64,000 nucleotides of DNA from Planctomycetaceae bacterium. GTDB lineage: Bacteria; Planctomycetota; Planctomycetia; Planctomycetales; Planctomycetaceae. How positions within the stretch are numbered: the stretch's first letter is position 1; each line of letters opens with the position of its first letter. The notes under the pieces were generated by a model. That model was not told the origin of the DNA and did not search any database. It saw only the letters and a program-made list of their open reading frames with translations. The stretch lies in the NCBI GenBank assembly GCA_002726205.1, contig PBSL01000049.1, positions 1 to 64,000 on the forward strand, given 5' to 3'. Position numbers and translations under genes: made by a program. Positions 1 to 64,000 of the stretch are shown piece by piece.

Positions 1-1281
1 CCTCGATCCAAACCGGCCGCCAAACCGGCCGCCAAACCGGCCGCCAAACCGGCCGCCAAACCGGCCGCCAAACCGGCCGCCAAACCGGCCGCCGACAGCG
101 ATCTGCCGGAGATCGTGATCGAGGTTCGCGACGGCAACCTGGTGCTGATGTCCAAGGACGAGGTGGCCCTGGATCAACTTGAAGAACGTTTGCAGTCGTT
201 GCTGGCCCACATGCCGGCCAAGACCAGTTGGACGGTCTTCTACCTGCGATCGGCTGATGCCACCGAGGCGGCGACGATGCTGGAACGGATCTTCCCTTCG
301 AGTTCGGTCAGTGCGATGCCGGCCGACTCGGGTGGTCTTTTCGGCAGTCTCTCCGGCGGGCTTTCCTCGCTGGGTAGCAGCCTGATGGACATGACCGGAG
401 TCAACGCGCTGGGCAACGGGCCGATGACGCTGCGAATCATCCCCGAAGTGCGTTCCAATGCGTTGTTTGTCTCGGGACCGGCCGACCAGGTCTCGGATGT
501 CGAGAATGTCCTGAAGATCCTGGATTCCTCGGAACTTCCCGAGCAACTTCGGGCCCGGGCCCCGCGTTATATCGTGGTTGAGCACAGTGATGTCAACGAA
601 GTGGCTCAGATCGTACGAGATGTCTACAAGCAGGAAATGACTCCCACGCGGTCTTCCGGTGGTTCTTCCTCCGGTGGTGGTGGGTTCAACCCGTTCGCGG
701 CGATGATGGGCGGTGGCGGCAGCAGTCGCAGCCGTGGCGGCAGTTCCTCGCGGGGCGGATCCTCGCGTGGCGGATCCTCGCGGGGTGGCCCGCAGAAGGT
801 CGCATTGACACTGGGCGTCGATACGCGAACCAATGCCCTGATCGTCTCGGCCAGTGACGCGTTGTTCAAGCAGGTCGAGGCACTGGTCCAGACGCTCGAC
901 GGTGCCGCCCTGGACGCCAAGCGGACCGTGCGGGTCGTGACGCTGGAGAACACCAATTCCAACGCGATCCAACAGGCCGTTTCGGCCCTGTTGCCCAAGG
1001 CAACAGTCACTGCCGGTGGTTCCTCTCGAGGAGGCTCGAGCGTTTTCGGGGGTCGTACCAGCAGCGGTTCCAATCCGTTTAGCCGTGGTGGAACGACCAG
1101 CCGTGGTGGTTCCAATCCGTTCAGTCGTGGCGGAACAACCAGCCGTGGCAGCAGCAGCCGTGGCCGCAGCAGCCGTGGCAGCAGCAGTCGTGGCGGCAGC
1201 AGTCGTGGCGGAACAACCAGCCGTGGCGGAAGCAGTCGTGGCGGAAGCAGTCGTGGCGGCAGCAGTCGTGGGGGCAGGTAA
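1..1281 (+). CDS. Secretin N-domain (N1-like) protein with SRGG-rich tail, 5' partial
   Basis: The reading frame is open from base 1, so the start lies upstream of the window; 426 residues are visible. The fragment opens with seven KPAA repeats, then shows several beta-alpha modules of the secretin N1 type (roughly aa 35-100, 144-210 and 270-332). Typical phrases are RTNALIVSAS and RSNALFVSGP, each followed by an amphipathic helix. Ser/Arg/Gly-rich linkers lie near aa 215-265 and the last 90 residues are almost pure SRGGS/SSRGG. No secretin beta-barrel domain follows, so this is not a pore-forming secretin. It precedes gspE by about 95 bases on the same strand, which suggests a periplasmic partner of the T2SS, perhaps stacking on the N-domain rings of the GspD encoded downstream. 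That role is inference; the domain assignment is firm. Confidence 0.8.
   Translation, partial: PRSKPAAKPAAKPAAKPAAKPAAKPAAKPAADSDLPEIVIEVRDGNLVLMSKDEVALDQLEERLQSLLAHMPAKTSWTVFYLRSADATEAATMLERIFPSSSVSAMPADSGGLFGSLSGGLSSLGSSLMDMTGVNALGNGPMTLRIIPEVRSNALFVSGPADQVSDVENVLKILDSSELPEQLRARAPRYIVVEHSDVNEVAQIVRDVYKQEMTPTRSSGGSSSGGGGFNPFAAMMGGGGSSRSRGGSSSRGGSSRGGSSRGGPQKVALTLGVDTRTNALIVSASDALFKQVEALVQTLDGAALDAKRTVRVVTLENTNSNAIQQAVSALLPKATVTAGGSSRGGSSVFGGRTSSGSNPFSRGGTTSRGGSNPFSRGGTTSRGSSSRGRSSRGSSSRGGSSRGGTTSRGGSSRGGSSRGGSSRGGR
10..93 (+). repeat. 12-bp perfect tandem repeat x7 encoding KPAA
   Basis: The unit AAACCGGCCGCC is repeated seven times without interruption and encodes Lys-Pro-Ala-Ala. It lies within the truncated first gene and may extend further upstream than the few bases visible. 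It has no spacers, so it is not a CRISPR array. Such Lys/Pro/Ala tracts usually act as flexible periplasmic linkers. Confidence 0.95.
1141..1278 (+). repeat. Imperfect 15-bp repeats encoding SSRGG/SRGGS
   Basis: Degenerate copies of a unit near AGCAGTCGTGGCGGC encode the Ser-Arg-Gly tail of the first gene. A shorter related tract lies at about 725-790 and another at 1015-1140. The Arg/Gly richness superficially resembles eukaryotic RGG motifs, but nothing else supports a nucleic-acid role. Confidence 0.85.
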
Positions 1282-1377
1282 CCGCGAACGCCGGTTGACG
1301 GGCTGACTGGAGGGCGGGTTTCATCGATCCTCGCAAGAGGAGGGCGCCCGGGGTGTTTGCTCGGAACGAGAACCAAA

Positions 1378-3060
1378 ATGGAAATCGAACAGGTTTTATT
1401 GCAGAGCGGGCTGATCGATGACGATCAGCGGCGATTGGCTGCCGAGCAGGCCAATGGTCGCCGGATCGATCATGTGCTGGTCGAGATGGGGGTGTTGACC
1501 GAGGAACAGGCCCTGCAGGCATTCGCCAACGAACTGGGGATGGAGTACCTGGAACTTGGCGATTTCACTGTTGACGGCGACCTGATCGCCCAGTTTCCCA
1601 CCGGGCCGATTTTTCGTCACGAGTTGCTGCCCCTGGATCGTCACAACGGCAGTGTCCGCGTGGCCACCAGCGACCCGTTCGACCTCGAAGCGCTCAACGA
1701 ACTCGAGGCACTTTCGGGAATGCAACTCGAGCCGGTGCTGGCGCGCCGGAGCGACGTCGTCGACCTGATCAAGGCGAACCTGGGTGTCGGCGGTGACACC
1801 GTCAACCAGCTGGTCGCCCAGCGATCCGACGATGGAGTCGAACTTCTCGATGAAATCGACGACGTCGACGGCGAATTGATCGGCGAGGCCCAGGCGGCCT
1901 CGGTGATCAGGCTCGTCAACGAACTGCTCGTCGAGGCGTTGGCATTGAACGCGACCGATGTGCACGTCGAACCCCAGGACCAGGGGTTGCGGGTCCGTTA
2001 CCGTATCGACGGCCTGTTGCAGATCCAGCCGGTGCCGCCGGAAATCAACCACTTCTACACGTCGATCGTTACGCGACTGAAGATCATGTCGCGGCTGAAC
2101 ATCGCCGAGAAGCGACTGCCCCAGGATGGGCGGATCAAGCTGAGAATCCACGGTCGCGATATCGACGTGCGGGTCTCGATCATTCCCATGATCCACGGCG
2201 AAGGAATTGTGCTGCGACTGCTCGACAAGGGACGAATGGTCTTTGAACTGGCCAACGTCGGGTTGCCCGACGACATGGTGACCGCGTTTCACGAGCTGAT
2301 CGAGTTGCCGCACGGCATCCTGCTGGTGACCGGCCCGACCGGTTGTGGCAAGACCACGACACTTTATTGCTGCCTGAACGAGATCAAGTCCCCGAAGACG
2401 AAGATCGTCACCGTCGAGGATCCCGTCGAGTACCAGACCGAGGGAATCAACCAGATCCAGGTCCACACCAAGATCGGCCTGACCTTTGCCCACGGCTTGC
2501 GGAGCATCCTGCGGCACGATCCCGACGTGATCCTGCTGGGTGAAATTCGCGACGGCGAAACGGCCAACGCGGCGATCCAGGCCGCGTTGACCGGTCACTT
2601 CGTCTTCAGCACCCTGCACACCAACGACGCTCCCAGTGCGTTTACCCGGTTGACCGACATGGGGGTCGAACCGTTCCTGGCGGCCAGTACGATCGAGGGC
2701 GTGATGGCCCAGCGGCTCGTACGGAGACTGTGCGAGAACTGTCGGAAACCCTTCAAGCCCGGCGATGGCGATGTGCCCGTCGACTTCCCACGGCCGTTAC
2801 CCGACGAGTTGTTCCGGCCGGGTGGCTGTCGGCAATGTCGCAACACCGGCTATGCCGGACGGGTCGGCATCTTTGAACTGCTGATCACCGACGAGGGTGT
2901 CCGCGAGTTGAGCGTCAATCGGTCAAGTTCCACCGAAATTCGTCGGCACGGACTCGAGAATGGCATGATCACCCTGCGCCAGTCCGGATGGAAGAAGGTG
3001 CAAGAGGGAGTCACCGACGCCGAGGAAATCGCCCGGGTCACCAAGGGGGACCTGGTCTAG
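1378..3060 (+). CDS. gspE: Type II secretion ATPase GspE
   Basis: Cytoplasmic hexameric ATPase that powers pseudopilus assembly. The N-terminal ~150 residues match the GspE/PilB N domain that contacts GspL. The C-terminal motor has Walker [10 protein letters not shown] (aa 319-327), an aspartate box and Walker B around [15 protein letters not shown] (near aa 381), and a zinc-type tetracysteine (C452, C455, C484, C487). The open frame begins at a TTG at 1357, but the ATG at 1378 gives the family-typical MEIEQVLL start and is preferred. Its 560 residues are normal for the family. It heads the E-F-G-H-I-J-K-L-M-D run, 18 bases before gspF. Confidence 0.95.
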
Positions 3061-3078
3061 TCGCCGGTTTTTGATGCC

Positions 3079-4302
3079 ATGCCCGATTTTCAATACATAG
3101 CCCGTGAACTTTCCGGTCGCGAAGTGACCGGCGTGCTGACGGCCGTCAACGAGGCCGAGGTGGCCGGTTCGCTGACGACGCAGCGATTGTTCCCGTTGAA
3201 AATCGAGTTGGCCGAGGAAGAAAAGAAACAAAGGAAATATGCCGGCCGGCGAGTCGGGGCCCGGCACCTGGCGACTTTCTACAGCCAACTCTCCGACCTG
3301 CTCACCTCGGGTGTCCCGCTGCTGCGATCCCTTGATCTGCTCGAGCGGCAGACAACCCGCGGGGCCATGAAACTGGTACTCAACGACGTCCGCGACCAGG
3401 TCGCCGACGGAACCCCGCTGGCGACGGCCATGGGCCAACATCCGAAGATCTTCGGTGAGCTCGCCATCAGCATGGTTCGGGCCGGCGAGGAAGGCGGATT
3501 TCTCGAAGAGGTGCTCAAGCGGGTGTCGATGTTCACCGAGCACCAGGAGGATCTCAAGGGCCGTGTCGTGGGCGCCGTCGCCTACCCGGCATTCCTGGTC
3601 ACGGTTGGCCTGGCAGTCGTCATCGTGATGATCGTCTGGTTCGTCCCCAAGTTCGAACCGATCTTCGTTCGACTTGCCAAGACCGGTGACCTGCCCTGGG
3701 CCACGACGACACTGCTGGGAATCAGCGGGTTCTTGCAGGCCACCGCGATCGAATCACTGGGGATTCCCGTCTGGGCCCTGGGACTGCTGGTAATGGCCGC
3801 CGCCGTCTTTGCGGTGAATAACTGGGTCAAGACCGAGACCGGGCGCGTTTTTTATCACGGGCTGCGGTTACGGCTGGGGGTTATCCGCAGCCTGGCGACC
3901 GCCAGGTTCTGCAGGATCTTCGGCACGTTGCTGGCCAACGGGGTCCCGATCCTGCTGTCGCTGCGGATTGCCAAGGATGCCACCGGCAACGTGATCCTTG
4001 CCGAGGCGATCGACACGGCCGCCGACAGCGTCCAGTCGGGAAAGACACTGTCGGGACCACTCGCCGCCAGTGGCCAGTTTTCCAACGAGATCGTGGAGAT
4101 GATCTCCGTCGGCGAGGAGGCCAACAACCTCGAACAGGTCCTGGTCAACATCTCCGACAACCTCGAACGCCGCACCTACCGTCAACTGGAACTGGGAGTT
4201 CGTTTTCTCGAACCGGTGATGCTGATGATGATCGCCGGAATCGTGCTGTTTGTCGTGGCGGCCCTGCTGCTGCCGATCTTCCAGAGCTCCGGAACACTGT
4301 AA
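3079..4302 (+). CDS. gspF: Type II secretion inner-membrane platform protein GspF
   Basis: Polytopic platform protein that couples the GspE ATPase to pseudopilin assembly. The 407 residues have the expected duplicated T2SSF domain, each copy beginning with a phrase like FYSQLSDLLTSGVPLLRSL (aa ~73) or CRIFGTLLANGVPILLSL (aa ~278). Hydrophobic segments lie at about aa 165-190, 229-248 and 378-400. It sits between gspE and gspG in the classical order. Identification is secure from architecture and context. Confidence 0.95.
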   Translation: MPDFQYIARELSGREVTGVLTAVNEAEVAGSLTTQRLFPLKIELAEEEKKQRKYAGRRVGARHLATFYSQLSDLLTSGVPLLRSLDLLERQTTRGAMKLVLNDVRDQVADGTPLATAMGQHPKIFGELAISMVRAGEEGGFLEEVLKRVSMFTEHQEDLKGRVVGAVAYPAFLVTVGLAVVIVMIVWFVPKFEPIFVRLAKTGDLPWATTTLLGISGFLQATAIESLGIPVWALGLLVMAAAVFAVNNWVKTETGRVFYHGLRLRLGVIRSLATARFCRIFGTLLANGVPILLSLRIAKDATGNVILAEAIDTAADSVQSGKTLSGPLAASGQFSNEIVEMISVGEEANNLEQVLVNISDNLERRTYRQLELGVRFLEPVMLMMIAGIVLFVVAALLLPIFQSSGTL

Positions 4303-4362
4303 TCCCAACCAACCACCGGGCCGGGACCCGGGCAACGAGCTGAACCTGGGGAGAACAAGTCC

Positions 4363-4824
4363 ATGAAGAATTACACGCACAAGACCAAACGACGTCACGG
4401 CTTCACCCTGCTGGAAGTCCTGCTGGTGCTGGCGATCCTGATCGCCATCGCCGCGATGGTTGTTCCCAACCTGATCGGCCGGGGTGACGAGGCCAACAAG
4501 GACATCACGCGAATCAACATCGCCAACTTCGAGAAGGCGGCACAGATGTACCGGATCGACAACAAGCGATGGCCGGAAGGGGGCGCCCAGGAGGTGTTGG
4601 AGCTGCTGATGGAGGGCGTCGATGACCAGGGAAGGCAGCGGGCGCCCTATCTCGACAAGATTCCCATGGATGCCTGGGACCAGCCGCTGTTGTACGAGTA
4701 TCCCACGCAACAGGTCGGCAACACCGACAGGCCGCTGATCTACTCGCTGGGACCCAACGGGATCGAGGGTGGCGATGACGACATCACCAACCTCGACGAG
4801 ATCATCGAGCAGCAGAACCTGTAA
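4363..4824 (+). CDS. gspG: Major pseudopilin GspG
   Basis: Major subunit of the periplasmic pseudopilus. It has a short basic leader ending RRHG, then FTLLEVLLVLAIL, so prepilin peptidase should cut between Gly13 and Phe14, leaving Glu5 of the mature chain. The C-terminal region has a GspG-like layout, with WPEGG, PYLDKIPMDAWDQPLLYEYP, a SLGPNG turn and an acidic GGDDD segment where GspG proteins bind calcium. A GGGGAG ribosome-binding site lies 8 bases before the ATG. Its length of 153 residues is typical. The prepilin peptidase it needs is not in the window. Confidence 0.96.
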   Translation: MKNYTHKTKRRHGFTLLEVLLVLAILIAIAAMVVPNLIGRGDEANKDITRINIANFEKAAQMYRIDNKRWPEGGAQEVLELLMEGVDDQGRQRAPYLDKIPMDAWDQPLLYEYPTQQVGNTDRPLIYSLGPNGIEGGDDDITNLDEIIEQQNL

Positions 4825-4891
4825 CGGGCGTCATCGATTTCGTGAAGCCGTCGTGGGGGGAATGCGGCCCGGAACGCGCTGGAATCATCCG

Positions 4892-5497
4892 ATGAAAACC
4901 AATGCCGCTATCCTGCGCAGCCGCAACGGTTTCACGCTGTTGGAACTGTTGTTGGTGTTGGGGATCCTGGTGGCCCTGGCCGGTCTCTCCTGGCCGTCGG
5001 TGACCGGGATGCTCGAGCGGATCGAGCTGCAGGAGGCCGTCGAACCGGTGCGAGCCAACCTGGCCGGGACTCGAATCCGCGCGCTCGACGCGGGAGTCAG
5101 TTGGCAGTTTCGCTTCGAACCCAAGGGGCGGAACTTCCTGGTGGTGCCCTACGAGTTCGACCAACTTGAGCAGGACCAGCAGCAGCAGGAACAACTGGCG
5201 GTTCTGCCGCGGGTTGCCGGATCACTGCCCGAGGGATACGAGTTTGCCGCCGCAAGCGAATCGGTCAACGGGACCGAACGGGTGACCGAGGAATCGCTGG
5301 AGGGCCTGTCGAGCCAGAAGGACCTCTCGGGGGTCAACTGGTCACCTCCCCTGTTGTTCTACAGCGACGGATCAGCCACCGATGCCGCCTTTGACATCGT
5401 CTTGACCAAGACCAAGCGAGCCCGCCGACTGACACTGCGGGCGCTGACGGGGGCGGTCACCGTCTCGACTGACGATGAGCAGGTGAGGCCAAGATGA
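4892..5497 (+). CDS. gspH: Minor pseudopilin GspH/FimT-like
   Basis: Minor pseudopilin of the T2SS tip/initiation complex. The ATG at 4892 starts a leader ending RNG followed by FTLLELLLVLGIL, with Glu5 present; the frame is open further upstream but that part overlaps gspG and is not leader-like. The 201-residue product continues with a GspH-type segment (RIRALDAGVSWQFRFEPKG). The stop shares ATGA with the next start, implying translational coupling to the gspI-like gene. The H assignment rests on position and the GspH/FimT-like soluble domain. Confidence 0.85.
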   Translation: MKTNAAILRSRNGFTLLELLLVLGILVALAGLSWPSVTGMLERIELQEAVEPVRANLAGTRIRALDAGVSWQFRFEPKGRNFLVVPYEFDQLEQDQQQQEQLAVLPRVAGSLPEGYEFAAASESVNGTERVTEESLEGLSSQKDLSGVNWSPPLLFYSDGSATDAAFDIVLTKTKRARRLTLRALTGAVTVSTDDEQVRPR

Positions 5498-5964
5498 AAC
5501 GCCGTAAGAATTCAGCGTCGACGTCTCGATCCGGTCTTCCCTCCGGCATGACATTGCTGGAGGTGCTGGTGTCGCTGTCAATTTTCCTGGGTTCGTTTGC
5601 CGCGGTAAGCCAATTGTTCAACCTCGGCAGCCGGGCCGCGATCCGCGCGGCGCTGGAAACCCAGGCCGTGCTCCGTTGCGAATCAAAACTCGCCGAGCTT
5701 GTCGCGGGAGTCGAGTCGCTGGAGGCGGGCGAGGCAACGCCGTACGAGGATGATCCCCGCTGGAACTGGTCACTGGTCGTCAACGCCGCCGAACAAAACC
5801 CCAGCCTGATGGAGGTGGTGGTGACGGTGGCCTTTCAGCCCGAGGCCGCGCCGGAGGGCCACCGCTTCTCGCTGACACGATTGCTCCTGGATCCCCAGGT
5901 GGTCTTAGACGCCGAGGAAGAAGCCGCGGCGGCGGCCGAGGCCGAGGAGGCGGAAGCCCCGTGA
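5494..5964 (+). CDS. gspI: Minor pseudopilin GspI-like
   Basis: Small (156 aa) pseudopilin. The leader ends LPSG and the mature N-terminus reads MTLLEVLVSLSIFLG, which keeps Glu5 but has Met instead of Phe at position 1. The following phrase, with AVLRCESKLAELVAG, is in keeping with the GspI/PilV group. The C-terminus is an unusual Ala/Glu tail (about 20 residues, nearly all A and E). It overlaps its upstream neighbour by ATGA and its downstream neighbour by GTGA. The assignment as I is from order and sequence style and is probable rather than certain. Confidence 0.82.
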   Translation: MKRRKNSASTSRSGLPSGMTLLEVLVSLSIFLGSFAAVSQLFNLGSRAAIRAALETQAVLRCESKLAELVAGVESLEAGEATPYEDDPRWNWSLVVNAAEQNPSLMEVVVTVAFQPEAAPEGHRFSLTRLLLDPQVVLDAEEEAAAAAEAEEAEAP

Positions 5965-6845
5965 AACGCAGAGGATTTACACTCCTGGAAGTCCTGGTGG
6001 CACTTGGTGTGAGCCTGATGCTGATGACGGCGGTCTATTCGTCGATCGACCTGCACTGGAAATACCAGTCGGCCGGGCGGTTGGAAATGGAGCGAGGCCA
6101 GGTCGCCCGCGCCGTGTTGCAACGCCTGGCACTGGATATCCGCTCGGTCCAGTTCGTCAAGCCGAGAGCCTCGGAAGAGGAATCCGACGCGGAGACCGAG
6201 TTGGGTGCGGAAACCACCGAATTCGTTGATCCCGATGAGGCGGTTCTGATGCAAAGCGTCGGGGTCGTCGGCACCGCGAACCGGTTGATGTTGCACGTCA
6301 GCAAGCCGTTACCGGCACGGGCATTGCGGAGCACGTTCGATGACGAGGTGGATGAAACCATGCTGTTCCACAGCGACCAGATGTCGGTGGTCTGGTTCCT
6401 GGCCGATTCCAACGGGGGAGAACTCGAGGCGATGGTCGCCGCTCGGGTCGAAACCGATCCACCCGTCGGCGTGATTTCAATGCTGCTGGAACGGATCGAC
6501 GACGGCGGACCGCTGGGGTTGGCACGCAGCGAGGCCGATCGGTTCCAGTCGACGCAGGCCGAGGCCGACGGGGACCTCTCGGTCATGGCCGACAGGGCCG
6601 AGTTTCTTGCCCCGGAAATCGACCTGTTGCTCTTCCGTTACTTCGACGGGATCGAGTGGATGGAGGAGTGGGACAGCGAGGCGCTGGGAGCGCTGCCGCT
6701 GGCGATCGAGATCACGATCGGTTTCGTTCCACCACCCGAGGATGACGTGTTGCGGGCCGCGGCGGCCGGCAGTATTCCCGATTCGTACCGGTTCGTCGTG
6801 GCCTTGCCGCTGGCCGAATCGGTGGATCTAGAAAGTGGCCTGTAA
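5961..6845 (+). CDS. gspJ: Minor pseudopilin GspJ-like
   Basis: Starts at GTG within the GTGA overlap with gspI. The very short leader MKRRG is followed by FTLLEVLVALGVSLML, a classical type IV pilin-like N-terminus with Glu5. At 294 residues it is larger than most GspJ proteins (about 200), with an acidic insertion near aa 75-90. The phrase RGQVARAVLQRLALDIRSVQ matches the GspJ helix-to-sheet transition. The predicted role is in the tip complex with GspI and GspK. Confidence 0.84.
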   Translation: MKRRGFTLLEVLVALGVSLMLMTAVYSSIDLHWKYQSAGRLEMERGQVARAVLQRLALDIRSVQFVKPRASEEESDAETELGAETTEFVDPDEAVLMQSVGVVGTANRLMLHVSKPLPARALRSTFDDEVDETMLFHSDQMSVVWFLADSNGGELEAMVAARVETDPPVGVISMLLERIDDGGPLGLARSEADRFQSTQAEADGDLSVMADRAEFLAPEIDLLLFRYFDGIEWMEEWDSEALGALPLAIEITIGFVPPPEDDVLRAAAAGSIPDSYRFVVALPLAESVDLESGL

Positions 6846-6859
6846 GAGGCAGCAGCGAC

Positions 6860-8527
6860 GTGTTTGACGTGCGACACCATGACCGAACGACCGGTGACCA
6901 GCGGAGAGGATCCGTGCTGGTGATCGTGCTCGTCGTCGTGGCAATGCTGGCACTGGGCGCCTACACGTTCTCCGAGACGATGATGAGCGAGGCCGCGGCG
7001 ACGAACATGTACGGTCGCCGGGCCCAGACCCGGGCACTGGCCGATTCGGGCCTGGAGCTGGTCTCGGCGCTGTTGAGCGAAGAGATCGATCCGCTCGAGG
7101 TCAGCCTCTATCACGACCCGATACAGTTTCATGCCGTCACGGTACTCGAATCCGACAACCCGTTACTGAGGGGGCGGTTTACGGTCGTTGCGCCGGTCGA
7201 GTCCGACCTGGATGCGCGACAGATTCGCTTCGGCCTGATGGACGAATCGGCGCGACTGAATCTCAACACGATTCTTCAACTGCAACTGCCGGCGCCGGCA
7301 GCACCCGAGGGGTCGGAATCGAGCGACGGTGACTCGGAGTCGTCATCGGCATTCGATCCGGTCCACGCCGTGCAGCGCAGCTTGTTGATGGGGCTGCCCG
7401 AGATGACCGAGGAGGTCGCCGACGCCATCCTGGACTGGCTCGATGAGGATGACGACCCTCGCGAGTTCGGGGTCGAGAGCGACTACTACGAATCGCTCTC
7501 GCCACCCTATTCGGCACGCAACGGCCCGATCGAAAGTCTCGATGAACTCCTGAAGATAGCCGGAGTCGACTCGTTTCTGCTCTTCGGCGAGGACGCCAAT
7601 CGCAACGGGTTGCTGGATCCCAACGAGGATGATGAGGACGGGCGGCCTCCCTTTGACAATGGCGATGGCATTCTCGATCTGGGCTGGAGTGCCTACCTGA
7701 CGGCCAGGAGTCGCGAGGTCAACAAGCGGGCCGACGGTTCCGAACGGATCAACCTCAACGAGGGCCTGCTGACGGAACTCTACGACACGCTCGAGGAGGA
7801 ACTGGGCGAGGAAGTTGCCCAGTTTGTCGTCGGCTATCGCATGTACGGGTCGGTGGAAAATCCCGCCAGCGGGGACTTTCCCTCCGAACAGAACAAGTCG
7901 GTCACCCGGGGCGAAATGGACCTCAGTGGAGGCTCCCGTCGAGAAATCAAGTCGATCTACGACCTGGTAGGAATCGAGGTGGCTGCCATGGACTCCGACG
8001 ACGTGGCCCTGACGCTGGTCAGTCCCTGGGACGCGGATCCCTCGGCGATGATCGAGTACCTGCCGGACCTGATGGACGCGTTGACCACGAACGAGGATCC
8101 GTTCATCTCGGGACGGATCAACATCAACCAGGCTCGCGAGGAAGTTTTGCAGGGAGTCTTCGAGGTCCTGATCGAGGATCCCGAGCAGGCAACCGAAACG
8201 GCGGCGGCGATCATCGCGGCCCGGGCGGTTGATCCGGACACCGGTGAACCGACGATCGACGATGCCGGGGCCCGGGCCACCAATGGCTGGTTGGTGATCG
8301 AGGGAGTGGTCGACCTGGCGACGATGAGAAAACTCGATCCGTTTCTGACCACCCGCGGCAGCGTGTTCCGGATGCAGGTGGTCGGGTACTTCGACACCGG
8401 GGGCCCGTTCACACGGCTCGAGGCGGTGATCGATGCCAGCGAGGATACTCCGAAACTGGTGTTTGTTCGTGACCTGACCGAACTGGGCAAGGGGTTCTCT
8501 TACCAGGCCTTGGTGCCGGAGGAGTAG
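6860..8527 (+). CDS. gspK: Pseudopilus tip protein GspK-like
   Basis: Large minor pseudopilin (555 aa; proteobacterial GspK is about 320-340). The leader ends RRG and the mature segment SVLVIVLVVVAML lacks Glu5, the hallmark of GspK, the tip subunit. Downstream are the helical-domain phrases typical of GspK: LMDESARLNLNT, ADAILDWLDEDDDPREFG (near aa 190) and INLNEGLLTELYD. An EF-hand-like acidic loop, DANRNGLLDPNED, begins near aa 247 and may bind calcium. It follows gspJ after 14 bases and starts with GTG. The extra length includes acidic insertions and a C-terminal region of unclear fold. Confidence 0.88.
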   Translation: MFDVRHHDRTTGDQRRGSVLVIVLVVVAMLALGAYTFSETMMSEAAATNMYGRRAQTRALADSGLELVSALLSEEIDPLEVSLYHDPIQFHAVTVLESDNPLLRGRFTVVAPVESDLDARQIRFGLMDESARLNLNTILQLQLPAPAAPEGSESSDGDSESSSAFDPVHAVQRSLLMGLPEMTEEVADAILDWLDEDDDPREFGVESDYYESLSPPYSARNGPIESLDELLKIAGVDSFLLFGEDANRNGLLDPNEDDEDGRPPFDNGDGILDLGWSAYLTARSREVNKRADGSERINLNEGLLTELYDTLEEELGEEVAQFVVGYRMYGSVENPASGDFPSEQNKSVTRGEMDLSGGSRREIKSIYDLVGIEVAAMDSDDVALTLVSPWDADPSAMIEYLPDLMDALTTNEDPFISGRININQAREEVLQGVFEVLIEDPEQATETAAAIIAARAVDPDTGEPTIDDAGARATNGWLVIEGVVDLATMRKLDPFLTTRGSVFRMQVVGYFDTGGPFTRLEAVIDASEDTPKLVFVRDLTELGKGFSYQALVPEE

Positions 8528-8647
8528 GAGGATTGTGACGGTTGTAGGGGGGGAATCTTCGAGAGGTTGGCATAAGAGACTTGAGCGGCCCACAGGGGTG
8601 AGCGAGAGTTAAAACAGCAAAGCGACTCATGAAATAGCGAGACCACG

Positions 8648-10189
8648 ATGGCAGATTTCCTATCACTTGAGTGGAGCGAAAAGATCGTCGGCGTTGAAGC
8701 CTCGGTCCAGGACGACCGTGTGCAGGTTCGCCGTTGCTTCGTTCTCGACCGCGAGGATGCTCCGCAGGAGCAGGGCCCGTTGAGCGAATGGCTGAGGGCC
8801 GCGCTGGATGAACAGGGCGTGACGGCCAGGCAGGCCGTGGTGTCGCTGCCGCGGCAGGATGTCGTGACACGCAACCTCGAGCTCCCGGTGGTTTCCAGCG
8901 ATGAACTGCCCGACCTGGTCCGTTTCCAGGCCGGGGCGAAGTCGTCACTGCCGTTGGACCAGATGGGCATCGATTTTCTGCCGTTGCCCCACGACGAGGA
9001 CAGCGAGGCCTGTTCGGTCCTGCTGGCCACCGTTCCCAAGGCCACGATCGACGAGATCACCACGGTCCTGGCCGGGGCCGGGATCGGCCTGGTCGGGCTG
9101 GGTGTCGGCTCGGTCGCCCTGACCGACCTGGTCGTGATGGACGCATCGACTGTCGGTGACGGACTGGTGGTGGCCGGAGACGCGACGCGACTGGATGTCA
9201 CGATCCACAGGGATGGTCGGACCGCGTTCACGCATTCGACATGGCTGGCCGAGGACGGCGATTCGATCCAGGTGGCCTCCCAGGCGATCAGCCGGGCCCT
9301 GTTCGCCGCCCGTAACTCGATGCCCGATCTGAAAGTTGGCGACGCTCATCTGCTGGGGCCACTGTCGAATGACCTGGTCGAAACGGTGCGGGCCCGTCTG
9401 AGCGGACCGGGATTTGACACCCGGGTCGAAGTGATTTCACTGAAGAACCTCTCACGGGTTCGTTTCGAGGAGGATCCCGGCGACACGGCCGAATTGCCCG
9501 CGGTCGGAGCCGTGCTGGGACAGCTGCTGGGCCACGCGGGATTGGTCGCCGAACGGATCGATTTTCTCGATCCTCACCGAGCCGCACCCCCGGCACGCAG
9601 GATTTCCGGTCAGAACCTGGCTTATGCGCTCGCCGCGGTGTGCGTGATGGCCGTCTTGATCACCGGGATTCGGACCTGGCGGACCAGTGATGTCGATGGC
9701 TTAATCACGGGTGTCAAGAAAAAGGTGGCCAAAGAGGAGCGGGCCTTCTTCGGGGGCACTCCGGTGACAAAGAAGTTGCCTTCGGTTGGCCTCGTCGATC
9801 GCTGGAAAAGTCAACGGGTCAATTGGCTCGATCAGTTCAGCGAGCTTTCGCCTCTGATCGACAACGACGAGATCGTGTTCACCGAGCTGGACATGACCCA
9901 GGAAGTTCGTACAGGCCTGGGACGGATCACCGTGACCGGCCTGGCGACCGATCGCCGGCCGGTGACCGACCTGACCAACCGCGTTCGCGGAAGTTCCAAT
10001 TACAAGGTGCCGGCCAAGAAGTTCGACGAGAACAAGGACCGCGATACCCAGGACTACAAGATCAGGTTCAGCAAGGTTGATATCTCGCTGGAGGGCAAGG
10101 CCAAGCCTCCCAAGGCGGCTCCCAAGTCCGATGGTGACGAAGAGCAGGAAGGGTCGACGACCGCGTCGACGGAGAGGACGGGATCATGA
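8648..10189 (+). CDS. gspL: GspL/PilM-like inner-membrane assembly protein
   Basis: Bitopic protein that links the GspE ATPase to the periplasm. Residues 1-300 have the actin-like PilM/GspL cytoplasmic fold (ARQAVVSLPRQDVVTRNLELP is the diagnostic stretch near aa 58). A single membrane helix lies at about aa 323-343. About 170 periplasmic residues follow, the likely PilN/GspL ferredoxin-like part, ending in a Lys/Pro/acidic tail. A 120-base gap separates it from gspK, with no clear promoter. The stop overlaps the next start by ATGA. Confidence 0.85.
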   Translation: MADFLSLEWSEKIVGVEASVQDDRVQVRRCFVLDREDAPQEQGPLSEWLRAALDEQGVTARQAVVSLPRQDVVTRNLELPVVSSDELPDLVRFQAGAKSSLPLDQMGIDFLPLPHDEDSEACSVLLATVPKATIDEITTVLAGAGIGLVGLGVGSVALTDLVVMDASTVGDGLVVAGDATRLDVTIHRDGRTAFTHSTWLAEDGDSIQVASQAISRALFAARNSMPDLKVGDAHLLGPLSNDLVETVRARLSGPGFDTRVEVISLKNLSRVRFEEDPGDTAELPAVGAVLGQLLGHAGLVAERIDFLDPHRAAPPARRISGQNLAYALAAVCVMAVLITGIRTWRTSDVDGLITGVKKKVAKEERAFFGGTPVTKKLPSVGLVDRWKSQRVNWLDQFSELSPLIDNDEIVFTELDMTQEVRTGLGRITVTGLATDRRPVTDLTNRVRGSSNYKVPAKKFDENKDRDTQDYKIRFSKVDISLEGKAKPPKAAPKSDGDEEQEGSTTASTERTGS

Positions 10190-12048
10190 ACATGAAGCGA
10201 CGAGAATCCATCCTGGCGACCGCGACGGCCGTCGTTTTCGGTATCTGGTTGTTCGGCGGTTCGCTGCTGGAACTGACACTGGGTCCCGTCGAGGCCCGCA
10301 CTCAGGAACTGGCTGCGCTGAATGTTCGCCTCGCCGAGTTGAAGAAGCTCAACGAGTGGAAAAACCAGAGCCTGGCCAGGCCCGATGGCGATGACGTGGG
10401 CCGGGCGACCGAACAGTATCGTCAGTGGGTCTGGGACCTGGCCGAAACGGTCGGGGAGTTCGAGGGTGTCAACGTCGGCCCGTACAAGCGGGTCAGCGGT
10501 GCCGCGCGACGGGGACTTGTGCCCGTGCAGGTCAAGTTGACCGCCCAGGCGACCCTGGGCAACATCAAGAAATTCCTCTACCACTTCTACCAGGCCGACC
10601 TGTTGCACCGGATCGTCTCGATCCAGTTGGAGACCGACACTCACGACGGTGATCCCACACTCGAAGTGGCGATGGTTGCCGAAGGGCTTTCACTACCGTA
10701 TGCCGCTGCCGGTGTCTCGAATCGCGACACGCTGTTTCCGCGAACACTTCTGGTCGATGATGTGGGGGCCGACGAACTCGAGTTGACCGTTGAGGACCAG
10801 AAGGGATTTCCGACCAAGGCATTTCGCGTGAGGGCCGGTGCGGAGTTCTTCGACGTAACCAAGACCGAGAAGAGGAAATGGACGGTTGAACGCGGGGAAT
10901 CGGCCGATGACCACGATGCCGATACGACCGTCGAGCTGGCGACGATTCACGCGGACAGAGAGAAACTGCAGCTCGAGGACTACAAGTTCGTCAACCCGTT
11001 CGCCCGTTACATCCCGCAACTGGTGTTTGTCGGCAGCAAGAGATACACGCTGGGTGACACGGTCAAGCTGACCGCCAGGCTCACCGGGATCGAGCCCGAC
11101 GCAAAACCAAGCTATTTCCTGGTTTCGCCCCCCAAGGAACTGTCGATCGAAAAGGCCACCGGCAAGCTCGAATGGAAGTCGAACGACGATCAAGAATCCG
11201 GCCAGGTGACGATCCGCGTGGAGGCCAAGCTTGGCACGCGTACCTTGTCCGGAGAAACCAGCATTCAGTTCAATGAGGTCGTCGTCAAGAAAACTCCAGT
11301 CCGCAACGACGAACCGGTGCTGGTCAAACTGGATGACATCAGTGGCATCGCCGGACGAGCCGTCGAATTCACCGCGTCGGCGACCGATCGTGAGGACGGC
11401 AAACTGTCATTTCGCCTCGCGGAAGGGGCTCCGGAAGGGGCCACGATCGGGGCCGAGACGGGGAAGTTTCGCTGGGTTCCCGAGTCACCAGGCAAGTTCG
11501 AAGTCAATGTGACCGTGTCGGATGGCGGGTCACCCGCCAAGAAGTCCACCGCCACGGTGACGATCAGCATCACACTGAATCCGGCAGAATTCACCGTCCT
11601 GGTCGCCTCGATCACGCGCAACGGAAAAAAGGAAGTTTGGCTACGCGATCAACTCAACAACAAGCTCTTCGTTCTGCAGTCCGGGTCGCGATTCAAGGCC
11701 GACGACGTTGATGCGGAAGTTGTTTCGATCGGTAGCCAGGAGGTGGTGTTCCGGGTCGGTAAGAACGACCACCGCGTGAAACTGGGCGAAAGCCTGCAGA
11801 AGCTCAGAGAAACCGACGCAGAGAAGCCTACTGAGAAAGCTTCAGAGAAGTCCGGGAAGCCGGCAGAGAAGGCTACTGAGAAAGCTTCAGAGAAGTCTGG
11901 GAAGCCGACAGAGAAGCCTACTGAGAAAGCTTCAGAGAAGTCCGGGAAGCCGACAGAGAAGGCTACTGAGAAAGCTCCAGAGAAGTCTGGGAAGCCGGCA
12001 GAGAAGGCCACCGATAAGGCTGAGAAGAAGCCCGCTGACGACCAGTAG
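10186..12048 (+). CDS. GspM/PilO-like protein fused to Ig-like repeats and a GspC/PilP-like domain
   Basis: The N-terminus has a short cytoplasmic basic stretch, one membrane helix (aa 8-28), a coiled coil and a PilO/GspM-like domain to about aa 170. Two Ig-like (He_PIG/cadherin-like) repeats follow at about aa 280-365 and 370-465; both contain TGKxxW (TGKLEW and TGKFRW). Residues ~467-540 form a small beta domain (ASITRNGKKEVWLRD, then LQSGSRF, then VVFRVGKNDHRVKLGESL). This resembles the GspC homology region / PilP fold that docks on the secretin N0 domain. A Lys/Glu/Pro repeat tail ends the 620 residues. The product thus appears to combine GspM and GspC, and no other gspC is seen nearby. 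The fusion reading is inference from motif resemblance and needs structural confirmation. Confidence 0.75.
   Translation: MNMKRRESILATATAVVFGIWLFGGSLLELTLGPVEARTQELAALNVRLAELKKLNEWKNQSLARPDGDDVGRATEQYRQWVWDLAETVGEFEGVNVGPYKRVSGAARRGLVPVQVKLTAQATLGNIKKFLYHFYQADLLHRIVSIQLETDTHDGDPTLEVAMVAEGLSLPYAAAGVSNRDTLFPRTLLVDDVGADELELTVEDQKGFPTKAFRVRAGAEFFDVTKTEKRKWTVERGESADDHDADTTVELATIHADREKLQLEDYKFVNPFARYIPQLVFVGSKRYTLGDTVKLTARLTGIEPDAKPSYFLVSPPKELSIEKATGKLEWKSNDDQESGQVTIRVEAKLGTRTLSGETSIQFNEVVVKKTPVRNDEPVLVKLDDISGIAGRAVEFTASATDREDGKLSFRLAEGAPEGATIGAETGKFRWVPESPGKFEVNVTVSDGGSPAKKSTATVTISITLNPAEFTVLVASITRNGKKEVWLRDQLNNKLFVLQSGSRFKADDVDAEVVSIGSQEVVFRVGKNDHRVKLGESLQKLRETDAEKPTEKASEKSGKPAEKATEKASEKSGKPTEKPTEKASEKSGKPTEKATEKAPEKSGKPAEKATDKAEKKPADDQ
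11821..12000 (+). repeat. 45-bp tandem repeat x4 encoding EKxTEKxxEKSGKPx
   Basis: Four consecutive 45-bp units begin at 11821, 11866, 11911 and 11956, with few mismatches; a decayed fifth unit follows. They encode a Lys/Glu/Pro-rich tail at the C-terminus of the GspM/GspC-like protein. High unit identity suggests recent expansion or contraction. Confidence 0.95.
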
Positions 12049-12366
12049 CGTCCGGCTCGTGCGGGAGGATCCGCTCGGTTGCCGCTTGCGCTCGGTCGGT
12101 CGCCGCTGAAGCCGGGATGGCCTTCTAACTCGCTATCAGTTCTTCGGTTGCGCTTCCCGAAGACTTTCTGCAATCGGCAATTCTCTGTCGAATTGAGTGG
12201 TCCGACTGTAGCGATTATGTCGATGAAACCACTGCGAACGGTCGTACCGTTTGCGCCTGTCGTTCAATGGGGAGAGCGGTTTTGGCTGTTTTTTCGCAGA
12301 AATGCGGGAATTGAGTCCAGTGTAGCTGAGCGGGGTGCGAGCGTGCCGAATCAACGAGAAAATAAG
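12049..12366 (+). other. Non-coding gap before gspD
   Basis: The only gap of more than 300 bases in the window. Its composition is less GC-rich than its surroundings. An open frame runs through it in phase with gspD, but its translation is not leader-like and has no similarity in style to a secretin. No convincing promoter pair, hairpin with T-run or RNA motif was found. It may hold a separate promoter or mRNA processing site for gspD. Confidence 0.5.
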
Positions 12367-15300
12367 ATGAATCGATCACGTCGTGTGTCACTGCTGGTCT
12401 GTGGGATCGTACTGGTTGCGGCTGGCTCGATGGCCTGGGGTAAGGCCCCCTGGTCATTCCGAGACAACCGGAAGTCCGCTTCTCAGGAAAAAACGGCAAC
12501 CACTGCGGGAAAACAACAGCCACAGGGAAAGTCGTCGTTGAACTACATGTTCGGCACCGGCTGGGGCAAGGTGCTCAACCGCCTGGCTGCCGAACACGGT
12601 TTGACGATGGTGATGGACCGGATGCCACCAGGCCGGTTCACGCGTCGCGATCGTGCTCAATACACACTGGGCGATTCGATGAGGATCCTCAACAAGCAAC
12701 TGGCACAGCACGACTTTCGGTTGGTGCGACAGGCCGACTTCCTGGTTCTGATGCACCTGAGATCGACCCGGACACGTTACACGCGTCAGCGTGTTCCACA
12801 GCCGCATGTGTCTCAGCCGCCGCCGGTGGTTCCCGCGAGCCGACCGGGATACCGTTCCGAAACCCACACGATCCGGACAGCCAGGCCGGGCCGGCTGAGC
12901 AACACCGCCACGGCATCGAACATCCGCACGGTTGCCGACGAGAAATCGGCCCCAGAACGAATGACCCGTCTGCCGATAAAGCCTCGCCATCGCTCGGCCC
13001 TGCAGTTGTCGCGTCGTCTCTACATGGCCTTTCTCTCGCACAGCGAACTGGTCGATGCCAGCCCGGGACGGCTTCCGGCCTTCCGCGTGATGAATCGTCC
13101 GGTGACCAGTAAGGGCGAGGATGGCGTAGTTCCGGTTGATCCCGAGGCCGTGACACGCTTCACCGTGGAAATCGATACCAAGAACAACCAGCTGGTTCTC
13201 GAGGCCCCTCACAGCACATCAATGGCCCTGGTCCGGATGATCCGGCTGCTGGACGTGCCCAACGGGGACGAGCAGCCGCAGCTCAGTGTTCGCAAGACCA
13301 AGAAAAACAGCGAGGATGTTGCCGCGAAGGTCCGTCCGGTGATCAAGGGCCTTGTCGATGACGGGACGAGTTCCTCCCCACGAATCCGGGTTCTGTCGCA
13401 ACTGGCACAACGCCAGAAGGCCCAGCCCAAGGCTCAGCCGAAAGCCCAGCGCAAGGGGCAGCCCAAGGTTCAACGCAAGGGGCAACCCAAGGTTCAGCGC
13501 AAGGGGCAGCCCAAGGTCCAGCGCAAAGGGCAACCCAAGGTCAAGTCGCAGCCCACGCGTCGCGGGCAACCTCCCATCGCAGATCAGCCCAGGGACGACT
13601 TTGAGCCGACCGAGGCGATCCTGGGTGGACTGAAGGGGCAGGTCAAGATCGAGGTCCTGCCGGATGGACGGTTGGTCGTGATCGGCAACGAGGCGGATGT
13701 CGAGAAGGTGATGTCGCTGATCAACCTGCTCGAAGCAGGCAGTGCACCGACGGTACCGGAATTCGAATTGGTCTTTCTTGAGCATGTCAACTCCGAGGCG
13801 CTGGCCCTGCTGTTGAACAACGTCTACGCCTCGCTGGGTACAGCGAGGTCACAGTCAGGCCAACGCGCCTCGACGGTGACAGTCGTTCCATTGATCAAGC
13901 CCAACGCCTTGCTGGTGTTGGCGGCCGAATCCGACTTGGAGGGTGTCATCCTTCTTGCCAAGGACCTGGATCGACCCGTCGATCCGGCGACCGAGTTCGA
14001 GATCTTTCACCTGGAGCACGCTTCGGCGGCGCAGATGGCCACGATGCTCGAAGACCTGTACCAGGAAGGGCAGGAACGTCCCGGGTTGGCCACGCGGGTC
14101 ACCGTGTACCCCGATGTGCGAACCAACTCGATTGTTGTTCAGGCACGTCCGCGGGACCTGGTGGAAGTGACCGAGCTTGTCCGTCGCATCGATCGTGACA
14201 GTGCCAAGACGGTCAACCAGTTGAAGGTCTTCCAGCTCAAGCACGCGGTAGCTGAAGAACTGTCCGACACGATGAACCTGGCGATCCAGAGCGTGATCAA
14301 TCCGGCGCGGTTGCCCCAGGGAGCCGGCAACGTCGGGCTCGGCGGCGGCGGAGCCGGAGGCGCCCAGGCGGCACAGCAGTTGCGTGACGTCCGCAGCGCC
14401 GTGATCGAGCTGATGCCCGAGGCCGGCAGCAAGGAGGCGAAGGTCGTCTCGGGAATTCTTTCCGATATTCGAATCAACCCCGATCCGCGGACCAACAGCC
14501 TCGTCGTCACCGCCCCGGCCCGCAGCATGAAGATGATGGCGCAATTGATCGCCCGGCTCGACAAGCCCACCAGCCTTGTGGCCGACATCAAGCACTTCCT
14601 GCTGGAAAATGCTGATGCGACGAGCGTGTCGGATCTGCTGGAAGAGTTGTTCGTGACCGACAGCGGTGGCGGCCAGGGAGGCCAGTTGGGTGTCCAGTTG
14701 GCCGGAGCCGAGGATGCCAGCAGCAGTATCGTGCCGCTGCGATTCAGCGTGGATGTTCGTACCAACAGCATCTTCGCCGTGGGTGGTCGTGAGGCCCTGG
14801 ACGTGGTCGAGGCCGTCGTGGCGCGGTTGGACCAAAGTGATATCCGGCAACGCAGGACCGAGATCTACGCGATGCGGAACAAGCCGGCCATCGATATTGC
14901 CAATGCGGTCAATGCTTTCCTGCAGTCACAACGTGACCTGCAACAGATCGATCCCGATCTTGTCAGCCCATTCGAGCAGATCGAACGGGAAGTGATCGTC
15001 GTGGGCGAACCGCAGACGAATTCCCTGATCATCAGTGCCACGCCCCGGTACTTCGACGAGATCATGAAGATGATCGAAGCACTCGATCGAGCGGCCGAAC
15101 AGGTGACCGTCCAGGCATTGATTGTCGAGGTGGAACTCAACAACACCGACGAATTCGGCGTCGAACTGGGTTTCCAGGATGACCTGTTGTTCGACCGTAG
15201 CGTGACCAGCGAAATCGTGTTCGGTCCGACGGTCACCAACACGGCACCAAACGGTGTGCAGACGACCACGCAGTCGATTCTCTCCCAGGAATCCGCACCC

Positions 15301-16452
15301 GGTTTCAATTTCAACCAGCCGGCCACGCTGTTGGGCAACAACGCGGGGGGGGCATTTTCCAGTCCTGCCACTGTCGGCAAGCAGGCTTTGAGCAATTTCC
15401 AGATGGGCCGGATCAACGGAGACCTGGGGTTTGGTGGACTCGTGCTGTCGGCGGGGTCGGAATCGGTCAATATCCTGCTGAGGGCACTGGCCGAGAACCG
15501 GAAGGTCGAGGTTCTCAGTCGCCCGTTGATCCAGTCGCTGCACAACCAGCCCGGAACGATTCTCGTCGGCCAGCAGTTCCAGCAGGTTACCGGGGCCTCG
15601 GCACCCAACGCCACGGGTTTCTCGACCCCCCAGTTTGCTCTGACCGACGTGGGCATCCAGTTGAACGTGACGCCGAATATCTCGCCCGAGGGAACCATCG
15701 TGATGGAGGTGCTGGCGACCAAGAGCCGGCTCTCACCGACCGAGAGCGTCTTCCTGTTCCAGAACCAGAACGGCACCACGGTCAACTCACCGGTCATCGA
15801 CACCTCGACCGCGCAGGCCACCGTCTCACTTCGCGACGGTCAGACGATCGTCCTGGGTGGCATGATCACCAAGACCGAAGGCTCGACCACACGCAAGGTC
15901 CCCTGGTTGGCGGACCTGCCACTGTTGGGGTCGGTGTTCCGGTATGACTCCAAGACAAGCCGCCGAACCGAACTGCTGATCTTCCTGACTCCACGGATCA
16001 TGCGGACACCGGAGGATTACGAGCAGCAGAAGCAGATCGAAGCCGAACGGATGAACTTCATGGCCGAGGAGGCCGAAAAGCTCCACGGACCACTGTTTGC
16101 ACTGCCCAAGCCGAAAATCGAAATCAAGCCGAAATCCGATCCGAAGCCTCCAGGCAAAGCGGACAAGGCGAAAAAACCCGACGAGTCGTCCGCTGATGCG
16201 GCCGCCAAGAAGGGGAGCAAGAAAAAGAAGGGGAGTAAGAAAAAGAAGGGGAGCAAGAAAGAGAAGGGGAGCAAGAAGACAGACGGTGTGGAGCCGCAGT
16301 CGGCATCGACGACCATCGATGGCAATGACTCCGACGCTGCCCTGTTTGCCCTGCCCGGTGAGGTCGAAGGGATCGAGTCGGGAGTCCCCGTCGAAGTTCC
16401 GCCGCCGGCCGACCGACGGATCAAACGGTTTTTCGGTTCGTTGATCCCCTGA
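12367..16452 (+). CDS. gspD: Type II secretion outer-membrane secretin GspD, expanded N-domains
   Basis: Outer-membrane secretion pore. The ATG at 12367 begins a signal peptide (MNRSRRVSLLVCGIVLV, cleavage near SMAWG). An N0/STN-like domain (aa ~60-125) follows, then a Pro/Lys-rich linker with tandem repeats (aa ~355-395). Five N1-type modules start near aa 463, 541, 616, 738 and 828 (for example FEIFHLEHASA, KVFQLKHAVA, EIYAMRNKPA). The secretin barrel domain spans aa ~911-1215, with VEVLSRPLIQSLHNQPGT, VGIQLNVTPNISPEG and VPWLADLPLLGSVF. The C-terminus is a Lys-rich repeat followed by an acidic stretch. At 1361 residues it is about twice a typical GspD, which has three or four N-domains. 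The frame continues upstream but is not coding-like there. Confidence 0.95.
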   Translation: MNRSRRVSLLVCGIVLVAAGSMAWGKAPWSFRDNRKSASQEKTATTAGKQQPQGKSSLNYMFGTGWGKVLNRLAAEHGLTMVMDRMPPGRFTRRDRAQYTLGDSMRILNKQLAQHDFRLVRQADFLVLMHLRSTRTRYTRQRVPQPHVSQPPPVVPASRPGYRSETHTIRTARPGRLSNTATASNIRTVADEKSAPERMTRLPIKPRHRSALQLSRRLYMAFLSHSELVDASPGRLPAFRVMNRPVTSKGEDGVVPVDPEAVTRFTVEIDTKNNQLVLEAPHSTSMALVRMIRLLDVPNGDEQPQLSVRKTKKNSEDVAAKVRPVIKGLVDDGTSSSPRIRVLSQLAQRQKAQPKAQPKAQRKGQPKVQRKGQPKVQRKGQPKVQRKGQPKVKSQPTRRGQPPIADQPRDDFEPTEAILGGLKGQVKIEVLPDGRLVVIGNEADVEKVMSLINLLEAGSAPTVPEFELVFLEHVNSEALALLLNNVYASLGTARSQSGQRASTVTVVPLIKPNALLVLAAESDLEGVILLAKDLDRPVDPATEFEIFHLEHASAAQMATMLEDLYQEGQERPGLATRVTVYPDVRTNSIVVQARPRDLVEVTELVRRIDRDSAKTVNQLKVFQLKHAVAEELSDTMNLAIQSVINPARLPQGAGNVGLGGGGAGGAQAAQQLRDVRSAVIELMPEAGSKEAKVVSGILSDIRINPDPRTNSLVVTAPARSMKMMAQLIARLDKPTSLVADIKHFLLENADATSVSDLLEELFVTDSGGGQGGQLGVQLAGAEDASSSIVPLRFSVDVRTNSIFAVGGREALDVVEAVVARLDQSDIRQRRTEIYAMRNKPAIDIANAVNAFLQSQRDLQQIDPDLVSPFEQIEREVIVVGEPQTNSLIISATPRYFDEIMKMIEALDRAAEQVTVQALIVEVELNNTDEFGVELGFQDDLLFDRSVTSEIVFGPTVTNTAPNGVQTTTQSILSQESAPGFNFNQPATLLGNNAGGAFSSPATVGKQALSNFQMGRINGDLGFGGLVLSAGSESVNILLRALAENRKVEVLSRPLIQSLHNQPGTILVGQQFQQVTGASAPNATGFSTPQFALTDVGIQLNVTPNISPEGTIVMEVLATKSRLSPTESVFLFQNQNGTTVNSPVIDTSTAQATVSLRDGQTIVLGGMITKTEGSTTRKVPWLADLPLLGSVFRYDSKTSRRTELLIFLTPRIMRTPEDYEQQKQIEAERMNFMAEEAEKLHGPLFALPKPKIEIKPKSDPKPPGKADKAKKPDESSADAAAKKGSKKKKGSKKKKGSKKEKGSKKTDGVEPQSASTTIDGNDSDAALFALPGEVEGIESGVPVEVPPPADRRIKRFFGSLIP
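13447..13542 (+). repeat. 24-bp tandem repeat x4 encoding QRKGQPKV
   Basis: Four near-identical 24-bp units sit inside gspD between the N0-like domain and the first N1-like module. They encode a basic, Pro-containing linker. Flanking degenerate units (QPKA, QRKG) extend it on the 5' side from about 13415. Confidence 0.93.
16207..16278 (+). repeat. 18-bp tandem repeat x4 encoding KKGSKK
   Basis: Four 18-bp units near AAGAAGGGGAGCAAGAAA encode a strongly basic stretch near the GspD C-terminus, after the secretin domain. In other secretins this zone holds the S-domain that binds a pilotin; here it is replaced by a lysine repeat and an acidic tail. Confidence 0.93.
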
Positions 16453-16492
16453 CGGCTCCTGTTTGCCTTTCCTCCGTCACGAAAGATGTCTC

Positions 16493-18304
16493 ATGACACG
16501 CGTCTTCAAGCGACCGACGATTGCCTGTGGACTGGTTCTCGTCCTGGCAGTCGTGTCCGGTTGCCAGTCATTCAACGGGTCAGTGCTTTCCCTGTTGCGC
16601 TCGAAGCCGGACATTCGCTGGACTGACAAAGACAACGCCGCGGTGCGGTGCCTGTGTCTTTGGCAGCAGGCGGAAGGGACCTGGAATGACCGTCCCTGCC
16701 GTGGCTTTGGAGGTCAGATCTTCTTTCTCGATCGCAGCGGGGCCGAGCCGGTTGCCGTCAACGGTGATGTTCGTATCCATATCTTCGACGACCAGGGACC
16801 ACTCGGCGGGCGGGCCAAGCCGGTCCACACGTTCAACTTCACCGACGGGGCCTGGAATGCCTTCCTGGTCAAGACCCAGTTTGGCCCGGCCTACAACATC
16901 TTCGTTCCATACACCCGTTCGGGTGCGGCCGCGGCGGAATGTTCGATCCGCGTACGTCTGAGTGGCGCCGAGATTCCGACCGTGTTCTCGGAGATGGCAT
17001 ATATCGAGCTCGAGGGGGTCAAGACAAAGACAAAGACCACCGATCCGAAGGCCGTTGCAGCCGTTGTCAAAACCGAAAAGATCACGCCCGCTGGCAAGAA
17101 GGCCGTTTCATCGACCTCGGTGTTGTCGCCGGAACTCGAAGCCCGCCTGTTGGCCCTGCAGGCCCGCAGGCCGGTGGCCAAGAAGAAAACTCCGGCACGG
17201 ATCGATCCCCCCGCCACAGCGATGCCCATCGTCGCTCAGCCCAGCGGAAAATCACGGCAGCTTCCCGTCACGCCTTCGTTCCACCCACTGAGTGGTCCGG
17301 ATTCCCGGCCCGCAGGCCACCAGCATCCGCTTGTTCCTGGTGATGATTCAACGAGCGATCCGGCCGATGTCGGCCGGGATCTCCCACGGCCGACCGACGT
17401 GGACGTTGATCGCAAGCCGGTGACAACGCCTCCCAGCGACCCGTTTTCGCAGATGATCAAGAATGCAGAATCGGCGAAGTTGTCATCGGCAAAGAAGCTG
17501 ACCGAACCGAAAGCTCTGGCGGCGGACCGGACCAAGAAGCCGACCGTGTTGTCTCCCGCTCTCGAGGCCCGGCTGCTGGCCCTGCAGGCACGGATGCCGA
17601 TCGCCAGGAAACAGACCAAACAGACCCCGGCTCGGATCGATCCTCCCAGCACGGTCCGACCGATCAAGCCTGCGAACGCAGGACAAATCGGTAACAGCCC
17701 TGCATCATCGACACACCCGCTGGGCGAGTCCGACGCCCGAACCGGGGCAGTTGCCCGGCCGATGAAAAGCGGGCCGAAGAACCAGCCGGTCAGCGGGCGG
17801 GTCGAGCTGGCAACGCACCGATCGGATCGGTTTCAACAGATGATCAATTCCGCGCAATCGGCCGCGGCTCGTCAGGACTGGGACCGGGCCATTCGCCTGG
17901 CCGCCGAGGTTCACCGAGCACTGGTTCAAGAGAAGACAAGCTGGCCTGGCAACCAGCCGTCGCCATCAGACCTGGTCGCCGGCTGGGAAGTCGAGCGGAT
18001 CATCGCTTCCAGTGGCAGTCGGGAGATGAGGAAACGGAGAATTGATTCCCGGGTGAGTGATTACCTGAACGCTTCACGGCGTCAACAGGAAATCGGTCAG
18101 GGATCCGAAGCTCGGCGATTGGCGATGGTCGGAAACCTGATCGCTGAAAAAGGCGGCCAGGAAATCCAGGCCGTGGTGCGGCAGGTCCAACACGGGGCCG
18201 ACAAAGGAGAGCATTCCCCGGCCGGGGGTTGGTCGGCATCGGCACGACCGACACAGGCGGCGCCAGCGGCGCATCCTCTCGGACCGCTTGACGGTGCTCG
18301 CTAG
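16493..18304 (+). CDS. Planctomycete-type lipoprotein with beta-sandwich-like N-domain and internal duplication
   Basis: Lipoprotein of 603 residues: the ATG at 16493 gives a signal peptide with lipobox VSGC (Cys24). An upstream in-frame GTG is not leader-like. Residues ~35-180 form a domain with phrases such as VRCLCLWQQAEG, GFGGQIFFLDR and FVPYTRSG, which I associate with a lipoprotein type common in planctomycetes, of unknown function. The middle is low-complexity Pro/Lys sequence containing a roughly 38-residue block twice (LEARLLALQAR) and a second short motif twice (QMIKNAESA / QMINSAQSA). The C-terminus is helical. It begins 41 bases after gspD, so it could be a pilotin-like or other accessory factor; that is inference from position only. 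Confidence 0.75.
   Translation: MTRVFKRPTIACGLVLVLAVVSGCQSFNGSVLSLLRSKPDIRWTDKDNAAVRCLCLWQQAEGTWNDRPCRGFGGQIFFLDRSGAEPVAVNGDVRIHIFDDQGPLGGRAKPVHTFNFTDGAWNAFLVKTQFGPAYNIFVPYTRSGAAAAECSIRVRLSGAEIPTVFSEMAYIELEGVKTKTKTTDPKAVAAVVKTEKITPAGKKAVSSTSVLSPELEARLLALQARRPVAKKKTPARIDPPATAMPIVAQPSGKSRQLPVTPSFHPLSGPDSRPAGHQHPLVPGDDSTSDPADVGRDLPRPTDVDVDRKPVTTPPSDPFSQMIKNAESAKLSSAKKLTEPKALAADRTKKPTVLSPALEARLLALQARMPIARKQTKQTPARIDPPSTVRPIKPANAGQIGNSPASSTHPLGESDARTGAVARPMKSGPKNQPVSGRVELATHRSDRFQQMINSAQSAAARQDWDRAIRLAAEVHRALVQEKTSWPGNQPSPSDLVAGWEVERIIASSGSREMRKRRIDSRVSDYLNASRRQQEIGQGSEARRLAMVGNLIAEKGGQEIQAVVRQVQHGADKGEHSPAGGWSASARPTQAAPAAHPLGPLDGAR
17120..17665 (+). repeat. Internal duplication within lipoprotein gene
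   Basis: Two diverged copies, 17120-17230 and 17546-17665, encode LEARLLALQAR, a basic stretch, and TPARIDPP. A related second pair, encoding SDPFSQMIKNAESA and SDRFQQMINSAQSA, begins near 17435 and 17819. The pattern indicates an ancient segmental duplication of a two-element unit. Confidence 0.85.
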
Positions 18305-18364
18305 GCGACTGAGCGACCTTCGCAGGGATTACCCCGGGAACTTCGGCCCACGCGCGGCAGCGTG

Positions 18365-18373
18365 TGCTATACT
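18365..18373 (+). promoter_or_regulatory. Extended -10 promoter candidate upstream of BON-domain gene
   Basis: The string TGCTATACT is an extended -10 (TGn plus TATACT, five of six consensus bases). It lies 34 bases before the ATG at 18407, which has a GGAGGA ribosome-binding site at 18394-18399. No good -35 is visible at the usual spacing, as is acceptable for extended -10 promoters. It would let the last two genes of the cluster be transcribed separately. Confidence 0.45.
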
Positions 18374-18406
18374 CCGCTTGGAGCAGTTTCCCTGGAGGAT
18401 GAGCCG

Positions 18407-19120
18407 ATGCGTCGCCTGGTCGTAATTTCTTCCCTGGCCTGTATTGCGATGTGGTTGAGTGAGCCACAGGCGCTGGCCCAGTCGGGGAGCCAGAACCAGC
18501 CAAGTCGTACGACCACGAGTTCGAGTGGGACGACCTCGACCGGAGTCGGGACCACCGGAGTCGGGACCAGTAGTCAGAGCGGGTCGGCGCGACCGGATTT
18601 CAACCTTGGTTTCAACGCGCAGGGAACCTCCAGCAATTTCGGCAGTGGATTCGTCGGCAACCAGAACCAGGGTCGTTTCGTCGGCAGCCAGTTTGCCGGC
18701 CAGCAGAACCTGGGCAGCGGGACCAGTGGTCGCAACACTTTCGGCCGCAGCAGTGGCCGCGGTGGTCGCAGCAGTGGCCGGGGGCGCACCAATACCAGGC
18801 CCGGGCAGGGTCGGAATTCGCGCACCGCCAAGGTTCGTCCTCGTTTTCGTGTGGCTTTCAGCTTGCGGCCTCGGACCGTGACCGCCGTCCAGGCGTCGCT
18901 TGATGCACGGTTCATCGAGGTGGTGACGCAACGGCAGAGTCTGAAGGCGGTTTCGGTTGCGGTCGGTCTGAAGGGCGAATTGACGCTCAAGGGCCAGGTG
19001 CCCGACGATTCGGCCCGCCGCCTGGCCGTCAACCTGGTCCGGATGGAGCCGGGCGTTCGCAAGGTGATCAACGAGATCACGATTGCCGCCGCCGAATCGG
19101 CGACACCTGACGAAAACTGA
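18407..19120 (+). CDS. Secreted BON-domain protein with Ser/Gly/Arg-rich linker
   Basis: The ATG at 18407 follows a GGAGGA site and begins a signal peptide (MRRLVVISSLACIAMWLSEP, likely cut after ALA at residue 24). Residues ~25-145 are low-complexity Ser/Thr/Gly/Asn/Arg, including GRSSGRGGRSSGRGR, similar in style to the tail of the first gene. Residues ~160-237 resemble a BON domain (VSVAVGLKGELTLKGQVPD, then VRKVINEITI), a fold that binds membranes or tethers envelope proteins. The product has 237 residues. It sits in the T2SS cluster, but its role there is unknown. Confidence 0.75.
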   Translation: MRRLVVISSLACIAMWLSEPQALAQSGSQNQPSRTTTSSSGTTSTGVGTTGVGTSSQSGSARPDFNLGFNAQGTSSNFGSGFVGNQNQGRFVGSQFAGQQNLGSGTSGRNTFGRSSGRGGRSSGRGRTNTRPGQGRNSRTAKVRPRFRVAFSLRPRTVTAVQASLDARFIEVVTQRQSLKAVSVAVGLKGELTLKGQVPDDSARRLAVNLVRMEPGVRKVINEITIAAAESATPDEN

Positions 19121-19257
19121 GAGAGTCGCTCCAGTTGAGGCTGAGGCGATTCCAGCGGGAACGACGCCAGTCGTAACGCTCTCGTGGTCGATACCCTCCT
19201 ACGGGGGGCGTCGTGCGCGCCCGGGATGAAGCGGATCGACCAGGGAGGGGCTCGGCG

Positions 19258-20055
19258 ATGAATCGAGCATTGCAGTCTGCCGGACACGTTCTTGTCCTTG
19301 CGTCGGTATCTGTGATCGTTTTGGTGGGTGTCGCCTTACTGGCCCCGGGGGCGGGTGCCGGTGACCCGGTGACGGCATCACGATCGCTTCCTGACCCCGG
19401 GGTCGCCGCCGCCTGGCGCCGTCTCGACGAATCACTGCGAGCGTTGCAGCAGCAGATCGACGAACTGGCCAGCCAGCAGGGCAAAGCCGTCACCGACAGT
19501 CAACAGCAGGTAAGCCGTTCGCAGCAGCAGTTGAAGAGCGATCTGCAGAACGACATCCAGCGGATGATCTCAGCGTCACTCGGCCGGGACCACCAGCAAT
19601 GGTTGCTGCAGACAATCCGTAGTGAACTCGGTTCCAGCCAGGGTGGAATCAAGTCGATCGAGCGAAAACTCGAGGAACTCACACGAACCGTGCAACTCGA
19701 GGCGGCCGACGCCAAGAAGACTCGCGAAGCACTCGAAAAGCAGTTGCCGGTCCTGGCAGTGACTGTCGGTGAACGACGGGACCGGTTTACGATCCTGGCC
19801 CGGCGGGTTCCCCTGGCCGACGTGCTGGCGCAACTCGGGGAATTGAGCCGTTGGCAGTTCACGGCGACACCCGCGGCCCGGACCCCGGTGTCGATTGCGC
19901 GGCTGGCCGATGTGACGGTTGAAGAGGCACTCGAAGTGCTGTTGCCGGCGGCCGGCTGTGCGGCGAAGCTGGAAGGGCGACGCGTTTTCGTGATGTCGGT
20001 CGAGGCGGCACGACAAGAGCGTCAACGACTGAAGGCGGCCGCGAAGCGGTTGTAG
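19258..20055 (+). CDS. Membrane-anchored coiled-coil protein with STN-like domain
   Basis: The ATG at 19258 follows an AGGGAGGGG site and is preferred over an upstream in-frame GTG. One hydrophobic segment (aa ~8-30) serves as signal or anchor. A long Gln-rich coiled coil (aa ~45-165) follows, then a compact C-terminal domain (aa ~180-250: FTILARRVPLADVLAQLGEL, then VTVEEALEVLLPAAGCAAKL). That pattern matches the STN (secretin and TonB N-terminus) fold also found as N0 in secretins. The product has 265 residues. As the last gene of the secretion cluster it could contact GspD or the GspC-like domain; this is inference. Confidence 0.72.
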   Translation: MNRALQSAGHVLVLASVSVIVLVGVALLAPGAGAGDPVTASRSLPDPGVAAAWRRLDESLRALQQQIDELASQQGKAVTDSQQQVSRSQQQLKSDLQNDIQRMISASLGRDHQQWLLQTIRSELGSSQGGIKSIERKLEELTRTVQLEAADAKKTREALEKQLPVLAVTVGERRDRFTILARRVPLADVLAQLGELSRWQFTATPAARTPVSIARLADVTVEEALEVLLPAAGCAAKLEGRRVFVMSVEAARQERQRLKAAAKRL

Positions 20056-20057
20056 GC

Positions 20058-20148
20058 GGACATTCACCGTCGAGGATGTCCCGTTTGCTCCGGGTGGCCC
20101 CGGTCCTGGCACGATGGGACATCGCTGGCTGGCTTGCGAGGACATCGC
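20058..20148 (+). promoter_or_regulatory. Cluster of GGACATC-like motifs upstream of PVC cytochrome gene
   Basis: Four related motifs lie in 91 bases: GGACATTC at 20058, GATGTCC (inverted) at 20075-20081, GGACATCGC at 20117 and again at 20140. The 20075-20082 and 20116-20123 arms form a perfect 8-bp inverted repeat, and the last two copies are 23 bases apart. This could be an operator array or an mRNA hairpin for the next gene; no known regulator is recognised. Confidence 0.35.
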
Positions 20149-20194
20149 CGTCGTTGGAGAATGCCTCGACCGACCTTTCCGGATAACGTTGGCC

Positions 20195-23100
20195 ATGAGA
20201 GTTCTCTTGTTTGGGTCCCTGGCGGGACTGCTTGTGCTGTTCGCGGTCGAACCGGCGATAGCGCAGAAGAAACCCGTCGACAGCGTCAAGCGTGACTATC
20301 GCGGCGAATTGCCGCGAACACCGGCCAAGCGACCGCTCGAGGCGTTGGCCGAGTTGGAAACGCGGCCGGGTTTTCGCGTGGAACTGGTCGCCCACGAACC
20401 GCTGGTGCAGGACCCGGTGGCGATGGCTTTCGATGAAAACGGGCGGTTGTTCGTCTGCGAAATGCCCGAATACAACCAGTACGCCAATCCGGACTACCGA
20501 GGGAAAGGTCGGGTCCGGCTGCTGGAAGACACCGATGGCAACGGTGTCTTTGATCGGAGTGTGATTTTTGCCGACGGGCTGGATTCCCCCGGCGGCGTAT
20601 CCTGTTGGGATGGTGGTGTCTTTGTCGGCAGCGTGCCCCACATCCTGTTCCTGAAGGACACCGACGGTGACGGCCGTGCTGATCTTCGGCGGATCGTCTT
20701 CACCGGTTTTGCACGCGACAAGGCGGGCGAGGCCATGCTCAACTCGTTTCGTTGGGGACTCGACAACCGTTTCCACGTTGCGACAAACCTGGCCGGAGGA
20801 ACCGTGCGGAGGTCGAAGGATCCGGTCAAAGCCGCCGTGTCGGTTCGCAGTCGGGGTTTCCTGTTTGATCCTCGATCCGAGACTTTCGAACTCTCCAGCG
20901 GTGGAGGCCAGCACGGAATGAGCATGGATGACTGGGGCCGCAAGTTCGTCTGCTCCAACAGTGTCCCGGCACAGATGCTCATCTATGATGACCGCTATCT
21001 GGCTCGCAACAAGTATCTCAGCGGACCGGCTGCCGCCGTCAGCATCGTGCCGACCGGCAAGCACACCAAGCTCTTTCGAAAGAGTCCGTTCGAGTCCTGG
21101 CGAAAATTGCGGACGCGGTTGCGGACCAAGGGAGTGATTCGTGGAGGTGACGAGGGTGGCACACCGGGCGGTTTCTTTACTGGTGTGACCGGTGTAACGA
21201 TTTACCGGGGTGATGCCTGGCCGCCGGCTTATCGCGGCAACCTGCTGGTGGGCGAGGTGTCGAACAACCTTGTCTTCCGGGCCCGGCTCGAGCGGAAGGG
21301 AATAGGCCTTGTTGCCCGGCGTGCCGATGCCACCGCCGAATTCGTAGCCTCGCGTGACATCTGGTTTCGCCCGGTTCAACTGGCCAATGCTCCCGACGGG
21401 ACACTCTACGTGATCGATATGTCACGGGAACTGATCGAGGGAGCCGCATTTCTTGCCGACGTGATTCTCAAGCACATGAATGTCACCAGCGGCATGAACC
21501 AGGGACGGATCTACCGGATCGCGCCCGTCGGCGTCGAACTCCGCAAGCCGCCACGGTTGGGACAAAAGACGACCGTCCAGCTGGTGGCCCTGCTCGATCA
21601 TTCCAACGGTTGGCATCGCGACACGGCCTCGCGGTTGCTTTACCAGCGCCAGGACCCGGCTGCCGTCGTTCCTCTGCGTCGCCTGGCCGGGTCGGCCCGG
21701 CTGCCGATCGGCCGCGTGACAGCCCTGTATGTGCTCTCGGGACTCCTTCGTGAAGCAAAGACCGGTGGATCCGCGCTGACGTCGGACCTGGTTCTGGTGG
21801 CGCTCGACGACGAGAACGCCGACGTGCGGATTCACGGATTGCGGCTTGCCGAGAGCCTGGTCGATCGATCCGAGGCGCTGCGGTTGAAGTTGCTGTCGCT
21901 GACGTCGGATCCGGACCCGGGCGTGCGCTACCAGTTGGCGTTTTCGCTGGGAGCCGTTGGTGGGAGGCCCTCGCGGGCGGCGTTGGCACGCCTGACGCGT
22001 CGTGACGGTTCCGACAGCTGGTTTCGGCTGGCGATTCTCAGTTCACTGCGCCAGGGGGCCGGCGACGTCTTCGGCCAGTTGTTGACCGATGGGGCTTTTC
22101 GGCAGGAGCGGTCCGGGCGAGATTTCCTGGTAGCACTGGCCGGGCAGATCGGTGCCGCCGATCGAAAAGGTGACATTGCAGCGGTGATCGGGGGGATCGC
22201 CGCACTGCCTGCCAAGGAGCAGGCACTTGGCCAGGCCCTGGTGGCCGGACTGGTTTCGAAACGCAAGGGGGCCGCGCGGAAACAACTGGCCGCTGCCGGT
22301 GGCGGCCAGGCGCGGGCGTTGCTCGAGAGCCTGTTGACCAATGCGCGACGAGTGGCCCCTGATACCCGGCGACCCGTCGTCGAGAGGGCGCAGGCGGTTC
22401 GGACCCTGGGATTGGGAACCTTCGCGACAGACAGCGGGTTGTTCTCGTCACTGTTGCAGATCACCGAACAACAACCGGTCCAGGAGGCGGTGCTCGAGAC
22501 ACTGGCCCTGTTCGACGATCCCGGCGTGGCGACACTGCTGCTGGGCCGCTGGTCGAGCCTGAGTCCCCGACTGCGGGTGCGGGCGGCCGAAACACTGTTC
22601 TCACGAACCGGGTCAACCCGCAGGCTGTTGGCTGCCGTGGCCGACAGCAAGGTGGCACGGGCCGATCTCGACCCGGCGCGAGTCCGGTTGCTGAAGGGGC
22701 ACCGCGACAAGCAGATCCGTGACCGGGCCCTGGAGCTGTTCCCCGACGGCGGAAGCGGTGCCCGCAAGGAAGTGGTCAAGAAATACCAGGCCGCATTGAA
22801 GACCGCCGGTGACGTGGCCCGTGGGAGAACAGCCTTCCGGAAAATCTGTGCTGCCTGCCACCGCCTGGAGGGTCATGGCAAGCCGGTGGGGGCGGAACTG
22901 GCCGGGATCGCCGATCGCGGCTTCGCCGCGGTGCTGCTGAATGTGCTGGACCCGAACCGGGAAGTGAAACCCAAGTTTCTCAGCTACGTGCTGGCGACGA
23001 ACTCGGGACAGATCGTGACCGGAATGATCACCGCCGAAACAGCCAACAGCATCACGCTGCGGAGGACCGATGGGACGACGGCGACCGTGCTGCGTGTTGA

Positions 23101-23212
23101 TATCGAGGAGCTCAACAGCACCGGCCTCTCGTTCATGCCCGAGGGACTCGAGAAACAGGTCACCATCCCGATGATGGCCGACCTGTTGGCCTACCTGGCG
23201 GCGGTGCGATAG
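20195..23212 (+). CDS. PVC-type membrane-bound dehydrogenase / HEAT / haem-binding protein
   Basis: Secreted 1005-residue protein: the ATG at 20195 gives the signal peptide MRVLLFGSLAGLLVLFAVEP with cleavage after IAQ; the frame is open upstream but is not leader-like. Residues ~45-460 form a beta-propeller of the PVC 'membrane-bound dehydrogenase' type (PGFRVELVAHEPLVQDPVA, FDENGRLFVCEMPEY, several DTDGDG-like loops). About 400 residues of HEAT-like helical repeats follow. The C-terminus is a planctomycete haem-binding domain with CAACH at 885-889 and GEL-like and late Met-containing segments. The family is common in planctomycetes and is thought to oxidise sugars or alcohols in the periplasm; the substrate is unknown. 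Confidence 0.93.
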   Translation: MRVLLFGSLAGLLVLFAVEPAIAQKKPVDSVKRDYRGELPRTPAKRPLEALAELETRPGFRVELVAHEPLVQDPVAMAFDENGRLFVCEMPEYNQYANPDYRGKGRVRLLEDTDGNGVFDRSVIFADGLDSPGGVSCWDGGVFVGSVPHILFLKDTDGDGRADLRRIVFTGFARDKAGEAMLNSFRWGLDNRFHVATNLAGGTVRRSKDPVKAAVSVRSRGFLFDPRSETFELSSGGGQHGMSMDDWGRKFVCSNSVPAQMLIYDDRYLARNKYLSGPAAAVSIVPTGKHTKLFRKSPFESWRKLRTRLRTKGVIRGGDEGGTPGGFFTGVTGVTIYRGDAWPPAYRGNLLVGEVSNNLVFRARLERKGIGLVARRADATAEFVASRDIWFRPVQLANAPDGTLYVIDMSRELIEGAAFLADVILKHMNVTSGMNQGRIYRIAPVGVELRKPPRLGQKTTVQLVALLDHSNGWHRDTASRLLYQRQDPAAVVPLRRLAGSARLPIGRVTALYVLSGLLREAKTGGSALTSDLVLVALDDENADVRIHGLRLAESLVDRSEALRLKLLSLTSDPDPGVRYQLAFSLGAVGGRPSRAALARLTRRDGSDSWFRLAILSSLRQGAGDVFGQLLTDGAFRQERSGRDFLVALAGQIGAADRKGDIAAVIGGIAALPAKEQALGQALVAGLVSKRKGAARKQLAAAGGGQARALLESLLTNARRVAPDTRRPVVERAQAVRTLGLGTFATDSGLFSSLLQITEQQPVQEAVLETLALFDDPGVATLLLGRWSSLSPRLRVRAAETLFSRTGSTRRLLAAVADSKVARADLDPARVRLLKGHRDKQIRDRALELFPDGGSGARKEVVKKYQAALKTAGDVARGRTAFRKICAACHRLEGHGKPVGAELAGIADRGFAAVLLNVLDPNREVKPKFLSYVLATNSGQIVTGMITAETANSITLRRTDGTTATVLRVDIEELNSTGLSFMPEGLEKQVTIPMMADLLAYLAAVR

Positions 23213-23226
23213 GCTCCCGGCGTGTG

Positions 23227-25113
23227 TCAGGGCAACACGAGTACGTTCAAGCGGGATCGGGCCGTCGAGGAACGAAAGACCTTCTGGGCGGCCGCCTGGA
23301 AATCCGACTCCTTTGCCCGGAAGATGTCGCAGAACTTCTGGGGGTTGCGGTCAACCAGCGGGAACCAGGAACTTTGTACCTGGACCATGATGCGGTGGCC
23401 CGAACGGAAACAGTGGTAGCTGTCGGGCATCGTGAAACGTACCCGGCTCGGCCGGTTTGGCTCGAATGGTTCGGGCTTCTCGAAACTGTTGCGGAACTTG
23501 CCTCGAATCACGTCGCCGCGCACGAGTTGCTGGTAGCCGCCCATGCGGACCTCCTTGGGATTCTTGGTAGGCTCCGGAAAATCGTCGGGATAGACGTCGA
23601 TCAGTTTCACCACCCAGTCACTGTCGGTGCCGGAGGTCGACACGACGAGGTCAACTTCGATCGGCCCGACAAGTGTCACGTCTTCCTTCAACGGGTCGGT
23701 CCGGTACACCAGCACGTCGGGTCGCCGTGATGCGAACCGTTGATCGGCGATCATGTACTCGGCTTTCATGCCGGTCACGATTCCGCCCATGTAGGGAACG
23801 GGCTTGGCCGGGTCACTGGTGTAGGCGTCGTGGGCCTGGCGATCAGCGTCTGCGGACGGGGCTTTGAACGAAAGCCGTTCGCCGGCATGAAAGTAGAGTG
23901 ACCTGGAGCGGGCACGGGCGGGTGGCCAGCGGTCGTATTTTCGCCACTGGTTGGTGCCCGTCTCGAAGACCCAGGCTTCCGGCTGAGTGGCATCGCCCTC
24001 GGATTTCAGGTGCCGCTGGAAGAACGGGAATTCGATGTGTTCACGATAGAACTCGGATGTCTTTGCGTTGAAGGGGATATCTCCGAAAAACGATCCTTCG
24101 CCCCGCGCCCAACCGCCATGCCGCCAGGGGCCCATCACCAGCGTGTTGATCGTCTTGGGATTGCGGGCTTCGATCGACTTGTAGGTCTCGAGGGCTCCGA
24201 ACAGGTTTTCTGCGTCGAACCACCCGCCCACGGTCATCACCGCAGGTTTGACATTTTTCAGGTGAGGCCGGATATTTCGCGACTTCCAGAAATCGTCGTA
24301 GGTCCCGTGCCGCATGGTCTCGAGCCAGAACGGCACATCATTCTTCAGATATTTCTCGTCGATTTCAGACAGGGTCTTGATGCGGCGATAGAACTCGTAC
24401 CCGTCGGGAGTGTCGTAATCGAATGTCACCCGCGGGAACTTCTTGGTGGGTTCGGGGCGTTTCCGACCGTTGCGAGCCATCCAGTTGAACATGTGTGCCA
24501 GGAAGAAGGCCCCGTTGTGGTGCCAGTCGTCCCCGATGAACCAGTCGTTGACCGGGGCCTGTGGCGAAGCGGCCTTGATGGCCGGGTGCGAATCGATGAT
24601 ACCCGCGGCCGTGTAGAAGCCCGGGTAGGATATTCCCGCGATGCCGACACGGCCGTTGTGGCCGCGGACCCGTTTGAGCAACCAGTCGACGGTGTCCCAG
24701 GTATCGGTGCTTTCGTCGAAATCGGTCTTTTTCGTCTTTCGTGGTCGGTGCGGTCGCATGTGGACGAACTGTCCCTCCGATGCCCAGCGGCCACGTACGT
24801 CCTGGTAGGCGAAGATGTATCCGGCTTTCGCGAAGAATTGAGACGGGCCGAGGTTCTCGGGAAACTGATCTGCCCCGTAAGGTCGGACGCTGTAGGGAGT
24901 CCGTTTCAGCAGGATCGGGTACGTCTTTGAATCGGCCTTGGGGACATAGACGGCCGTGAACAGCTTCTTGCCGTCACGCATCGGGATGCGGTACTCGTAT
25001 TTCGTGTAGTGCGCCTTCACGTATTCGAGTCCCTGGGCAGCGACAACGCCGGGAAGCAACACTCCCATCGCGATGGCCAAAACAGCGTCCGCCAGGTTCC
25101 TGTGCACGTTCAT
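23227..25113 (-). CDS. Secreted CocE/NonD-family alpha/beta hydrolase (X-Pro dipeptidyl-peptidase-like)
   Basis: The ATG at 25113 starts a signal peptide ending VVAAQG; the longer open frame upstream is not coding-like. The product has 628 residues. The N-terminal catalytic domain is of the S15/CocE type, with PMRDGKKLFTAVYVP, a YQDVRGRWASEGQF oxyanion-side phrase and nucleophile motif GISYPG (Ser162). The C-terminal jelly-roll carries MPDSYHCFRSGHRIMVQVQ. Relatives hydrolyse X-Pro peptides, cocaine, beta-lactam side chains or esters; the real substrate cannot be read from sequence. It is convergent with the preceding gene (14-base gap) and divergent from leuB. Confidence 0.92.
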   Translation of the reverse strand: MNVHRNLADAVLAIAMGVLLPGVVAAQGLEYVKAHYTKYEYRIPMRDGKKLFTAVYVPKADSKTYPILLKRTPYSVRPYGADQFPENLGPSQFFAKAGYIFAYQDVRGRWASEGQFVHMRPHRPRKTKKTDFDESTDTWDTVDWLLKRVRGHNGRVGIAGISYPGFYTAAGIIDSHPAIKAASPQAPVNDWFIGDDWHHNGAFFLAHMFNWMARNGRKRPEPTKKFPRVTFDYDTPDGYEFYRRIKTLSEIDEKYLKNDVPFWLETMRHGTYDDFWKSRNIRPHLKNVKPAVMTVGGWFDAENLFGALETYKSIEARNPKTINTLVMGPWRHGGWARGEGSFFGDIPFNAKTSEFYREHIEFPFFQRHLKSEGDATQPEAWVFETGTNQWRKYDRWPPARARSRSLYFHAGERLSFKAPSADADRQAHDAYTSDPAKPVPYMGGIVTGMKAEYMIADQRFASRRPDVLVYRTDPLKEDVTLVGPIEVDLVVSTSGTDSDWVVKLIDVYPDDFPEPTKNPKEVRMGGYQQLVRGDVIRGKFRNSFEKPEPFEPNRPSRVRFTMPDSYHCFRSGHRIMVQVQSSWFPLVDRNPQKFCDIFRAKESDFQAAAQKVFRSSTARSRLNVLVLP

Positions 25114-25245
25114 GAGTCTTGTCTTCAATTCCGGGTCTGGAGAAAGTGTCGAAGTCTGGTCACCCAGAGTAATCGGGATCGACTGCCGCTGGCCACCGGA
25201 CGGCCGTGTGTTGGAGAGTCTCGGCGATGATCGACCGCCGGCGTC

Positions 25246-25274
25246 TTGACGACAACCACCGCCGAAGGCATAGT
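25246..25274 (+). promoter_or_regulatory. Sigma70-type promoter of leuB
   Basis: TTGACG (25246-25251) and CATAGT (25269-25274) are 17 bases apart, with five of six and four of six consensus matches. The -10 ends 28 bases before the leuB ATG, and a GGAG site at 25294-25297 falls between them. It lies in the 189-base divergent gap shared with the hydrolase gene. Confidence 0.6.
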
Positions 25275-25302
25275 GCCTTGGCCCATCAGATTCGGAGAAG
25301 CC

Positions 25303-26379
25303 ATGACCAGTGCCACGATCGTATTGTTGCCCGGAGACGGGATCGGACCGGAAATCGTCGAACAGGGGCGGCGGGTGCTTGACGCGGTGGGCCTGCGTTG
25401 CGGCCACGAATTCGAGTTTGTCACTGCCGAGATCGGTGGCAAGGCTATCGACCGGATCGGCGATCCGTTGCCGCCGGAAACGCTGGCGGCATGTCGCGAC
25501 GGCAGTGCGATTCTGCTGGGCGCCGTCGGCGGGCCGAAATGGGATGATCCCTCGGCGAAGACCCGGCCCGAACAGGGACTACTGACACTTCGCAAGGAAC
25601 TGTGCCTGTTCGCCAATCTGCGTCCGATCACCGCACACGGACAACTCGTTGACGCTTCACCGTTGAAACGGGAAATCGTCGAGGGAGTGGATATTCTCTT
25701 CTTCCGTGAACTGACCGGAGGGATTTACTTCGGCGACTCGGGGCGTCGACAGGGTGAGGGAGGCGAGGCGGCCTTCAGCGAGATGGTCTACGAGACCGCC
25801 GAGATCGAGCGGATCGTGCGTTTGGCGGCCCGGGCCGCCCTCGGGCGACGCGGAAAATTGACCAGTGTCGACAAGGCCAACGTGCTCGAAGTCTCGCGAC
25901 TCTGGCGACAGGTGGCCCAGCGGGTGATGGAAGACGAGTTCCCGGAAATCGAGTACGAGGTGGTCCTGGTCGATGCGATGGCGATGCACCTGATCAGTCG
26001 ACCGAAGGATTTCGACGTCGTTGTGACCGGGAACATGTTTGGTGACATCCTGACCGACGAGGGGTCGATGTTGCCCGGATCACTGGGGTTGCTGCCGTCG
26101 GCCTCGCTGGGCGAATCCGGGCCGGGCCTCTACGAGCCGATTCACGGCAGTGCTCCGGACATCGCCGGGCAGGGGATTGCCAATCCACTGGCGACGATCC
26201 TGGCGGGTGCGATGCTGCTGCGACATTCGCTGGAACTGGTGGCAGAGGCCGAGATGGTTGAAGCGGCCGTCGCCGGTGTTCTCGACGGCGGCCACCGGAC
26301 CGCCGATATCGCTGCCGGAGGCGAGTCGCTCTCGACGGAGGCGATGGGTGACCTGGTGGTCGCGGCGGTCGCCGGCTAG
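25303..26379 (+). CDS. leuB: 3-isopropylmalate dehydrogenase
   Basis: Cytoplasmic NAD-dependent enzyme of leucine biosynthesis that oxidises and decarboxylates 3-isopropylmalate. The ATG at 25303 gives [15 protein letters not shown] at the N-terminus; the longer frame is not leader-like. Other signatures are [12 protein letters not shown], the substrate/metal segment [18 protein letters not shown], and [19 protein letters not shown]. Its 358 residues are normal. No other leu gene is adjacent, so it stands alone with its own promoter. The stop codon shares a CTAG with the convergent permease stop. Confidence 0.97.
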
Positions 26380-28184
26380 GACTGTCCGGCCAGGTGCCGC
26401 AACTTGCGCCCGATGCCGAAATAGGTGACGACGATCATGGTCGAGAGCACGACGATCGTTGTCAGTTGACTGAGGATCAAGGCTCCCCCCGGACCGCCCC
26501 GGGTGCGCATGCCGACGATCATCATCACCATCGCCATGCCCCAGGAACCGACCACATACAGGAAGAACGAGCTGATGAAGGCCAGGGCCACATAACCCCA
26601 GCGAACCGTGAGAGCGAAAAAGGCGCTGAGTTCCACGAACAGGATCAAGTGAAGACCCATCTGCAAGGGGATCATCATCACGAACACTGCGGTTTCGGGA
26701 TTCGACGAATCGAATGGTGACGACAGCGATTCCCAGACCGAAGTGAAGAACAGGCTGGCTCCGATTGCGGTGAAAATCCCGACCGGGATCAAGGCCAGGA
26801 TCCCTCCCAGGACTTTCGACCAGCCGAGTGCAGCCACCGATCGGGGCAGCAGCATCAGGCCGGGAAGTGTCTGCCACTGGATCTCGGTTCGAAACCCCCG
26901 GCCGATGTTCGATGCCAGTTCCATGGTGCCGGCAAGGATCCCGATTCCAAGCATCCAGCCACCCAGCGTGGTCCAACTCCAGCTCGCCCCGGAAAAGTCG
27001 ATCAGGAACACGAGCATCGCGGTGATCAGGCTGTAGAGCGTCATGCGGAAGGCCAATCCGATGGCTCCACCGGACACGAAATTCAGGTCTTTCCAGGCCG
27101 GCGCCAGAACGCCGGGCCAGCATCCGCCGATCGCGCCCCGACGTGATCCGGGACTGAGTACTGACACCAGCAGGACGCCCAGCGGGACAAGCGCCGCCAG
27201 GCCGATCGATTCCCAGAGGACCCATTCATGTGGGACGCTGTCGAATCCGTTCTGCAGATCGCCCCGGAACCAGCTGAAGGCCAGGAAAACGATCGCCAGC
27301 CCGGGGATGACGACGAACAGTGCCATCGGCAGGGCGCGCAGTCGGAGACCACCTCGAACACGCAACAGTCGCCCGCCACGTTCGGGACCGGGTGTGTGTG
27401 GTTGCCGCGTGAAGCGCTCAAAACACAGCCACGCCAGCAGAAATGCGGCCGCCCCGCCGACCAGGTGGGCGTAGAACTGGATCCCGACCGCGCCACCGGA
27501 AAACCCGATCATCATCACGCTTTGCAGTCGCCCAACGACCGACCAGATCGAGACCCAGCCGACCCGGTCCTGGGCGGCCTGCATCAACGGTCCCGTGCCG
27601 CCTGACGACCTGGTGATCCACAGGAGCAATTGCAGGAGCAGGGGCATCCAGATGATCGTGTGCATCAGGGCCACTGCCGAACGAGTCCGTGCGGCCACGA
27701 CACTGCAGAAAAGCCCCATTCCCGACATCAGCACGATGTAGCCGGCCAGGGTGATGTAGGTGGCCTGGATCTGTCGAGGCAGGATGCCGCCGAGAGTGAC
27801 GGCGAGTTGTACGAATGGATACTGGATGGCCAGCAACAGCAACGCGTTGATCAGTCGGGGGCCGAGTTTTCCCAGCAGGATCCCGACAGCACTCACGCCG
27901 GCCATCTTCAGCAGCCCCAGCGTCTGCTCCTCTTTCTCCTCGGTGATCGACGACGTGAAGAAACTCGTCCCGGCCAGTGTGATGAAGACGAAATTCGTGT
28001 AACTGATCAACGAGAAGAACATCAGCCCCGGTGCCGTGCCGATCTCCAGCCGGCTGTTTGCCCAGGCGACGAACAGGAAGAACAGGAAGGCTCCCACCAG
28101 CAGGAACCTCAGCAGGTGCATCGGCCAACGGCGGCAATCGACACGCAAGCCGCGTGTGAACAGCGCGAGCGATCCCCGCATCAT
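26376..28184 (-). CDS. ABC-2 type transporter permease (module 2)
   Basis: 602-residue integral membrane protein with about a dozen hydrophobic segments, including an N-terminal [15 protein letters not shown] helix followed by an extended loop, as in ABC-2 permeases. Its start touches the stop of the ATPase gene (one shared base), so the two should be co-translated. It is the last gene of the long minus-strand chain. Exporter type and substrate are unknown. It parallels the permease at 31068-32864 in length and position, forming part of a duplicated module. Confidence 0.85.
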
Positions 28185-29203
28185 CAGCGGACTCCCTGTT
28201 CGGTCAGGTCCATGAAGGCCTCGTTGAGGTGCCTGAGGTCCTTCTGGAAACTTTCGAGTGGAACCTCGAGATTCAAGACGGCGGCCAGCAGGACATTGGC
28301 CGAGGTGATCTGCGATGAGCAGGTGACCCGGTACTCGAGCGTCTCCTCGACACGAGTGACCGAATCGACTTCATCGAGGCCCAGCAGCCGCTCCTCGAAT
28401 CGTTCCTGGGGTTCGGCGATCGTCAGGCGGTACATCGAGGACTCGGTGTTTTGCTCGAGCAGCCTCCGCATTCTCCCGGTGTATTTGACCCGGCCCCGAT
28501 CGATGATCGTGACGCTGTCGCAGAGTTCGGCGAGTTCGCTGAGAATATGGGAGCTGATGAAGATGGTCTTGCCCATCTGTCGCAAGGCCCGAAGAATCTC
28601 CATCAGTTCGATACGGGCCCTGGGGTCGAGCCCACTGGCGGGCTCGTCGAGCAGCAGCAGGTCGGGGTCGTTGATCAGGACCCTTGCCAGGCCGACGCGC
28701 TGTTGCATGCCTCGGGACAGCCCGTTGATCGGACTGTCGGCGCGGCCGTCCATGTCGGTCAGGGCGAGCACGTCGCCGATGACCGTGCGACGGTCGGCGA
28801 CGGCCAGTCCGTAGGCCGCGGCAAAAAAATCGAGATACTCGGTGACGGTCATCTGACGGTACATGCTGAAGTGGTCGGGCATGAACCCGATCTGCTGGCG
28901 GACCGCCTTGGTGTCTTTGAGCACGTCCTTGCCAAAGACCTGGACCGAGCCGGACTGGGGTTGCAGCAGTGTGCAGATCAGTTTCAGGGCCGTCGTCTTG
29001 CCGGCACCATTGGGGCCGACGAACCCGTGCAGCGAACGTGGCATGACCTGGAAATTGACTTGATGCAGCGCCTGATGGTTCTTGAAAGAATGATTGAGGT
29101 CCCGGACATCGATGGCCACCGCATCGCCTGGCAGCATTCCCGACGAGGGGTCCGGGGACATCGCTTCAATCGCCGGATTGCCGGTGGGCGTTGGATCATT
29201 CAT
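28184..29203 (-). CDS. ABC transporter ATP-binding protein (module 2)
   Basis: 339-residue nucleotide-binding subunit with Walker A GPNGAGKTT, Q-loop region IGFMPDH, signature LSRGMQQR and Walker B LLLLDEPASGLDP, then an H-loop region (FISSHILSELAELC). The C-terminal ~100 residues are an accessory domain like those in NatA/GldA-type exporters. The LSRGM signature and C-terminal extension are shared with the ATPase at 32861-33793. It works with the adjacent permease and probably the membrane protein at 29203-31071. Confidence 0.93.
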   Translation of the reverse strand: MNDPTPTGNPAIEAMSPDPSSGMLPGDAVAIDVRDLNHSFKNHQALHQVNFQVMPRSLHGFVGPNGAGKTTALKLICTLLQPQSGSVQVFGKDVLKDTKAVRQQIGFMPDHFSMYRQMTVTEYLDFFAAAYGLAVADRRTVIGDVLALTDMDGRADSPINGLSRGMQQRVGLARVLINDPDLLLLDEPASGLDPRARIELMEILRALRQMGKTIFISSHILSELAELCDSVTIIDRGRVKYTGRMRRLLEQNTESSMYRLTIAEPQERFEERLLGLDEVDSVTRVEETLEYRVTCSSQITSANVLLAAVLNLEVPLESFQKDLRHLNEAFMDLTEQGVR

Positions 29204-31071
29204 CAGGGTGTTCCTAGCGGGATGATCAGGTCCTGGACAAACAACACCTGGCCGACCTGGTGCCGGAGTTGCGGATTGTCGACATGGAAGGACTCGGGCT
29301 GGTCGGCGAGCAGCAACAGGCGGAGCCGGTCGGAACGAAGTGCTTCTTTCAGAGTCGGATCGAGCTGTCGGAGCATTTCGGACAGCAACGGTTGGTGCAT
29401 TTCCTCGAAGAGTTGTTCGGTCGGCCGATGCTGGGTGTCCCAGAACCGGGAGTTGGCCATGGCGAACTGATTGGGTTGTTTTTTCAGTGTCGAGACATGG
29501 CCGAGCTTGTTTCCCAGGACCAACTCGCGACCATCGCTTGATGGTTTCAACTGGAAGACCGTCAGGTTGCCGATGACCCAGGACTTTCTGAGCGTGGAAA
29601 TTGGGGAGGTAGGCTGCAACTGCAGGGACAGCTTTTCGAGGGATCGATCATCAGCGAACCTGATTCGAGCGATTTCGATGTCCCAGGACGGGCCGCTGGC
29701 TTTCATCCGATGGAGAAATGGTCGCATCGTAAACGGTGGAATGTCGACTTCCATCCGTCCTCCCGGTCCGTTGTCGATCGAACCGGCAACGGCGTGGTTG
29801 TTGCCAGGCGTGGCATAAAGCAGGCCGCTGTTGCGCCGGTTGATCGTTGTCTGGTCACGGGACGGATTGCCTCGGTCCGAGGAGTGTTCCGCGTGCGTGA
29901 TCGTGTAGCGACCACCGTCGGTCACGAAGACTCCGCTCCACTGCATCACGTCCCAGCGGTTGCCGCCGAGGTGGTGGGCCACGGCGACACTGTTGACCGT
30001 GGCGGTTTCGTCGTAGCCACGGGCACCGATGTAGGAGAAGCAGACGCTGAAGAGGCCGATCGTGGTCACCAGCGCGGCGAGAACGACGCGGTAGTCGGTT
30101 CGTGATCGTCCCAGTATCCAGCCTCCGGGAAACAACATTAGCCAGTAGACGATGCCGAGCAGAAAGATTGCCAGCCAGTTGTGGCGGGGCGTGGTCATTT
30201 GATTGAAGCGACTGAAGAACGAATTGTCGGACTCTTCGACGCCCACGCTCATCGCCGGTTTCGGGTCCACCTGGCCGCGGTCGGGCAGCGTCTGTTTGAG
30301 GAACGACCGGTCCAGTTCGAACCGGTTCCGCTGCTGATGTGTGATGACACCTCTTCCGATCCGGGAGATACCGCTTTCCGACGGCGTTGCGTCGTCGGCG
30401 GGTGCGTTGAGGACTTCCAGTGGGGCCGGGAAGCGTGGAAATACGCCGCCGGCCCCCTGCAGGACATGGACGTGACCGCCTCGGTACAGCCAGTCGCGAA
30501 AGGCCTCGCGTTGCGATTCTTGCCAGCGGGGTACGTGATCCAGAAACACCGTGTCCAGCGAGTCGGTGGCCGTGACCATTGGCGGAAACAATTCCTCGGA
30601 AAGTACCGGCACACCGAAAGATCCGCCGGAAAGCCCGTCCCGTTCCAGCAACAGCACCCGCGCCTTGGGTCCTTGCTTGGGGAAAGACTCCAATTCGATG
30701 GTTCCACGCTGCGTTCCACTCCATCGCAGCCTCCAGTTCCACACTTGCCCCATGTCGCCGTTGTCGAGAAACACGTAGAAGTGAACCCAACTTTTCTGTC
30801 CCGGTGCGAGTACCATCGCTTCGATCAACCCCGCCCCGATGCGGTTGCCCAGCTGGACCTCTTTTTCAAGGGTCAGAAACCCGGTAAAAGGATCGCCGGT
30901 CTCGTTGCGAACCAGTACGTGCACGGGCAGAAAACTCCGCCCGGTCGCGGTTCCATCGAATCCCCAGAGGACGTCGTCAATTTCGACGCCGTAGGCCGGT
31001 GCGGAGCTGAACAACAGCAGCGACAACAGGCCAAGGATGGTTCGCTGCAGCTTGGCCGCATTGATATTCAC
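29203..31071 (-). CDS. Membrane protein with GATase-like domain (module 2)
   Basis: 622 residues with a signal peptide (LQRTILGLLSLLLFSSAPAYG). A lumenal region follows with a segment resembling glutamine-amidotransferase-like folds (VFLDHVPRWQESQREAFRDW, then YRGGHVHVLQGAGG). Two or more membrane helices lie at about aa 297-350. The last ~270 residues form a second soluble domain. The organisation matches the protein at 33797-35965, and both are followed directly by an ABC ATPase and permease. The arrangement recalls GldG-type accessory subunits of exporters. No catalytic triad can be recognised, so the domain is probably structural or binding. Function unknown. Confidence 0.75.
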   Translation of the reverse strand: MNINAAKLQRTILGLLSLLLFSSAPAYGVEIDDVLWGFDGTATGRSFLPVHVLVRNETGDPFTGFLTLEKEVQLGNRIGAGLIEAMVLAPGQKSWVHFYVFLDNGDMGQVWNWRLRWSGTQRGTIELESFPKQGPKARVLLLERDGLSGGSFGVPVLSEELFPPMVTATDSLDTVFLDHVPRWQESQREAFRDWLYRGGHVHVLQGAGGVFPRFPAPLEVLNAPADDATPSESGISRIGRGVITHQQRNRFELDRSFLKQTLPDRGQVDPKPAMSVGVEESDNSFFSRFNQMTTPRHNWLAIFLLGIVYWLMLFPGGWILGRSRTDYRVVLAALVTTIGLFSVCFSYIGARGYDETATVNSVAVAHHLGGNRWDVMQWSGVFVTDGGRYTITHAEHSSDRGNPSRDQTTINRRNSGLLYATPGNNHAVAGSIDNGPGGRMEVDIPPFTMRPFLHRMKASGPSWDIEIARIRFADDRSLEKLSLQLQPTSPISTLRKSWVIGNLTVFQLKPSSDGRELVLGNKLGHVSTLKKQPNQFAMANSRFWDTQHRPTEQLFEEMHQPLLSEMLRQLDPTLKEALRSDRLRLLLLADQPESFHVDNPQLRHQVGQVLFVQDLIIPLGTP

Positions 31072-32864
31072 GCTGCCGGCTCCTTGGCGGTGGCTGCGGT
31101 GGCTGCGGTGGCTGCGGTGTGGCCGGAGAGGCGACCGAGCAGTCGGTCAGCCTGGGACAGGCATCGGCGCCGCAGTCCGTACCAGACCAGGCCGTAGAAG
31201 CTGAAGTTGACGATAGAGAACAGGAGAATGGGAGAGATTCCACCATAGGTCAGGGGTTCGGCCAGTCCGCGGGTTTCGTTCATCATGATCATCACCGAGG
31301 GTGAACAGAGTAACGCGGGGACAGCGATCAGGGGTTTTTCGAGTAGGTGGAGCGTGATCATCTCGGCCTGTTTGCCAGCGACCAGGACCGGGAGGAAGGC
31401 CCAACCGAAAAGCACCATCAGGGTGATCAGCATTGCCCTCATCTGCGATCGTGACTTGATCCCGATCACGAACGCGATCCAGCTGCACAGAGGAAGGTAG
31501 ACCAGGACCGAGAGCAGGGCACACAGGAAGTAGTCGAAGTGCTGGAACACTGCGACGACGGTGGCCAGCGGAACGGTAATGATCGCCAGGGCCCCGTCTT
31601 CGAGTCCGGGTGTCCCGGTCGCAAACCACGCCTCGAACAGGAAGATCGTAACCAGTGGAACCGTCAACACCAGCATCAGGCGGCGGATGCCGAGATGTTT
31701 CTGTCGTACGATCTCGTGGCTGTCCATCGTCGAGGCGAGCAGGAGATCGAGTGTCTGGTGCGAGCGTTCGCTGCTGATCAGGCTGGTGGCCTGGACGGTG
31801 ATCAGCAACACCCCCAGAGCCCAGACGACGTAAAGAGCTTCGGCCGCGACTCCCAGACGCGTCTGGTAGGCCATGCCGGCAACGGCGGCTAGGATCAGGA
31901 ATAGCGGCGTCTCGATCGAAACCAGCACCCGGACCAGATAACGGGTGGTCCCGAGGGATTTCTTTTGAGTTTCACGCCAGGTGATCGGCATGAAGTCGGG
32001 CAGGAGCGCGTCGTCACGGATCAACACGACACCCCCGGTCGTGATGTCGTTGAGCCAGAAAAAGAACCGGTCGAGTCGGCGGAAAAGTTCGAGTACCAGG
32101 TTCTTGCGAGCGACCTGGGCCCGGTGGACCAGGAAGTATCGTCCGAGCAGGAAATAGGAGACGGCCGGGACCAGCAACACCGCCGACTGGATTGCCAGGA
32201 GTTGGCTGTTGTCGGTTGTCAGCGTGAGCGGGCTGATCTTGCCGATCGTGGCCGTGGCCGTCGTCATCGCCACGACAGCCAGGACGGGACAACTGATCAG
32301 GCCGATCGTGTAGGTGCCGATGAATGCCGAGACCGTCGTCCCGGCCCAGCTCGAGCACATCAGTCCCAGCGTGCCGATGTGGACACAGATCACCGCCAGC
32401 AGGCAGATTCCACTGATGAGCTCGACGATCGATACCCCGCCGAGCGAGTAGGCAAAGGCCAGCAGTGGCATCGAGAGCAGCAGGAAGCTGAGCATCGGGA
32501 CCAGGCGGCCGAGCAACTTCTCGAAGAGAATCGTGAAGGGACCGAGACGGGTCACCAGTAACACGGCCAGTGAATCCCGTTCCTTCTCGGAGGTGATCGC
32601 ACCGCAGGAAAGTGGGGGGAGGAACAGCAAAACGCCGAGGAGTTGCAGCAACACGACCTGTTCGAACATCAGTTTGCCACTGCCCAATGCGGAAAACGTG
32701 CTCGCCCCGCTGTTGGCCAGGATTCGCTCGAACTGCCAGAACGCGATCACAAACAGCAGCGTGGCATAGACAATACGTACGACGTAGGTCCGTGGCCGAG
32801 ACGCCTGCTCGACGAGTTCTTTTGCCAACAGGGGCAGTCCCAACCGGGGTGTCCGCCAATTCAT
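31068..32864 (-). CDS. ABC-2 type transporter permease (module 1)
   Basis: 598-residue polytopic protein with many hydrophobic helices. The cytosolic phrase LLVTRLGPFTILFEKLLGRL, following GAITSEKERDSLAVLL, is characteristic of ABC-2 permeases. A second EKERDSL-like motif, SSERSHQTLDLLLAS, in the second half indicates two internal halves. The C-terminus has an Ala/Thr repeat (TAATAATAAT). It overlaps both its upstream ATPase gene and its downstream neighbour by 4 bases. Substrate unknown. Confidence 0.88.
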   Translation of the reverse strand: MNWRTPRLGLPLLAKELVEQASRPRTYVVRIVYATLLFVIAFWQFERILANSGASTFSALGSGKLMFEQVVLLQLLGVLLFLPPLSCGAITSEKERDSLAVLLVTRLGPFTILFEKLLGRLVPMLSFLLLSMPLLAFAYSLGGVSIVELISGICLLAVICVHIGTLGLMCSSWAGTTVSAFIGTYTIGLISCPVLAVVAMTTATATIGKISPLTLTTDNSQLLAIQSAVLLVPAVSYFLLGRYFLVHRAQVARKNLVLELFRRLDRFFFWLNDITTGGVVLIRDDALLPDFMPITWRETQKKSLGTTRYLVRVLVSIETPLFLILAAVAGMAYQTRLGVAAEALYVVWALGVLLITVQATSLISSERSHQTLDLLLASTMDSHEIVRQKHLGIRRLMLVLTVPLVTIFLFEAWFATGTPGLEDGALAIITVPLATVVAVFQHFDYFLCALLSVLVYLPLCSWIAFVIGIKSRSQMRAMLITLMVLFGWAFLPVLVAGKQAEMITLHLLEKPLIAVPALLCSPSVMIMMNETRGLAEPLTYGGISPILLFSIVNFSFYGLVWYGLRRRCLSQADRLLGRLSGHTAATAATAATAKEPAA

Positions 32865-33793
32865 GCGGTCTTGCCCTCGGTCAGTTTCATGAACGCGGTC
32901 TCCATGTCCATGGCCTCGGGTTGGAACATGTGGATCCGGACTCCCAGGCTGCAGAGGGACTCGTGAAGAGTCTCGACGGCTGCGGGATTGTCACGAAGAC
33001 GAATCGCGATGCGATCCACCTGTTGCTCGACGTTTTCGACTCCCTCGATTTCCCGGATTTTCTCCAGGACCGCTTCGTCGGCACCGACCAAACGCACATG
33101 GACGATCCGCATCAGTTGCAGTTGTCGGTAGATGTCTTCCAGCGACCCCTGGGCCACCATCTGGCCGGCCTCGATGATTCCAACCCGTGTGCACAGGTGC
33201 GCCAGTTCGTGCAGGATGTGACTGGAAATCAGGATGGTTTTGCCCATCTCGGTCAGTGCCTTGAGCAGTTCTCGCACCTCGATACGGGCGCGGGGATCCA
33301 GGCCGCTGGCGGGCTCGTCGAGCAACAGCAACTGGGGATCGTGCAGCAGGACACGAGCCAGTGCCAGGCGTTGTTTCATTCCCCGGGAGAGCGAATCGAC
33401 CTGGTCGGAGATCTTGTGGGTGAGATCGGTCAACTCGAGAACGTTGCCGACGACCGTCTTGCGTTGTTTCCGGGGAATCCGATAGGCGGCGGCGAAGAAG
33501 TGAAGGTACTCGCGGACATTGAGGTCCTCGTAGACGCCGAAGAAGTCGGGCATATAGCCGATCTGTTCTCGAATCGCCCGGGGATTTGCGGCGACGTCGA
33601 TGCCGTTGATGCGGGCCGTGCCGGTGAAGTTGGGCAGCAGCGTGGCCAGGACCTTGATGGTGGTACTCTTGCCGGCCCCGTTGGGACCGATGAACCCGTA
33701 AACCTCCCCCTGCGGGATTTCGAGTGAGATCCCACGGACGGCGTGGATCGGGCCGTAATGGACGTGGAGATGTTCGATCGAAACAACGGGCAT
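32861..33793 (-). CDS. ABC transporter ATP-binding protein (module 1)
   Basis: 310-residue ATPase with Walker A GPNGAGKSTT, signature LSRGMKQRLALARVL, Walker B LLLLDEPASGLDP and ISSHILHELAHLC at the H-loop. A C-terminal regulatory-type domain runs from aa ~215. It overlaps the permease gene by 4 bases, so the pair is translationally coupled. It is closely similar in motif set to the ATPase at 28184-29203, as expected of tandem duplicates. Confidence 0.94.
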   Translation of the reverse strand: MPVVSIEHLHVHYGPIHAVRGISLEIPQGEVYGFIGPNGAGKSTTIKVLATLLPNFTGTARINGIDVAANPRAIREQIGYMPDFFGVYEDLNVREYLHFFAAAYRIPRKQRKTVVGNVLELTDLTHKISDQVDSLSRGMKQRLALARVLLHDPQLLLLDEPASGLDPRARIEVRELLKALTEMGKTILISSHILHELAHLCTRVGIIEAGQMVAQGSLEDIYRQLQLMRIVHVRLVGADEAVLEKIREIEGVENVEQQVDRIAIRLRDNPAAVETLHESLCSLGVRIHMFQPEAMDMETAFMKLTEGKTA

Positions 33794-33796
33794 GTG

Positions 33797-35965
33797 TCAC
33801 CGTCTGGGTGATATCGATGGCGTGGGCGGATTTGGTTGAGGAACTGCCCGTGCCACCGGGAACGGATCGTCGGTGTCGAAGGGACGGTCGATGTAGAGAT
33901 GCCGGTAGAGAATCAGATCATGGCCTTTGGTTCGGGCAATCACCAGCAGCCATTGCCCGGGATCGGTGGGATCGAGCATCACCAGATCCTCGAAGTTGTT
34001 GCCTCCATGAGGTCCGACCTGGGAGATGGTTGCGAAGACGCCCACGGGCGGACGCACGCAGATGTCCTGCAGGAAACTCGTCGTGGCGACTTCCGTCACC
34101 ACCGGCTTGCCCGGACCCTGGTTGCTGGGGCGTTCTCGATAATGATACCGGGGATCGTCCCATTCGGTCGTCGACGGGAACAGGGTGATCTGGGACTCTC
34201 CGATCCAGCGCGGTGGTCCTTCTCCATGGAGCAGCAGTGCCCCGCTGCGTTCACCGAAGCTGGTGCGAACCGATGCGATGAATTGACTCTGCGGTTTCCC
34301 GGGCACCGACAAGGCTTCCGGCTGAATTGAATCCCAGTCGAATGACGGGATTTCCTCGGCGGGTCCAATCCGAAAAATACGGTTCAGTTGAGGTGACCAC
34401 TGGGGCAGATCCTGGATCGCGGTGAATTCCCCCGGGATCAGACCAACGTACTCGGCAGGTTTTGCGAGATCCAGGTCCGAAAGTGCAAACGGGATGCTGC
34501 CGATCCGGTTCGTGCTGAACAGGAACCGCCGATGGTCGATCGGTGTGAACAGGCCCCGGCGGACCGTGGTCTCCTGGGTCGAGTGCTGGCCTTTGAGGTG
34601 GAGCTGGAACCGGTTCTCGCGGACCAGTGTTCCGTCGTCACCGATGTCGCGAAAGATCACACTCTTGGCATCCCCGGTCGTGCCCATGTAATCATGTGAC
34701 GTCCAGACGATCAGCAGGGTGAAGCCCAGGGTGACCAGCGGAAAGAAAAACCAGGTCAGCTTCCGCCGGCGGAAAATTCCGAGCAGGAAATAATCGACCG
34801 GTCCGATCACGACGACGTAACCGACCAACAGGGTTCCCAGCAGCCAAAGTGGAACGACCCGAAAATCGTCGGGAGTCAACCGGGCCAGCAGGCTGCCAAG
34901 GGTTTGAATTCTCGACTTGATCTCGGGAAGCGGGGGCGGGGTGCCCGGTCGAGGACGGACCACGACCCGGACCGAATCGCCCCGGGCGGGCAGATCGCGG
35001 CGGCGCTGGTGACGGCTCCAGAGAAAATCCACACTGCTCCGCCAGCCCGGCGATTCCCGGAAGGCCTTGCTCATCGGCCTGGACTGATGGACGACGACAC
35101 GTCCCAATCCCTTGCGGACACGGACGGGGCCGGAGTCAAGTCGGGGGCGGCCGTTGTCGTCGAGCGTGACACGATCGCCGGCCGATCGCGCCAGCCCGTT
35201 CAGGTACCCGGCATGAACCCGGCTGATCGGCTCGTCGAGAAACACGCACAGGCTGCCGCCGGCATCGACCCAGCGTTTCAGTGCGTCCATCTGGGGTCGA
35301 CGCAGGTCGCGAAACCCCTCCGGCAGTAAAACGATCAGGTTGTATTCGCACAGCCAAAGGGGATCATCGGGCAGATCTTCGGGGAAGATCCTCGCCGGGT
35401 AGGTGGCGATCAATCGACGGAGTGGATCATTGGGGTCGATCAGAATCGAGAAGTCCAGGGTGGCGGTGAAGGCGACTTCGTCGAGGGAGGTGGTTTGTTG
35501 CCACGGGTTGCAGAAGGCGACGACAAAGGACCGGCGGAATGCGCCGGCGACACGCATCGAGCGTTCTCCGAGGTCAAATGTCCCGAGATCACTGACAAAG
35601 TAAGCCTGGATGTCCAACGGGCTCAGGGGGTCGTTGGTCGTGAAGGTCGGCAACAGCGTCCGAAAACGGGCCCCCGAACTTGTCAGCACGGCCGGCGTGG
35701 TGGTGCGAAGTCGTCCGAGTTGTTCCTGGCCCTGCAGGACGTGGACTTCGAGATACCCTTTCGGCATGCCCTGGCCCTTCCACAACAGCGTCCAGTCGAT
35801 CGAGATCGGCGAACCGGTTCGAAGCTCCTGGAAGCGGCGGTGAAATTCCAGGGACAGCCGCGGATCGACATCCTGGGCCGGCAGCGTTCCGGTTGCTCCC
35901 AAAACGTTCAGGGCGAAGGCGAGGGTCAACGGCAGGGAGAAGTTTCGCAACATGGGCAATGACAC
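33797..35965 (-). CDS. Membrane protein with GATase-like domain (module 1)
   Basis: 722 residues with a signal peptide (MLRNFSLPLTLAFALNVLG). The N-terminal beta-rich region precedes a GATase-like segment (CEYNLIVLLPEGFRDLRRPQ, then VDAGGSLCVFLDEP). Two to three membrane helices (aa ~375-440) include VVVIGPVDYFLLGIFRRRKL, and a large C-terminal soluble domain follows. The RRRKLTWFFFPLVTLGF stretch aligns by eye with the equivalent membrane region of the module 2 protein. Its stop lies 3 bases from the ATPase start. It is presumed to be an accessory subunit of the exporter. Confidence 0.75.
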   Translation of the reverse strand: MSLPMLRNFSLPLTLAFALNVLGATGTLPAQDVDPRLSLEFHRRFQELRTGSPISIDWTLLWKGQGMPKGYLEVHVLQGQEQLGRLRTTTPAVLTSSGARFRTLLPTFTTNDPLSPLDIQAYFVSDLGTFDLGERSMRVAGAFRRSFVVAFCNPWQQTTSLDEVAFTATLDFSILIDPNDPLRRLIATYPARIFPEDLPDDPLWLCEYNLIVLLPEGFRDLRRPQMDALKRWVDAGGSLCVFLDEPISRVHAGYLNGLARSAGDRVTLDDNGRPRLDSGPVRVRKGLGRVVVHQSRPMSKAFRESPGWRSSVDFLWSRHQRRRDLPARGDSVRVVVRPRPGTPPPLPEIKSRIQTLGSLLARLTPDDFRVVPLWLLGTLLVGYVVVIGPVDYFLLGIFRRRKLTWFFFPLVTLGFTLLIVWTSHDYMGTTGDAKSVIFRDIGDDGTLVRENRFQLHLKGQHSTQETTVRRGLFTPIDHRRFLFSTNRIGSIPFALSDLDLAKPAEYVGLIPGEFTAIQDLPQWSPQLNRIFRIGPAEEIPSFDWDSIQPEALSVPGKPQSQFIASVRTSFGERSGALLLHGEGPPRWIGESQITLFPSTTEWDDPRYHYRERPSNQGPGKPVVTEVATTSFLQDICVRPPVGVFATISQVGPHGGNNFEDLVMLDPTDPGQWLLVIARTKGHDLILYRHLYIDRPFDTDDPFPVARAVPQPNPPTPSISPRR

Positions 35966-35972
35966 CGAAGGG

Positions 35973-37913
35973 CTAGCCGGTGGCTCCCGCGGCCTTTTTC
36001 TGGAAGTACCACCACTCGACCAGCAGAACGAAGAACGCGATCATTGCCAACGACGGCCACAACGGCCGGTCGGTCTCGATCGGTGAACTGGCGGCGGTGA
36101 CTTTCAGTTCCTTGTCCCGGGGGATGATCTCCCCGGCGCCCAGCAGAGAGGATTCCCCGGCGTCGAGAATTCCGGCACCGACACGAGCGATTTCGGCACC
36201 GCCCTCCAGGATCCGGTAACGGCCGACCCGTGGTGCCGGGACTCCCGAGAGAATTCCGTCGACTCCCGTGCGGATCCTGTGGGTGCTGCCGTCCGGCCCG
36301 ACGACCCGGTAGTACTGATTGGGCTCGAGCACTTGCGGGCGAAGTACCCGGGTGGGTTGCCCCCGGATTTCAGCCAGGCCGACCTCGTGCCGGGCAATTT
36401 CGACCGCGTTCTTGACCAGGACCGGAAAACCGACACGGTAGGGCAGCGTCGATCGATCGGTGTGAAACAGCAGGTGGAAACCCAGGCGAGCCGGGGACCG
36501 CCTGGCCAGGACCAGCGGTCCCGCCCGTCCCGTCGCCAGGATCTCGTAACCGGCCTCGCGGAAATCCTGGTCCTGAACATCTTCGCCCCTGACCGGTTCG
36601 TCGTTGATCTCGATGTTGTCCAGGCTGACATGCTGCAGCAGCAGGCTGCTCTTGTTCCAGTCGATCACCGTTGAGGTGCCTGGACGAGTGGCGATCAGTT
36701 TCCGGAGGTCCACGGGAATTCGTCCCACCACCAAGCGGACCGCCGCATCGATTGTCGGATTGGTGTGTTCGTCGGTTTCGGTGATTGCCAGGTCGTAAAT
36801 CTCCGGTTGTCCAGCATCACCGCCGTCGGGGAAGACGGTGACGCCCGGTAGTGGATCCAGGGCATGGCGAAAGCTGATCAGCTCCGGATCGCACCACACC
36901 AGCAGGGAACGCGAGACGGGGAGATCCAGGTAGGCCCGGTTATCACTGGCCAGGGCGTCAAAACCAAGGGGTTCGATCTTGACCATCAGCGAACTGGTTC
37001 CGCCGGCCTCGACATGAAACACCAGTCGTTGCGACTGTCCCGGGGAGAGTGTGAACGGCAATCGATCGATTGGCTGCCCATCCTGCTCGAGCACGGCTTC
37101 GCCGGAGGTCTCCTCATCGGGGGAACCGTCGACCCTCACGAACACGTCCCAGGGCGTCTGGTTCCCATCGACCTTGGCGGCTGTCTGTCTCCGGGCATTG
37201 AAGGCGATGATGCCGAGATTGGGACCGGCAGCCGGGAGTTTCTCGTACATCAATTCAAACGGCAGTTCGACATCGACGTTGGCAATCCGGCGGTTGCCGG
37301 TCGTTTCCTGATCGGGGAAGTTCCCGTCAGAAACCAGGGCCACGGCGGAAATCGGTACACGTCGGGCCAGGGCCTGGGCCATTCGCAGCCCGTCCTCGAG
37401 ATTGCTGGTCACATCGCGGACAGTGAGTTTTTCGAGTGCCTTGCGAAGAAGTCTCTTGTTGTTGGTGAACTCGGTCAGTCGTCGCGCCGTGGCACCGACG
37501 GCCACCAGGCAGATGCGGTTCGGGAGCGCCCGCTCGATCAACTCTTCGACACGTTCCTTGGCGAGTTCCATTCTCGTCTTGCCGTGCTCACGGTCCAGGG
37601 CGCCCATGCTCGCCGAGCAATCCACCAGGATCGGCAGGTTCTCCGAAGATTCCGGCCCCGCTCGCAGAAACGGTTGCATCACCGCGAGGATCAGGCTGCA
37701 GAGAATGAGCAACTGCAGCCAGAGCAGCAGGTGTTTCCTGAACCGTTGGAACGGCGAGTTGACTCGCTGGTCGTTGATCACGCTGTGCCAGAGCACCAGC
37801 GAGGGAATCTCGAGTCGGGGCCGCTTCAGCTTGAGGAAGTAGACGATCACCAGGGGAATCGCCAGCAGAAACAGCCAGGCCCACGAGGGGGCCAGAAATC
37901 CGGTCGGGTTCAT
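35973..37913 (-). CDS. BatA-like VWA-domain membrane protein
   Basis: The ATG at 37913 lies in an ATGA overlap with the DUF58 gene. The 646 residues begin with the BatA-type N-terminal region (PSWAWLFLLAIPLVIVYFL, then IPSLVLWHSV), a second membrane helix at aa ~61-80, and a VWA domain whose MIDAS reads DCSAS (D98-S102). A middle beta-rich domain and one C-terminal helix (PLWPSLAMIAFFVLLVEWW) follow. Such proteins sit in the inner membrane with the VWA domain outside. They are typical partners of MoxR ATPases and DUF58 proteins, as here. Confidence 0.87.
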   Translation of the reverse strand: MNPTGFLAPSWAWLFLLAIPLVIVYFLKLKRPRLEIPSLVLWHSVINDQRVNSPFQRFRKHLLLWLQLLILCSLILAVMQPFLRAGPESSENLPILVDCSASMGALDREHGKTRMELAKERVEELIERALPNRICLVAVGATARRLTEFTNNKRLLRKALEKLTVRDVTSNLEDGLRMAQALARRVPISAVALVSDGNFPDQETTGNRRIANVDVELPFELMYEKLPAAGPNLGIIAFNARRQTAAKVDGNQTPWDVFVRVDGSPDEETSGEAVLEQDGQPIDRLPFTLSPGQSQRLVFHVEAGGTSSLMVKIEPLGFDALASDNRAYLDLPVSRSLLVWCDPELISFRHALDPLPGVTVFPDGGDAGQPEIYDLAITETDEHTNPTIDAAVRLVVGRIPVDLRKLIATRPGTSTVIDWNKSSLLLQHVSLDNIEINDEPVRGEDVQDQDFREAGYEILATGRAGPLVLARRSPARLGFHLLFHTDRSTLPYRVGFPVLVKNAVEIARHEVGLAEIRGQPTRVLRPQVLEPNQYYRVVGPDGSTHRIRTGVDGILSGVPAPRVGRYRILEGGAEIARVGAGILDAGESSLLGAGEIIPRDKELKVTAASSPIETDRPLWPSLAMIAFFVLLVEWWYFQKKAAGATG

Positions 37914-38866
37914 TTCACCCACCCTTGCCTGAGCAGCAGGTCGAAGAGTACCTGCTGAATCGGGTCCTCGGAACTGGTGGAAAGGAAACGACCGTTCCGC
38001 ATGTGACACTGCCGCCTCAGGTAGACCTCGAGTTGTTCACGGTGTTCACGGTACAGGCCAAGCAACTCGCCTATCGACGACACGTCGAGAACCTCGCCGT
38101 GTTCGCTGTCAACCAGCCTCAGGTCACCACCGAGTTCAGGGTCGATCTCGGTCGGTCCCAGGACCTGCAGGGCGAAGATCTCCAGTCCGGCGGAATGAAG
38201 CAGGTTGAGTGGTCGGGAGAGGGTCGCCGGTGTCAGGAAGTCCGACAACAGCACCACAACTCCCCTGCCGCGGTGCCGGCGGAGCATTGCCTCGATCGAC
38301 TCGTCGATCCCCGAGTCACCACCACAATCGACCTGTTCAAGGAACCCGAACAGTCGTCGGATGTTTGCCCGGCCACTGCACGGTGGCAGCATTTGCGGCG
38401 AGTCGCCGGCCGCTCCGGCGACATGGACACTGACACGTTCGGTTCCCATGAGTCCGATCACACCGAAGGCGGCGGCCAATTCCCGGGCGCGGTGGAACTT
38501 GTTCTCGAACCGCATCGAACTCGACGCATCCACCAGGATGGCGACGTGCATTTCTTCTTCGTACTGGTACAGCTTCAGGTACGGGCGGTTCAGGCGTGCG
38601 AAGATGTTCCAGTCAACAAACCTCACGTCGTCGCCGGGAACATAGTTGCGGTAGTCGGCGAACTCGGTACTGCTGCCTCCTCGTCCGGACACATGTTCAC
38701 CCTGCGTGCGATTCGTCTGACGACGATTCGGCTGCAGCCTCAGTCGCTCGAGTCGCGCCAGGACCGAGTTGTCCAGCAACGACGTCAACTGGTTCTGAGG
38801 AGCCACGTTCATCGGCGTTCGTCTGATGTCGTCGAGAAAAGGGGGGGAAGGGAGAAGGTCAGGCAT
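37910..38866 (-). CDS. DUF58 domain protein
   Basis: 318 residues if it starts at the ATG at 38866, which overlaps the moxR stop; an ATG at 38812 (18 residues shorter) is equally possible because neither has a clear ribosome-binding site. Diagnostic DUF58 sequence is EFADYRNYVPGDDVRFVDWN, followed by a VWA-like core with VDASSSM. DUF58 proteins accompany MoxR AAA+ ATPases and VWA proteins in many bacteria. They are thought to take part in metal-dependent maturation or remodelling of envelope complexes, though the biochemical role is unproven. Confidence 0.92.
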   Translation of the reverse strand: MPDLLPSPPFLDDIRRTPMNVAPQNQLTSLLDNSVLARLERLRLQPNRRQTNRTQGEHVSGRGGSSTEFADYRNYVPGDDVRFVDWNIFARLNRPYLKLYQYEEEMHVAILVDASSSMRFENKFHRARELAAAFGVIGLMGTERVSVHVAGAAGDSPQMLPPCSGRANIRRLFGFLEQVDCGGDSGIDESIEAMLRRHRGRGVVVLLSDFLTPATLSRPLNLLHSAGLEIFALQVLGPTEIDPELGGDLRLVDSEHGEVLDVSSIGELLGLYREHREQLEVYLRRQCHMRNGRFLSTSSEDPIQQVLFDLLLRQGWVK

Positions 38867-39881
38867 CGACCGAGAGAGTCGAAAGGCAATCGGAGACCAG
38901 GTCGGCCACATCGACGTTTTCGGCCTGGCCGTCGTAATTCAGCAGCACGCGATGCTGAAGCACCTCGGCAGCAAAGTACTTGATATCCTCGAAGGCGACG
39001 TGGGCCCGGCCGTCGCCGAGGGCCCGGACCCGGGCGGCACGGATCAACGCCTGGGCCGCTCGTGGACTGGCGCCCCACCGTACGAACTGCCGGACCCCTT
39101 CCGGAGCCAGTTCGTTGTCGGGATGCGTCGACAAGACCATCCGGACAGCATAGTCCCGCAACGGATCGGCCACGACGACCTTGTCGAGAGTCTCGCGGAG
39201 GTCGAGGATCCGGCTTCCGTCGAGGACCACGGGAAGATCGATCGGTTGCCGGAGAATCGTGCGGTTGACCACCTCGTTGAGCTCGTCGCGGTCCAGGAAT
39301 CCGACGACCACCTTGAACATGAACCGGTCGAGTTGGGCTTCCGGCAGCGGATAGGTTCCTTCCTGTTCGATCGGATTCTGCGTGGCCAGAACGAAAAATG
39401 GCTGGTCGAGAACATGCAGTTCTCCGCCGACGGTCACCGTCCCTTCCTGCATTGTCTCGAGCAGGGCCGACTGGGTCTTGGGCGAGGCGCGGTTGATCTC
39501 GTCGGCGAGCAGCAACTGGGTGAAGACTGGCCCTTTGCGAAACTCGAATCGGTAACGGCCCGATTCGTCGGTGTTCATGATGCTGGTGCCGATGATGTCG
39601 GCTGGCATCAGGTCCGGTGTGAACTGGATGCGACGAAACTCGAGATCGAGTACCCGCGACAGGGACTTGACCAGTTCGGTCTTGCCCAGGCCCGGCACAC
39701 CTTCCAGCAGCACGTTGCCGCCGCAGAACATCGCCGTTAGAACCGATTCGACGACCCGGTCCTGGCCCACGATGACCGAGCCAATCTCGTCGCGGAGGCG
39801 CGAGTAGTCACGCCGAAACACGTCGGTTTCAGCTTGAAGGTCGGTATCGGTCATCTCGGGAGAAGAACTGTCGGTTGTCAT
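38859..39881 (-). CDS. MoxR-family AAA+ ATPase
   Basis: Cytoplasmic AAA+ chaperone-like ATPase of 340 residues. Walker A is GVPGLGKTELVK, Walker B LLADEINRASPK, and sensor 1 lies around VLATQNPIEQEGTYPLPEAQ; the MoxR lid domain follows. It is the first of the MoxR-DUF58-VWA trio and follows the large VWA/GATase gene after 6 bases. MoxR proteins act on VWA-containing partners, so three candidates here (the DUF58 protein, the BatA-like protein and the 1011-residue protein) may be its clients. Confidence 0.95.
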   Translation of the reverse strand: MTTDSSSPEMTDTDLQAETDVFRRDYSRLRDEIGSVIVGQDRVVESVLTAMFCGGNVLLEGVPGLGKTELVKSLSRVLDLEFRRIQFTPDLMPADIIGTSIMNTDESGRYRFEFRKGPVFTQLLLADEINRASPKTQSALLETMQEGTVTVGGELHVLDQPFFVLATQNPIEQEGTYPLPEAQLDRFMFKVVVGFLDRDELNEVVNRTILRQPIDLPVVLDGSRILDLRETLDKVVVADPLRDYAVRMVLSTHPDNELAPEGVRQFVRWGASPRAAQALIRAARVRALGDGRAHVAFEDIKYFAAEVLQHRVLLNYDGQAENVDVADLVSDCLSTLSVDA

Positions 39882-39887
39882 CGCGTG

Positions 39888-42800
39888 TCAGTCCTGGGAA
39901 GTGTCCTGGGAAGTGTCCTGTCGGCGGCGTTTCATTGCCAGGAGCCGTTCAGTTGTTGACTGGGCCTGGGGAGTTGTGGCTTCGGGAGTTGTGGTCGGAG
40001 GGACAGCAGGGTCGATTTCGGTGGCCGCCAGGTGCTGGGGTGCCACCGCCGCATCGGTGCCGCGCGTCGGTGTCATCGGGGGGGCATTGCGGTGGGCATC
40101 CAACTGCGAGCCGACCGCCTGTTTGCGACGCAGCAGGTTGCCCATTGTCTCGGTTGTTGCGGCCTGGCGTGGCCTGAGCCAGGCGATGAGGATGGCCGGG
40201 TCGATTTGTACGCGACGGACGGCGACATCCAGGGGGACCAGGCACGCCAACGCGACCAGGAACCAGTCGAATACCTCTCGCGAACTCGTTTTCGGTTCAC
40301 GACGATTGAAGATGTCTGCCGGGGTGGCTCCTGCTGAGAGCATCCGTCCTCCGGTGCGCTCGACGATTTCCTGCAGGACCAGCGGGTTCGAGTGGAATTT
40401 CAAGTATTCCGGTGAATAGGAGACGATCAGGCCTCCGTGGGCCAACTCCTTGCGGCCATCGCCCTCGCCGCTGGCCCGGACCTGGTATCGTCCCTTGCCC
40501 CACAGTGGAAAACTGGCCTGGTAGCGTGTCGGGCCCACCTGTTTGAGTGTCAACGATTCGGTCCGGTCGTGTGGGCCGCCAACAACCGCCACGACATTCA
40601 ACGGGGCCGCATCACGATGAAAGTCCTCGACGACCACGGTGCCGCGGCCACCCTCCGTGTAGCTCCACAGCCTCAGGTTGCCTTGCCGGTGCACGCGTGA
40701 GATCCGCGTCACCAGTTGCTGGACAAAGGAGCGGAATTTCTCCCAGCCGACCCAGTCCTTTCCCCAGTTGCCCGAGAGGTCGGAAGTGAATGCGGCGGTT
40801 GTGCCAAGTCCCTTCTTGAAAGTCACAAGCAACGGATCGATTTCATCGGCGTCGGTCTTGTCCGGTTGGGGTTTGACCTGCAGGATCGTCTCGGCACGCG
40901 TCTTTGCGGTCGTCAGAACGTAACCGTGCAGCGGGGGCAGGTTGTCGAGTCCCTTCAGGATCGGCGACGGGAAGCCCACTGTCGGCTCGACGGTCTTGTT
41001 CTGGATCATCGTCCGTTTCAGCGTGTTGGATTCCTTGATGAAAATCGAGGGCAACAAGCTGGGATCGCTGGGAAAGTAGTAACGACCTTTTGTCGTTGCG
41101 GCGATCTGCCGCATGATCTGTCCTTCTCGACCACCGTGAGGGAAGATCGAGATCGTGGAGATGGTGATCTGGTTCCTGGTGAAATCCTCCAGCAGTCGTG
41201 GCAGTGGCGGTTGAGGATCACCGTCGGAAATGATGATCATGTGCTTGACCGAAGCGTCGCTCTTCTTCAGGCCCGCAAATCCCATCTGCATCGTGCGGGC
41301 GAAACTGGGCATGTCGCCGATCACCGCCCCGTTGATCTTCTTGACCAGACTGGGGTATTCGCGCTTCGGGGTCAGTTCGAACAACCACTGTTCTCCGTTG
41401 GACCCGTAGACGAGCACACCGACCTCGTCCTGGGGCTGCAGGACCTTGATCGCCTGCTTGGTGATCCGCTTGCCCCAGGTGTTCCCCTCGGGAAACTCGC
41501 AGGTGTGTAGTACGATCGCCAGGGCTCCCTTCGGCAGCACCTTCTTCTTGGTGATGTCCATCTCGACCGGAAGAATCTCTTCGATCACCGTTTTTCGATA
41601 CCCGCCGGGTCCGAAACTGTTGGCACCTCCGACCATCAGGAAACCGACCCCCAGGTTCTCGACGGCGTCCTTGACGGCTCCCAGCTGGACCACGTCGAAG
41701 GCATCGATACCCACGTTGACGAAGATCACCACGTCGTAAGACATCAGCGACAGCGCATCGCGAGGAAACTCGTAAGCGGTACGAATTTCAACCGCTCCCT
41801 TGCCTTCCCGAATTGCCCGGACCAACGACTGGTGATCGGCTGGATTCCCTTTCGGATCGGTGACCACCAGGACCTTGCCTTCGCCTTCGACGAACAGGTA
41901 GTCGAGAACCGTGTTGTTCTCCTTCCAGCTGTCGGCTTCCGGATTGACGACGATCGTGGCCGAGTATTCGTAGTAGCCGGCTGTCCGCAGGTAGATCGGG
42001 AACGTGTAGCGGCTCTTTCCGGCCGGGAAACGAATCTCTCGTTCGGAAATCGTCTTGCCGTTTTCGGCCAGTACCAGGCGACCGTTGCCGTCCTTCAGGC
42101 TCGAGAGCACCACGTCGGCCTCGTAGGTCTCGCCGAGCTTGACGTTGCGAGGCAATTCGAGTCGCTCGACCCAGACTTCGGTGTCGTAACGGTACTGGAC
42201 CGGCATCACGTCGACGGCAATACCGCGTGCCTTAAGTTCATCGAGGATGCCGCGCAGGTCTCCCAGCGTTTCGGTACCATCGCTGACCAGAACAATCCGT
42301 CCCCGATTTTCCTCGGGCAGCATCGCCGCCGAGAGCGACAACGACTGCTCGAGGTTGGTGGCGTCGCGATCGACCAGCGAGTTGAGCAGGATGCCTTCCT
42401 CGAGCGGCGTTGTTTCGGCGGGCGGCAATTCGACCGCCGAGTTCCGGCCAAAGACCACCAGCCCGGCCTGGTCGCCCTCGGGTTTTCGTGACATCGTGTC
42501 GGCCACGAAACGCAGGGCCTCGTCCTGGGCACTGGTTTCTCCGCTGTCGCGGCCGACCGAGTCTGAAATGTCGACGGTGTACATCACCGCCAGCACGTTA
42601 CTGGTCCGCACGGCCCGCGGTTCGGCCAGCAGCATGACGAACAGCCCGATCAACGCCAAGCGGGTCCAGAGGGCCACCAGGCCACGGGCACGCCCCATTC
42701 CACCACCACCGGTGACGTGCAACCACCAGACCCACGGCGTCACCAGCATCAGCCAGAAGGCTGCAGGCACAACGAACATCAGCCGGTCGAACCATTCGAG

Positions 42801-42923
42801 CCCCACGACCAGGATCGCGTACAGCACCAGGAAAACCGCCAGTGGCAGCGTCCAGGACCACCGAAACCGGCGGCGAGGTCGAGGAAACATGTGGTCGAGA
42901 AATGCCGACATGAGCGATGTCAT
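39888..42923 (-). CDS. Large VWA / GATase-like membrane protein
   Basis: 1011 residues starting at ATG 42923 (ATG 42911 possible); the in-frame extension to 43349 is shadow sequence over the NHL gene. Three N-terminal membrane helices (aa ~25-42, 48-70, 88-104) precede a VWA domain with MIDAS DISDS (D118-S122). A carbohydrate-binding-like beta region and a GATase-like domain (GKVLVVTDPKGNPADHQSL, VGFLMVGGANSFGPGGY) follow. A second VWA-like domain (aa ~590-760) has a MIDAS position reading LHTCEFP, so metal binding there is probably lost. A late membrane helix (FLVALACLVPLDVAV) precedes a Thr/Pro tail. Such proteins are frequent beside MoxR in planctomycetes; the function is not known. Confidence 0.85.
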   Translation of the reverse strand: MTSLMSAFLDHMFPRPRRRFRWSWTLPLAVFLVLYAILVVGLEWFDRLMFVVPAAFWLMLVTPWVWWLHVTGGGGMGRARGLVALWTRLALIGLFVMLLAEPRAVRTSNVLAVMYTVDISDSVGRDSGETSAQDEALRFVADTMSRKPEGDQAGLVVFGRNSAVELPPAETTPLEEGILLNSLVDRDATNLEQSLSLSAAMLPEENRGRIVLVSDGTETLGDLRGILDELKARGIAVDVMPVQYRYDTEVWVERLELPRNVKLGETYEADVVLSSLKDGNGRLVLAENGKTISEREIRFPAGKSRYTFPIYLRTAGYYEYSATIVVNPEADSWKENNTVLDYLFVEGEGKVLVVTDPKGNPADHQSLVRAIREGKGAVEIRTAYEFPRDALSLMSYDVVIFVNVGIDAFDVVQLGAVKDAVENLGVGFLMVGGANSFGPGGYRKTVIEEILPVEMDITKKKVLPKGALAIVLHTCEFPEGNTWGKRITKQAIKVLQPQDEVGVLVYGSNGEQWLFELTPKREYPSLVKKINGAVIGDMPSFARTMQMGFAGLKKSDASVKHMIIISDGDPQPPLPRLLEDFTRNQITISTISIFPHGGREGQIMRQIAATTKGRYYFPSDPSLLPSIFIKESNTLKRTMIQNKTVEPTVGFPSPILKGLDNLPPLHGYVLTTAKTRAETILQVKPQPDKTDADEIDPLLVTFKKGLGTTAAFTSDLSGNWGKDWVGWEKFRSFVQQLVTRISRVHRQGNLRLWSYTEGGRGTVVVEDFHRDAAPLNVVAVVGGPHDRTESLTLKQVGPTRYQASFPLWGKGRYQVRASGEGDGRKELAHGGLIVSYSPEYLKFHSNPLVLQEIVERTGGRMLSAGATPADIFNRREPKTSSREVFDWFLVALACLVPLDVAVRRVQIDPAILIAWLRPRQAATTETMGNLLRRKQAVGSQLDAHRNAPPMTPTRGTDAAVAPQHLAATEIDPAVPPTTTPEATTPQAQSTTERLLAMKRRRQDTSQDTSQD

Positions 42924-42954
42924 CGAGAGGTGACGGGCGAAGTCTTCGGGACGA

Positions 42955-43884
42955 TCAGAGATCCAGAGAAACGAGTCGACGGTTGCGGGTATCGGCCACC
43001 CAGACACGCCGGGTGGAATCGACGCCCAGTCCCCAGGGGGTGCCGAATTGGTTTCGACCGGATCCGGTCGTGCCGAAACGCCCGAGCAAGCGACCCGAGA
43101 GGTCGAAACGCGAGACGCGGCCTGCTCCGTATTCGACCACCCACAGGTCCCCGTCGGGGCCCAGGGCAATGTCATAGGGATAGTGCAGCCGGCTCGATTT
43201 GTCCTGCGTGCCCAGGATCTCGAGGAAGTGGCCGTGGGCGTCGAAGACCTGGATCCGGTCATTGAAAGCATCGACGATGTACAGCCGCCCGTTCCGCCAG
43301 ACCATTCCACTGGGTCGCTGGAATTGTCCCGGTGCGTCACCGAGGCCACCGAACGTCAGCAGGTGCCGCCAGTTTCGATCGAATTTCTGCACCCGGTTGG
43401 CGCCTCCGTATTCCGACACAAACAGGTTGCCTTCCCCGTCCTCGACGATGGCGACGGGCCAGATGAACTCGCCGTTTCGCTGTCCCTCCTGGCCGAACAT
43501 CTTCTCGACACGGCCCTGGTCATCAAAAATGACTACGCGATGGTAGTGCGTGTCGGCGACTGCGATCCGTCCATCCGAGAGCAGGCAGACTCCCTCCGGG
43601 TTGCCCACGTCACTTTCGGGCATGTCCCACTGCCGCAGCGGTCGTCCCTCCCGATCAAAAACCAGGACACGTCCGGCGTTGTCGAGCACGTAAACGGTGT
43701 TGTCAGCGGCGGTCGTGACTGCCCGCGGTGCCGGAATCATCGGACCGGCGGCTGGCATCGACCGGGAGACGATCCGTGACGGCAGCATCGCCGGACCGGT
43801 GTCAGTCCCGCAGCCGGCAGCCAGCCCAACCAGTACCAGTCCAACAAGGGTGGGCGGGCTGTTCGTTGAGGTGGTAATGGTCAC
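42955..43884 (-). CDS. NHL-repeat beta-propeller lipoprotein
   Basis: The GTG at 43884 has GGAG 8 bases upstream and yields a lipoprotein signal with lipobox LAAGC; an ATG at 43953 would lengthen the leader to no benefit. The 309 residues form about six NHL-type blades, with repeated phrases such as GTQGQFxxP-like FGGLGDAPGQFQRPSGM and YPYDIALGPDGDLWVVEYG. It should be an envelope-anchored propeller, probably for protein or ligand binding. It lies between the importer genes and the VWA protein, separated by about 97 bases from the former and 31 from the latter. Confidence 0.9.
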   Translation of the reverse strand: MTITTSTNSPPTLVGLVLVGLAAGCGTDTGPAMLPSRIVSRSMPAAGPMIPAPRAVTTAADNTVYVLDNAGRVLVFDREGRPLRQWDMPESDVGNPEGVCLLSDGRIAVADTHYHRVVIFDDQGRVEKMFGQEGQRNGEFIWPVAIVEDGEGNLFVSEYGGANRVQKFDRNWRHLLTFGGLGDAPGQFQRPSGMVWRNGRLYIVDAFNDRIQVFDAHGHFLEILGTQDKSSRLHYPYDIALGPDGDLWVVEYGAGRVSRFDLSGRLLGRFGTTGSGRNQFGTPWGLGVDSTRRVWVADTRNRRLVSLDL

Positions 43885-43981
43885 GCCGAGTTCTCCGGTC
43901 GAAAAACGACCTGGCACAGACACCGTACCCCGGCATTGTAACCAGCCAGTCAAGCTTGCTTCGAGCGGCTCGGTGCGGATT

Positions 43982-44938
43982 TCACACGTTACGGCGTTTC
44001 AGGCGGATCCGCTGGTGCTCGACCGGTGCCGGTGTGTCGGCGAGATGCGTGACGGTGCGTGACGCTTGGTTCGACAGCAACCGCAGACGGGTCTCACGCG
44101 TTGCCCCGACCTCCCGGCTGCTGACGACCTCGACGGGACCTGATTCGTCCGGAATGACCAGCAGATCCCGTGGTCGAATGCCGAATTCGGTTTCTTCGGT
44201 CGCCAGTTCCCAGGCCAGCGCCTGTTCGGCGGTGAACCAGTTGACCGGACCCAGGCACTCGGCCGCTTCGCGGGACGGTGGCGTCCGGTACAACTCCTGA
44301 GTGTTCCCATCGGCAATCATGCGGCCTTCGCAGAGGCCGATCACCCGGTCTGCGTGCCTGAGAGCCTGTTCGGGGGCATGCGTGGAAAAGATGAGGGAGG
44401 TGTTCTCACGGTGGCAGTCCTCGATCATCTCCGACCAGTAGCAGGCCAGTCGCGCCGGATCGACGTGGACAAGGGGTTCATCGGCCACCAGTACCCTCGC
44501 CCCGGCCGCCAGGCCGCGGGCGGTCGACAGTCGCGAAGATTCGCCGGCCGAGAGTTCCGCCGGGCGGGCATCGGTTCGTTCGACCAGGTCGAACATTTCG
44601 AGCAGGATCCCGGTCCGGTCGGGCGAGCTCTCGGGAGGCAGGACCGAGCGAAGGTGTTCGGCGACGCTCGCCTGTGGCCAGAGACCTCCGTCGGAGGGGA
44701 CCCAGAAGAGCGGTAATCGGGTTCCGGATCTGGGGATGTGGCAGTGGACCTGACCGAGATCTGTGTGTTCGTAGGCGACCAACAGATTCAGCAACGAGGT
44801 CTTGCCGGCTCCCGAGGGACCCAGGATCGCGGTGTGGCCGTCGCCGATCTCCAGATGATCCACCCACAGGCGTGGTTGCCGGTCGCCGTCGAGTCGAACG
44901 TCACGCAGTTCCCAGAATGTACTGGTGGCTGGAGTCAT
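43982..44938 (-). CDS. ABC importer ATP-binding protein (ferric-iron type) with altered signature
   Basis: 318 residues beginning at ATG 44938, within an ATGA overlap with the permease; the frame open upstream is shadow. Walker A is GPSGAGKTSLLN and Walker B ARVLVADEPLVHVD. The signature motif reads LSAGESSRLS in place of LSGGQ. The H-loop region is IFSTHAPEQAL. The C-terminal ~90 residues resemble a small TOBE-like regulatory domain. It is the third gene of a binding lipoprotein/permease/ATPase set. The LSAGE change is conservative and need not abolish activity. Confidence 0.88.
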   Translation of the reverse strand: MTPATSTFWELRDVRLDGDRQPRLWVDHLEIGDGHTAILGPSGAGKTSLLNLLVAYEHTDLGQVHCHIPRSGTRLPLFWVPSDGGLWPQASVAEHLRSVLPPESSPDRTGILLEMFDLVERTDARPAELSAGESSRLSTARGLAAGARVLVADEPLVHVDPARLACYWSEMIEDCHRENTSLIFSTHAPEQALRHADRVIGLCEGRMIADGNTQELYRTPPSREAAECLGPVNWFTAEQALAWELATEETEFGIRPRDLLVIPDESGPVEVVSSREVGATRETRLRLLSNQASRTVTHLADTPAPVEHQRIRLKRRNV

Positions 44939-46491
44939 GACGGCGGCTCCTGGGCGACCGGGTCGTGGCGAAGCGAGCCGCTGTCGCGGCGACCGGAAGA
45001 AAAGGCCAGGGGGCGTCGCGAGTGGCCCCATGGCAGCACGCTTGGCAAGTGGTGACCGACCACGGACAGGACCGTGATCCAGCCCAGCGGAACCAGAATG
45101 ACCAGCAGCGTCATTGCCGACAGGGCTCCGTTGCGGCCGAAATGCATTTGCTGGTACATGCGGTGCGCTACCGACAACCATTCGGCAGGAGCCAGCAATT
45201 CGTTGATCGTCAGTTCCAGGAAGCCCCACCAGCACAGCAGGCCACACAGCAGGGCGACTCGCTTTCCGGTCAGTGTCCAGAGCAGCCGGCGACCGGCGGC
45301 GCGTTGTTCCCGGGACGGCGAGTCGTACAACAGCCGTGAAAGATGATGCTGTTTCCGTGGCGGAAAGACCGTCAGTAGCCCCACCAACAGCGCGGCCCGG
45401 GGCAGCAGCCAGAGAGATTCTCCGAGGCACAATGCGATGACGGTGTGCTGCAGACCAGGACCGGCGAAGCGCAGGAAGGCCCAGGTCAACAGGAGTCCCA
45501 GCGAGAGAGATCCCAGCAGGCCGGGCAGGGCCAGTACGATCAGTGAACGTGTTCTTCTTGCCTGCAACAGTCCGATCGCCACCAGGGACGCCAGCAGCGT
45601 GGCAACGACGGCCACCGCCAGGCTGCGTGCGGATTGCACGCTCAGCGAGTGCAGGCTTCGTTGCCCTTCCCAGAAGGATGGCCAGGTCGACCAACCGTCC
45701 ACGATCAGGCTCACCAGTGGAACGACCGTGACAGCGGCCAGCGAGAGACCCAGCCAGCCACGAATCGACCACTGCACGCCGCGCCGAGGTCTTGGCCGTT
45801 GCCGGCTGATATCGGCGTCGGGGGCCGGGCGGGCCGACCACAGCAACGACAACAGCGGTGAGATCAGCATCGGCGAGCACACCAGCGGAAGCCAACCACG
45901 TTCCCAGAGGTTGGAGGGGTTTCTTTCACCCAGGCCCTGCAGGGCGGTGGCCTCAAACAACGCGTTGGACCAACTGGCCGGCGTCACACGGCCACCGGCG
46001 ATCACTCGAAACAACGAGGCGATCTCGAATTCGTGAAACACCAGCAAGGCCATCAGGCCGATGGCCGGCAACCTGTTTCGGAGTTCGCCGTTTCTGAGGC
46101 ATGCCAGGTGACGGGTCGTCCGGAAGCGATCGAGCCGTTGCCGACCGGCCAACCTCCGGCAATGGTCCGCGGTTGGTCCCAGCGGAGGCGGCGGAGCAAA
46201 CAACAGCACCAGCGTTCCGACCGGGACGACCTGCAGAAGCAACAACAGGTCGTAGAGCAATTCGTTGAGTACCGGTTGGCGGGCCAGGGAGAGCGTGACG
46301 TTGGAATAGGCATAGCCGACGACAAACCCGGGTGTCAGGAACGGGACCACCAGGGCCAGTGTTGCAAGTTGTGATCGTCGGGGACTGGCTGTCGAAATCC
46401 CGGCGGCCAACAGTGCGGTGACGGGGCAGGCGACCAGCGCAACGGCCACCGCTCGCAGAAGTGTCAAACCGCACTCGATCGGAAGGCTCAT
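44935..46491 (-). CDS. ABC importer permease, FbpB-like two-halves type
   Basis: 518-residue polytopic protein with about twelve hydrophobic segments in two halves, as in FbpB/ThiP-type permeases that use one polypeptide for both membrane domains. ATG 46491 lies within the ATGA overlap with the binding-protein gene and is preferred over an upstream GTG. The loop after TM5 is Arg-rich. Lineage is inferred from domain organisation and the cognate binding protein; iron, thiamine or another oxyanion could be the substrate. Confidence 0.85.
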   Translation of the reverse strand: MSLPIECGLTLLRAVAVALVACPVTALLAAGISTASPRRSQLATLALVVPFLTPGFVVGYAYSNVTLSLARQPVLNELLYDLLLLLQVVPVGTLVLLFAPPPPLGPTADHCRRLAGRQRLDRFRTTRHLACLRNGELRNRLPAIGLMALLVFHEFEIASLFRVIAGGRVTPASWSNALFEATALQGLGERNPSNLWERGWLPLVCSPMLISPLLSLLWSARPAPDADISRQRPRPRRGVQWSIRGWLGLSLAAVTVVPLVSLIVDGWSTWPSFWEGQRSLHSLSVQSARSLAVAVVATLLASLVAIGLLQARRTRSLIVLALPGLLGSLSLGLLLTWAFLRFAGPGLQHTVIALCLGESLWLLPRAALLVGLLTVFPPRKQHHLSRLLYDSPSREQRAAGRRLLWTLTGKRVALLCGLLCWWGFLELTINELLAPAEWLSVAHRMYQQMHFGRNGALSAMTLLVILVPLGWITVLSVVGHHLPSVLPWGHSRRPLAFSSGRRDSGSLRHDPVAQEPPS

Positions 46492-47576
46492 CGATCGTAC
46501 TCCGCCCGGAGCCAGGCCAGGCAAGCCGCCCGAGATTCCGTGAGACCCGAGAGTTCGATTCCCTCGGATGCCCAGCCGACCAGGTGGCGAACGTCCTCGG
46601 GAAGTTGCCCTTGATCGGTCGGTCCCAGGGGGATCTGGCGGGACGGTGACCGCGCCAGGGCCAACTCGATTTCACTCGAGAGCAGAAAATCGACCAGCCG
46701 TTGCGCAGCCGTCATCTGTCGGGTGCCCTTGATGATTGCCACGCTGTTGGGCAGGCAGATTGTCGAACCACCCGGCAAACGGATCGGCTGCATCGCCACG
46801 GATCGACCGTCGTCGATCCCGACGAAGAAGTCATCCGAATCGGTCCAGCCCAGGTCGCAGGTCCCGCGGGCGACCAGGTTCTTGACTGTTGCGTTGCCGG
46901 CGACCTCGATCAAGCCGCGACGACGCGTGTCGGCGTGCATCGCCTTGAGCGTTCGTCCGTCATCGACGTGCCACAGCAGGCAATAATGGGTCAGTGTCGT
47001 GCCGAACAACGGCCTGGCGATGGCCATCCGCGAAAGATCGGCAGCCGCAAACCCCTGCTCGATTGCAGTGGCCGTCGCAGCCAACCGATCCGTGTTCACG
47101 ATCCAGACCCGCAGTCGCGCGGCGAAACCACACCAGCGACCACGGGGGTCCTTGAACCGGTCGGGAATTCGCTTCCAGCCGCTTCCTCGATAGGGAACCA
47201 GCAGGTCGTGGGCCAGCAGATCAGTGGTTCCCAGCACCTGGTTGTTCCAGAACACGTCACAGGTGCGGGCTGCCTTTTCCCGAATCAACCGGTTGACCAG
47301 GCCCAGCGACTTGGTGGCCTCGGTGTCGTGCCGGGTCTGTACGGCGATGCCCGTCTCTTGCGTGAACCGTTCCAGGATCGGGTCCGCGTACAGCGCATCG
47401 TGAGCACAGTACACCACCAGGGTTTTTCCGTTCACAACTGGTGACGGTGGCGTGGAGGGCGTGGGAGAAGGGGAGCAGCCCGGGCCAATCAGCAGGATGG
47501 CCCACGCCAATTCCAGTGCCAGGTTCGACCGAACCGGGTTGGGACACCGGAGAGGCGGGCTACTTCTTCGGGGCAT
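46488..47576 (-). CDS. Extracellular solute-binding lipoprotein, FbpA-like
   Basis: 362 residues from ATG 47576, with a lipoprotein signal (LELAWAILLIGPGC, Cys near residue 34). The mature domain has the FbpA-like (PBP2) opening KTLVVYCAHDALYADPILERF and a later segment FWNNQVLGTTDLLAH. Such proteins deliver ferric iron, thiamine or similar ligands to their permease. The start lies 17 bases inside the preceding gene, so translation is probably coupled. The ligand tyrosines of classical FbpA could not be confirmed by eye. Confidence 0.9.
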   Translation of the reverse strand: MPRRSSPPLRCPNPVRSNLALELAWAILLIGPGCSPSPTPSTPPSPVVNGKTLVVYCAHDALYADPILERFTQETGIAVQTRHDTEATKSLGLVNRLIREKAARTCDVFWNNQVLGTTDLLAHDLLVPYRGSGWKRIPDRFKDPRGRWCGFAARLRVWIVNTDRLAATATAIEQGFAAADLSRMAIARPLFGTTLTHYCLLWHVDDGRTLKAMHADTRRRGLIEVAGNATVKNLVARGTCDLGWTDSDDFFVGIDDGRSVAMQPIRLPGGSTICLPNSVAIIKGTRQMTAAQRLVDFLLSSEIELALARSPSRQIPLGPTDQGQLPEDVRHLVGWASEGIELSGLTESRAACLAWLRAEYDR

Positions 47577-49299
47577 TGGCCGGGGTGTCAGGGGAGGTGG
47601 GCTTTGGTGCGTCGTCAAGAGAGTTGAAATACCGCTTGATTCCCTCGATATACCCCTTGGGAATCTCCTCCTTGTCAATCGCCTCGCTGACACCCTGCTG
47701 GATCGTCGTGATGCTCTTGCGATAGGCCTGTTTCACATCACCGGAGTCGCTTTGGCCCTTGGTCTTCAACGTCAGCAGGACCTTGCCGGCCGAAACAACC
47801 GACTTGGACAATTCCTTCTTGAAGTTCGTCCGGGTTGAGTCATCCTCGGGAACCTCGCCTCCTTTGCCGATGCCACGGTTGCCGGTTCCCTCGCCCTCAC
47901 TGACCGTCTCGCCGAGCTGCTGCATTAACTGGGAGTAGAGTTCACGGTAGTCATCCAGCGACTTGGCGTTTTCAACCAATTTTCCATCGAGTTGTCCCTT
48001 GTCGTTGGCCTTGCGCGCCATCTTCATCGCCTGCAGGGACTTCTCGATATCCTGCAGGTCACGGGCAGTCTGGGCCAGCTGCTGGAGTTCCTGTTTTGCG
48101 AGATCCATTGTCTCGGTCAGGTGTTGCAGAGCCTTCCTGGCGAGTTCCTTGTCGCCGGCTGTCGCGGCTTTCAACTGTTGCCTGGCGCGTTTCAGGGCGG
48201 ACGAAAGAGGCTGCTTTGAGTCGAGGTTCTTTGTGGCAAAAGACTGGATGTCGCGGATCTTCTTCTGGAGTTTGCGGGTCAACTCTTCCCGCCGCTGCTT
48301 GGATTCGGAGTCGTTGTCGTCGAGCCTGGTGAGTTCCTTGAGATCCTGTTTGAGTTTGTCGAGTTCTCGCTTGAGACTCTCGGTCGAACCCCGCTGCAGC
48401 TCACGTGTCCATTTCTGGAGCTTGGGGGTCTCGAGTTGGCCGAACTGTCTTCCCTTGTTGTTGCGGTTGAGCACCCGTTGCAGTTGTGGGCTGTTGACGC
48501 GGTTGTGGATGTCCTCGAGCTGTTTTTTCTGCTGAAGCAACATCGCCTGGTTCAACTTTTGATCGCCCGGTTTCACCTTCTTCAATGCGGCCTTCAGTTT
48601 CTCGATGGCTTGCTTGACCTCGAGAGAATTTTTCGCGTCGGCATCGTCCTTGGCCAATTGCTCGGCCCGGCGACGGGTCCTGTCGGCCTGCTGTTGCAGC
48701 GTGCGGTGCCTGGTTCTGGTCTGGTCGGCCCTGGCGACTTCGCCGAAGGGATCAAGTTGAGGAACACAGACCACCAGGGCGGCCAGGCCGACCAGGCACA
48801 GTGCCGGTCGGGTCAGGCCTCGTCGCAGCGGCAGCGGAACAACCCTGGCGGGTTGAATGTCGTCGGCGCGGGCAACCGCGTCGCGAGCGACCAGCGGCTG
48901 GTAAATGCCGGCGGATCCCTCGAGCATTGTGAGCGTGAGAAACAGGTCTTTTGTTCCCTGGTGCCGGTCGATGGCGCGGGCGGCTTCCGAGACCGACGGA
49001 CGATCGTGCCAGGCCAGTGTGATGGCCGCAGCGAGAATCAGAATGCCCGCCGCCGAGACGATCACCAGCGAACCGACACCGATCCAGCTGGCGGCTTCGA
49101 TGGCCGGCAATCCCAGGAGGGTGACCAGGGTTTCGGCCGTGAACGGGGCCAGGCCCGTCAACCGGGTCGCGAGCACGGCGATGGCAGCGATCACCGAGAG
49201 ACTCAGGACTGATGCCGAGAAACGCCGACCCCAATCGGCCCACCGCATCCGGCTGGCGACCCGGGCAAGGACAGCTTCGGGTCCATGGGGAATCGGCAT
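47560..49299 (-). CDS. Membrane protein with long coiled coil
   Basis: 579 residues from ATG 49299. Three hydrophobic segments lie in the first 200 residues (aa ~30-50, 70-100, 160-180). About 340 residues of Lys/Gln/Leu-rich coiled coil follow, then a short helical domain (aa ~505-560) and a Pro-rich end. The N-terminal organisation recalls large coiled-coil proteins found beside MoxR/VWA genes in planctomycetes, but no characterised family was recognised. It opens the minus-strand block and overlaps the solute-binding gene by 17 bases. Confidence 0.75.
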   Translation of the reverse strand: MPIPHGPEAVLARVASRMRWADWGRRFSASVLSLSVIAAIAVLATRLTGLAPFTAETLVTLLGLPAIEAASWIGVGSLVIVSAAGILILAAAITLAWHDRPSVSEAARAIDRHQGTKDLFLTLTMLEGSAGIYQPLVARDAVARADDIQPARVVPLPLRRGLTRPALCLVGLAALVVCVPQLDPFGEVARADQTRTRHRTLQQQADRTRRRAEQLAKDDADAKNSLEVKQAIEKLKAALKKVKPGDQKLNQAMLLQQKKQLEDIHNRVNSPQLQRVLNRNNKGRQFGQLETPKLQKWTRELQRGSTESLKRELDKLKQDLKELTRLDDNDSESKQRREELTRKLQKKIRDIQSFATKNLDSKQPLSSALKRARQQLKAATAGDKELARKALQHLTETMDLAKQELQQLAQTARDLQDIEKSLQAMKMARKANDKGQLDGKLVENAKSLDDYRELYSQLMQQLGETVSEGEGTGNRGIGKGGEVPEDDSTRTNFKKELSKSVVSAGKVLLTLKTKGQSDSGDVKQAYRKSITTIQQGVSEAIDKEEIPKGYIEGIKRYFNSLDDAPKPTSPDTPANAPKK

Positions 49300-49365
49300 T
49301 TCACGCAGCCTGGTGTTTCTGGGAACATCTCCCCGGATTCCGCAACGCCTGAACAATCTCCAAAC

Positions 49366-49406
49366 GCCGCGGGCCAGAAGTTACCAGAAGTCTAACGACC
49401 CGCGGC
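49366..49406. promoter_or_regulatory. 8-bp inverted repeat enclosing a direct repeat
   Basis: Arms GCCGCGGG (49366-49373) and CCCGCGGC (49399-49406) are perfect complements separated by 25 bases. Inside are two copies of CCAGAAGT, at 49374 and 49384, ten bases apart (one helical turn). It lies between ridA and the coiled-coil gene, both minus-strand. It has no T-run in either direction, so it is more likely an operator or mRNA structure than a simple terminator. Confidence 0.35.
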
Positions 49407-49428
49407 CGCACTTCTCAAGAACCTCGAC

Positions 49429-49884
49429 TCAAAGTGATCCCGGTCCGCTGATCTCGAAAATCGCTTCGACCTCGACGGCCGGACCTGTTGGCAGGGACGC
49501 GAACCCCAGGGCACTGCGGGCGTGGTAGCCATCCCCGTCCTTGCCGAAGATCTCGTGAAGCAGATCCGAAGCGCCGTTGATGACCAGGTGATGTTCGATA
49601 AAGTCCTGGGTCGAATTCACACAGCCGAGCAGCTTGACGACCCGCAAACCGTCCAACGAACCGGTCTCGCGATGCACGCTCTGCAGGATCTTGATCGCAC
49701 AGTCCTTGGCCGCCTCGTATCCCTGCTCAACGGTCAGGTCGGCGCCGAGTTTGCCCTTCATGTCGCTGGTGTGGCCCGATGTGAACAACAGGTTTCCCGA
49801 GCGGGCGCAGAGGTTCAGGTAACCGGCTTCCTGGTCCGGAAAGGTCAGACCCAGGTCCACGGCGTTTTGTTCGGATCCCATCAA
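49429..49884 (-). CDS. RidA/YjgF family protein
   Basis: 151 residues. The YjgF fold is evident from GNLLFTSGHTS, DCAIKILQSV and the C-terminal HARSALGFASLPTGPAVEVE. Arg123 in HARS aligns with Arg105 of E. coli RidA, which binds the enamine/imine carboxylate, so deaminase activity is plausible. It is a little longer than RidA (128 aa), with an N-terminal extension and an inserted segment. Members remove reactive 2-aminoacrylate or have detoxifying or regulatory roles. The start is the first of two Met residues at 49884. Confidence 0.92.
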   Translation of the reverse strand: MMGSEQNAVDLGLTFPDQEAGYLNLCARSGNLLFTSGHTSDMKGKLGADLTVEQGYEAAKDCAIKILQSVHRETGSLDGLRVVKLLGCVNSTQDFIEHHLVINGASDLLHEIFGKDGDGYHARSALGFASLPTGPAVEVEAIFEISGPGSL

Positions 49885-50020
49885 TGTGTCTCCCGTGCTT
49901 GTGTGTGACAGAGACCGGCGAGGACGACAGACAGTGCCGGTATGACGTAACAGGATGGCGGATGGATTCGGTGGTTACAAACCCGGGACGTGGTTCCCGG
50001 GGCGTTTGGCCTTGCTCCGG

Positions 50021-50695
50021 CTATCGGCCGGCCGGGGTCACCAATCGCAGCGTGGACCACAGGCTCGGGTCATGGGCGTACGGGAAGGCCTCGGCGAGCA
50101 GTGACTGGTCACCGAGTTCGCTGTCGTGAACCATCCAGTAAAATCCGATCGCGTTCATCGTCTCGGTATCCCAGCCGTGCAGCGCGGAAGCGGTGATCCA
50201 CGCATCGAGCTGATAGCCGTCGTCGGTGTGTCGGCAGGCGGCCTGCAGTGATCCCTTCGGTGGCGGCGGGGCGTCCTCGCGAGCCCGGGCAATCGGACGT
50301 GCCAATGCCAACGGCTGGTCTTCAGACTTGCCGCCCCCGGAAGGCAGAAAGCACAACGCGTGGCAAAATCGTGAGGCGCGATGAATTGTCTGCGTATTGC
50401 GTGTGTCGATCCAGACAAACAGGCCGTCGGAAGCCTCCGGAGTTTTGCGGCGGCATCGGGGTGGCCGGGTCTTGCCAGCCACGATCAGACTCAATGCGAT
50501 CCCTGATTCGTGCCAGGCAACTTTCAGCCGGGCAAAAGACGGGACCCGGTCCGGATCGCAGAGATCGGTCAGGTCCGGAAACAGACAGTCCTCTCCCAGG
50601 GCCAGCTCCAGCGCGTCCGCCGGAGGTGGTTCGTCCAGGCGAGGTATGTCCACCGCGTAACGAAAGACAAAGGCTGCAGGAACAACTCGAGACAT
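50021..50695 (-). CDS. CBM9-like / DOMON-type domain protein
   Basis: 224 residues from ATG 50695; the open frame upstream overlaps the uvrA leader and is not coding-like. Phrases such as [29 protein letters not shown] and [17 protein letters not shown] are typical of planctomycete proteins with carbohydrate-binding-family-9-like domains. No signal peptide is seen, which is unusual for a CBM. The function is unknown; it may bind saccharide or be structural. It is divergent from the uvrA-like gene, 92-131 bases away. Confidence 0.72.
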
Positions 50696-50826
50696 CGTGC
50701 AGGAAACGCATCGTTGTGTGGGGTGAGCAAGACGGGTCGGCCGTGTATGGTACGCAGCAGTGCCGACTCCCGACAGGCTGACGACCGATGCCTTCTGCCA
50801 ACCGAGACCACCAGCCTGCGGAGACA

Positions 50827-53364
50827 ATGATCCGTGTTCGCGGGGCCCGCGTGCACAATCTCAAGGAAATCGATGTCGATATTCCCCGTGACCGCCTGGT
50901 TGCTGTCACCGGAGTCAGTGGCAGCGGGAAGAGTACCCTGGCTTTCGACGTGATATTCGCCGAGGGGCAGCGGCGATTTCTGCAGGGCCTCTCGCCCGGT
51001 CAGCGTGGCCGACTGGATCGCTGGGAACGGGCCGATGTTGATCGAGTCGAGGGGCTCCCGGCGGCAGTGTGTATCGACCAGCGATCCGGCTCGACGGCCG
51101 CCCGCAGCACATTGGCCACGACGACCGAGATCCACAACTATCTCCGCCTGCTCTTTGCCCGGGTGGGGACTGTCCATTGTCCGCACTGTGGACAGCCGTT
51201 GGAAAGCCGTAGCCCGCAGGCGATCGTCGATGTGGTACTCGGTCTCGGAGAACGGCGACGAGTGATGTTGCTGGCTCCGATCGTGGCCCGGCGCCGCGGA
51301 GCACACCGGAAGGTTTTCGAACAACTCGGCCGCGAAGGATTCGTGCGTGCACGGGTTGATGGCGAATTGCGAGAAGTGGCCGATCCTCCCGAACTCGATC
51401 CGCACCGCATGCACTCGATCGACGTTGTCGTCGATCGAGTCGTCATTCGCGATGGCCTGGGCGGCCGGTTGCAGGACTCGGTGGAACTGGCCCTGCGTGC
51501 CGGTGACGGGCGATTGGTGATCAGCGCCGAGACCGCTGACGGTGGTTGGGATGACACGCTGCTCAGCAGCAAACTGGCCTGTGCCGGGTGCGAATGGAGT
51601 GCCCCGACGGTTGAACCCCGAACGCTGAGTTTCAACAGTCCCGAAGGAGCCTGCCAGACCTGCCGGGGCCTGGGACGCGTGGAAGCTGATGACGACGATC
51701 AGCCCGCACCCCGCTGCCCTGCTTGCCAGGGAACCCGGCTTGGCGAATTGGCCCGTGCGATCACGATCAGCGGCACCTCGATCACCGGGCTCTGTTGCCA
51801 GACTGTTGCCGAGGCCCACGAGACACTCTCCGGGTGGTTGAACGAGGCGACCGAAACTGGCGACGGGCCACGAGCGGTTGTTACCCGGCACGTGTTGCCC
51901 CACGTTGTCGAAAGGCTGAAGTATCTGCAGCGGGTCGGTCTCGACTACCTCTCACTGGATCGCCCGACGCGGACGCTTTCCGGAGGCGAATTCCAGCGAG
52001 CACGTCTGGCCGGTGCCCTGGGGTCTGGGCTGGTCGGTGTTGGTTACGTGCTCGACGAGCCGACAATCGGGCTGCATGCGGCAGACACATCAAAGCTGAT
52101 TTCGTGCCTGGAGGATTTGCGGGACCAGGGGAACAGCGTGCTGGTCGTCGAACACGACCTGGGCGTATTGCGGCAGGCCGACTGGGTCGTGGATCTGGGC
52201 CCGGGTGGAGGACGTGACGGTGGACAACTGCTGGTTTCCGGTCCGGTCGAGGAGTTGACGGCTTGCCGGGAATCGTTGACGGGAGCCTACCTGGCTGACC
52301 GTGGCTCGTTCCTGCAACGGGCGCTGAGAGCCGCAGACAAACGGGACGCGGTCGAACTTCTCGGCGCCAATTGCCACAACCTGCAGGATGTTTGCGTTCA
52401 CGTGCCGCTGGGCGTGTTGTGTGCGGTGACCGGTGTCAGTGGGTCGGGAAAGACCTCGCTGGTCAGTGGAACCCTGGTGCCAGTGCTGCAGCGGGAACTC
52501 ACCGGGGTGAAGGGGGCAACAGCTCGTCGCGTCCCGGTCGGGACCACCCCCCGGATCAAGTGGCACGGCGAGCGGAGGATTGAACGTGTTGTTTGTGTCG
52601 ACCAGTCGCAGTTGGGCCGATCACCGCGGTCGACTCCGGCCACTTTCACCAAGATCTGGGACGAGGTCCGCAAGGTGTTTGCACGGACACGGGCCGCACG
52701 GTCACGCGGTTTTGGTCCACGGCGATTCAGTTTCAACGTCGAGGCAGGACGCTGTCAGGCGTGCCGTGGCCGAGGGCACGTGGCGATCGAGATGCAGTTT
52801 CTTCCCGACATGGTGGTGCCGTGTCCCGAATGCGGTGGAAAGCGATTCAATCCCGCGACGCTTCGCGTCCGCTACCGTGGCCGCAGCGTTGCCGATGTCC
52901 TGGCGATGACTTCCGCCGAAGCCGTGGTGTTTTTCGAGAACTTCCCGAAAGTCGTCTCGTTGCTGCAGACCCTCGTTGATGTCGGCCTGGGATACCTGGT
53001 TCTCGGACAATCAACGGCGACACTCTCGGGGGGAGAGGCTCAGCGGGTCCGGCTCGCTGCCGAGTTGGGACGGCCTCGCCGCGGACAGACGCTCTACGTG
53101 CTTGATGAACCGACGACCGGATTGCATGCCCACGACGTATCGAGCCTGCTGCAGGTGCTCGATCGACTTGTCGAAAACGGTCACTCGGTCGTCATCATCG
53201 AGCACCATCCCGAGTTGATCGCCGCGACCGACTGGGTGATCGACCTGGGACCGGGCGGAGGATCGCAGGGGGGGCGTGTCGTGGCCGAAGGACCACCGCA
53301 AGCCGTCGCAGCGGTCGCCGGTTCAGCGACCGGGCGGGTGCTTGCCGAAGTCCTGGCCGGGTGA
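50827..53364 (+). CDS. uvrA: UvrA excinuclease subunit / UvrA paralogue, shortened
   Basis: Damage-recognition ATPase with two ABC modules. Walker A sites are GVSGSGKST and GVSGSGKTS, signatures [12 protein letters not shown] and [12 protein letters not shown], Walker B phrases [11 protein letters not shown] and [11 protein letters not shown]. The UvrB-binding domain is present ([21 protein letters not shown]). Zinc modules CAGC...CQTC and CQAC...CPEC are intact. About 90 residues normally between the first CxxC pair and the CPACQGTRL motif are missing, leaving 845 residues (E. coli UvrA 940). The N-terminal [16 protein letters not shown] differs from canonical [28 protein letters not shown] at 50827 fits the family start; ATG 50788 is an alternative. 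It is convergent with the ATL gene. Confidence 0.92.
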
Positions 53365-53384
53365 ATCCCTCGGCCCGGAGTAAC

Positions 53385-53750
53385 CTACTTCGCCTTGTCG
53401 GCCGTTTCGCCGTCCTCGTCCTCTTCCCAGCTCATGACCTGGGACTCGAAATCGACCACGACGACCATCTCTTCGGCTCCCTCGGCAGCGACGACTTCGA
53501 AGCCGCCTTCCAACAGCGCCGAGGCGTGTTCGGAGTCCTTTTCGATCTGACCGTCGTCGCGGACGGCTCTCCACCACTGGAGGTGGGGCCAATCGCGACG
53601 GACCGTTTTCAGGCAGGTCAGCATGGCACGCCCGCTGGACCCGGCACTGAATCCCGCGCGGCGAGCGATGGTCGTGTAGGTCCCGATCTTGGAGGCCCGC
53701 TTGAGTTCCCAGAGAACTTCGGCGACTTCCTGTGCACGCGTCGATGCCAT
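53385..53750 (-). CDS. Alkyltransferase-like protein (ATL), MGMT fold without catalytic cysteine
   Basis: 121 residues from ATG 53750. The helix-turn-helix of the O6-alkylguanine-DNA alkyltransferase family is clear: IGTYTTIARRAG (Tyr25) and the arginine-finger region SSGRAMLTCLKTV (Arg41). The active-site PCHRV is replaced by QWWRAV, so Trp59 stands at the cysteine position. ATL proteins show the same Cys-to-Trp change: they bind alkylated bases, flip them and hand the lesion to nucleotide excision repair. A C-terminal acidic extension (aa ~70-121) is not part of the core. The stop lies 20 bases from the uvrA-like gene, tail to tail. Confidence 0.85.
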   Translation of the reverse strand: MASTRAQEVAEVLWELKRASKIGTYTTIARRAGFSAGSSGRAMLTCLKTVRRDWPHLQWWRAVRDDGQIEKDSEHASALLEGGFEVVAAEGAEEMVVVVDFESQVMSWEEDEDGETADKAK

Positions 53751-53879
53751 CGATGGTTTCTCCCAGGGTGTGCCACGGTTTCCGACAGGGAACCGGCTTG
53801 CTAACGTCCAGTTTATCGCTCGGCAGAATTGTCCACAACACCACGCGGCCGAGACCAATCCGAATCTCGATGATCGATC

Positions 53880-54347
53880 ATGCCCTGCAGCTACGATGAC
53901 GATGGCGTGCGATTTGCCTATCCCGATTCATGGGAGTTGGCGCGGGAAGAAGACACCGGCGAGGTCAGGTTGACCGTCAGTGGCGACGGCACGTCGTTTT
54001 GGTCGTTGACTCTGTTTCCGAGTGGACCAGCGGCGATCGAGGTGGTGGAAACGGCCGTAGACGCTTTTCGTGATGAATACGATGAACTGGACGTGTATTG
54101 CGTCGAAGAATCCCTGTGCGGATTTCCGGTCGAGGGACGCGCGTTGGAGTTCGTCTGTCTTGAACTGATCAACTCGGCGTGGTTGAAGGGATTCGAGACC
54201 CCCGGCTTCACAGCCCTGGTATTTTACCAGGGGACCGATCACGAACTGCGACAGACCCGATCGGTTCTCGAGGCAATCACGACCAGCCTGCAGTTGCTGA
54301 TTCCCGGCGGCTCGCCGGATCCAAGAGATCTCGCCGATCTGGATTGA
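53880..54347 (+). CDS. Small hypothetical protein, DcrB/PsbP-like
   Basis: 155 residues, no signal peptide. The stretch VRFAYPDSWELAREEDTGE, then WSLTLFPSGP, has the look of DcrB/PsbP/Mog1-type alpha/beta sandwiches, but the match is only by eye. It is divergent from the ATL gene and directly precedes the promoter of the TPR gene. I do not assign a function. Confidence 0.65.
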   Translation: MPCSYDDDGVRFAYPDSWELAREEDTGEVRLTVSGDGTSFWSLTLFPSGPAAIEVVETAVDAFRDEYDELDVYCVEESLCGFPVEGRALEFVCLELINSAWLKGFETPGFTALVFYQGTDHELRQTRSVLEAITTSLQLLIPGGSPDPRDLADLD

Positions 54348-54360
54348 ATCGAGAGCTTTT

Positions 54361-54391
54361 TTGTCTCGTTGGTTCCACCGACGGGTATAAT
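54361..54391 (+). promoter_or_regulatory. Sigma70-type promoter of the TPR gene
   Basis: A perfect TATAAT (54386-54391) follows TTGTCT (54361-54366) with a 19-base spacer, longer than optimal. The ATG at 54461 is 69 bases downstream, and GGGGGAG at 54446-54452 supplies the ribosome-binding site. Confidence 0.6.
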
Positions 54392-54460
54392 CGGGCAACG
54401 CGGTCCGGCGGGTGGTTCTTCGGCCGGGTCGGAATCTCCGTCCCAGGGGGAGCGAAGGAG

Positions 54461-55423
54461 ATGGAAGAGACGCCGGAAATTGATGAGCTTTGCCAGGAAG
54501 CGCGTCGGTGCCTGAAACAGGGAGAGTTGGATCGGGCCATGGCCCTGTTCCAGCAGGCACTTGAGGTCGACAGCGGCCATGTTCTGGCTCTAGAGGGGCT
54601 GGCAGCTGCTTGTTTCTACGCCGAGTCCTATGACGAGGCGATCGAGCACTTCGGGCGGTTGGCCGAACTCACACCGCGTGATGCCAAGCCCCAGATCAAC
54701 CTGGGGGCGGTCCACAGCCGGTTGAAGCAATATCCGCAGGCCGTCGAGTCTCTGCGCAAGGCGGTCCAAAAAGACTCACAGTCCAGCGAGGCGTTCTACA
54801 ATCTCGGCATTGCCTATCGCAATCTCGAGGAAATGGGAATGGCGACGACCGCCTACCGCGAAGCACTGCGGTTGAATCCCGAGATGTCCGAAGCGCATGT
54901 CAACCTGGGCAATCTCTATGTCGAGATGAGCAATTTTCGTTCGGCGATCACGCACTACAACGAGGCTTTGAAGCTGAAGCCGGGACTGCAGCGGGCCGAG
55001 GCGGGATTACGGAAGGCCGAGGAGGCCACCAAGGCCTCACAGACTCAATTCAGTCCGTTCGGCCGATTGGTGGATGCCACCAAGGAGAACCCCGCCGATG
55101 TTGCCAGTGGGGGCGGGCGAGTTCTTTCTAGCGTTGAACGCGGCAAGGACCGTCGGGCCATTCTTGAACTGGCCTCCGAGATCCATGACAGCAGCAACGA
55201 CGTGAAAGAACAGCTGAAATCCGAGATGGTCGCGGTCCTGCTCGATCTTGGTCGATCGATTTCCGAGGGGGCCGATCGCGCCAGCAACATCGTCGAAACC
55301 CAGGACGAATTCGAGTCAACGGTCGAGCGATCGATGGCGCTCAGAAGGCGCCTTCGCAAAGCGATGCAGGCGTTGGAAGACCACGAACAGCAGATGAATC
55401 GCAGCGAGTTCGACGAAGGCTGA
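54461..55423 (+). CDS. Tetratricopeptide-repeat protein
   Basis: 320 residues from ATG 54461. Five consecutive TPR motifs cover aa ~5-175 (for example QGELDRAMALFQQALEVD, AFYNLGIAYRNLEEMG, AHVNLGNLYVEMSNF). A linker and a helical C-terminal domain follow (aa ~225-320: EIHDSSNDVKEQLKSEM, then FESTVERSMALRRRLRKAM). No signal peptide, so probably cytoplasmic and protein-binding. Its last 83 bases overlap the 3' end of comEC on the opposite strand. Confidence 0.92.
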   Translation: MEETPEIDELCQEARRCLKQGELDRAMALFQQALEVDSGHVLALEGLAAACFYAESYDEAIEHFGRLAELTPRDAKPQINLGAVHSRLKQYPQAVESLRKAVQKDSQSSEAFYNLGIAYRNLEEMGMATTAYREALRLNPEMSEAHVNLGNLYVEMSNFRSAITHYNEALKLKPGLQRAEAGLRKAEEATKASQTQFSPFGRLVDATKENPADVASGGGRVLSSVERGKDRRAILELASEIHDSSNDVKEQLKSEMVAVLLDLGRSISEGADRASNIVETQDEFESTVERSMALRRRLRKAMQALEDHEQQMNRSEFDEG

Positions 55424-57854
55424 CTCCCCGATCTCCTGCCGACAACGAAGGGTCACCGGTCGCGGTCCTGATGCGGATGGCCCCGTCGCCGTCGATCGAT
55501 ATGCTGATAGCCCCGCGGTCGTGAGTCGAGAGGATGCGAACCGTCGGGCCAAAGTGACTGCGCAGCAGTGGCTGATTCGAGGAGCGACTCCCGCTGATGA
55601 CCAGGCACTTCGGCCGGGCCCAGCGCGCCAATCTTGCAGGGTTTGCCGTCGGACTTCCGTGATGGGGTGACATCAGGACGTCGATGGGTGCGATCGGGGC
55701 CGCCAGCAAATCGTCCAGGCCGTCGCGTTCAACGTCGCCAGTCAGCAACAGTCGGCGGTCGCGAAAGACGATTTCCAGCACGAGACTGTTGCTGTTGTCG
55801 CTGGATCCTTGAAAACCGTGGGCGGGATGGCGGACGGTGATCCTCACACCAGGTGCCAGCTTCAACGCGTCACCGGCCGCCACCAGCTTGAGGGCGATTC
55901 CCGCCGAGACCGCGCGGCGACCAATTTCGAATGTCTCGGGCTGCTGATGGTCGAAGAACGAGTGAGCCGTCGCGAGTGTACCGATAGGGACCAGGTCGAC
56001 AAGGTGTGCGGCGGCATTGTAATGGTCGCGGTCGGCGTGGGAGAGGACGACCACGTCCAGACGCCTTCGTCGTCGGCTCCACAGGGCGTCGCGGATCAAG
56101 CGTGCCACCTGCCGTCCGTCACGCAAGGTGCCCGCGTCGTAGAGGAGCGTGTTCCCGCCGGGACACTCGACCAGGATTGCCCCTCCATGGCCGACATCCA
56201 GGATCGTCACCTGCAAGCCGGTGTTGCGGGATCGCTGCAGGCCGTTGACCAGCCCACCGGCGACCACGGCGAGGATTGCGACCAGGCACAGCGAGTAATG
56301 CCCGCGGTGGCGACAGGTGACCAGGACAATCAACAGCCCATGGAACAGCAACAGCCATCCGGTCGAGGGCGGGGGTGTTGCGATGTGCGACAGCGGCCCA
56401 TCGGCGGCCGTGCGGGCGATCAGCAGCAACAAGGCGAGCAAGCGGTCGCAGGCGGTTCCAAGAACGATTCCCACGAGAGGAAGCCAGCCGCCGCAGATCA
56501 GCAATCCGAATCCCAGCCACAAAGCGATCGCGACCAGTGGAATCAGCAGCACGTTGATCACCAGTCCGACGGGAGCGAACAGCCCGAAGTGGGCCGCGAC
56601 CATTGGGGCGGTCACACTCCAGATCACGCAGCCGACCAGCCAGGCCTGGACAAGCCGTCGCCAGCCGCGGCCCAGGAGACCGCCGCCGGCGGTCAACGGC
56701 AGCAGTTTCGCGATACGAGGCGCCGAGTACATCAATCCCCCGACGGCCAGGAACGACAACTGTGCTCCTGGACTCTGCAGGTCGCCAGGGCGAAGCCCGA
56801 GCACAACCAGGCCGGCCAGCGCCAGCGAATTCACACCGCTGGCCTGTCGATTCCACGGTCGCCCGAGCATCCCGGCCACGACCAGGATCGTCGCCCGCAA
56901 AACCGAAGGCCGGGTTTCGACAATCGTGGCAAACGCGATCACGCCAACGATGACGACCGCCGTCGTGATCGAAGTTCGGAGATGAAGCAGTCGACAGACC
57001 GACCAGACCAGCCCGGCCAGCAGGCCCACGTGCAGCCCGGAGATCGCCAGCAGATGCATCGTGCCGCTGTGAACGAACACGTCACGCTGATCCGGTTCGA
57101 GATCTTCCCGGACGCCCAATAGCAGGGCCGCGGCCACGGGAACGGTCTGTACGCTGAGATGGTGGCTGAGCAGTTCCACGCCGGCCGCGCGTGTCTTTGC
57201 CTGCCATCGGCGTATCCGGTCGCCGGGTTGTTTCGACACTCCGCGGTGGGAAATCGACCGCGGATCATTGACCGACAGAATTGCCTGGATTCCCCGGCGG
57301 GTCAGGAAGGCCCCGTAGTTGAATCCTCCGGGATTGCGACGGCCCGCTGGTGTTCGCAGCCAGCCGGTCAGTCTGACACGGTCGCCGACGATCAACCGGT
57401 TGACCGACCCACGAACGACCACCTGCAGGTTCCCCGAGACATTCACGAAGCAATCGTGGCGGCGGATCGATTCGCTCCGCAGTTGCCAGCGCGTCGCCGG
57501 CCGTTCGTACACTGGCGCATCGGGCGGTGGAGGCTGTTGACGGGGCGAGGAGACAACGACGCCATCGAGTTGAATCAACTGGCGGTGTGGGGCGATTAGC
57601 CTGGCCAGGTCATCCTCGGGAGCATGGAAGCGGCTGGCGTGATGTCTGAGGGCTCCGAGAACGGCCACGCCCAGAAGCAGAAAGACCGTTCCCACCCCGC
57701 CACGGTGATGCCAGCGACACCAACCTGCGGCTGCGATCGTGGCCACGGCCAGCAGCAACCTGGTCGGTGTTCCGAATTCCAGGTCCCAGGCAACCCCGGC
57801 AGCAAAGGCGATGGCCGGCGGCAACAGCGGGTAACGAGCGGTGGTGGCGTCCAT
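55341..57854 (-). CDS. comEC: ComEC/Rec2 DNA-uptake channel protein
   Basis: 837-residue inner-membrane protein. It has an N-terminal DUF4131-type region with a beta domain (GDRVRLTGWLRTPAG). The competence channel domain has many helices; the diagnostic phrase is HLLAISGLHVGLLAGLVW, plus SPGAQLSFLAVGGL. The C-terminal metallo-beta-lactamase-like domain has DVGHGGAILVECP, LSHADRDHYN (HxxxDH) and SPHHGS, so the nuclease metal site looks intact. This is the usual three-part ComEC. The last 27 codons run antisense to the end of the TPR gene. No other competence gene is present here. Confidence 0.95.
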   Translation of the reverse strand: MDATTARYPLLPPAIAFAAGVAWDLEFGTPTRLLLAVATIAAAGWCRWHHRGGVGTVFLLLGVAVLGALRHHASRFHAPEDDLARLIAPHRQLIQLDGVVVSSPRQQPPPPDAPVYERPATRWQLRSESIRRHDCFVNVSGNLQVVVRGSVNRLIVGDRVRLTGWLRTPAGRRNPGGFNYGAFLTRRGIQAILSVNDPRSISHRGVSKQPGDRIRRWQAKTRAAGVELLSHHLSVQTVPVAAALLLGVREDLEPDQRDVFVHSGTMHLLAISGLHVGLLAGLVWSVCRLLHLRTSITTAVVIVGVIAFATIVETRPSVLRATILVVAGMLGRPWNRQASGVNSLALAGLVVLGLRPGDLQSPGAQLSFLAVGGLMYSAPRIAKLLPLTAGGGLLGRGWRRLVQAWLVGCVIWSVTAPMVAAHFGLFAPVGLVINVLLIPLVAIALWLGFGLLICGGWLPLVGIVLGTACDRLLALLLLIARTAADGPLSHIATPPPSTGWLLLFHGLLIVLVTCRHRGHYSLCLVAILAVVAGGLVNGLQRSRNTGLQVTILDVGHGGAILVECPGGNTLLYDAGTLRDGRQVARLIRDALWSRRRRRLDVVVLSHADRDHYNAAAHLVDLVPIGTLATAHSFFDHQQPETFEIGRRAVSAGIALKLVAAGDALKLAPGVRITVRHPAHGFQGSSDNSNSLVLEIVFRDRRLLLTGDVERDGLDDLLAAPIAPIDVLMSPHHGSPTANPARLARWARPKCLVISGSRSSNQPLLRSHFGPTVRILSTHDRGAISISIDGDGAIRIRTATGDPSLSAGDRGVSLRRTRCDSSAVRGLPTPASLCEGAF

Positions 57855-57965
57855 CGGCTTGACCGCAATCGGCGATCTGGCCCCGGCGACTCCCCGATCG
57901 ACAGGTTAGCGGTTTTTGCCTCGAGGAAACAGAGGCAAGCCAGGCGGCAGGTCCTGGTGCCCGGA

Positions 57966-59462
57966 CTAGGCGATGATCGCCTCGATCGGCCGGCCATAGT
58001 CGATGTCGAGCCGCTTGCGGCCGGGGATTTCCAGCCGTCGCGGTTCGATGCCCAGTTGTTGCATCACCGTGGCGTGCACGTCGGTGATGTAATGCCGGTG
58101 TTTGATCGCGTGGAATCCCAGTTCGTCGGTGTTCCCATGGACGACTCCGCGCTTCAGTCCACCGCCGGCCATCCAGACACTGAAACCGTAAGGGTGGTGA
58201 TCGCGACCGTTGGAATTTTGAGCACCCGGCGTGCGGCCAAACTCGGTACCCCAGACGATAAGTGTTTCGTCGAAGAGGCCGCGGGCCTTGAGGTCGCGAA
58301 TCAGACCGGCGATCGGCTGGTCGGTTTCCAGGCAAAGTCGGGCATGGCCGGTCTGCAGATTGCTGTGCCCATCCCAGCGGCCGGCTCCACCGTTGGAACC
58401 GTGAAAGATCTGTATGAACCGCACACCACGCTCGACCAGGCGCCGCGCCGCCAGGCACTGTTGGCCAAAGGTCCTGCTCGTCGGGTTGTCGATCCCGTAG
58501 GCGGCCTGGGTCGTCTTCGTTTCGCTGTTGAACTGCATGGTCTCGGGGACGGCCATCTGCATGCGGTAGGCCAACTGGTAGGACTTGATCCGGGCTCGCA
58601 GCGAAGCGTCAGCCGGCTGGTCGGCGGCGGCCAGGCGGTTGAGACGATCCAGCAACTGGAACTGGGCCTGCTGTTCCTCGCGGTACAACGCACCCCCCGG
58701 GGTGGCAAACGGCAGAGGATTGGCGGGATCGACGTTGAGTTGAACACCGCTGTGTTCGGGGCCGAGGTAGTTGCCTCCATGAGCTCCCTGGCCCCCGCAG
58801 CAATCGGCGATGGGCGTGCCCATCACGACGAACTGCGGCAGGTCCTCGTTCAGTGAACCGAGCCCATAGTGGATCCACGAACCGATCGTGGGGAAGAACC
58901 CGTCGAGGCTGTGTCGGCCGGTATGAAACTGCAGTTGGGCCCCGTGGTTGTTGTCGGTTGTCCACATCGAACGGACGATCGCGAGGTCATCGACACACTG
59001 ACCCAGGTGCGGCCACCAGTCGGACATCTCGATGCCACTTTCACCCCGGGGTCGAAAGCCGACCTGCAGGGGGTAGACCTTCGGCCAGATGTGGCCGTTG
59101 GCGTCGTCGGGCACGACGATCCGGACGTTTTCATCGACAAACGGGTTCTTCAGCGTCTCGGCAAATGGTGTCTTGTCGATGGAAATTCCGGCGTACTTGT
59201 TCAGCGCGGGCTTGGGATCGAATGTCTCGACGTGGCTCGCCCCGCCGACCATGAACAACCAGATCACGCTCTTGATCCGCGGCGAGAGATGTGGCCGCCC
59301 GTCGGGAATGCCGTCATCAGCACCGACGATGCCGTCCGAGGCCAGGAGCGATCCAAGCGCGATGCCGCCGAGTCCCCGCCCGGTCTCGGACAGGAAACCA
59401 CGACGATCCAGGGGCGCCAGTCGCGATCGATTATTCTCGGCGGAGGCAAGCACTCTCATCAC
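57966..59462 (-). CDS. DUF1501 protein, planctomycete type
   Basis: 498 residues with an N-terminal twin-arginine-like leader (LDRRGFLSETGRGLGG). DUF1501 phrases include WLFMVGGASHVETFDPKP, YGIDNPTSRTFGQQCLAARR and WGTEFGRTPGAQNSNGRDHH. These alkaline-phosphatase-superfamily-like proteins are nearly always paired with a DUF1549/DUF1553 cytochrome protein, as here (1-base gap). They are presumed secreted by Tat and linked to sugar or sulfated-polysaccharide use; the exact activity is unproven. Confidence 0.95.
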   Translation of the reverse strand: MMRVLASAENNRSRLAPLDRRGFLSETGRGLGGIALGSLLASDGIVGADDGIPDGRPHLSPRIKSVIWLFMVGGASHVETFDPKPALNKYAGISIDKTPFAETLKNPFVDENVRIVVPDDANGHIWPKVYPLQVGFRPRGESGIEMSDWWPHLGQCVDDLAIVRSMWTTDNNHGAQLQFHTGRHSLDGFFPTIGSWIHYGLGSLNEDLPQFVVMGTPIADCCGGQGAHGGNYLGPEHSGVQLNVDPANPLPFATPGGALYREEQQAQFQLLDRLNRLAAADQPADASLRARIKSYQLAYRMQMAVPETMQFNSETKTTQAAYGIDNPTSRTFGQQCLAARRLVERGVRFIQIFHGSNGGAGRWDGHSNLQTGHARLCLETDQPIAGLIRDLKARGLFDETLIVWGTEFGRTPGAQNSNGRDHHPYGFSVWMAGGGLKRGVVHGNTDELGFHAIKHRHYITDVHATVMQQLGIEPRRLEIPGRKRLDIDYGRPIEAIIA

Positions 59463-59463
59463 A

Positions 59464-62400
59464 TCACCGGATCGTCAGAAAGTCGTTGTGATTGATCAAC
59501 ACGTGAACCAGGTTTTCGCGGGCACGCAGGTGAGGTTCGCTGGCCGGAGGCACACGGACCTTGTGCCCCTTGCCAAACGGAGTCAACTTCGCGGGGTTTG
59601 ACAGCGTGCGAGCCTGGGCCGTGAGAAAATCGAGACAGGCGGTCAACTCGTCGGCAGTCGGTCGGCGACAGAGCGTCCTCAGGAATACCCGTTCGAGAAA
59701 CTGTCGCCGGATGGTCTCGGTGTTGCCCTGGCCGACCTGGTCATTGAGCTGGCGGGACAGCAGTCGCGATTGCTCGATTGCCAGGCGACTGTTGACCAGA
59801 GCCAACGCCTGCTGGGGTACGATCGTTTCGTTGCGGCGGTAACACTCGTTGGTGCTCGCCGCGTCGAAGAGATCGAGAAAGACCATCATCTTTTCCGGTG
59901 CGTGTCGGTAGTACAGGCTTCGCCGTCCGGTTGAGAGTCCCTTGGAGGTGTCCAGCTCGGGACCACCCATCCGTGCGTCGAGACTTCCGCAGACCCACAA
60001 CACGCTGTCGCGGATGGCCTCGGATTCCAGTCGTCGGGCATTCATTCGCCAGAGCATCCGGTTGTCGGGGTCGCGGTTGCGTGTCGCGGTGTCGGCAGCC
60101 GCGTGGTTTGATTTCATTCGGTACGCCGCCGAACACACGATCAGGCGGTGCAGGTGCTGGAGGTCCCAGGCGTGATCGGTCAATTCCACGGCCAGCCAAT
60201 CCAGCAGGTGCGGGAAAGTGGGTTTCCGGCCGTTGTTGCCGAAGTCGAAGACCGATGGCACCAACGGCTGACCGAAGTGACGCATCCAGACGTGGTTGAC
60301 ACAGACACGGGCTGTCAGCGGATTCTCCGGCGATGCAATCCAACGGGCCAGCGCCAGGCGACGGCCGGTACTGGTGGGTGGATAGGTTTTTGTCAGCGGC
60401 GGGTAGTGGCTGTCCTGTTTCTTGTCGGCAACTGCTTGCCGGGCCTGCTGCAGCCGTTTGTCCAGTGTGACGCGTTGTTTGCGAACGGCAGCGAGTTTCT
60501 TGTCGTCCTTGTTGCCAGCGGCTCGGTGTTGTTCGGCGATGTTGGCGGCCAGGTCGGCCTCGACCTGGCGGAGCAGTGTCTGGCGATGCAACTGTGCCGC
60601 TTTCAGGGAGAGTGCCGGGGCCTGGTCGGACGGCGTCCCAGCCAGGCGGGCCTGGTCGGCGGCGATGCGTGCCTGCAAACCGGTCAGGGCGGCCCGCGAC
60701 GCCTCGAGCTGCTTCTCGGACGTGACCTGGTCGAGTCGGGTTTGTGGGAGATCGGGGACGGTTGTTCCCGGTGCGGTCGCGGTGTGAGCCAGCAGGAATT
60801 TCGGGTTCAGGGCACCGGCACGGATCGAATCGAACTCGGCCGCCGCGTCGTAAGTCCAGATCGACAGGGCGCCCGGTCGTCGGGCCGGCAGGCGGAACAC
60901 GAGCTGTCGCTGGCCGTCGACCCAGGCATTGAGCCACTGGCCGCGGATATCCAGCCGCAGCTGGTAATCCCGGCCTCTCTGGATGTTCAACGGCCGCTGT
61001 CCGCCGGCAGGATAGGTTGCCTGGCCGTCGACCAGCCGTGTGTACTGGATCTTGGCTCCCTTTGCATAGGCGCTGAGATAGACAGCCTGGAGATTGTTCG
61101 CGTCGAGTCCGTCGAAGCCGATGCCGACCGAATGGTAGGTCGCCCCGCCGATGATCCGCAGTTTCAGCGTGACCGAAAAATCGACAGGGTGTGGCCGGAT
61201 CGTTGAGTACATCTGCCGGGCAGCGGCGACGTGTGACTGGACCAGCCGCGCCTTTTCCCAGGTCCACTTACCCGCACCCGTCTGCCAGAGGCGGGGACGC
61301 GATTTGGAGAAATCATCGACGAGAAACGTACCGCCAGCGATCGGCGGGATGTTGGGGGGCGGTGGGGCCTTCGTGGCGAGGTCGGCCACTTGGACAGCCT
61401 TGTTCGCAGCAGCGAGTTTTCGCCGGTGACGATCGACGGTTTCCCGGGCCTGGGCGAGCAGGCTCCGGCGAACCGGAGTCCGGGCACCGGGGTAATAGGT
61501 TGTTGGTGCCAACTGGACCGTGGTGACGCGGAAGGGCTGCGGTTGCAGGAACTCGGGGATCGAGGCGACCAGGGGGTGCTGCTTGTCAGGCCGCTTGTCA
61601 TTGCCTCGTTGGAACAGGTAGGTCGGCGTGTCGGCTTTGGCGTCGTAAGCGACGGCCACCCCTTCCTTTTCCGGATCGAGCTGACCGGTCAAGGGATCGG
61701 TTCGGATCTGGTGCGGCTCGAAGATGGCGCGAAATCGATAATAGTCTCGCTGGACCATCGGATCGTACATGTGGTCGTGACACCGGGCACAATTGATTGT
61801 CAGGCCCAGGAAGGCCTTGCCGGTGTGTTCGATTGTCGAATCGAGCCACACGTTGCGGTTGAACAGGTAGTAGTTGCGAGCCAGGAATCCGGTCGCTCGC
61901 AGCGTCTCGGGTGTTGCCCCCGGCAACTCGTCGGCCGCCAACATCTGGCGAATCATCTCGTCGTAAGGCCGATGCTGGTTGAGCGATTCGACGATCCAGT
62001 CTCGCCAACGCCAGATATGGCGGGCACTGTTGCGGAGTTGTTTCTGGTAGCCGTACCAGTCGCTGTATCGCCAGACGTCCATCCAGTGTCGGCCCCAGCG
62101 TTCACCGTAGCGTGGGTTCTGCAGCAGGCCGTCGACGACGCGCTGCCAGCGGTCCGGACCGGTGTCGTCCAGGAAGGCGGTGACTTCGTCGGGCGTTGGT
62201 GGAAGACCGATCAGGTCCAGTGAGACCCGTCGCAGAAGCACAACCGGTGACGCCTCGGTCATGGGGACCAGACCCAGTTGTTCGTGGCGGGCTGCCAGGA
62301 AGGCATCGATCGGGTTGCGGGTCCACCCGATCGTCTCGGGTCGGGGAATCGCTGGTCGCAGTGGACGACGAAAAGCCCAGTGGTCGGCGGGATCGTGTTC

Positions 62401-62793
62401 GGGGGTCTCGTTGGCGGGATGAGTCGCTCCCGCGTTGATCCAGGTTGTGAGGATCTGGATTTGCTTTGCGGACAACCGGGTGCCCAGTGGAGGCATTCGT
62501 GTGTCTTTGTCAGAGGATCGGACCCGCTGGATGAGTTGGCTGGCGGAGGCCCGGCCCGGCACGAGTACCTTGTTCTTGCCCGAACCCTTCAATGCCGCGA
62601 CAGCCGTGTCCAGTCGCAACCCGGCCTCCTGTTTGCGGACACCGTGACAACGGTAACAGTGGGCCTGCAGGATCGGCTTGATGTCACGCGTGTAATCGAC
62701 TGCCGGGTCCTTGTCGTCGCCGGGAACCGGAGCGGGCAGTGCCAGTCCGATCGTGAGGATCAGCAGGCCGGAGGGGAGGAGGCGGAAATTCAT
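59464..62793 (-). CDS. Planctomycete cytochrome C / DUF1549 / DUF1553 protein (PSD1-type)
   Basis: 1109 residues from ATG 62793, signal peptide cleaved near VPGDD. Domains in order: planctomycete cytochrome C (CYRCH at aa 46-50; MPPLGTRLS-type loop later); DUF1549 (aa ~165-370); a LamG/DUF1080-like beta-sandwich insert (aa ~490-680, for example VDFSVTLKLRIIGGATYHSV, then NAWVDGQRQLVFRLPARRPG); a coiled coil; DUF1553 (aa ~800-1060, with RLALARWIASPENPLTARV and WRMNARRLESEAIRDSVL). The haem site suggests a redox role. Co-transcription with the DUF1501 gene is likely. Confidence 0.94.
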   Translation of the reverse strand: MNFRLLPSGLLILTIGLALPAPVPGDDKDPAVDYTRDIKPILQAHCYRCHGVRKQEAGLRLDTAVAALKGSGKNKVLVPGRASASQLIQRVRSSDKDTRMPPLGTRLSAKQIQILTTWINAGATHPANETPEHDPADHWAFRRPLRPAIPRPETIGWTRNPIDAFLAARHEQLGLVPMTEASPVVLLRRVSLDLIGLPPTPDEVTAFLDDTGPDRWQRVVDGLLQNPRYGERWGRHWMDVWRYSDWYGYQKQLRNSARHIWRWRDWIVESLNQHRPYDEMIRQMLAADELPGATPETLRATGFLARNYYLFNRNVWLDSTIEHTGKAFLGLTINCARCHDHMYDPMVQRDYYRFRAIFEPHQIRTDPLTGQLDPEKEGVAVAYDAKADTPTYLFQRGNDKRPDKQHPLVASIPEFLQPQPFRVTTVQLAPTTYYPGARTPVRRSLLAQARETVDRHRRKLAAANKAVQVADLATKAPPPPNIPPIAGGTFLVDDFSKSRPRLWQTGAGKWTWEKARLVQSHVAAARQMYSTIRPHPVDFSVTLKLRIIGGATYHSVGIGFDGLDANNLQAVYLSAYAKGAKIQYTRLVDGQATYPAGGQRPLNIQRGRDYQLRLDIRGQWLNAWVDGQRQLVFRLPARRPGALSIWTYDAAAEFDSIRAGALNPKFLLAHTATAPGTTVPDLPQTRLDQVTSEKQLEASRAALTGLQARIAADQARLAGTPSDQAPALSLKAAQLHRQTLLRQVEADLAANIAEQHRAAGNKDDKKLAAVRKQRVTLDKRLQQARQAVADKKQDSHYPPLTKTYPPTSTGRRLALARWIASPENPLTARVCVNHVWMRHFGQPLVPSVFDFGNNGRKPTFPHLLDWLAVELTDHAWDLQHLHRLIVCSAAYRMKSNHAAADTATRNRDPDNRMLWRMNARRLESEAIRDSVLWVCGSLDARMGGPELDTSKGLSTGRRSLYYRHAPEKMMVFLDLFDAASTNECYRRNETIVPQQALALVNSRLAIEQSRLLSRQLNDQVGQGNTETIRRQFLERVFLRTLCRRPTADELTACLDFLTAQARTLSNPAKLTPFGKGHKVRVPPASEPHLRARENLVHVLINHNDFLTIR

Positions 62794-62918
62794 ACAATCA
62801 AGATTCGCAGGGGATGCGACGATCCCCGAGTTTACCATGCCGTTGACGCTTGATGACAGGTGTGGCCTTTTCGTATCACCTTCGTGAGTTCTTCTTCACG
62901 GCCAACGGAGATCTGGAG

Positions 62919-63389
62919 ATGACCAACGAATTTTCCGAGGCGGAAACCGCGGTCCGCTTTCTCGATGTGCAACTGGATGCCATCCGCGGGATTCTCGACG
63001 AGTTTCCCGACGAGGCGATCTGGCGGCGACCAGGCGATGGGGTCGTGTCGCTGGGCAACCTGGTCTGCCACGTGGCCGGGTCGATGCGAGAGTGGTTCGA
63101 GAACGGTTTGGCCGGTCGGCAGTGGCAGCGCGAGCGGCAATTCGAGTTTGACCGTGACGCGGGACTCGACCGCGCCGGGTTGCGGTCGCTGCTCGACGAT
63201 ACCCGTTGCGATTGCGAGGTCTTCCTGGCCGAGGTGAACCGGAAGAACTGGAACCAGGAGCGACAGTTCCGTGGTCGTCCGGTGTCGGTGCGGGACGTGC
63301 TGTGGCACCAGGTCGAGCACGTGGCCTATCACGCAGGACAGGCGGCACTGCTGAGACGGCTGACCGGCGGCCTGGCGGCTCGTCCTTGA
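62919..63389 (+). CDS. DinB-like (DUF1572-type) protein
   Basis: 156 residues. ATG 62919 has GGAG 8 bases upstream and gives a family-like start, MTNEFSEAETAVRFLDVQL; an in-frame ATG at 62850 is less likely. The four-helix DinB-type pattern shows WRRPGDGVVSLGNLVCHVAG and the C-terminal DVLWHQVEHVAYHAGQ. His48 of the helix-2 CHVAG and the two histidines of the HxxxH motif could form the metal triad of this superfamily. Substrate unknown; many members are thiol transferases or metalloenzymes. Confidence 0.82.
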   Translation: MTNEFSEAETAVRFLDVQLDAIRGILDEFPDEAIWRRPGDGVVSLGNLVCHVAGSMREWFENGLAGRQWQRERQFEFDRDAGLDRAGLRSLLDDTRCDCEVFLAEVNRKNWNQERQFRGRPVSVRDVLWHQVEHVAYHAGQAALLRRLTGGLAARP

Positions 63390-63407
63390 ATCCCCACTCC
63401 GTCAGTC

Positions 63408-63422
63408 CGGCCGTAGCGGCCG
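63408..63422 (+). other. Short GC hairpin CGGCCG-TAG-CGGCCG
   Basis: A 6-bp perfect stem with a 3-base loop lies between the DinB-like stop and the next gene's start. No T-run follows, so it is not a clear intrinsic terminator. Confidence 0.3.
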
Positions 63423-63475
63423 CAAGGGTCTCGGCGGTAGAATCAGGAGAGGTTCATTCCCGAGAGGAAAATCGA

Positions 63476-64000
63476 ATGCGTGGTCTGTGTCTGATGATCT
63501 GCCTTGTCGCCGCACCCGTGATGGCCGCCGACTGGCCTGGTTTTGGTGGCAATCCTGCCCGTGATCACCACACCAACGAAGCGTTGGCCTCCAAGCTGCA
63601 CCTGGCCTGGAGCCGGCAGGCCCGGCACCGGCCCCAGCCGGCCTGGCCGCGGGATTCGCGGATTTCCTATGACCGGGTCAGTCGCGTCGCGGTAGCCGCG
63701 GGCCGGGTTTTCTACGGGAGTTCGGTCGATGGTCGCATTCGTTGCCTGGATGCCGCGACCGGACAGACGCGGTGGACATTCGCGACCGGGGGACCGGTTC
63801 GGTTTGCTCCGGCAGTTTGGCGTGACCGGCTGTTCGTCACCAGCGATGACGGGTTCCTCTACTGCCTGGACACGTCCGATGGACGGTTGCGGGCGCGCTG
63901 GCGGGGCGGACCGCGGGACCAGCGGGTGATGGGCAACGGACAGATCGTCTCCCGCTGGCCGGCCCGTGGAGGAGTGGTGATCGCCGATGACATTGTCTAC
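63476..64000 (+). CDS. PQQ-like beta-propeller protein, 3' partial
   Basis: The ATG at 63476 follows a GAGAGG site and starts a signal peptide (MRGLCLMICLVAAPVMA, cut before ADWPGFGG). The frame stays open to the window end (175 codons). WPGFGGNPARDHH and blades such as GRIRCLDAATGQTRWTFATG and GFLYCLDTSDGRLRARW mark it as the PQQ-type/outer-membrane-assembly-like propeller family of planctomycetes. Function of the full protein cannot be judged. Confidence 0.88.
   Translation, partial: MRGLCLMICLVAAPVMAADWPGFGGNPARDHHTNEALASKLHLAWSRQARHRPQPAWPRDSRISYDRVSRVAVAAGRVFYGSSVDGRIRCLDAATGQTRWTFATGGPVRFAPAVWRDRLFVTSDDGFLYCLDTSDGRLRARWRGGPRDQRVMGNGQIVSRWPARGGVVIADDIVY

Follow-up and report, generated by a model that had tools for sequence, protein, structure and literature searches.

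The locus described here raises the question of whether one polypeptide takes the places of both GspM and GspC in a type II secretion system (T2SS). In the window, i.e., the whole 64,000-nucleotide stretch of planctomycete DNA that was analysed, an open reading frame between gspL and gspD had been proposed in a preliminary description to join a GspM-like N-terminal domain to a GspC/PilP-like domain across Ig-like repeats. We consider it very probable that the encoded protein is a GspM-GspC fusion, in which the homology region (HR) stands in the place of GspC and in which a phage-tail-like β module (RGT) and Ig-like modules were inserted around the former GspC linker.

Gene Organization of the Locus

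The genes follow the order E-F-G-H-I-J-K-L-fusion-D (Table 1). A single locus encodes the T2SS gene set of a GspD-type secretin, the ATPase GspE, the platform protein GspF, and the pseudopilins G to K, and the open reading frame at 10186-12048 directly adjoins gspL, as expected of a GspM/PilO gene. Could the machine instead resemble a type IV pilus, with the protein being a PilO-PilP fusion as in pseudomonads? The order L-M-C-D equals pilM/N-O-P-Q, and the best fold matches of the two halves are PilO and PilP (see below). However, the pseudopilin set G-H-I-J-K is full, including a GspK recognized by the Pfam family T2SSK_1st (E = 4e-17), and the secretin scores higher with the GspD model (326.6 bits) than with the PilQ model (200.8 bits), both scores lying below the curated cut-offs. 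We therefore regard the pilus assignment as unlikely and treat the machine as a T2SS.

Judging from the sequence, translation of gspD likely starts with the ATG at 12367 rather than with the TTG at 12079, which would give the predicted signal peptide MNRSRRVSLLVCGIVLV. The N0-like region of GspD is weakly recognized, with PF21305 matching three of six homologues below the cut-off, and a profile search of the PDB with this region found no secretin. Upstream of gspE, window positions 1-1281 encode two or three Secretin_N domains without a secretin domain, followed by C-terminal SRGGS repeats; this frame is truncated by the contig start, and similar N-domain-only proteins occur upstream of gspE in three other loci. 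Downstream of gspD (16463-19120), a 613-residue protein with no family assigned and a BON-domain protein are encoded co-directionally with the operon. The genome also contains a second secretin-domain open reading frame (contig C71, positions 122-1447), rich in GGM repeats and located near a contig end.

Table 1. Features of the secretion locus in the window, with the evidence for each.
Feature	Residues	Position	Strand	Evidence
gspE, F, G, H, I, J, K, in this order		1357..8527	+	E-J named by sequence; relatives with the same order
gspL (PilM-like and PilN-like)		8648..10189	+	Pfam PilM_2 9.7e-8; PilN weak (0.14)
gspM-gspC fusion gene (very probable)	620 aa	10186..12048	+	Open for 620 codons; homologues fused in the first-survey loci
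GspM/PilO-like domain with coiled coil	1-175	10186..10710	+	Profile, Pfam in homologues, AF2, Foldseek
Single N-terminal transmembrane segment	about 7-31	10204..10278	+	Kyte-Doolittle, 19-residue windows, maximum 1.87 at 9-27
RGT β module, phage-tail-like	183-254 (72 aa)	10732..10947	+	Family profile E = 1e-23
NPF motif		10993..11004	+	F272 invariant in alignment A3
Ig-like module 1	277-362	11014..11271	+	Family Ig profile 5e-14
Ig-like module 2	377-460	11314..11565	+	Pfam He_PIG 1.3e-11, Big_9 1.9e-8; family Ig profile 1e-24
GspC homology region/PilP-like domain	465-540	11578..11805	+	AF2 and Foldseek; hhalign
Low-complexity KSGKPTEKA-type tail		11821..12045	+	Sequence; without PDZ match in Pfam
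gspD secretin		12079..16452	+	Pfam Secretin E = 8e-42, Secretin_N x6; TIGR02517 E = 3e-97

The N-Terminal GspM/PilO-Like Half

The window copy of residues 1-175 is too divergent for a Pfam match, but among 56 homologues Pfam assigned T2SSM to 12, PilO to 11, and T2SSM_b to 10. The closest solved relative of the N-terminal profile (A2) in a profile search of the PDB was PilO (3jc8, E = 0.0075). The AF2 model shows an alpha-beta-beta-alpha-beta-beta fold (pLDDT 85), for which Foldseek returned PilO as the top match (E = 2.3e-4) and Amuc_1100 as the second, with the PilO structures 2rjz and 5uvr among the best matches. The protein possesses the transmembrane segment and the periplasmic ferredoxin-like domain that characterize GspM and PilO; its second-highest Kyte-Doolittle window (1.46 at residue 458) coincides with a β-strand stretch at the junction of the second Ig-like module and the HR. 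The profile, the Pfam assignments of the homologues, the predicted fold, and the adjacency to gspL are all in line with the PilO/GspM-like domain at the gspM position of the preliminary description.

The C-Terminal HR Domain

The surveyed relatives share the C-terminal domain as a homologous unit. The profile boundaries (Table 1) lie near the residues 467-545 for which the preliminary description had suggested a GspC-HR/PilP-like β domain on the basis of its layout, and structure prediction bears this assignment out. The AF2 model of residues 455-548, computed from 22 natural sequences, comprises seven strands with a pLDDT of 81.6 (about 90 in the core). Among 350,542 PDB chains, the first six Foldseek ranks are all PilP or GspC (PilP 3jc8 and 2ivw, GspC 3oss, PilP 2y4y, 2lc4, and 4av2), the first three with a probability of 1.00, although the E-values are modest (best 4.6e-3) and the TM-scores are moderate (0.57-0.58 by query, and 0.80 by target for 3oss).

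We also compared profiles. Twelve GspC-HR sequences retrieved from other planctomycetes with PF11356 yielded a planctomycete GspC profile, which recovers the solved GspC structures (2lnv/OutC/7oio/3oss) at 4e-7 to 4e-9. Aligned to this profile by hhalign, the fused HR family reached a probability of 96.7 (E = 4e-10, 62 columns); the controls, namely the RGT, Ig, and N-terminal profiles, 30 column shuffles, and the reversed profile, gave at most 2.6. The GspC profile also finds fused proteins of other genomes directly (e.g., 5.8e-6 and 2.4e-5), and one of its twelve sequences (L103) matches the fused-HR profile as well and thus bridges both sets of HRs. Direct Pfam, NCBIfam, and PDB sequence searches with the HR gave weak matches only. 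When the HR profile was searched against the PDB by sequence alone, GspC was reached at just E = 0.42; the case for homology therefore combines fold, profile, and synteny. Strong PDB matches of the HR profile to the designed propeller "Pizza" were rejected, since each is a weak 27-residue match repeated six times. Several members of the family show weak matches to YajC and RuvA_N, both small barrels, which would fit an unrelated small β-barrel resembling GspC-HR by chance. This is highly improbable, given the Foldseek ranks, the hhalign result with its controls, and the separate but adjacent M and HR genes described below.

Two features of GspC accompany neither this domain nor its surroundings, whereas the β-sandwich homologous to the PilP core is there. 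An own cytoplasmic segment and transmembrane helix do not precede the linker and the HR, the single transmembrane segment belonging to the GspM part, and the HR is followed by the low-complexity tail with no Pfam PDZ match instead of a second periplasmic region (PDZ or helix). The region after the HR varies within the GspC family (PMC11981180).

Separate and Fused Genes Among Planctomycetes

Planctomycetes of other classes encode the two domains by separate neighbouring genes, in the order L-M-C-D at four loci and M-C-D at a fifth, and their separate C protein is itself hydrophobic at the N-terminus. These systems share the order E-F-G-H-I-J-K-L with the window. Because these classes keep both domains in neighbouring genes of matching position and order, we take the window protein to be a genuine GspM-GspC fusion. 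Three other loci of the phylum have the classical type, in which gspC precedes gspD-E.

A search for the fusion in other planctomycete T2SS loci, as the preliminary description had proposed, found it widespread across the class. The fused gene adjoins L in more than 60 loci and precedes D wherever D falls within the stretch; it occurs throughout the first-survey loci and in 21 named contigs, including those of Thalassoglobus neptunius, Gimesia, Schlesneria, Planctomicrobium, and Fuerstiella. The HR profile matched 126 of 249 genomes of the class, and among the HR matches listed, all but one lie in frames of at least 296 residues, the exception being a 122-residue frame with a stop. In a phylum-wide sample, each of the 17 genomes of the same family in which the HR was matched had exactly one match, and PF11356 matched none of these 17. 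These relatives place the genome of the window, by inference, within the Planctomycetaceae.

In a GspF tree, built by a quick method without bootstrap and with an outgroup on long branches, all 40 fused rows fall on one branch (SH-aLRT 99) and three separate-gene systems fall outside, which corresponds to one change between separate and fused. Most likely, a single event joined adjacent gspM and gspC genes before the sampled class radiated. The spacer type changes at least six times on the same tree, and the one-Ig form constitutes its own clade (95), distinct from the RGT+Ig forms.

In another family of the class, the HR profile found no HR in the GspM-like proteins (L135:7082-8764 and L136:6936-8282); by eye, their C-terminal part resembles an HR interrupted by an insertion. 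The secretins of this family measure 2092-2205 residues.

Modules of the Spacer

The preliminary description had noted two Ig-like repeats with a TGKxxW motif in each. The motif regions read KATGKLEWKS and AETGKFRWVP, and the family Ig profile supports both modules and Pfam the second. A third module of the spacer, at residues 183-254, had been overlooked. This RGT module has the conserved pattern GFP..F.VR.G.E...V....W.V.RG and is present in all long (RGT+Ig) relatives. PHROG 1101 ("tail protein") matches 14 of 22 members (best 3.5e-8), albeit not the copy of the window, and Foldseek matched the module to the tailspikes 4y9v and 9k4a with a probability of 1.00. The module is duplicated in Gimesia-type relatives (five loci).

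In alignment A3, RGT precedes F272 of the NPF motif and the Ig-like modules follow it. An N-[IPV]-F motif also stands ahead of the HR in separate GspC proteins (KNVFS, RNIFS, and KNPFS) and in short fused proteins, and on this sequence likeness the NPF motif is read as the point where the former GspC linker begins. Among the fused proteins, the spacer ranges from 37 to 371 residues. It measures 37-78 residues in proteins lacking modules; a single Ig goes with a length of about 140, RGT+Ig with 211, RGT+2Ig with about 300, and 2RGT+2Ig with 371. RGT alone also occurs (two loci).

A Possible Architecture and the Role of the Spacer

In the Klebsiella machine, the HR of GspC is suspended from the N0 ring at the base of the secretin and connected to the platform by flexible linkers (PMC6882859). 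By homology, the HR of the fusion protein, as the counterpart of GspC, would dock on N0 at the N-terminal end of GspD. The N-terminal transmembrane segment and ferredoxin-like domain, as the counterpart of GspM, would lie next to GspL and anchor the protein in the assembly platform. The RGT and Ig inserts around the flexible GspC linker would then form a long, partly folded periplasmic tether. The GspC part has lost its own membrane anchor and has no PDZ, and the spacer modules were most likely gained at different times after the fusion.

Folded modules make up the spacer, which is longest in one family, and such a spacer might serve as a ruler for periplasmic width or secretin length. We find this rather improbable. 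Single genomes (five, with the co-resident systems at five loci) contain both long (about 570-640 residues) and short (about 305-335 residues) versions of the protein, and the length from N0 to the secretin domain is nearly constant at 832-919 residues against spacers of 57 to 371 (Spearman 0.35, p = 0.30, n = 11, a small sample uncorrected for phylogeny). The ruler model is not supported because long and short spacers coexist in genomes and the spacer does not track the secretin length. The modules probably do not measure distance; a putative binding role or neutral elongation of the linker is more likely.

Modules of the He_PIG and phage-tail types commonly serve in binding or adhesion. Tentatively, the Ig and RGT modules may substitute for the absent PDZ (2P) region, holding substrates or the cell wall in addition to spanning a distance. 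The window protein has no PDZ, and modules come and go with no matching change in secretin length; on the other hand, no ligand is known, and many fused proteins without any module are presumably functional.

Free GspC and Stoichiometry

No free gspC was found in the genome of the window, which at 96% completeness leaves a small chance of an overlooked gene: neither PF11356 nor PF04351 matched, the HR profile found the open reading frame 10186-12048 as its sole match, and the GspC profile gave a non-significant fragment only (E = 0.24). The preliminary description had likewise found no gspC elsewhere in the run. Some relatives of the same class have a second secretion or pilus system with a separate GspC/PilP-like protein (five loci), encoded beside the genes of that other system and away from the fusion locus. 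As the fused HR escapes PF11356 in the genome of the window, fused systems could easily be missed in annotation. This is relevant to a T2SS detection model in which gspC is mandatory (PMC6668835). In an earlier survey, very few T2SS were reported from bacteria other than Proteobacteria (PMC4793230).

The ratio of GspC to GspM should be 1:1, because the two are fused and no free GspC was detected in the genome; we infer this ratio for the assembled machine, unless another GspC exists. The ratio PulC:E:L:M:N was measured as 2:1:1:1:1, with 12 PulC versus 15 secretin subunits (PMC6882859). A 2025 study proposed six C-L-M trimers and noted GspC dimers as unconfirmed (PMC11981180), and a 1:1 ratio of GspM to GspC had been argued from rare PilO-PilP fusions of type IV pili (Korotkov et al., 2011; PMC3169554). 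The number of GspC copies per platform is thus disputed (12 vs. 6), and a T2SS with C and M in one chain makes the question directly testable. It is conceivable, though still speculative, that the class-wide fusion locks GspM and GspC into a 1:1 ratio (six copies of each per machine, or a multiple of six), in contrast to the 2:1 ratio of C to M measured in Klebsiella, and that the GspC linker now serves as an evolvable slot for binding modules, one of them of phage-tail type, which tune substrate capture.

Comparison With Known Systems

In the open-access literature, we found no description of a GspM-GspC fusion of a T2SS or of planctomycete T2SS components. The fusion protein resembles GspC (T2SSC, PF11356; PulC, OutC, EpsC) in the HR fold and in its predicted position in the machine, and unfused planctomycete GspC has the same NxF-type motif and linker before the HR. 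Unlike GspC, it is joined to GspM, with neither a GspC transmembrane segment nor a PDZ of its own, and it is encoded after gspL, whereas gspC heads the series C-D-E-F. With GspM (T2SSM) and PilO (PF04350), it shares the N-terminal transmembrane segment, the coiled coil, the alpha-beta-beta-alpha-beta-beta fold, and the gene position directly after gspL, but it has 445 extra residues consisting of the spacer modules and the HR. The match to Amuc_1100 of Akkermansia, which has a PilO-like fold, covers the PilO-like part only.

The closest precedent is the PilO-PilP fusion (Pseudomonas putida Q88CU9, cited in PMC3169554), where two homologous domains reside in one chain as they do here, at the level of homologous domains and in what looks like a T2SS. 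The PilO-PilP fusion belongs to the type IV pilus and was reported for few cases, with no inserted modules mentioned (PMC3169554); the fusion of the window type belongs to a T2SS, is widespread across its class, and carries Ig and phage-tail-like modules in between. PilO-PilP fusions are already known, and the T2SS version with inserted modules is a new variant.
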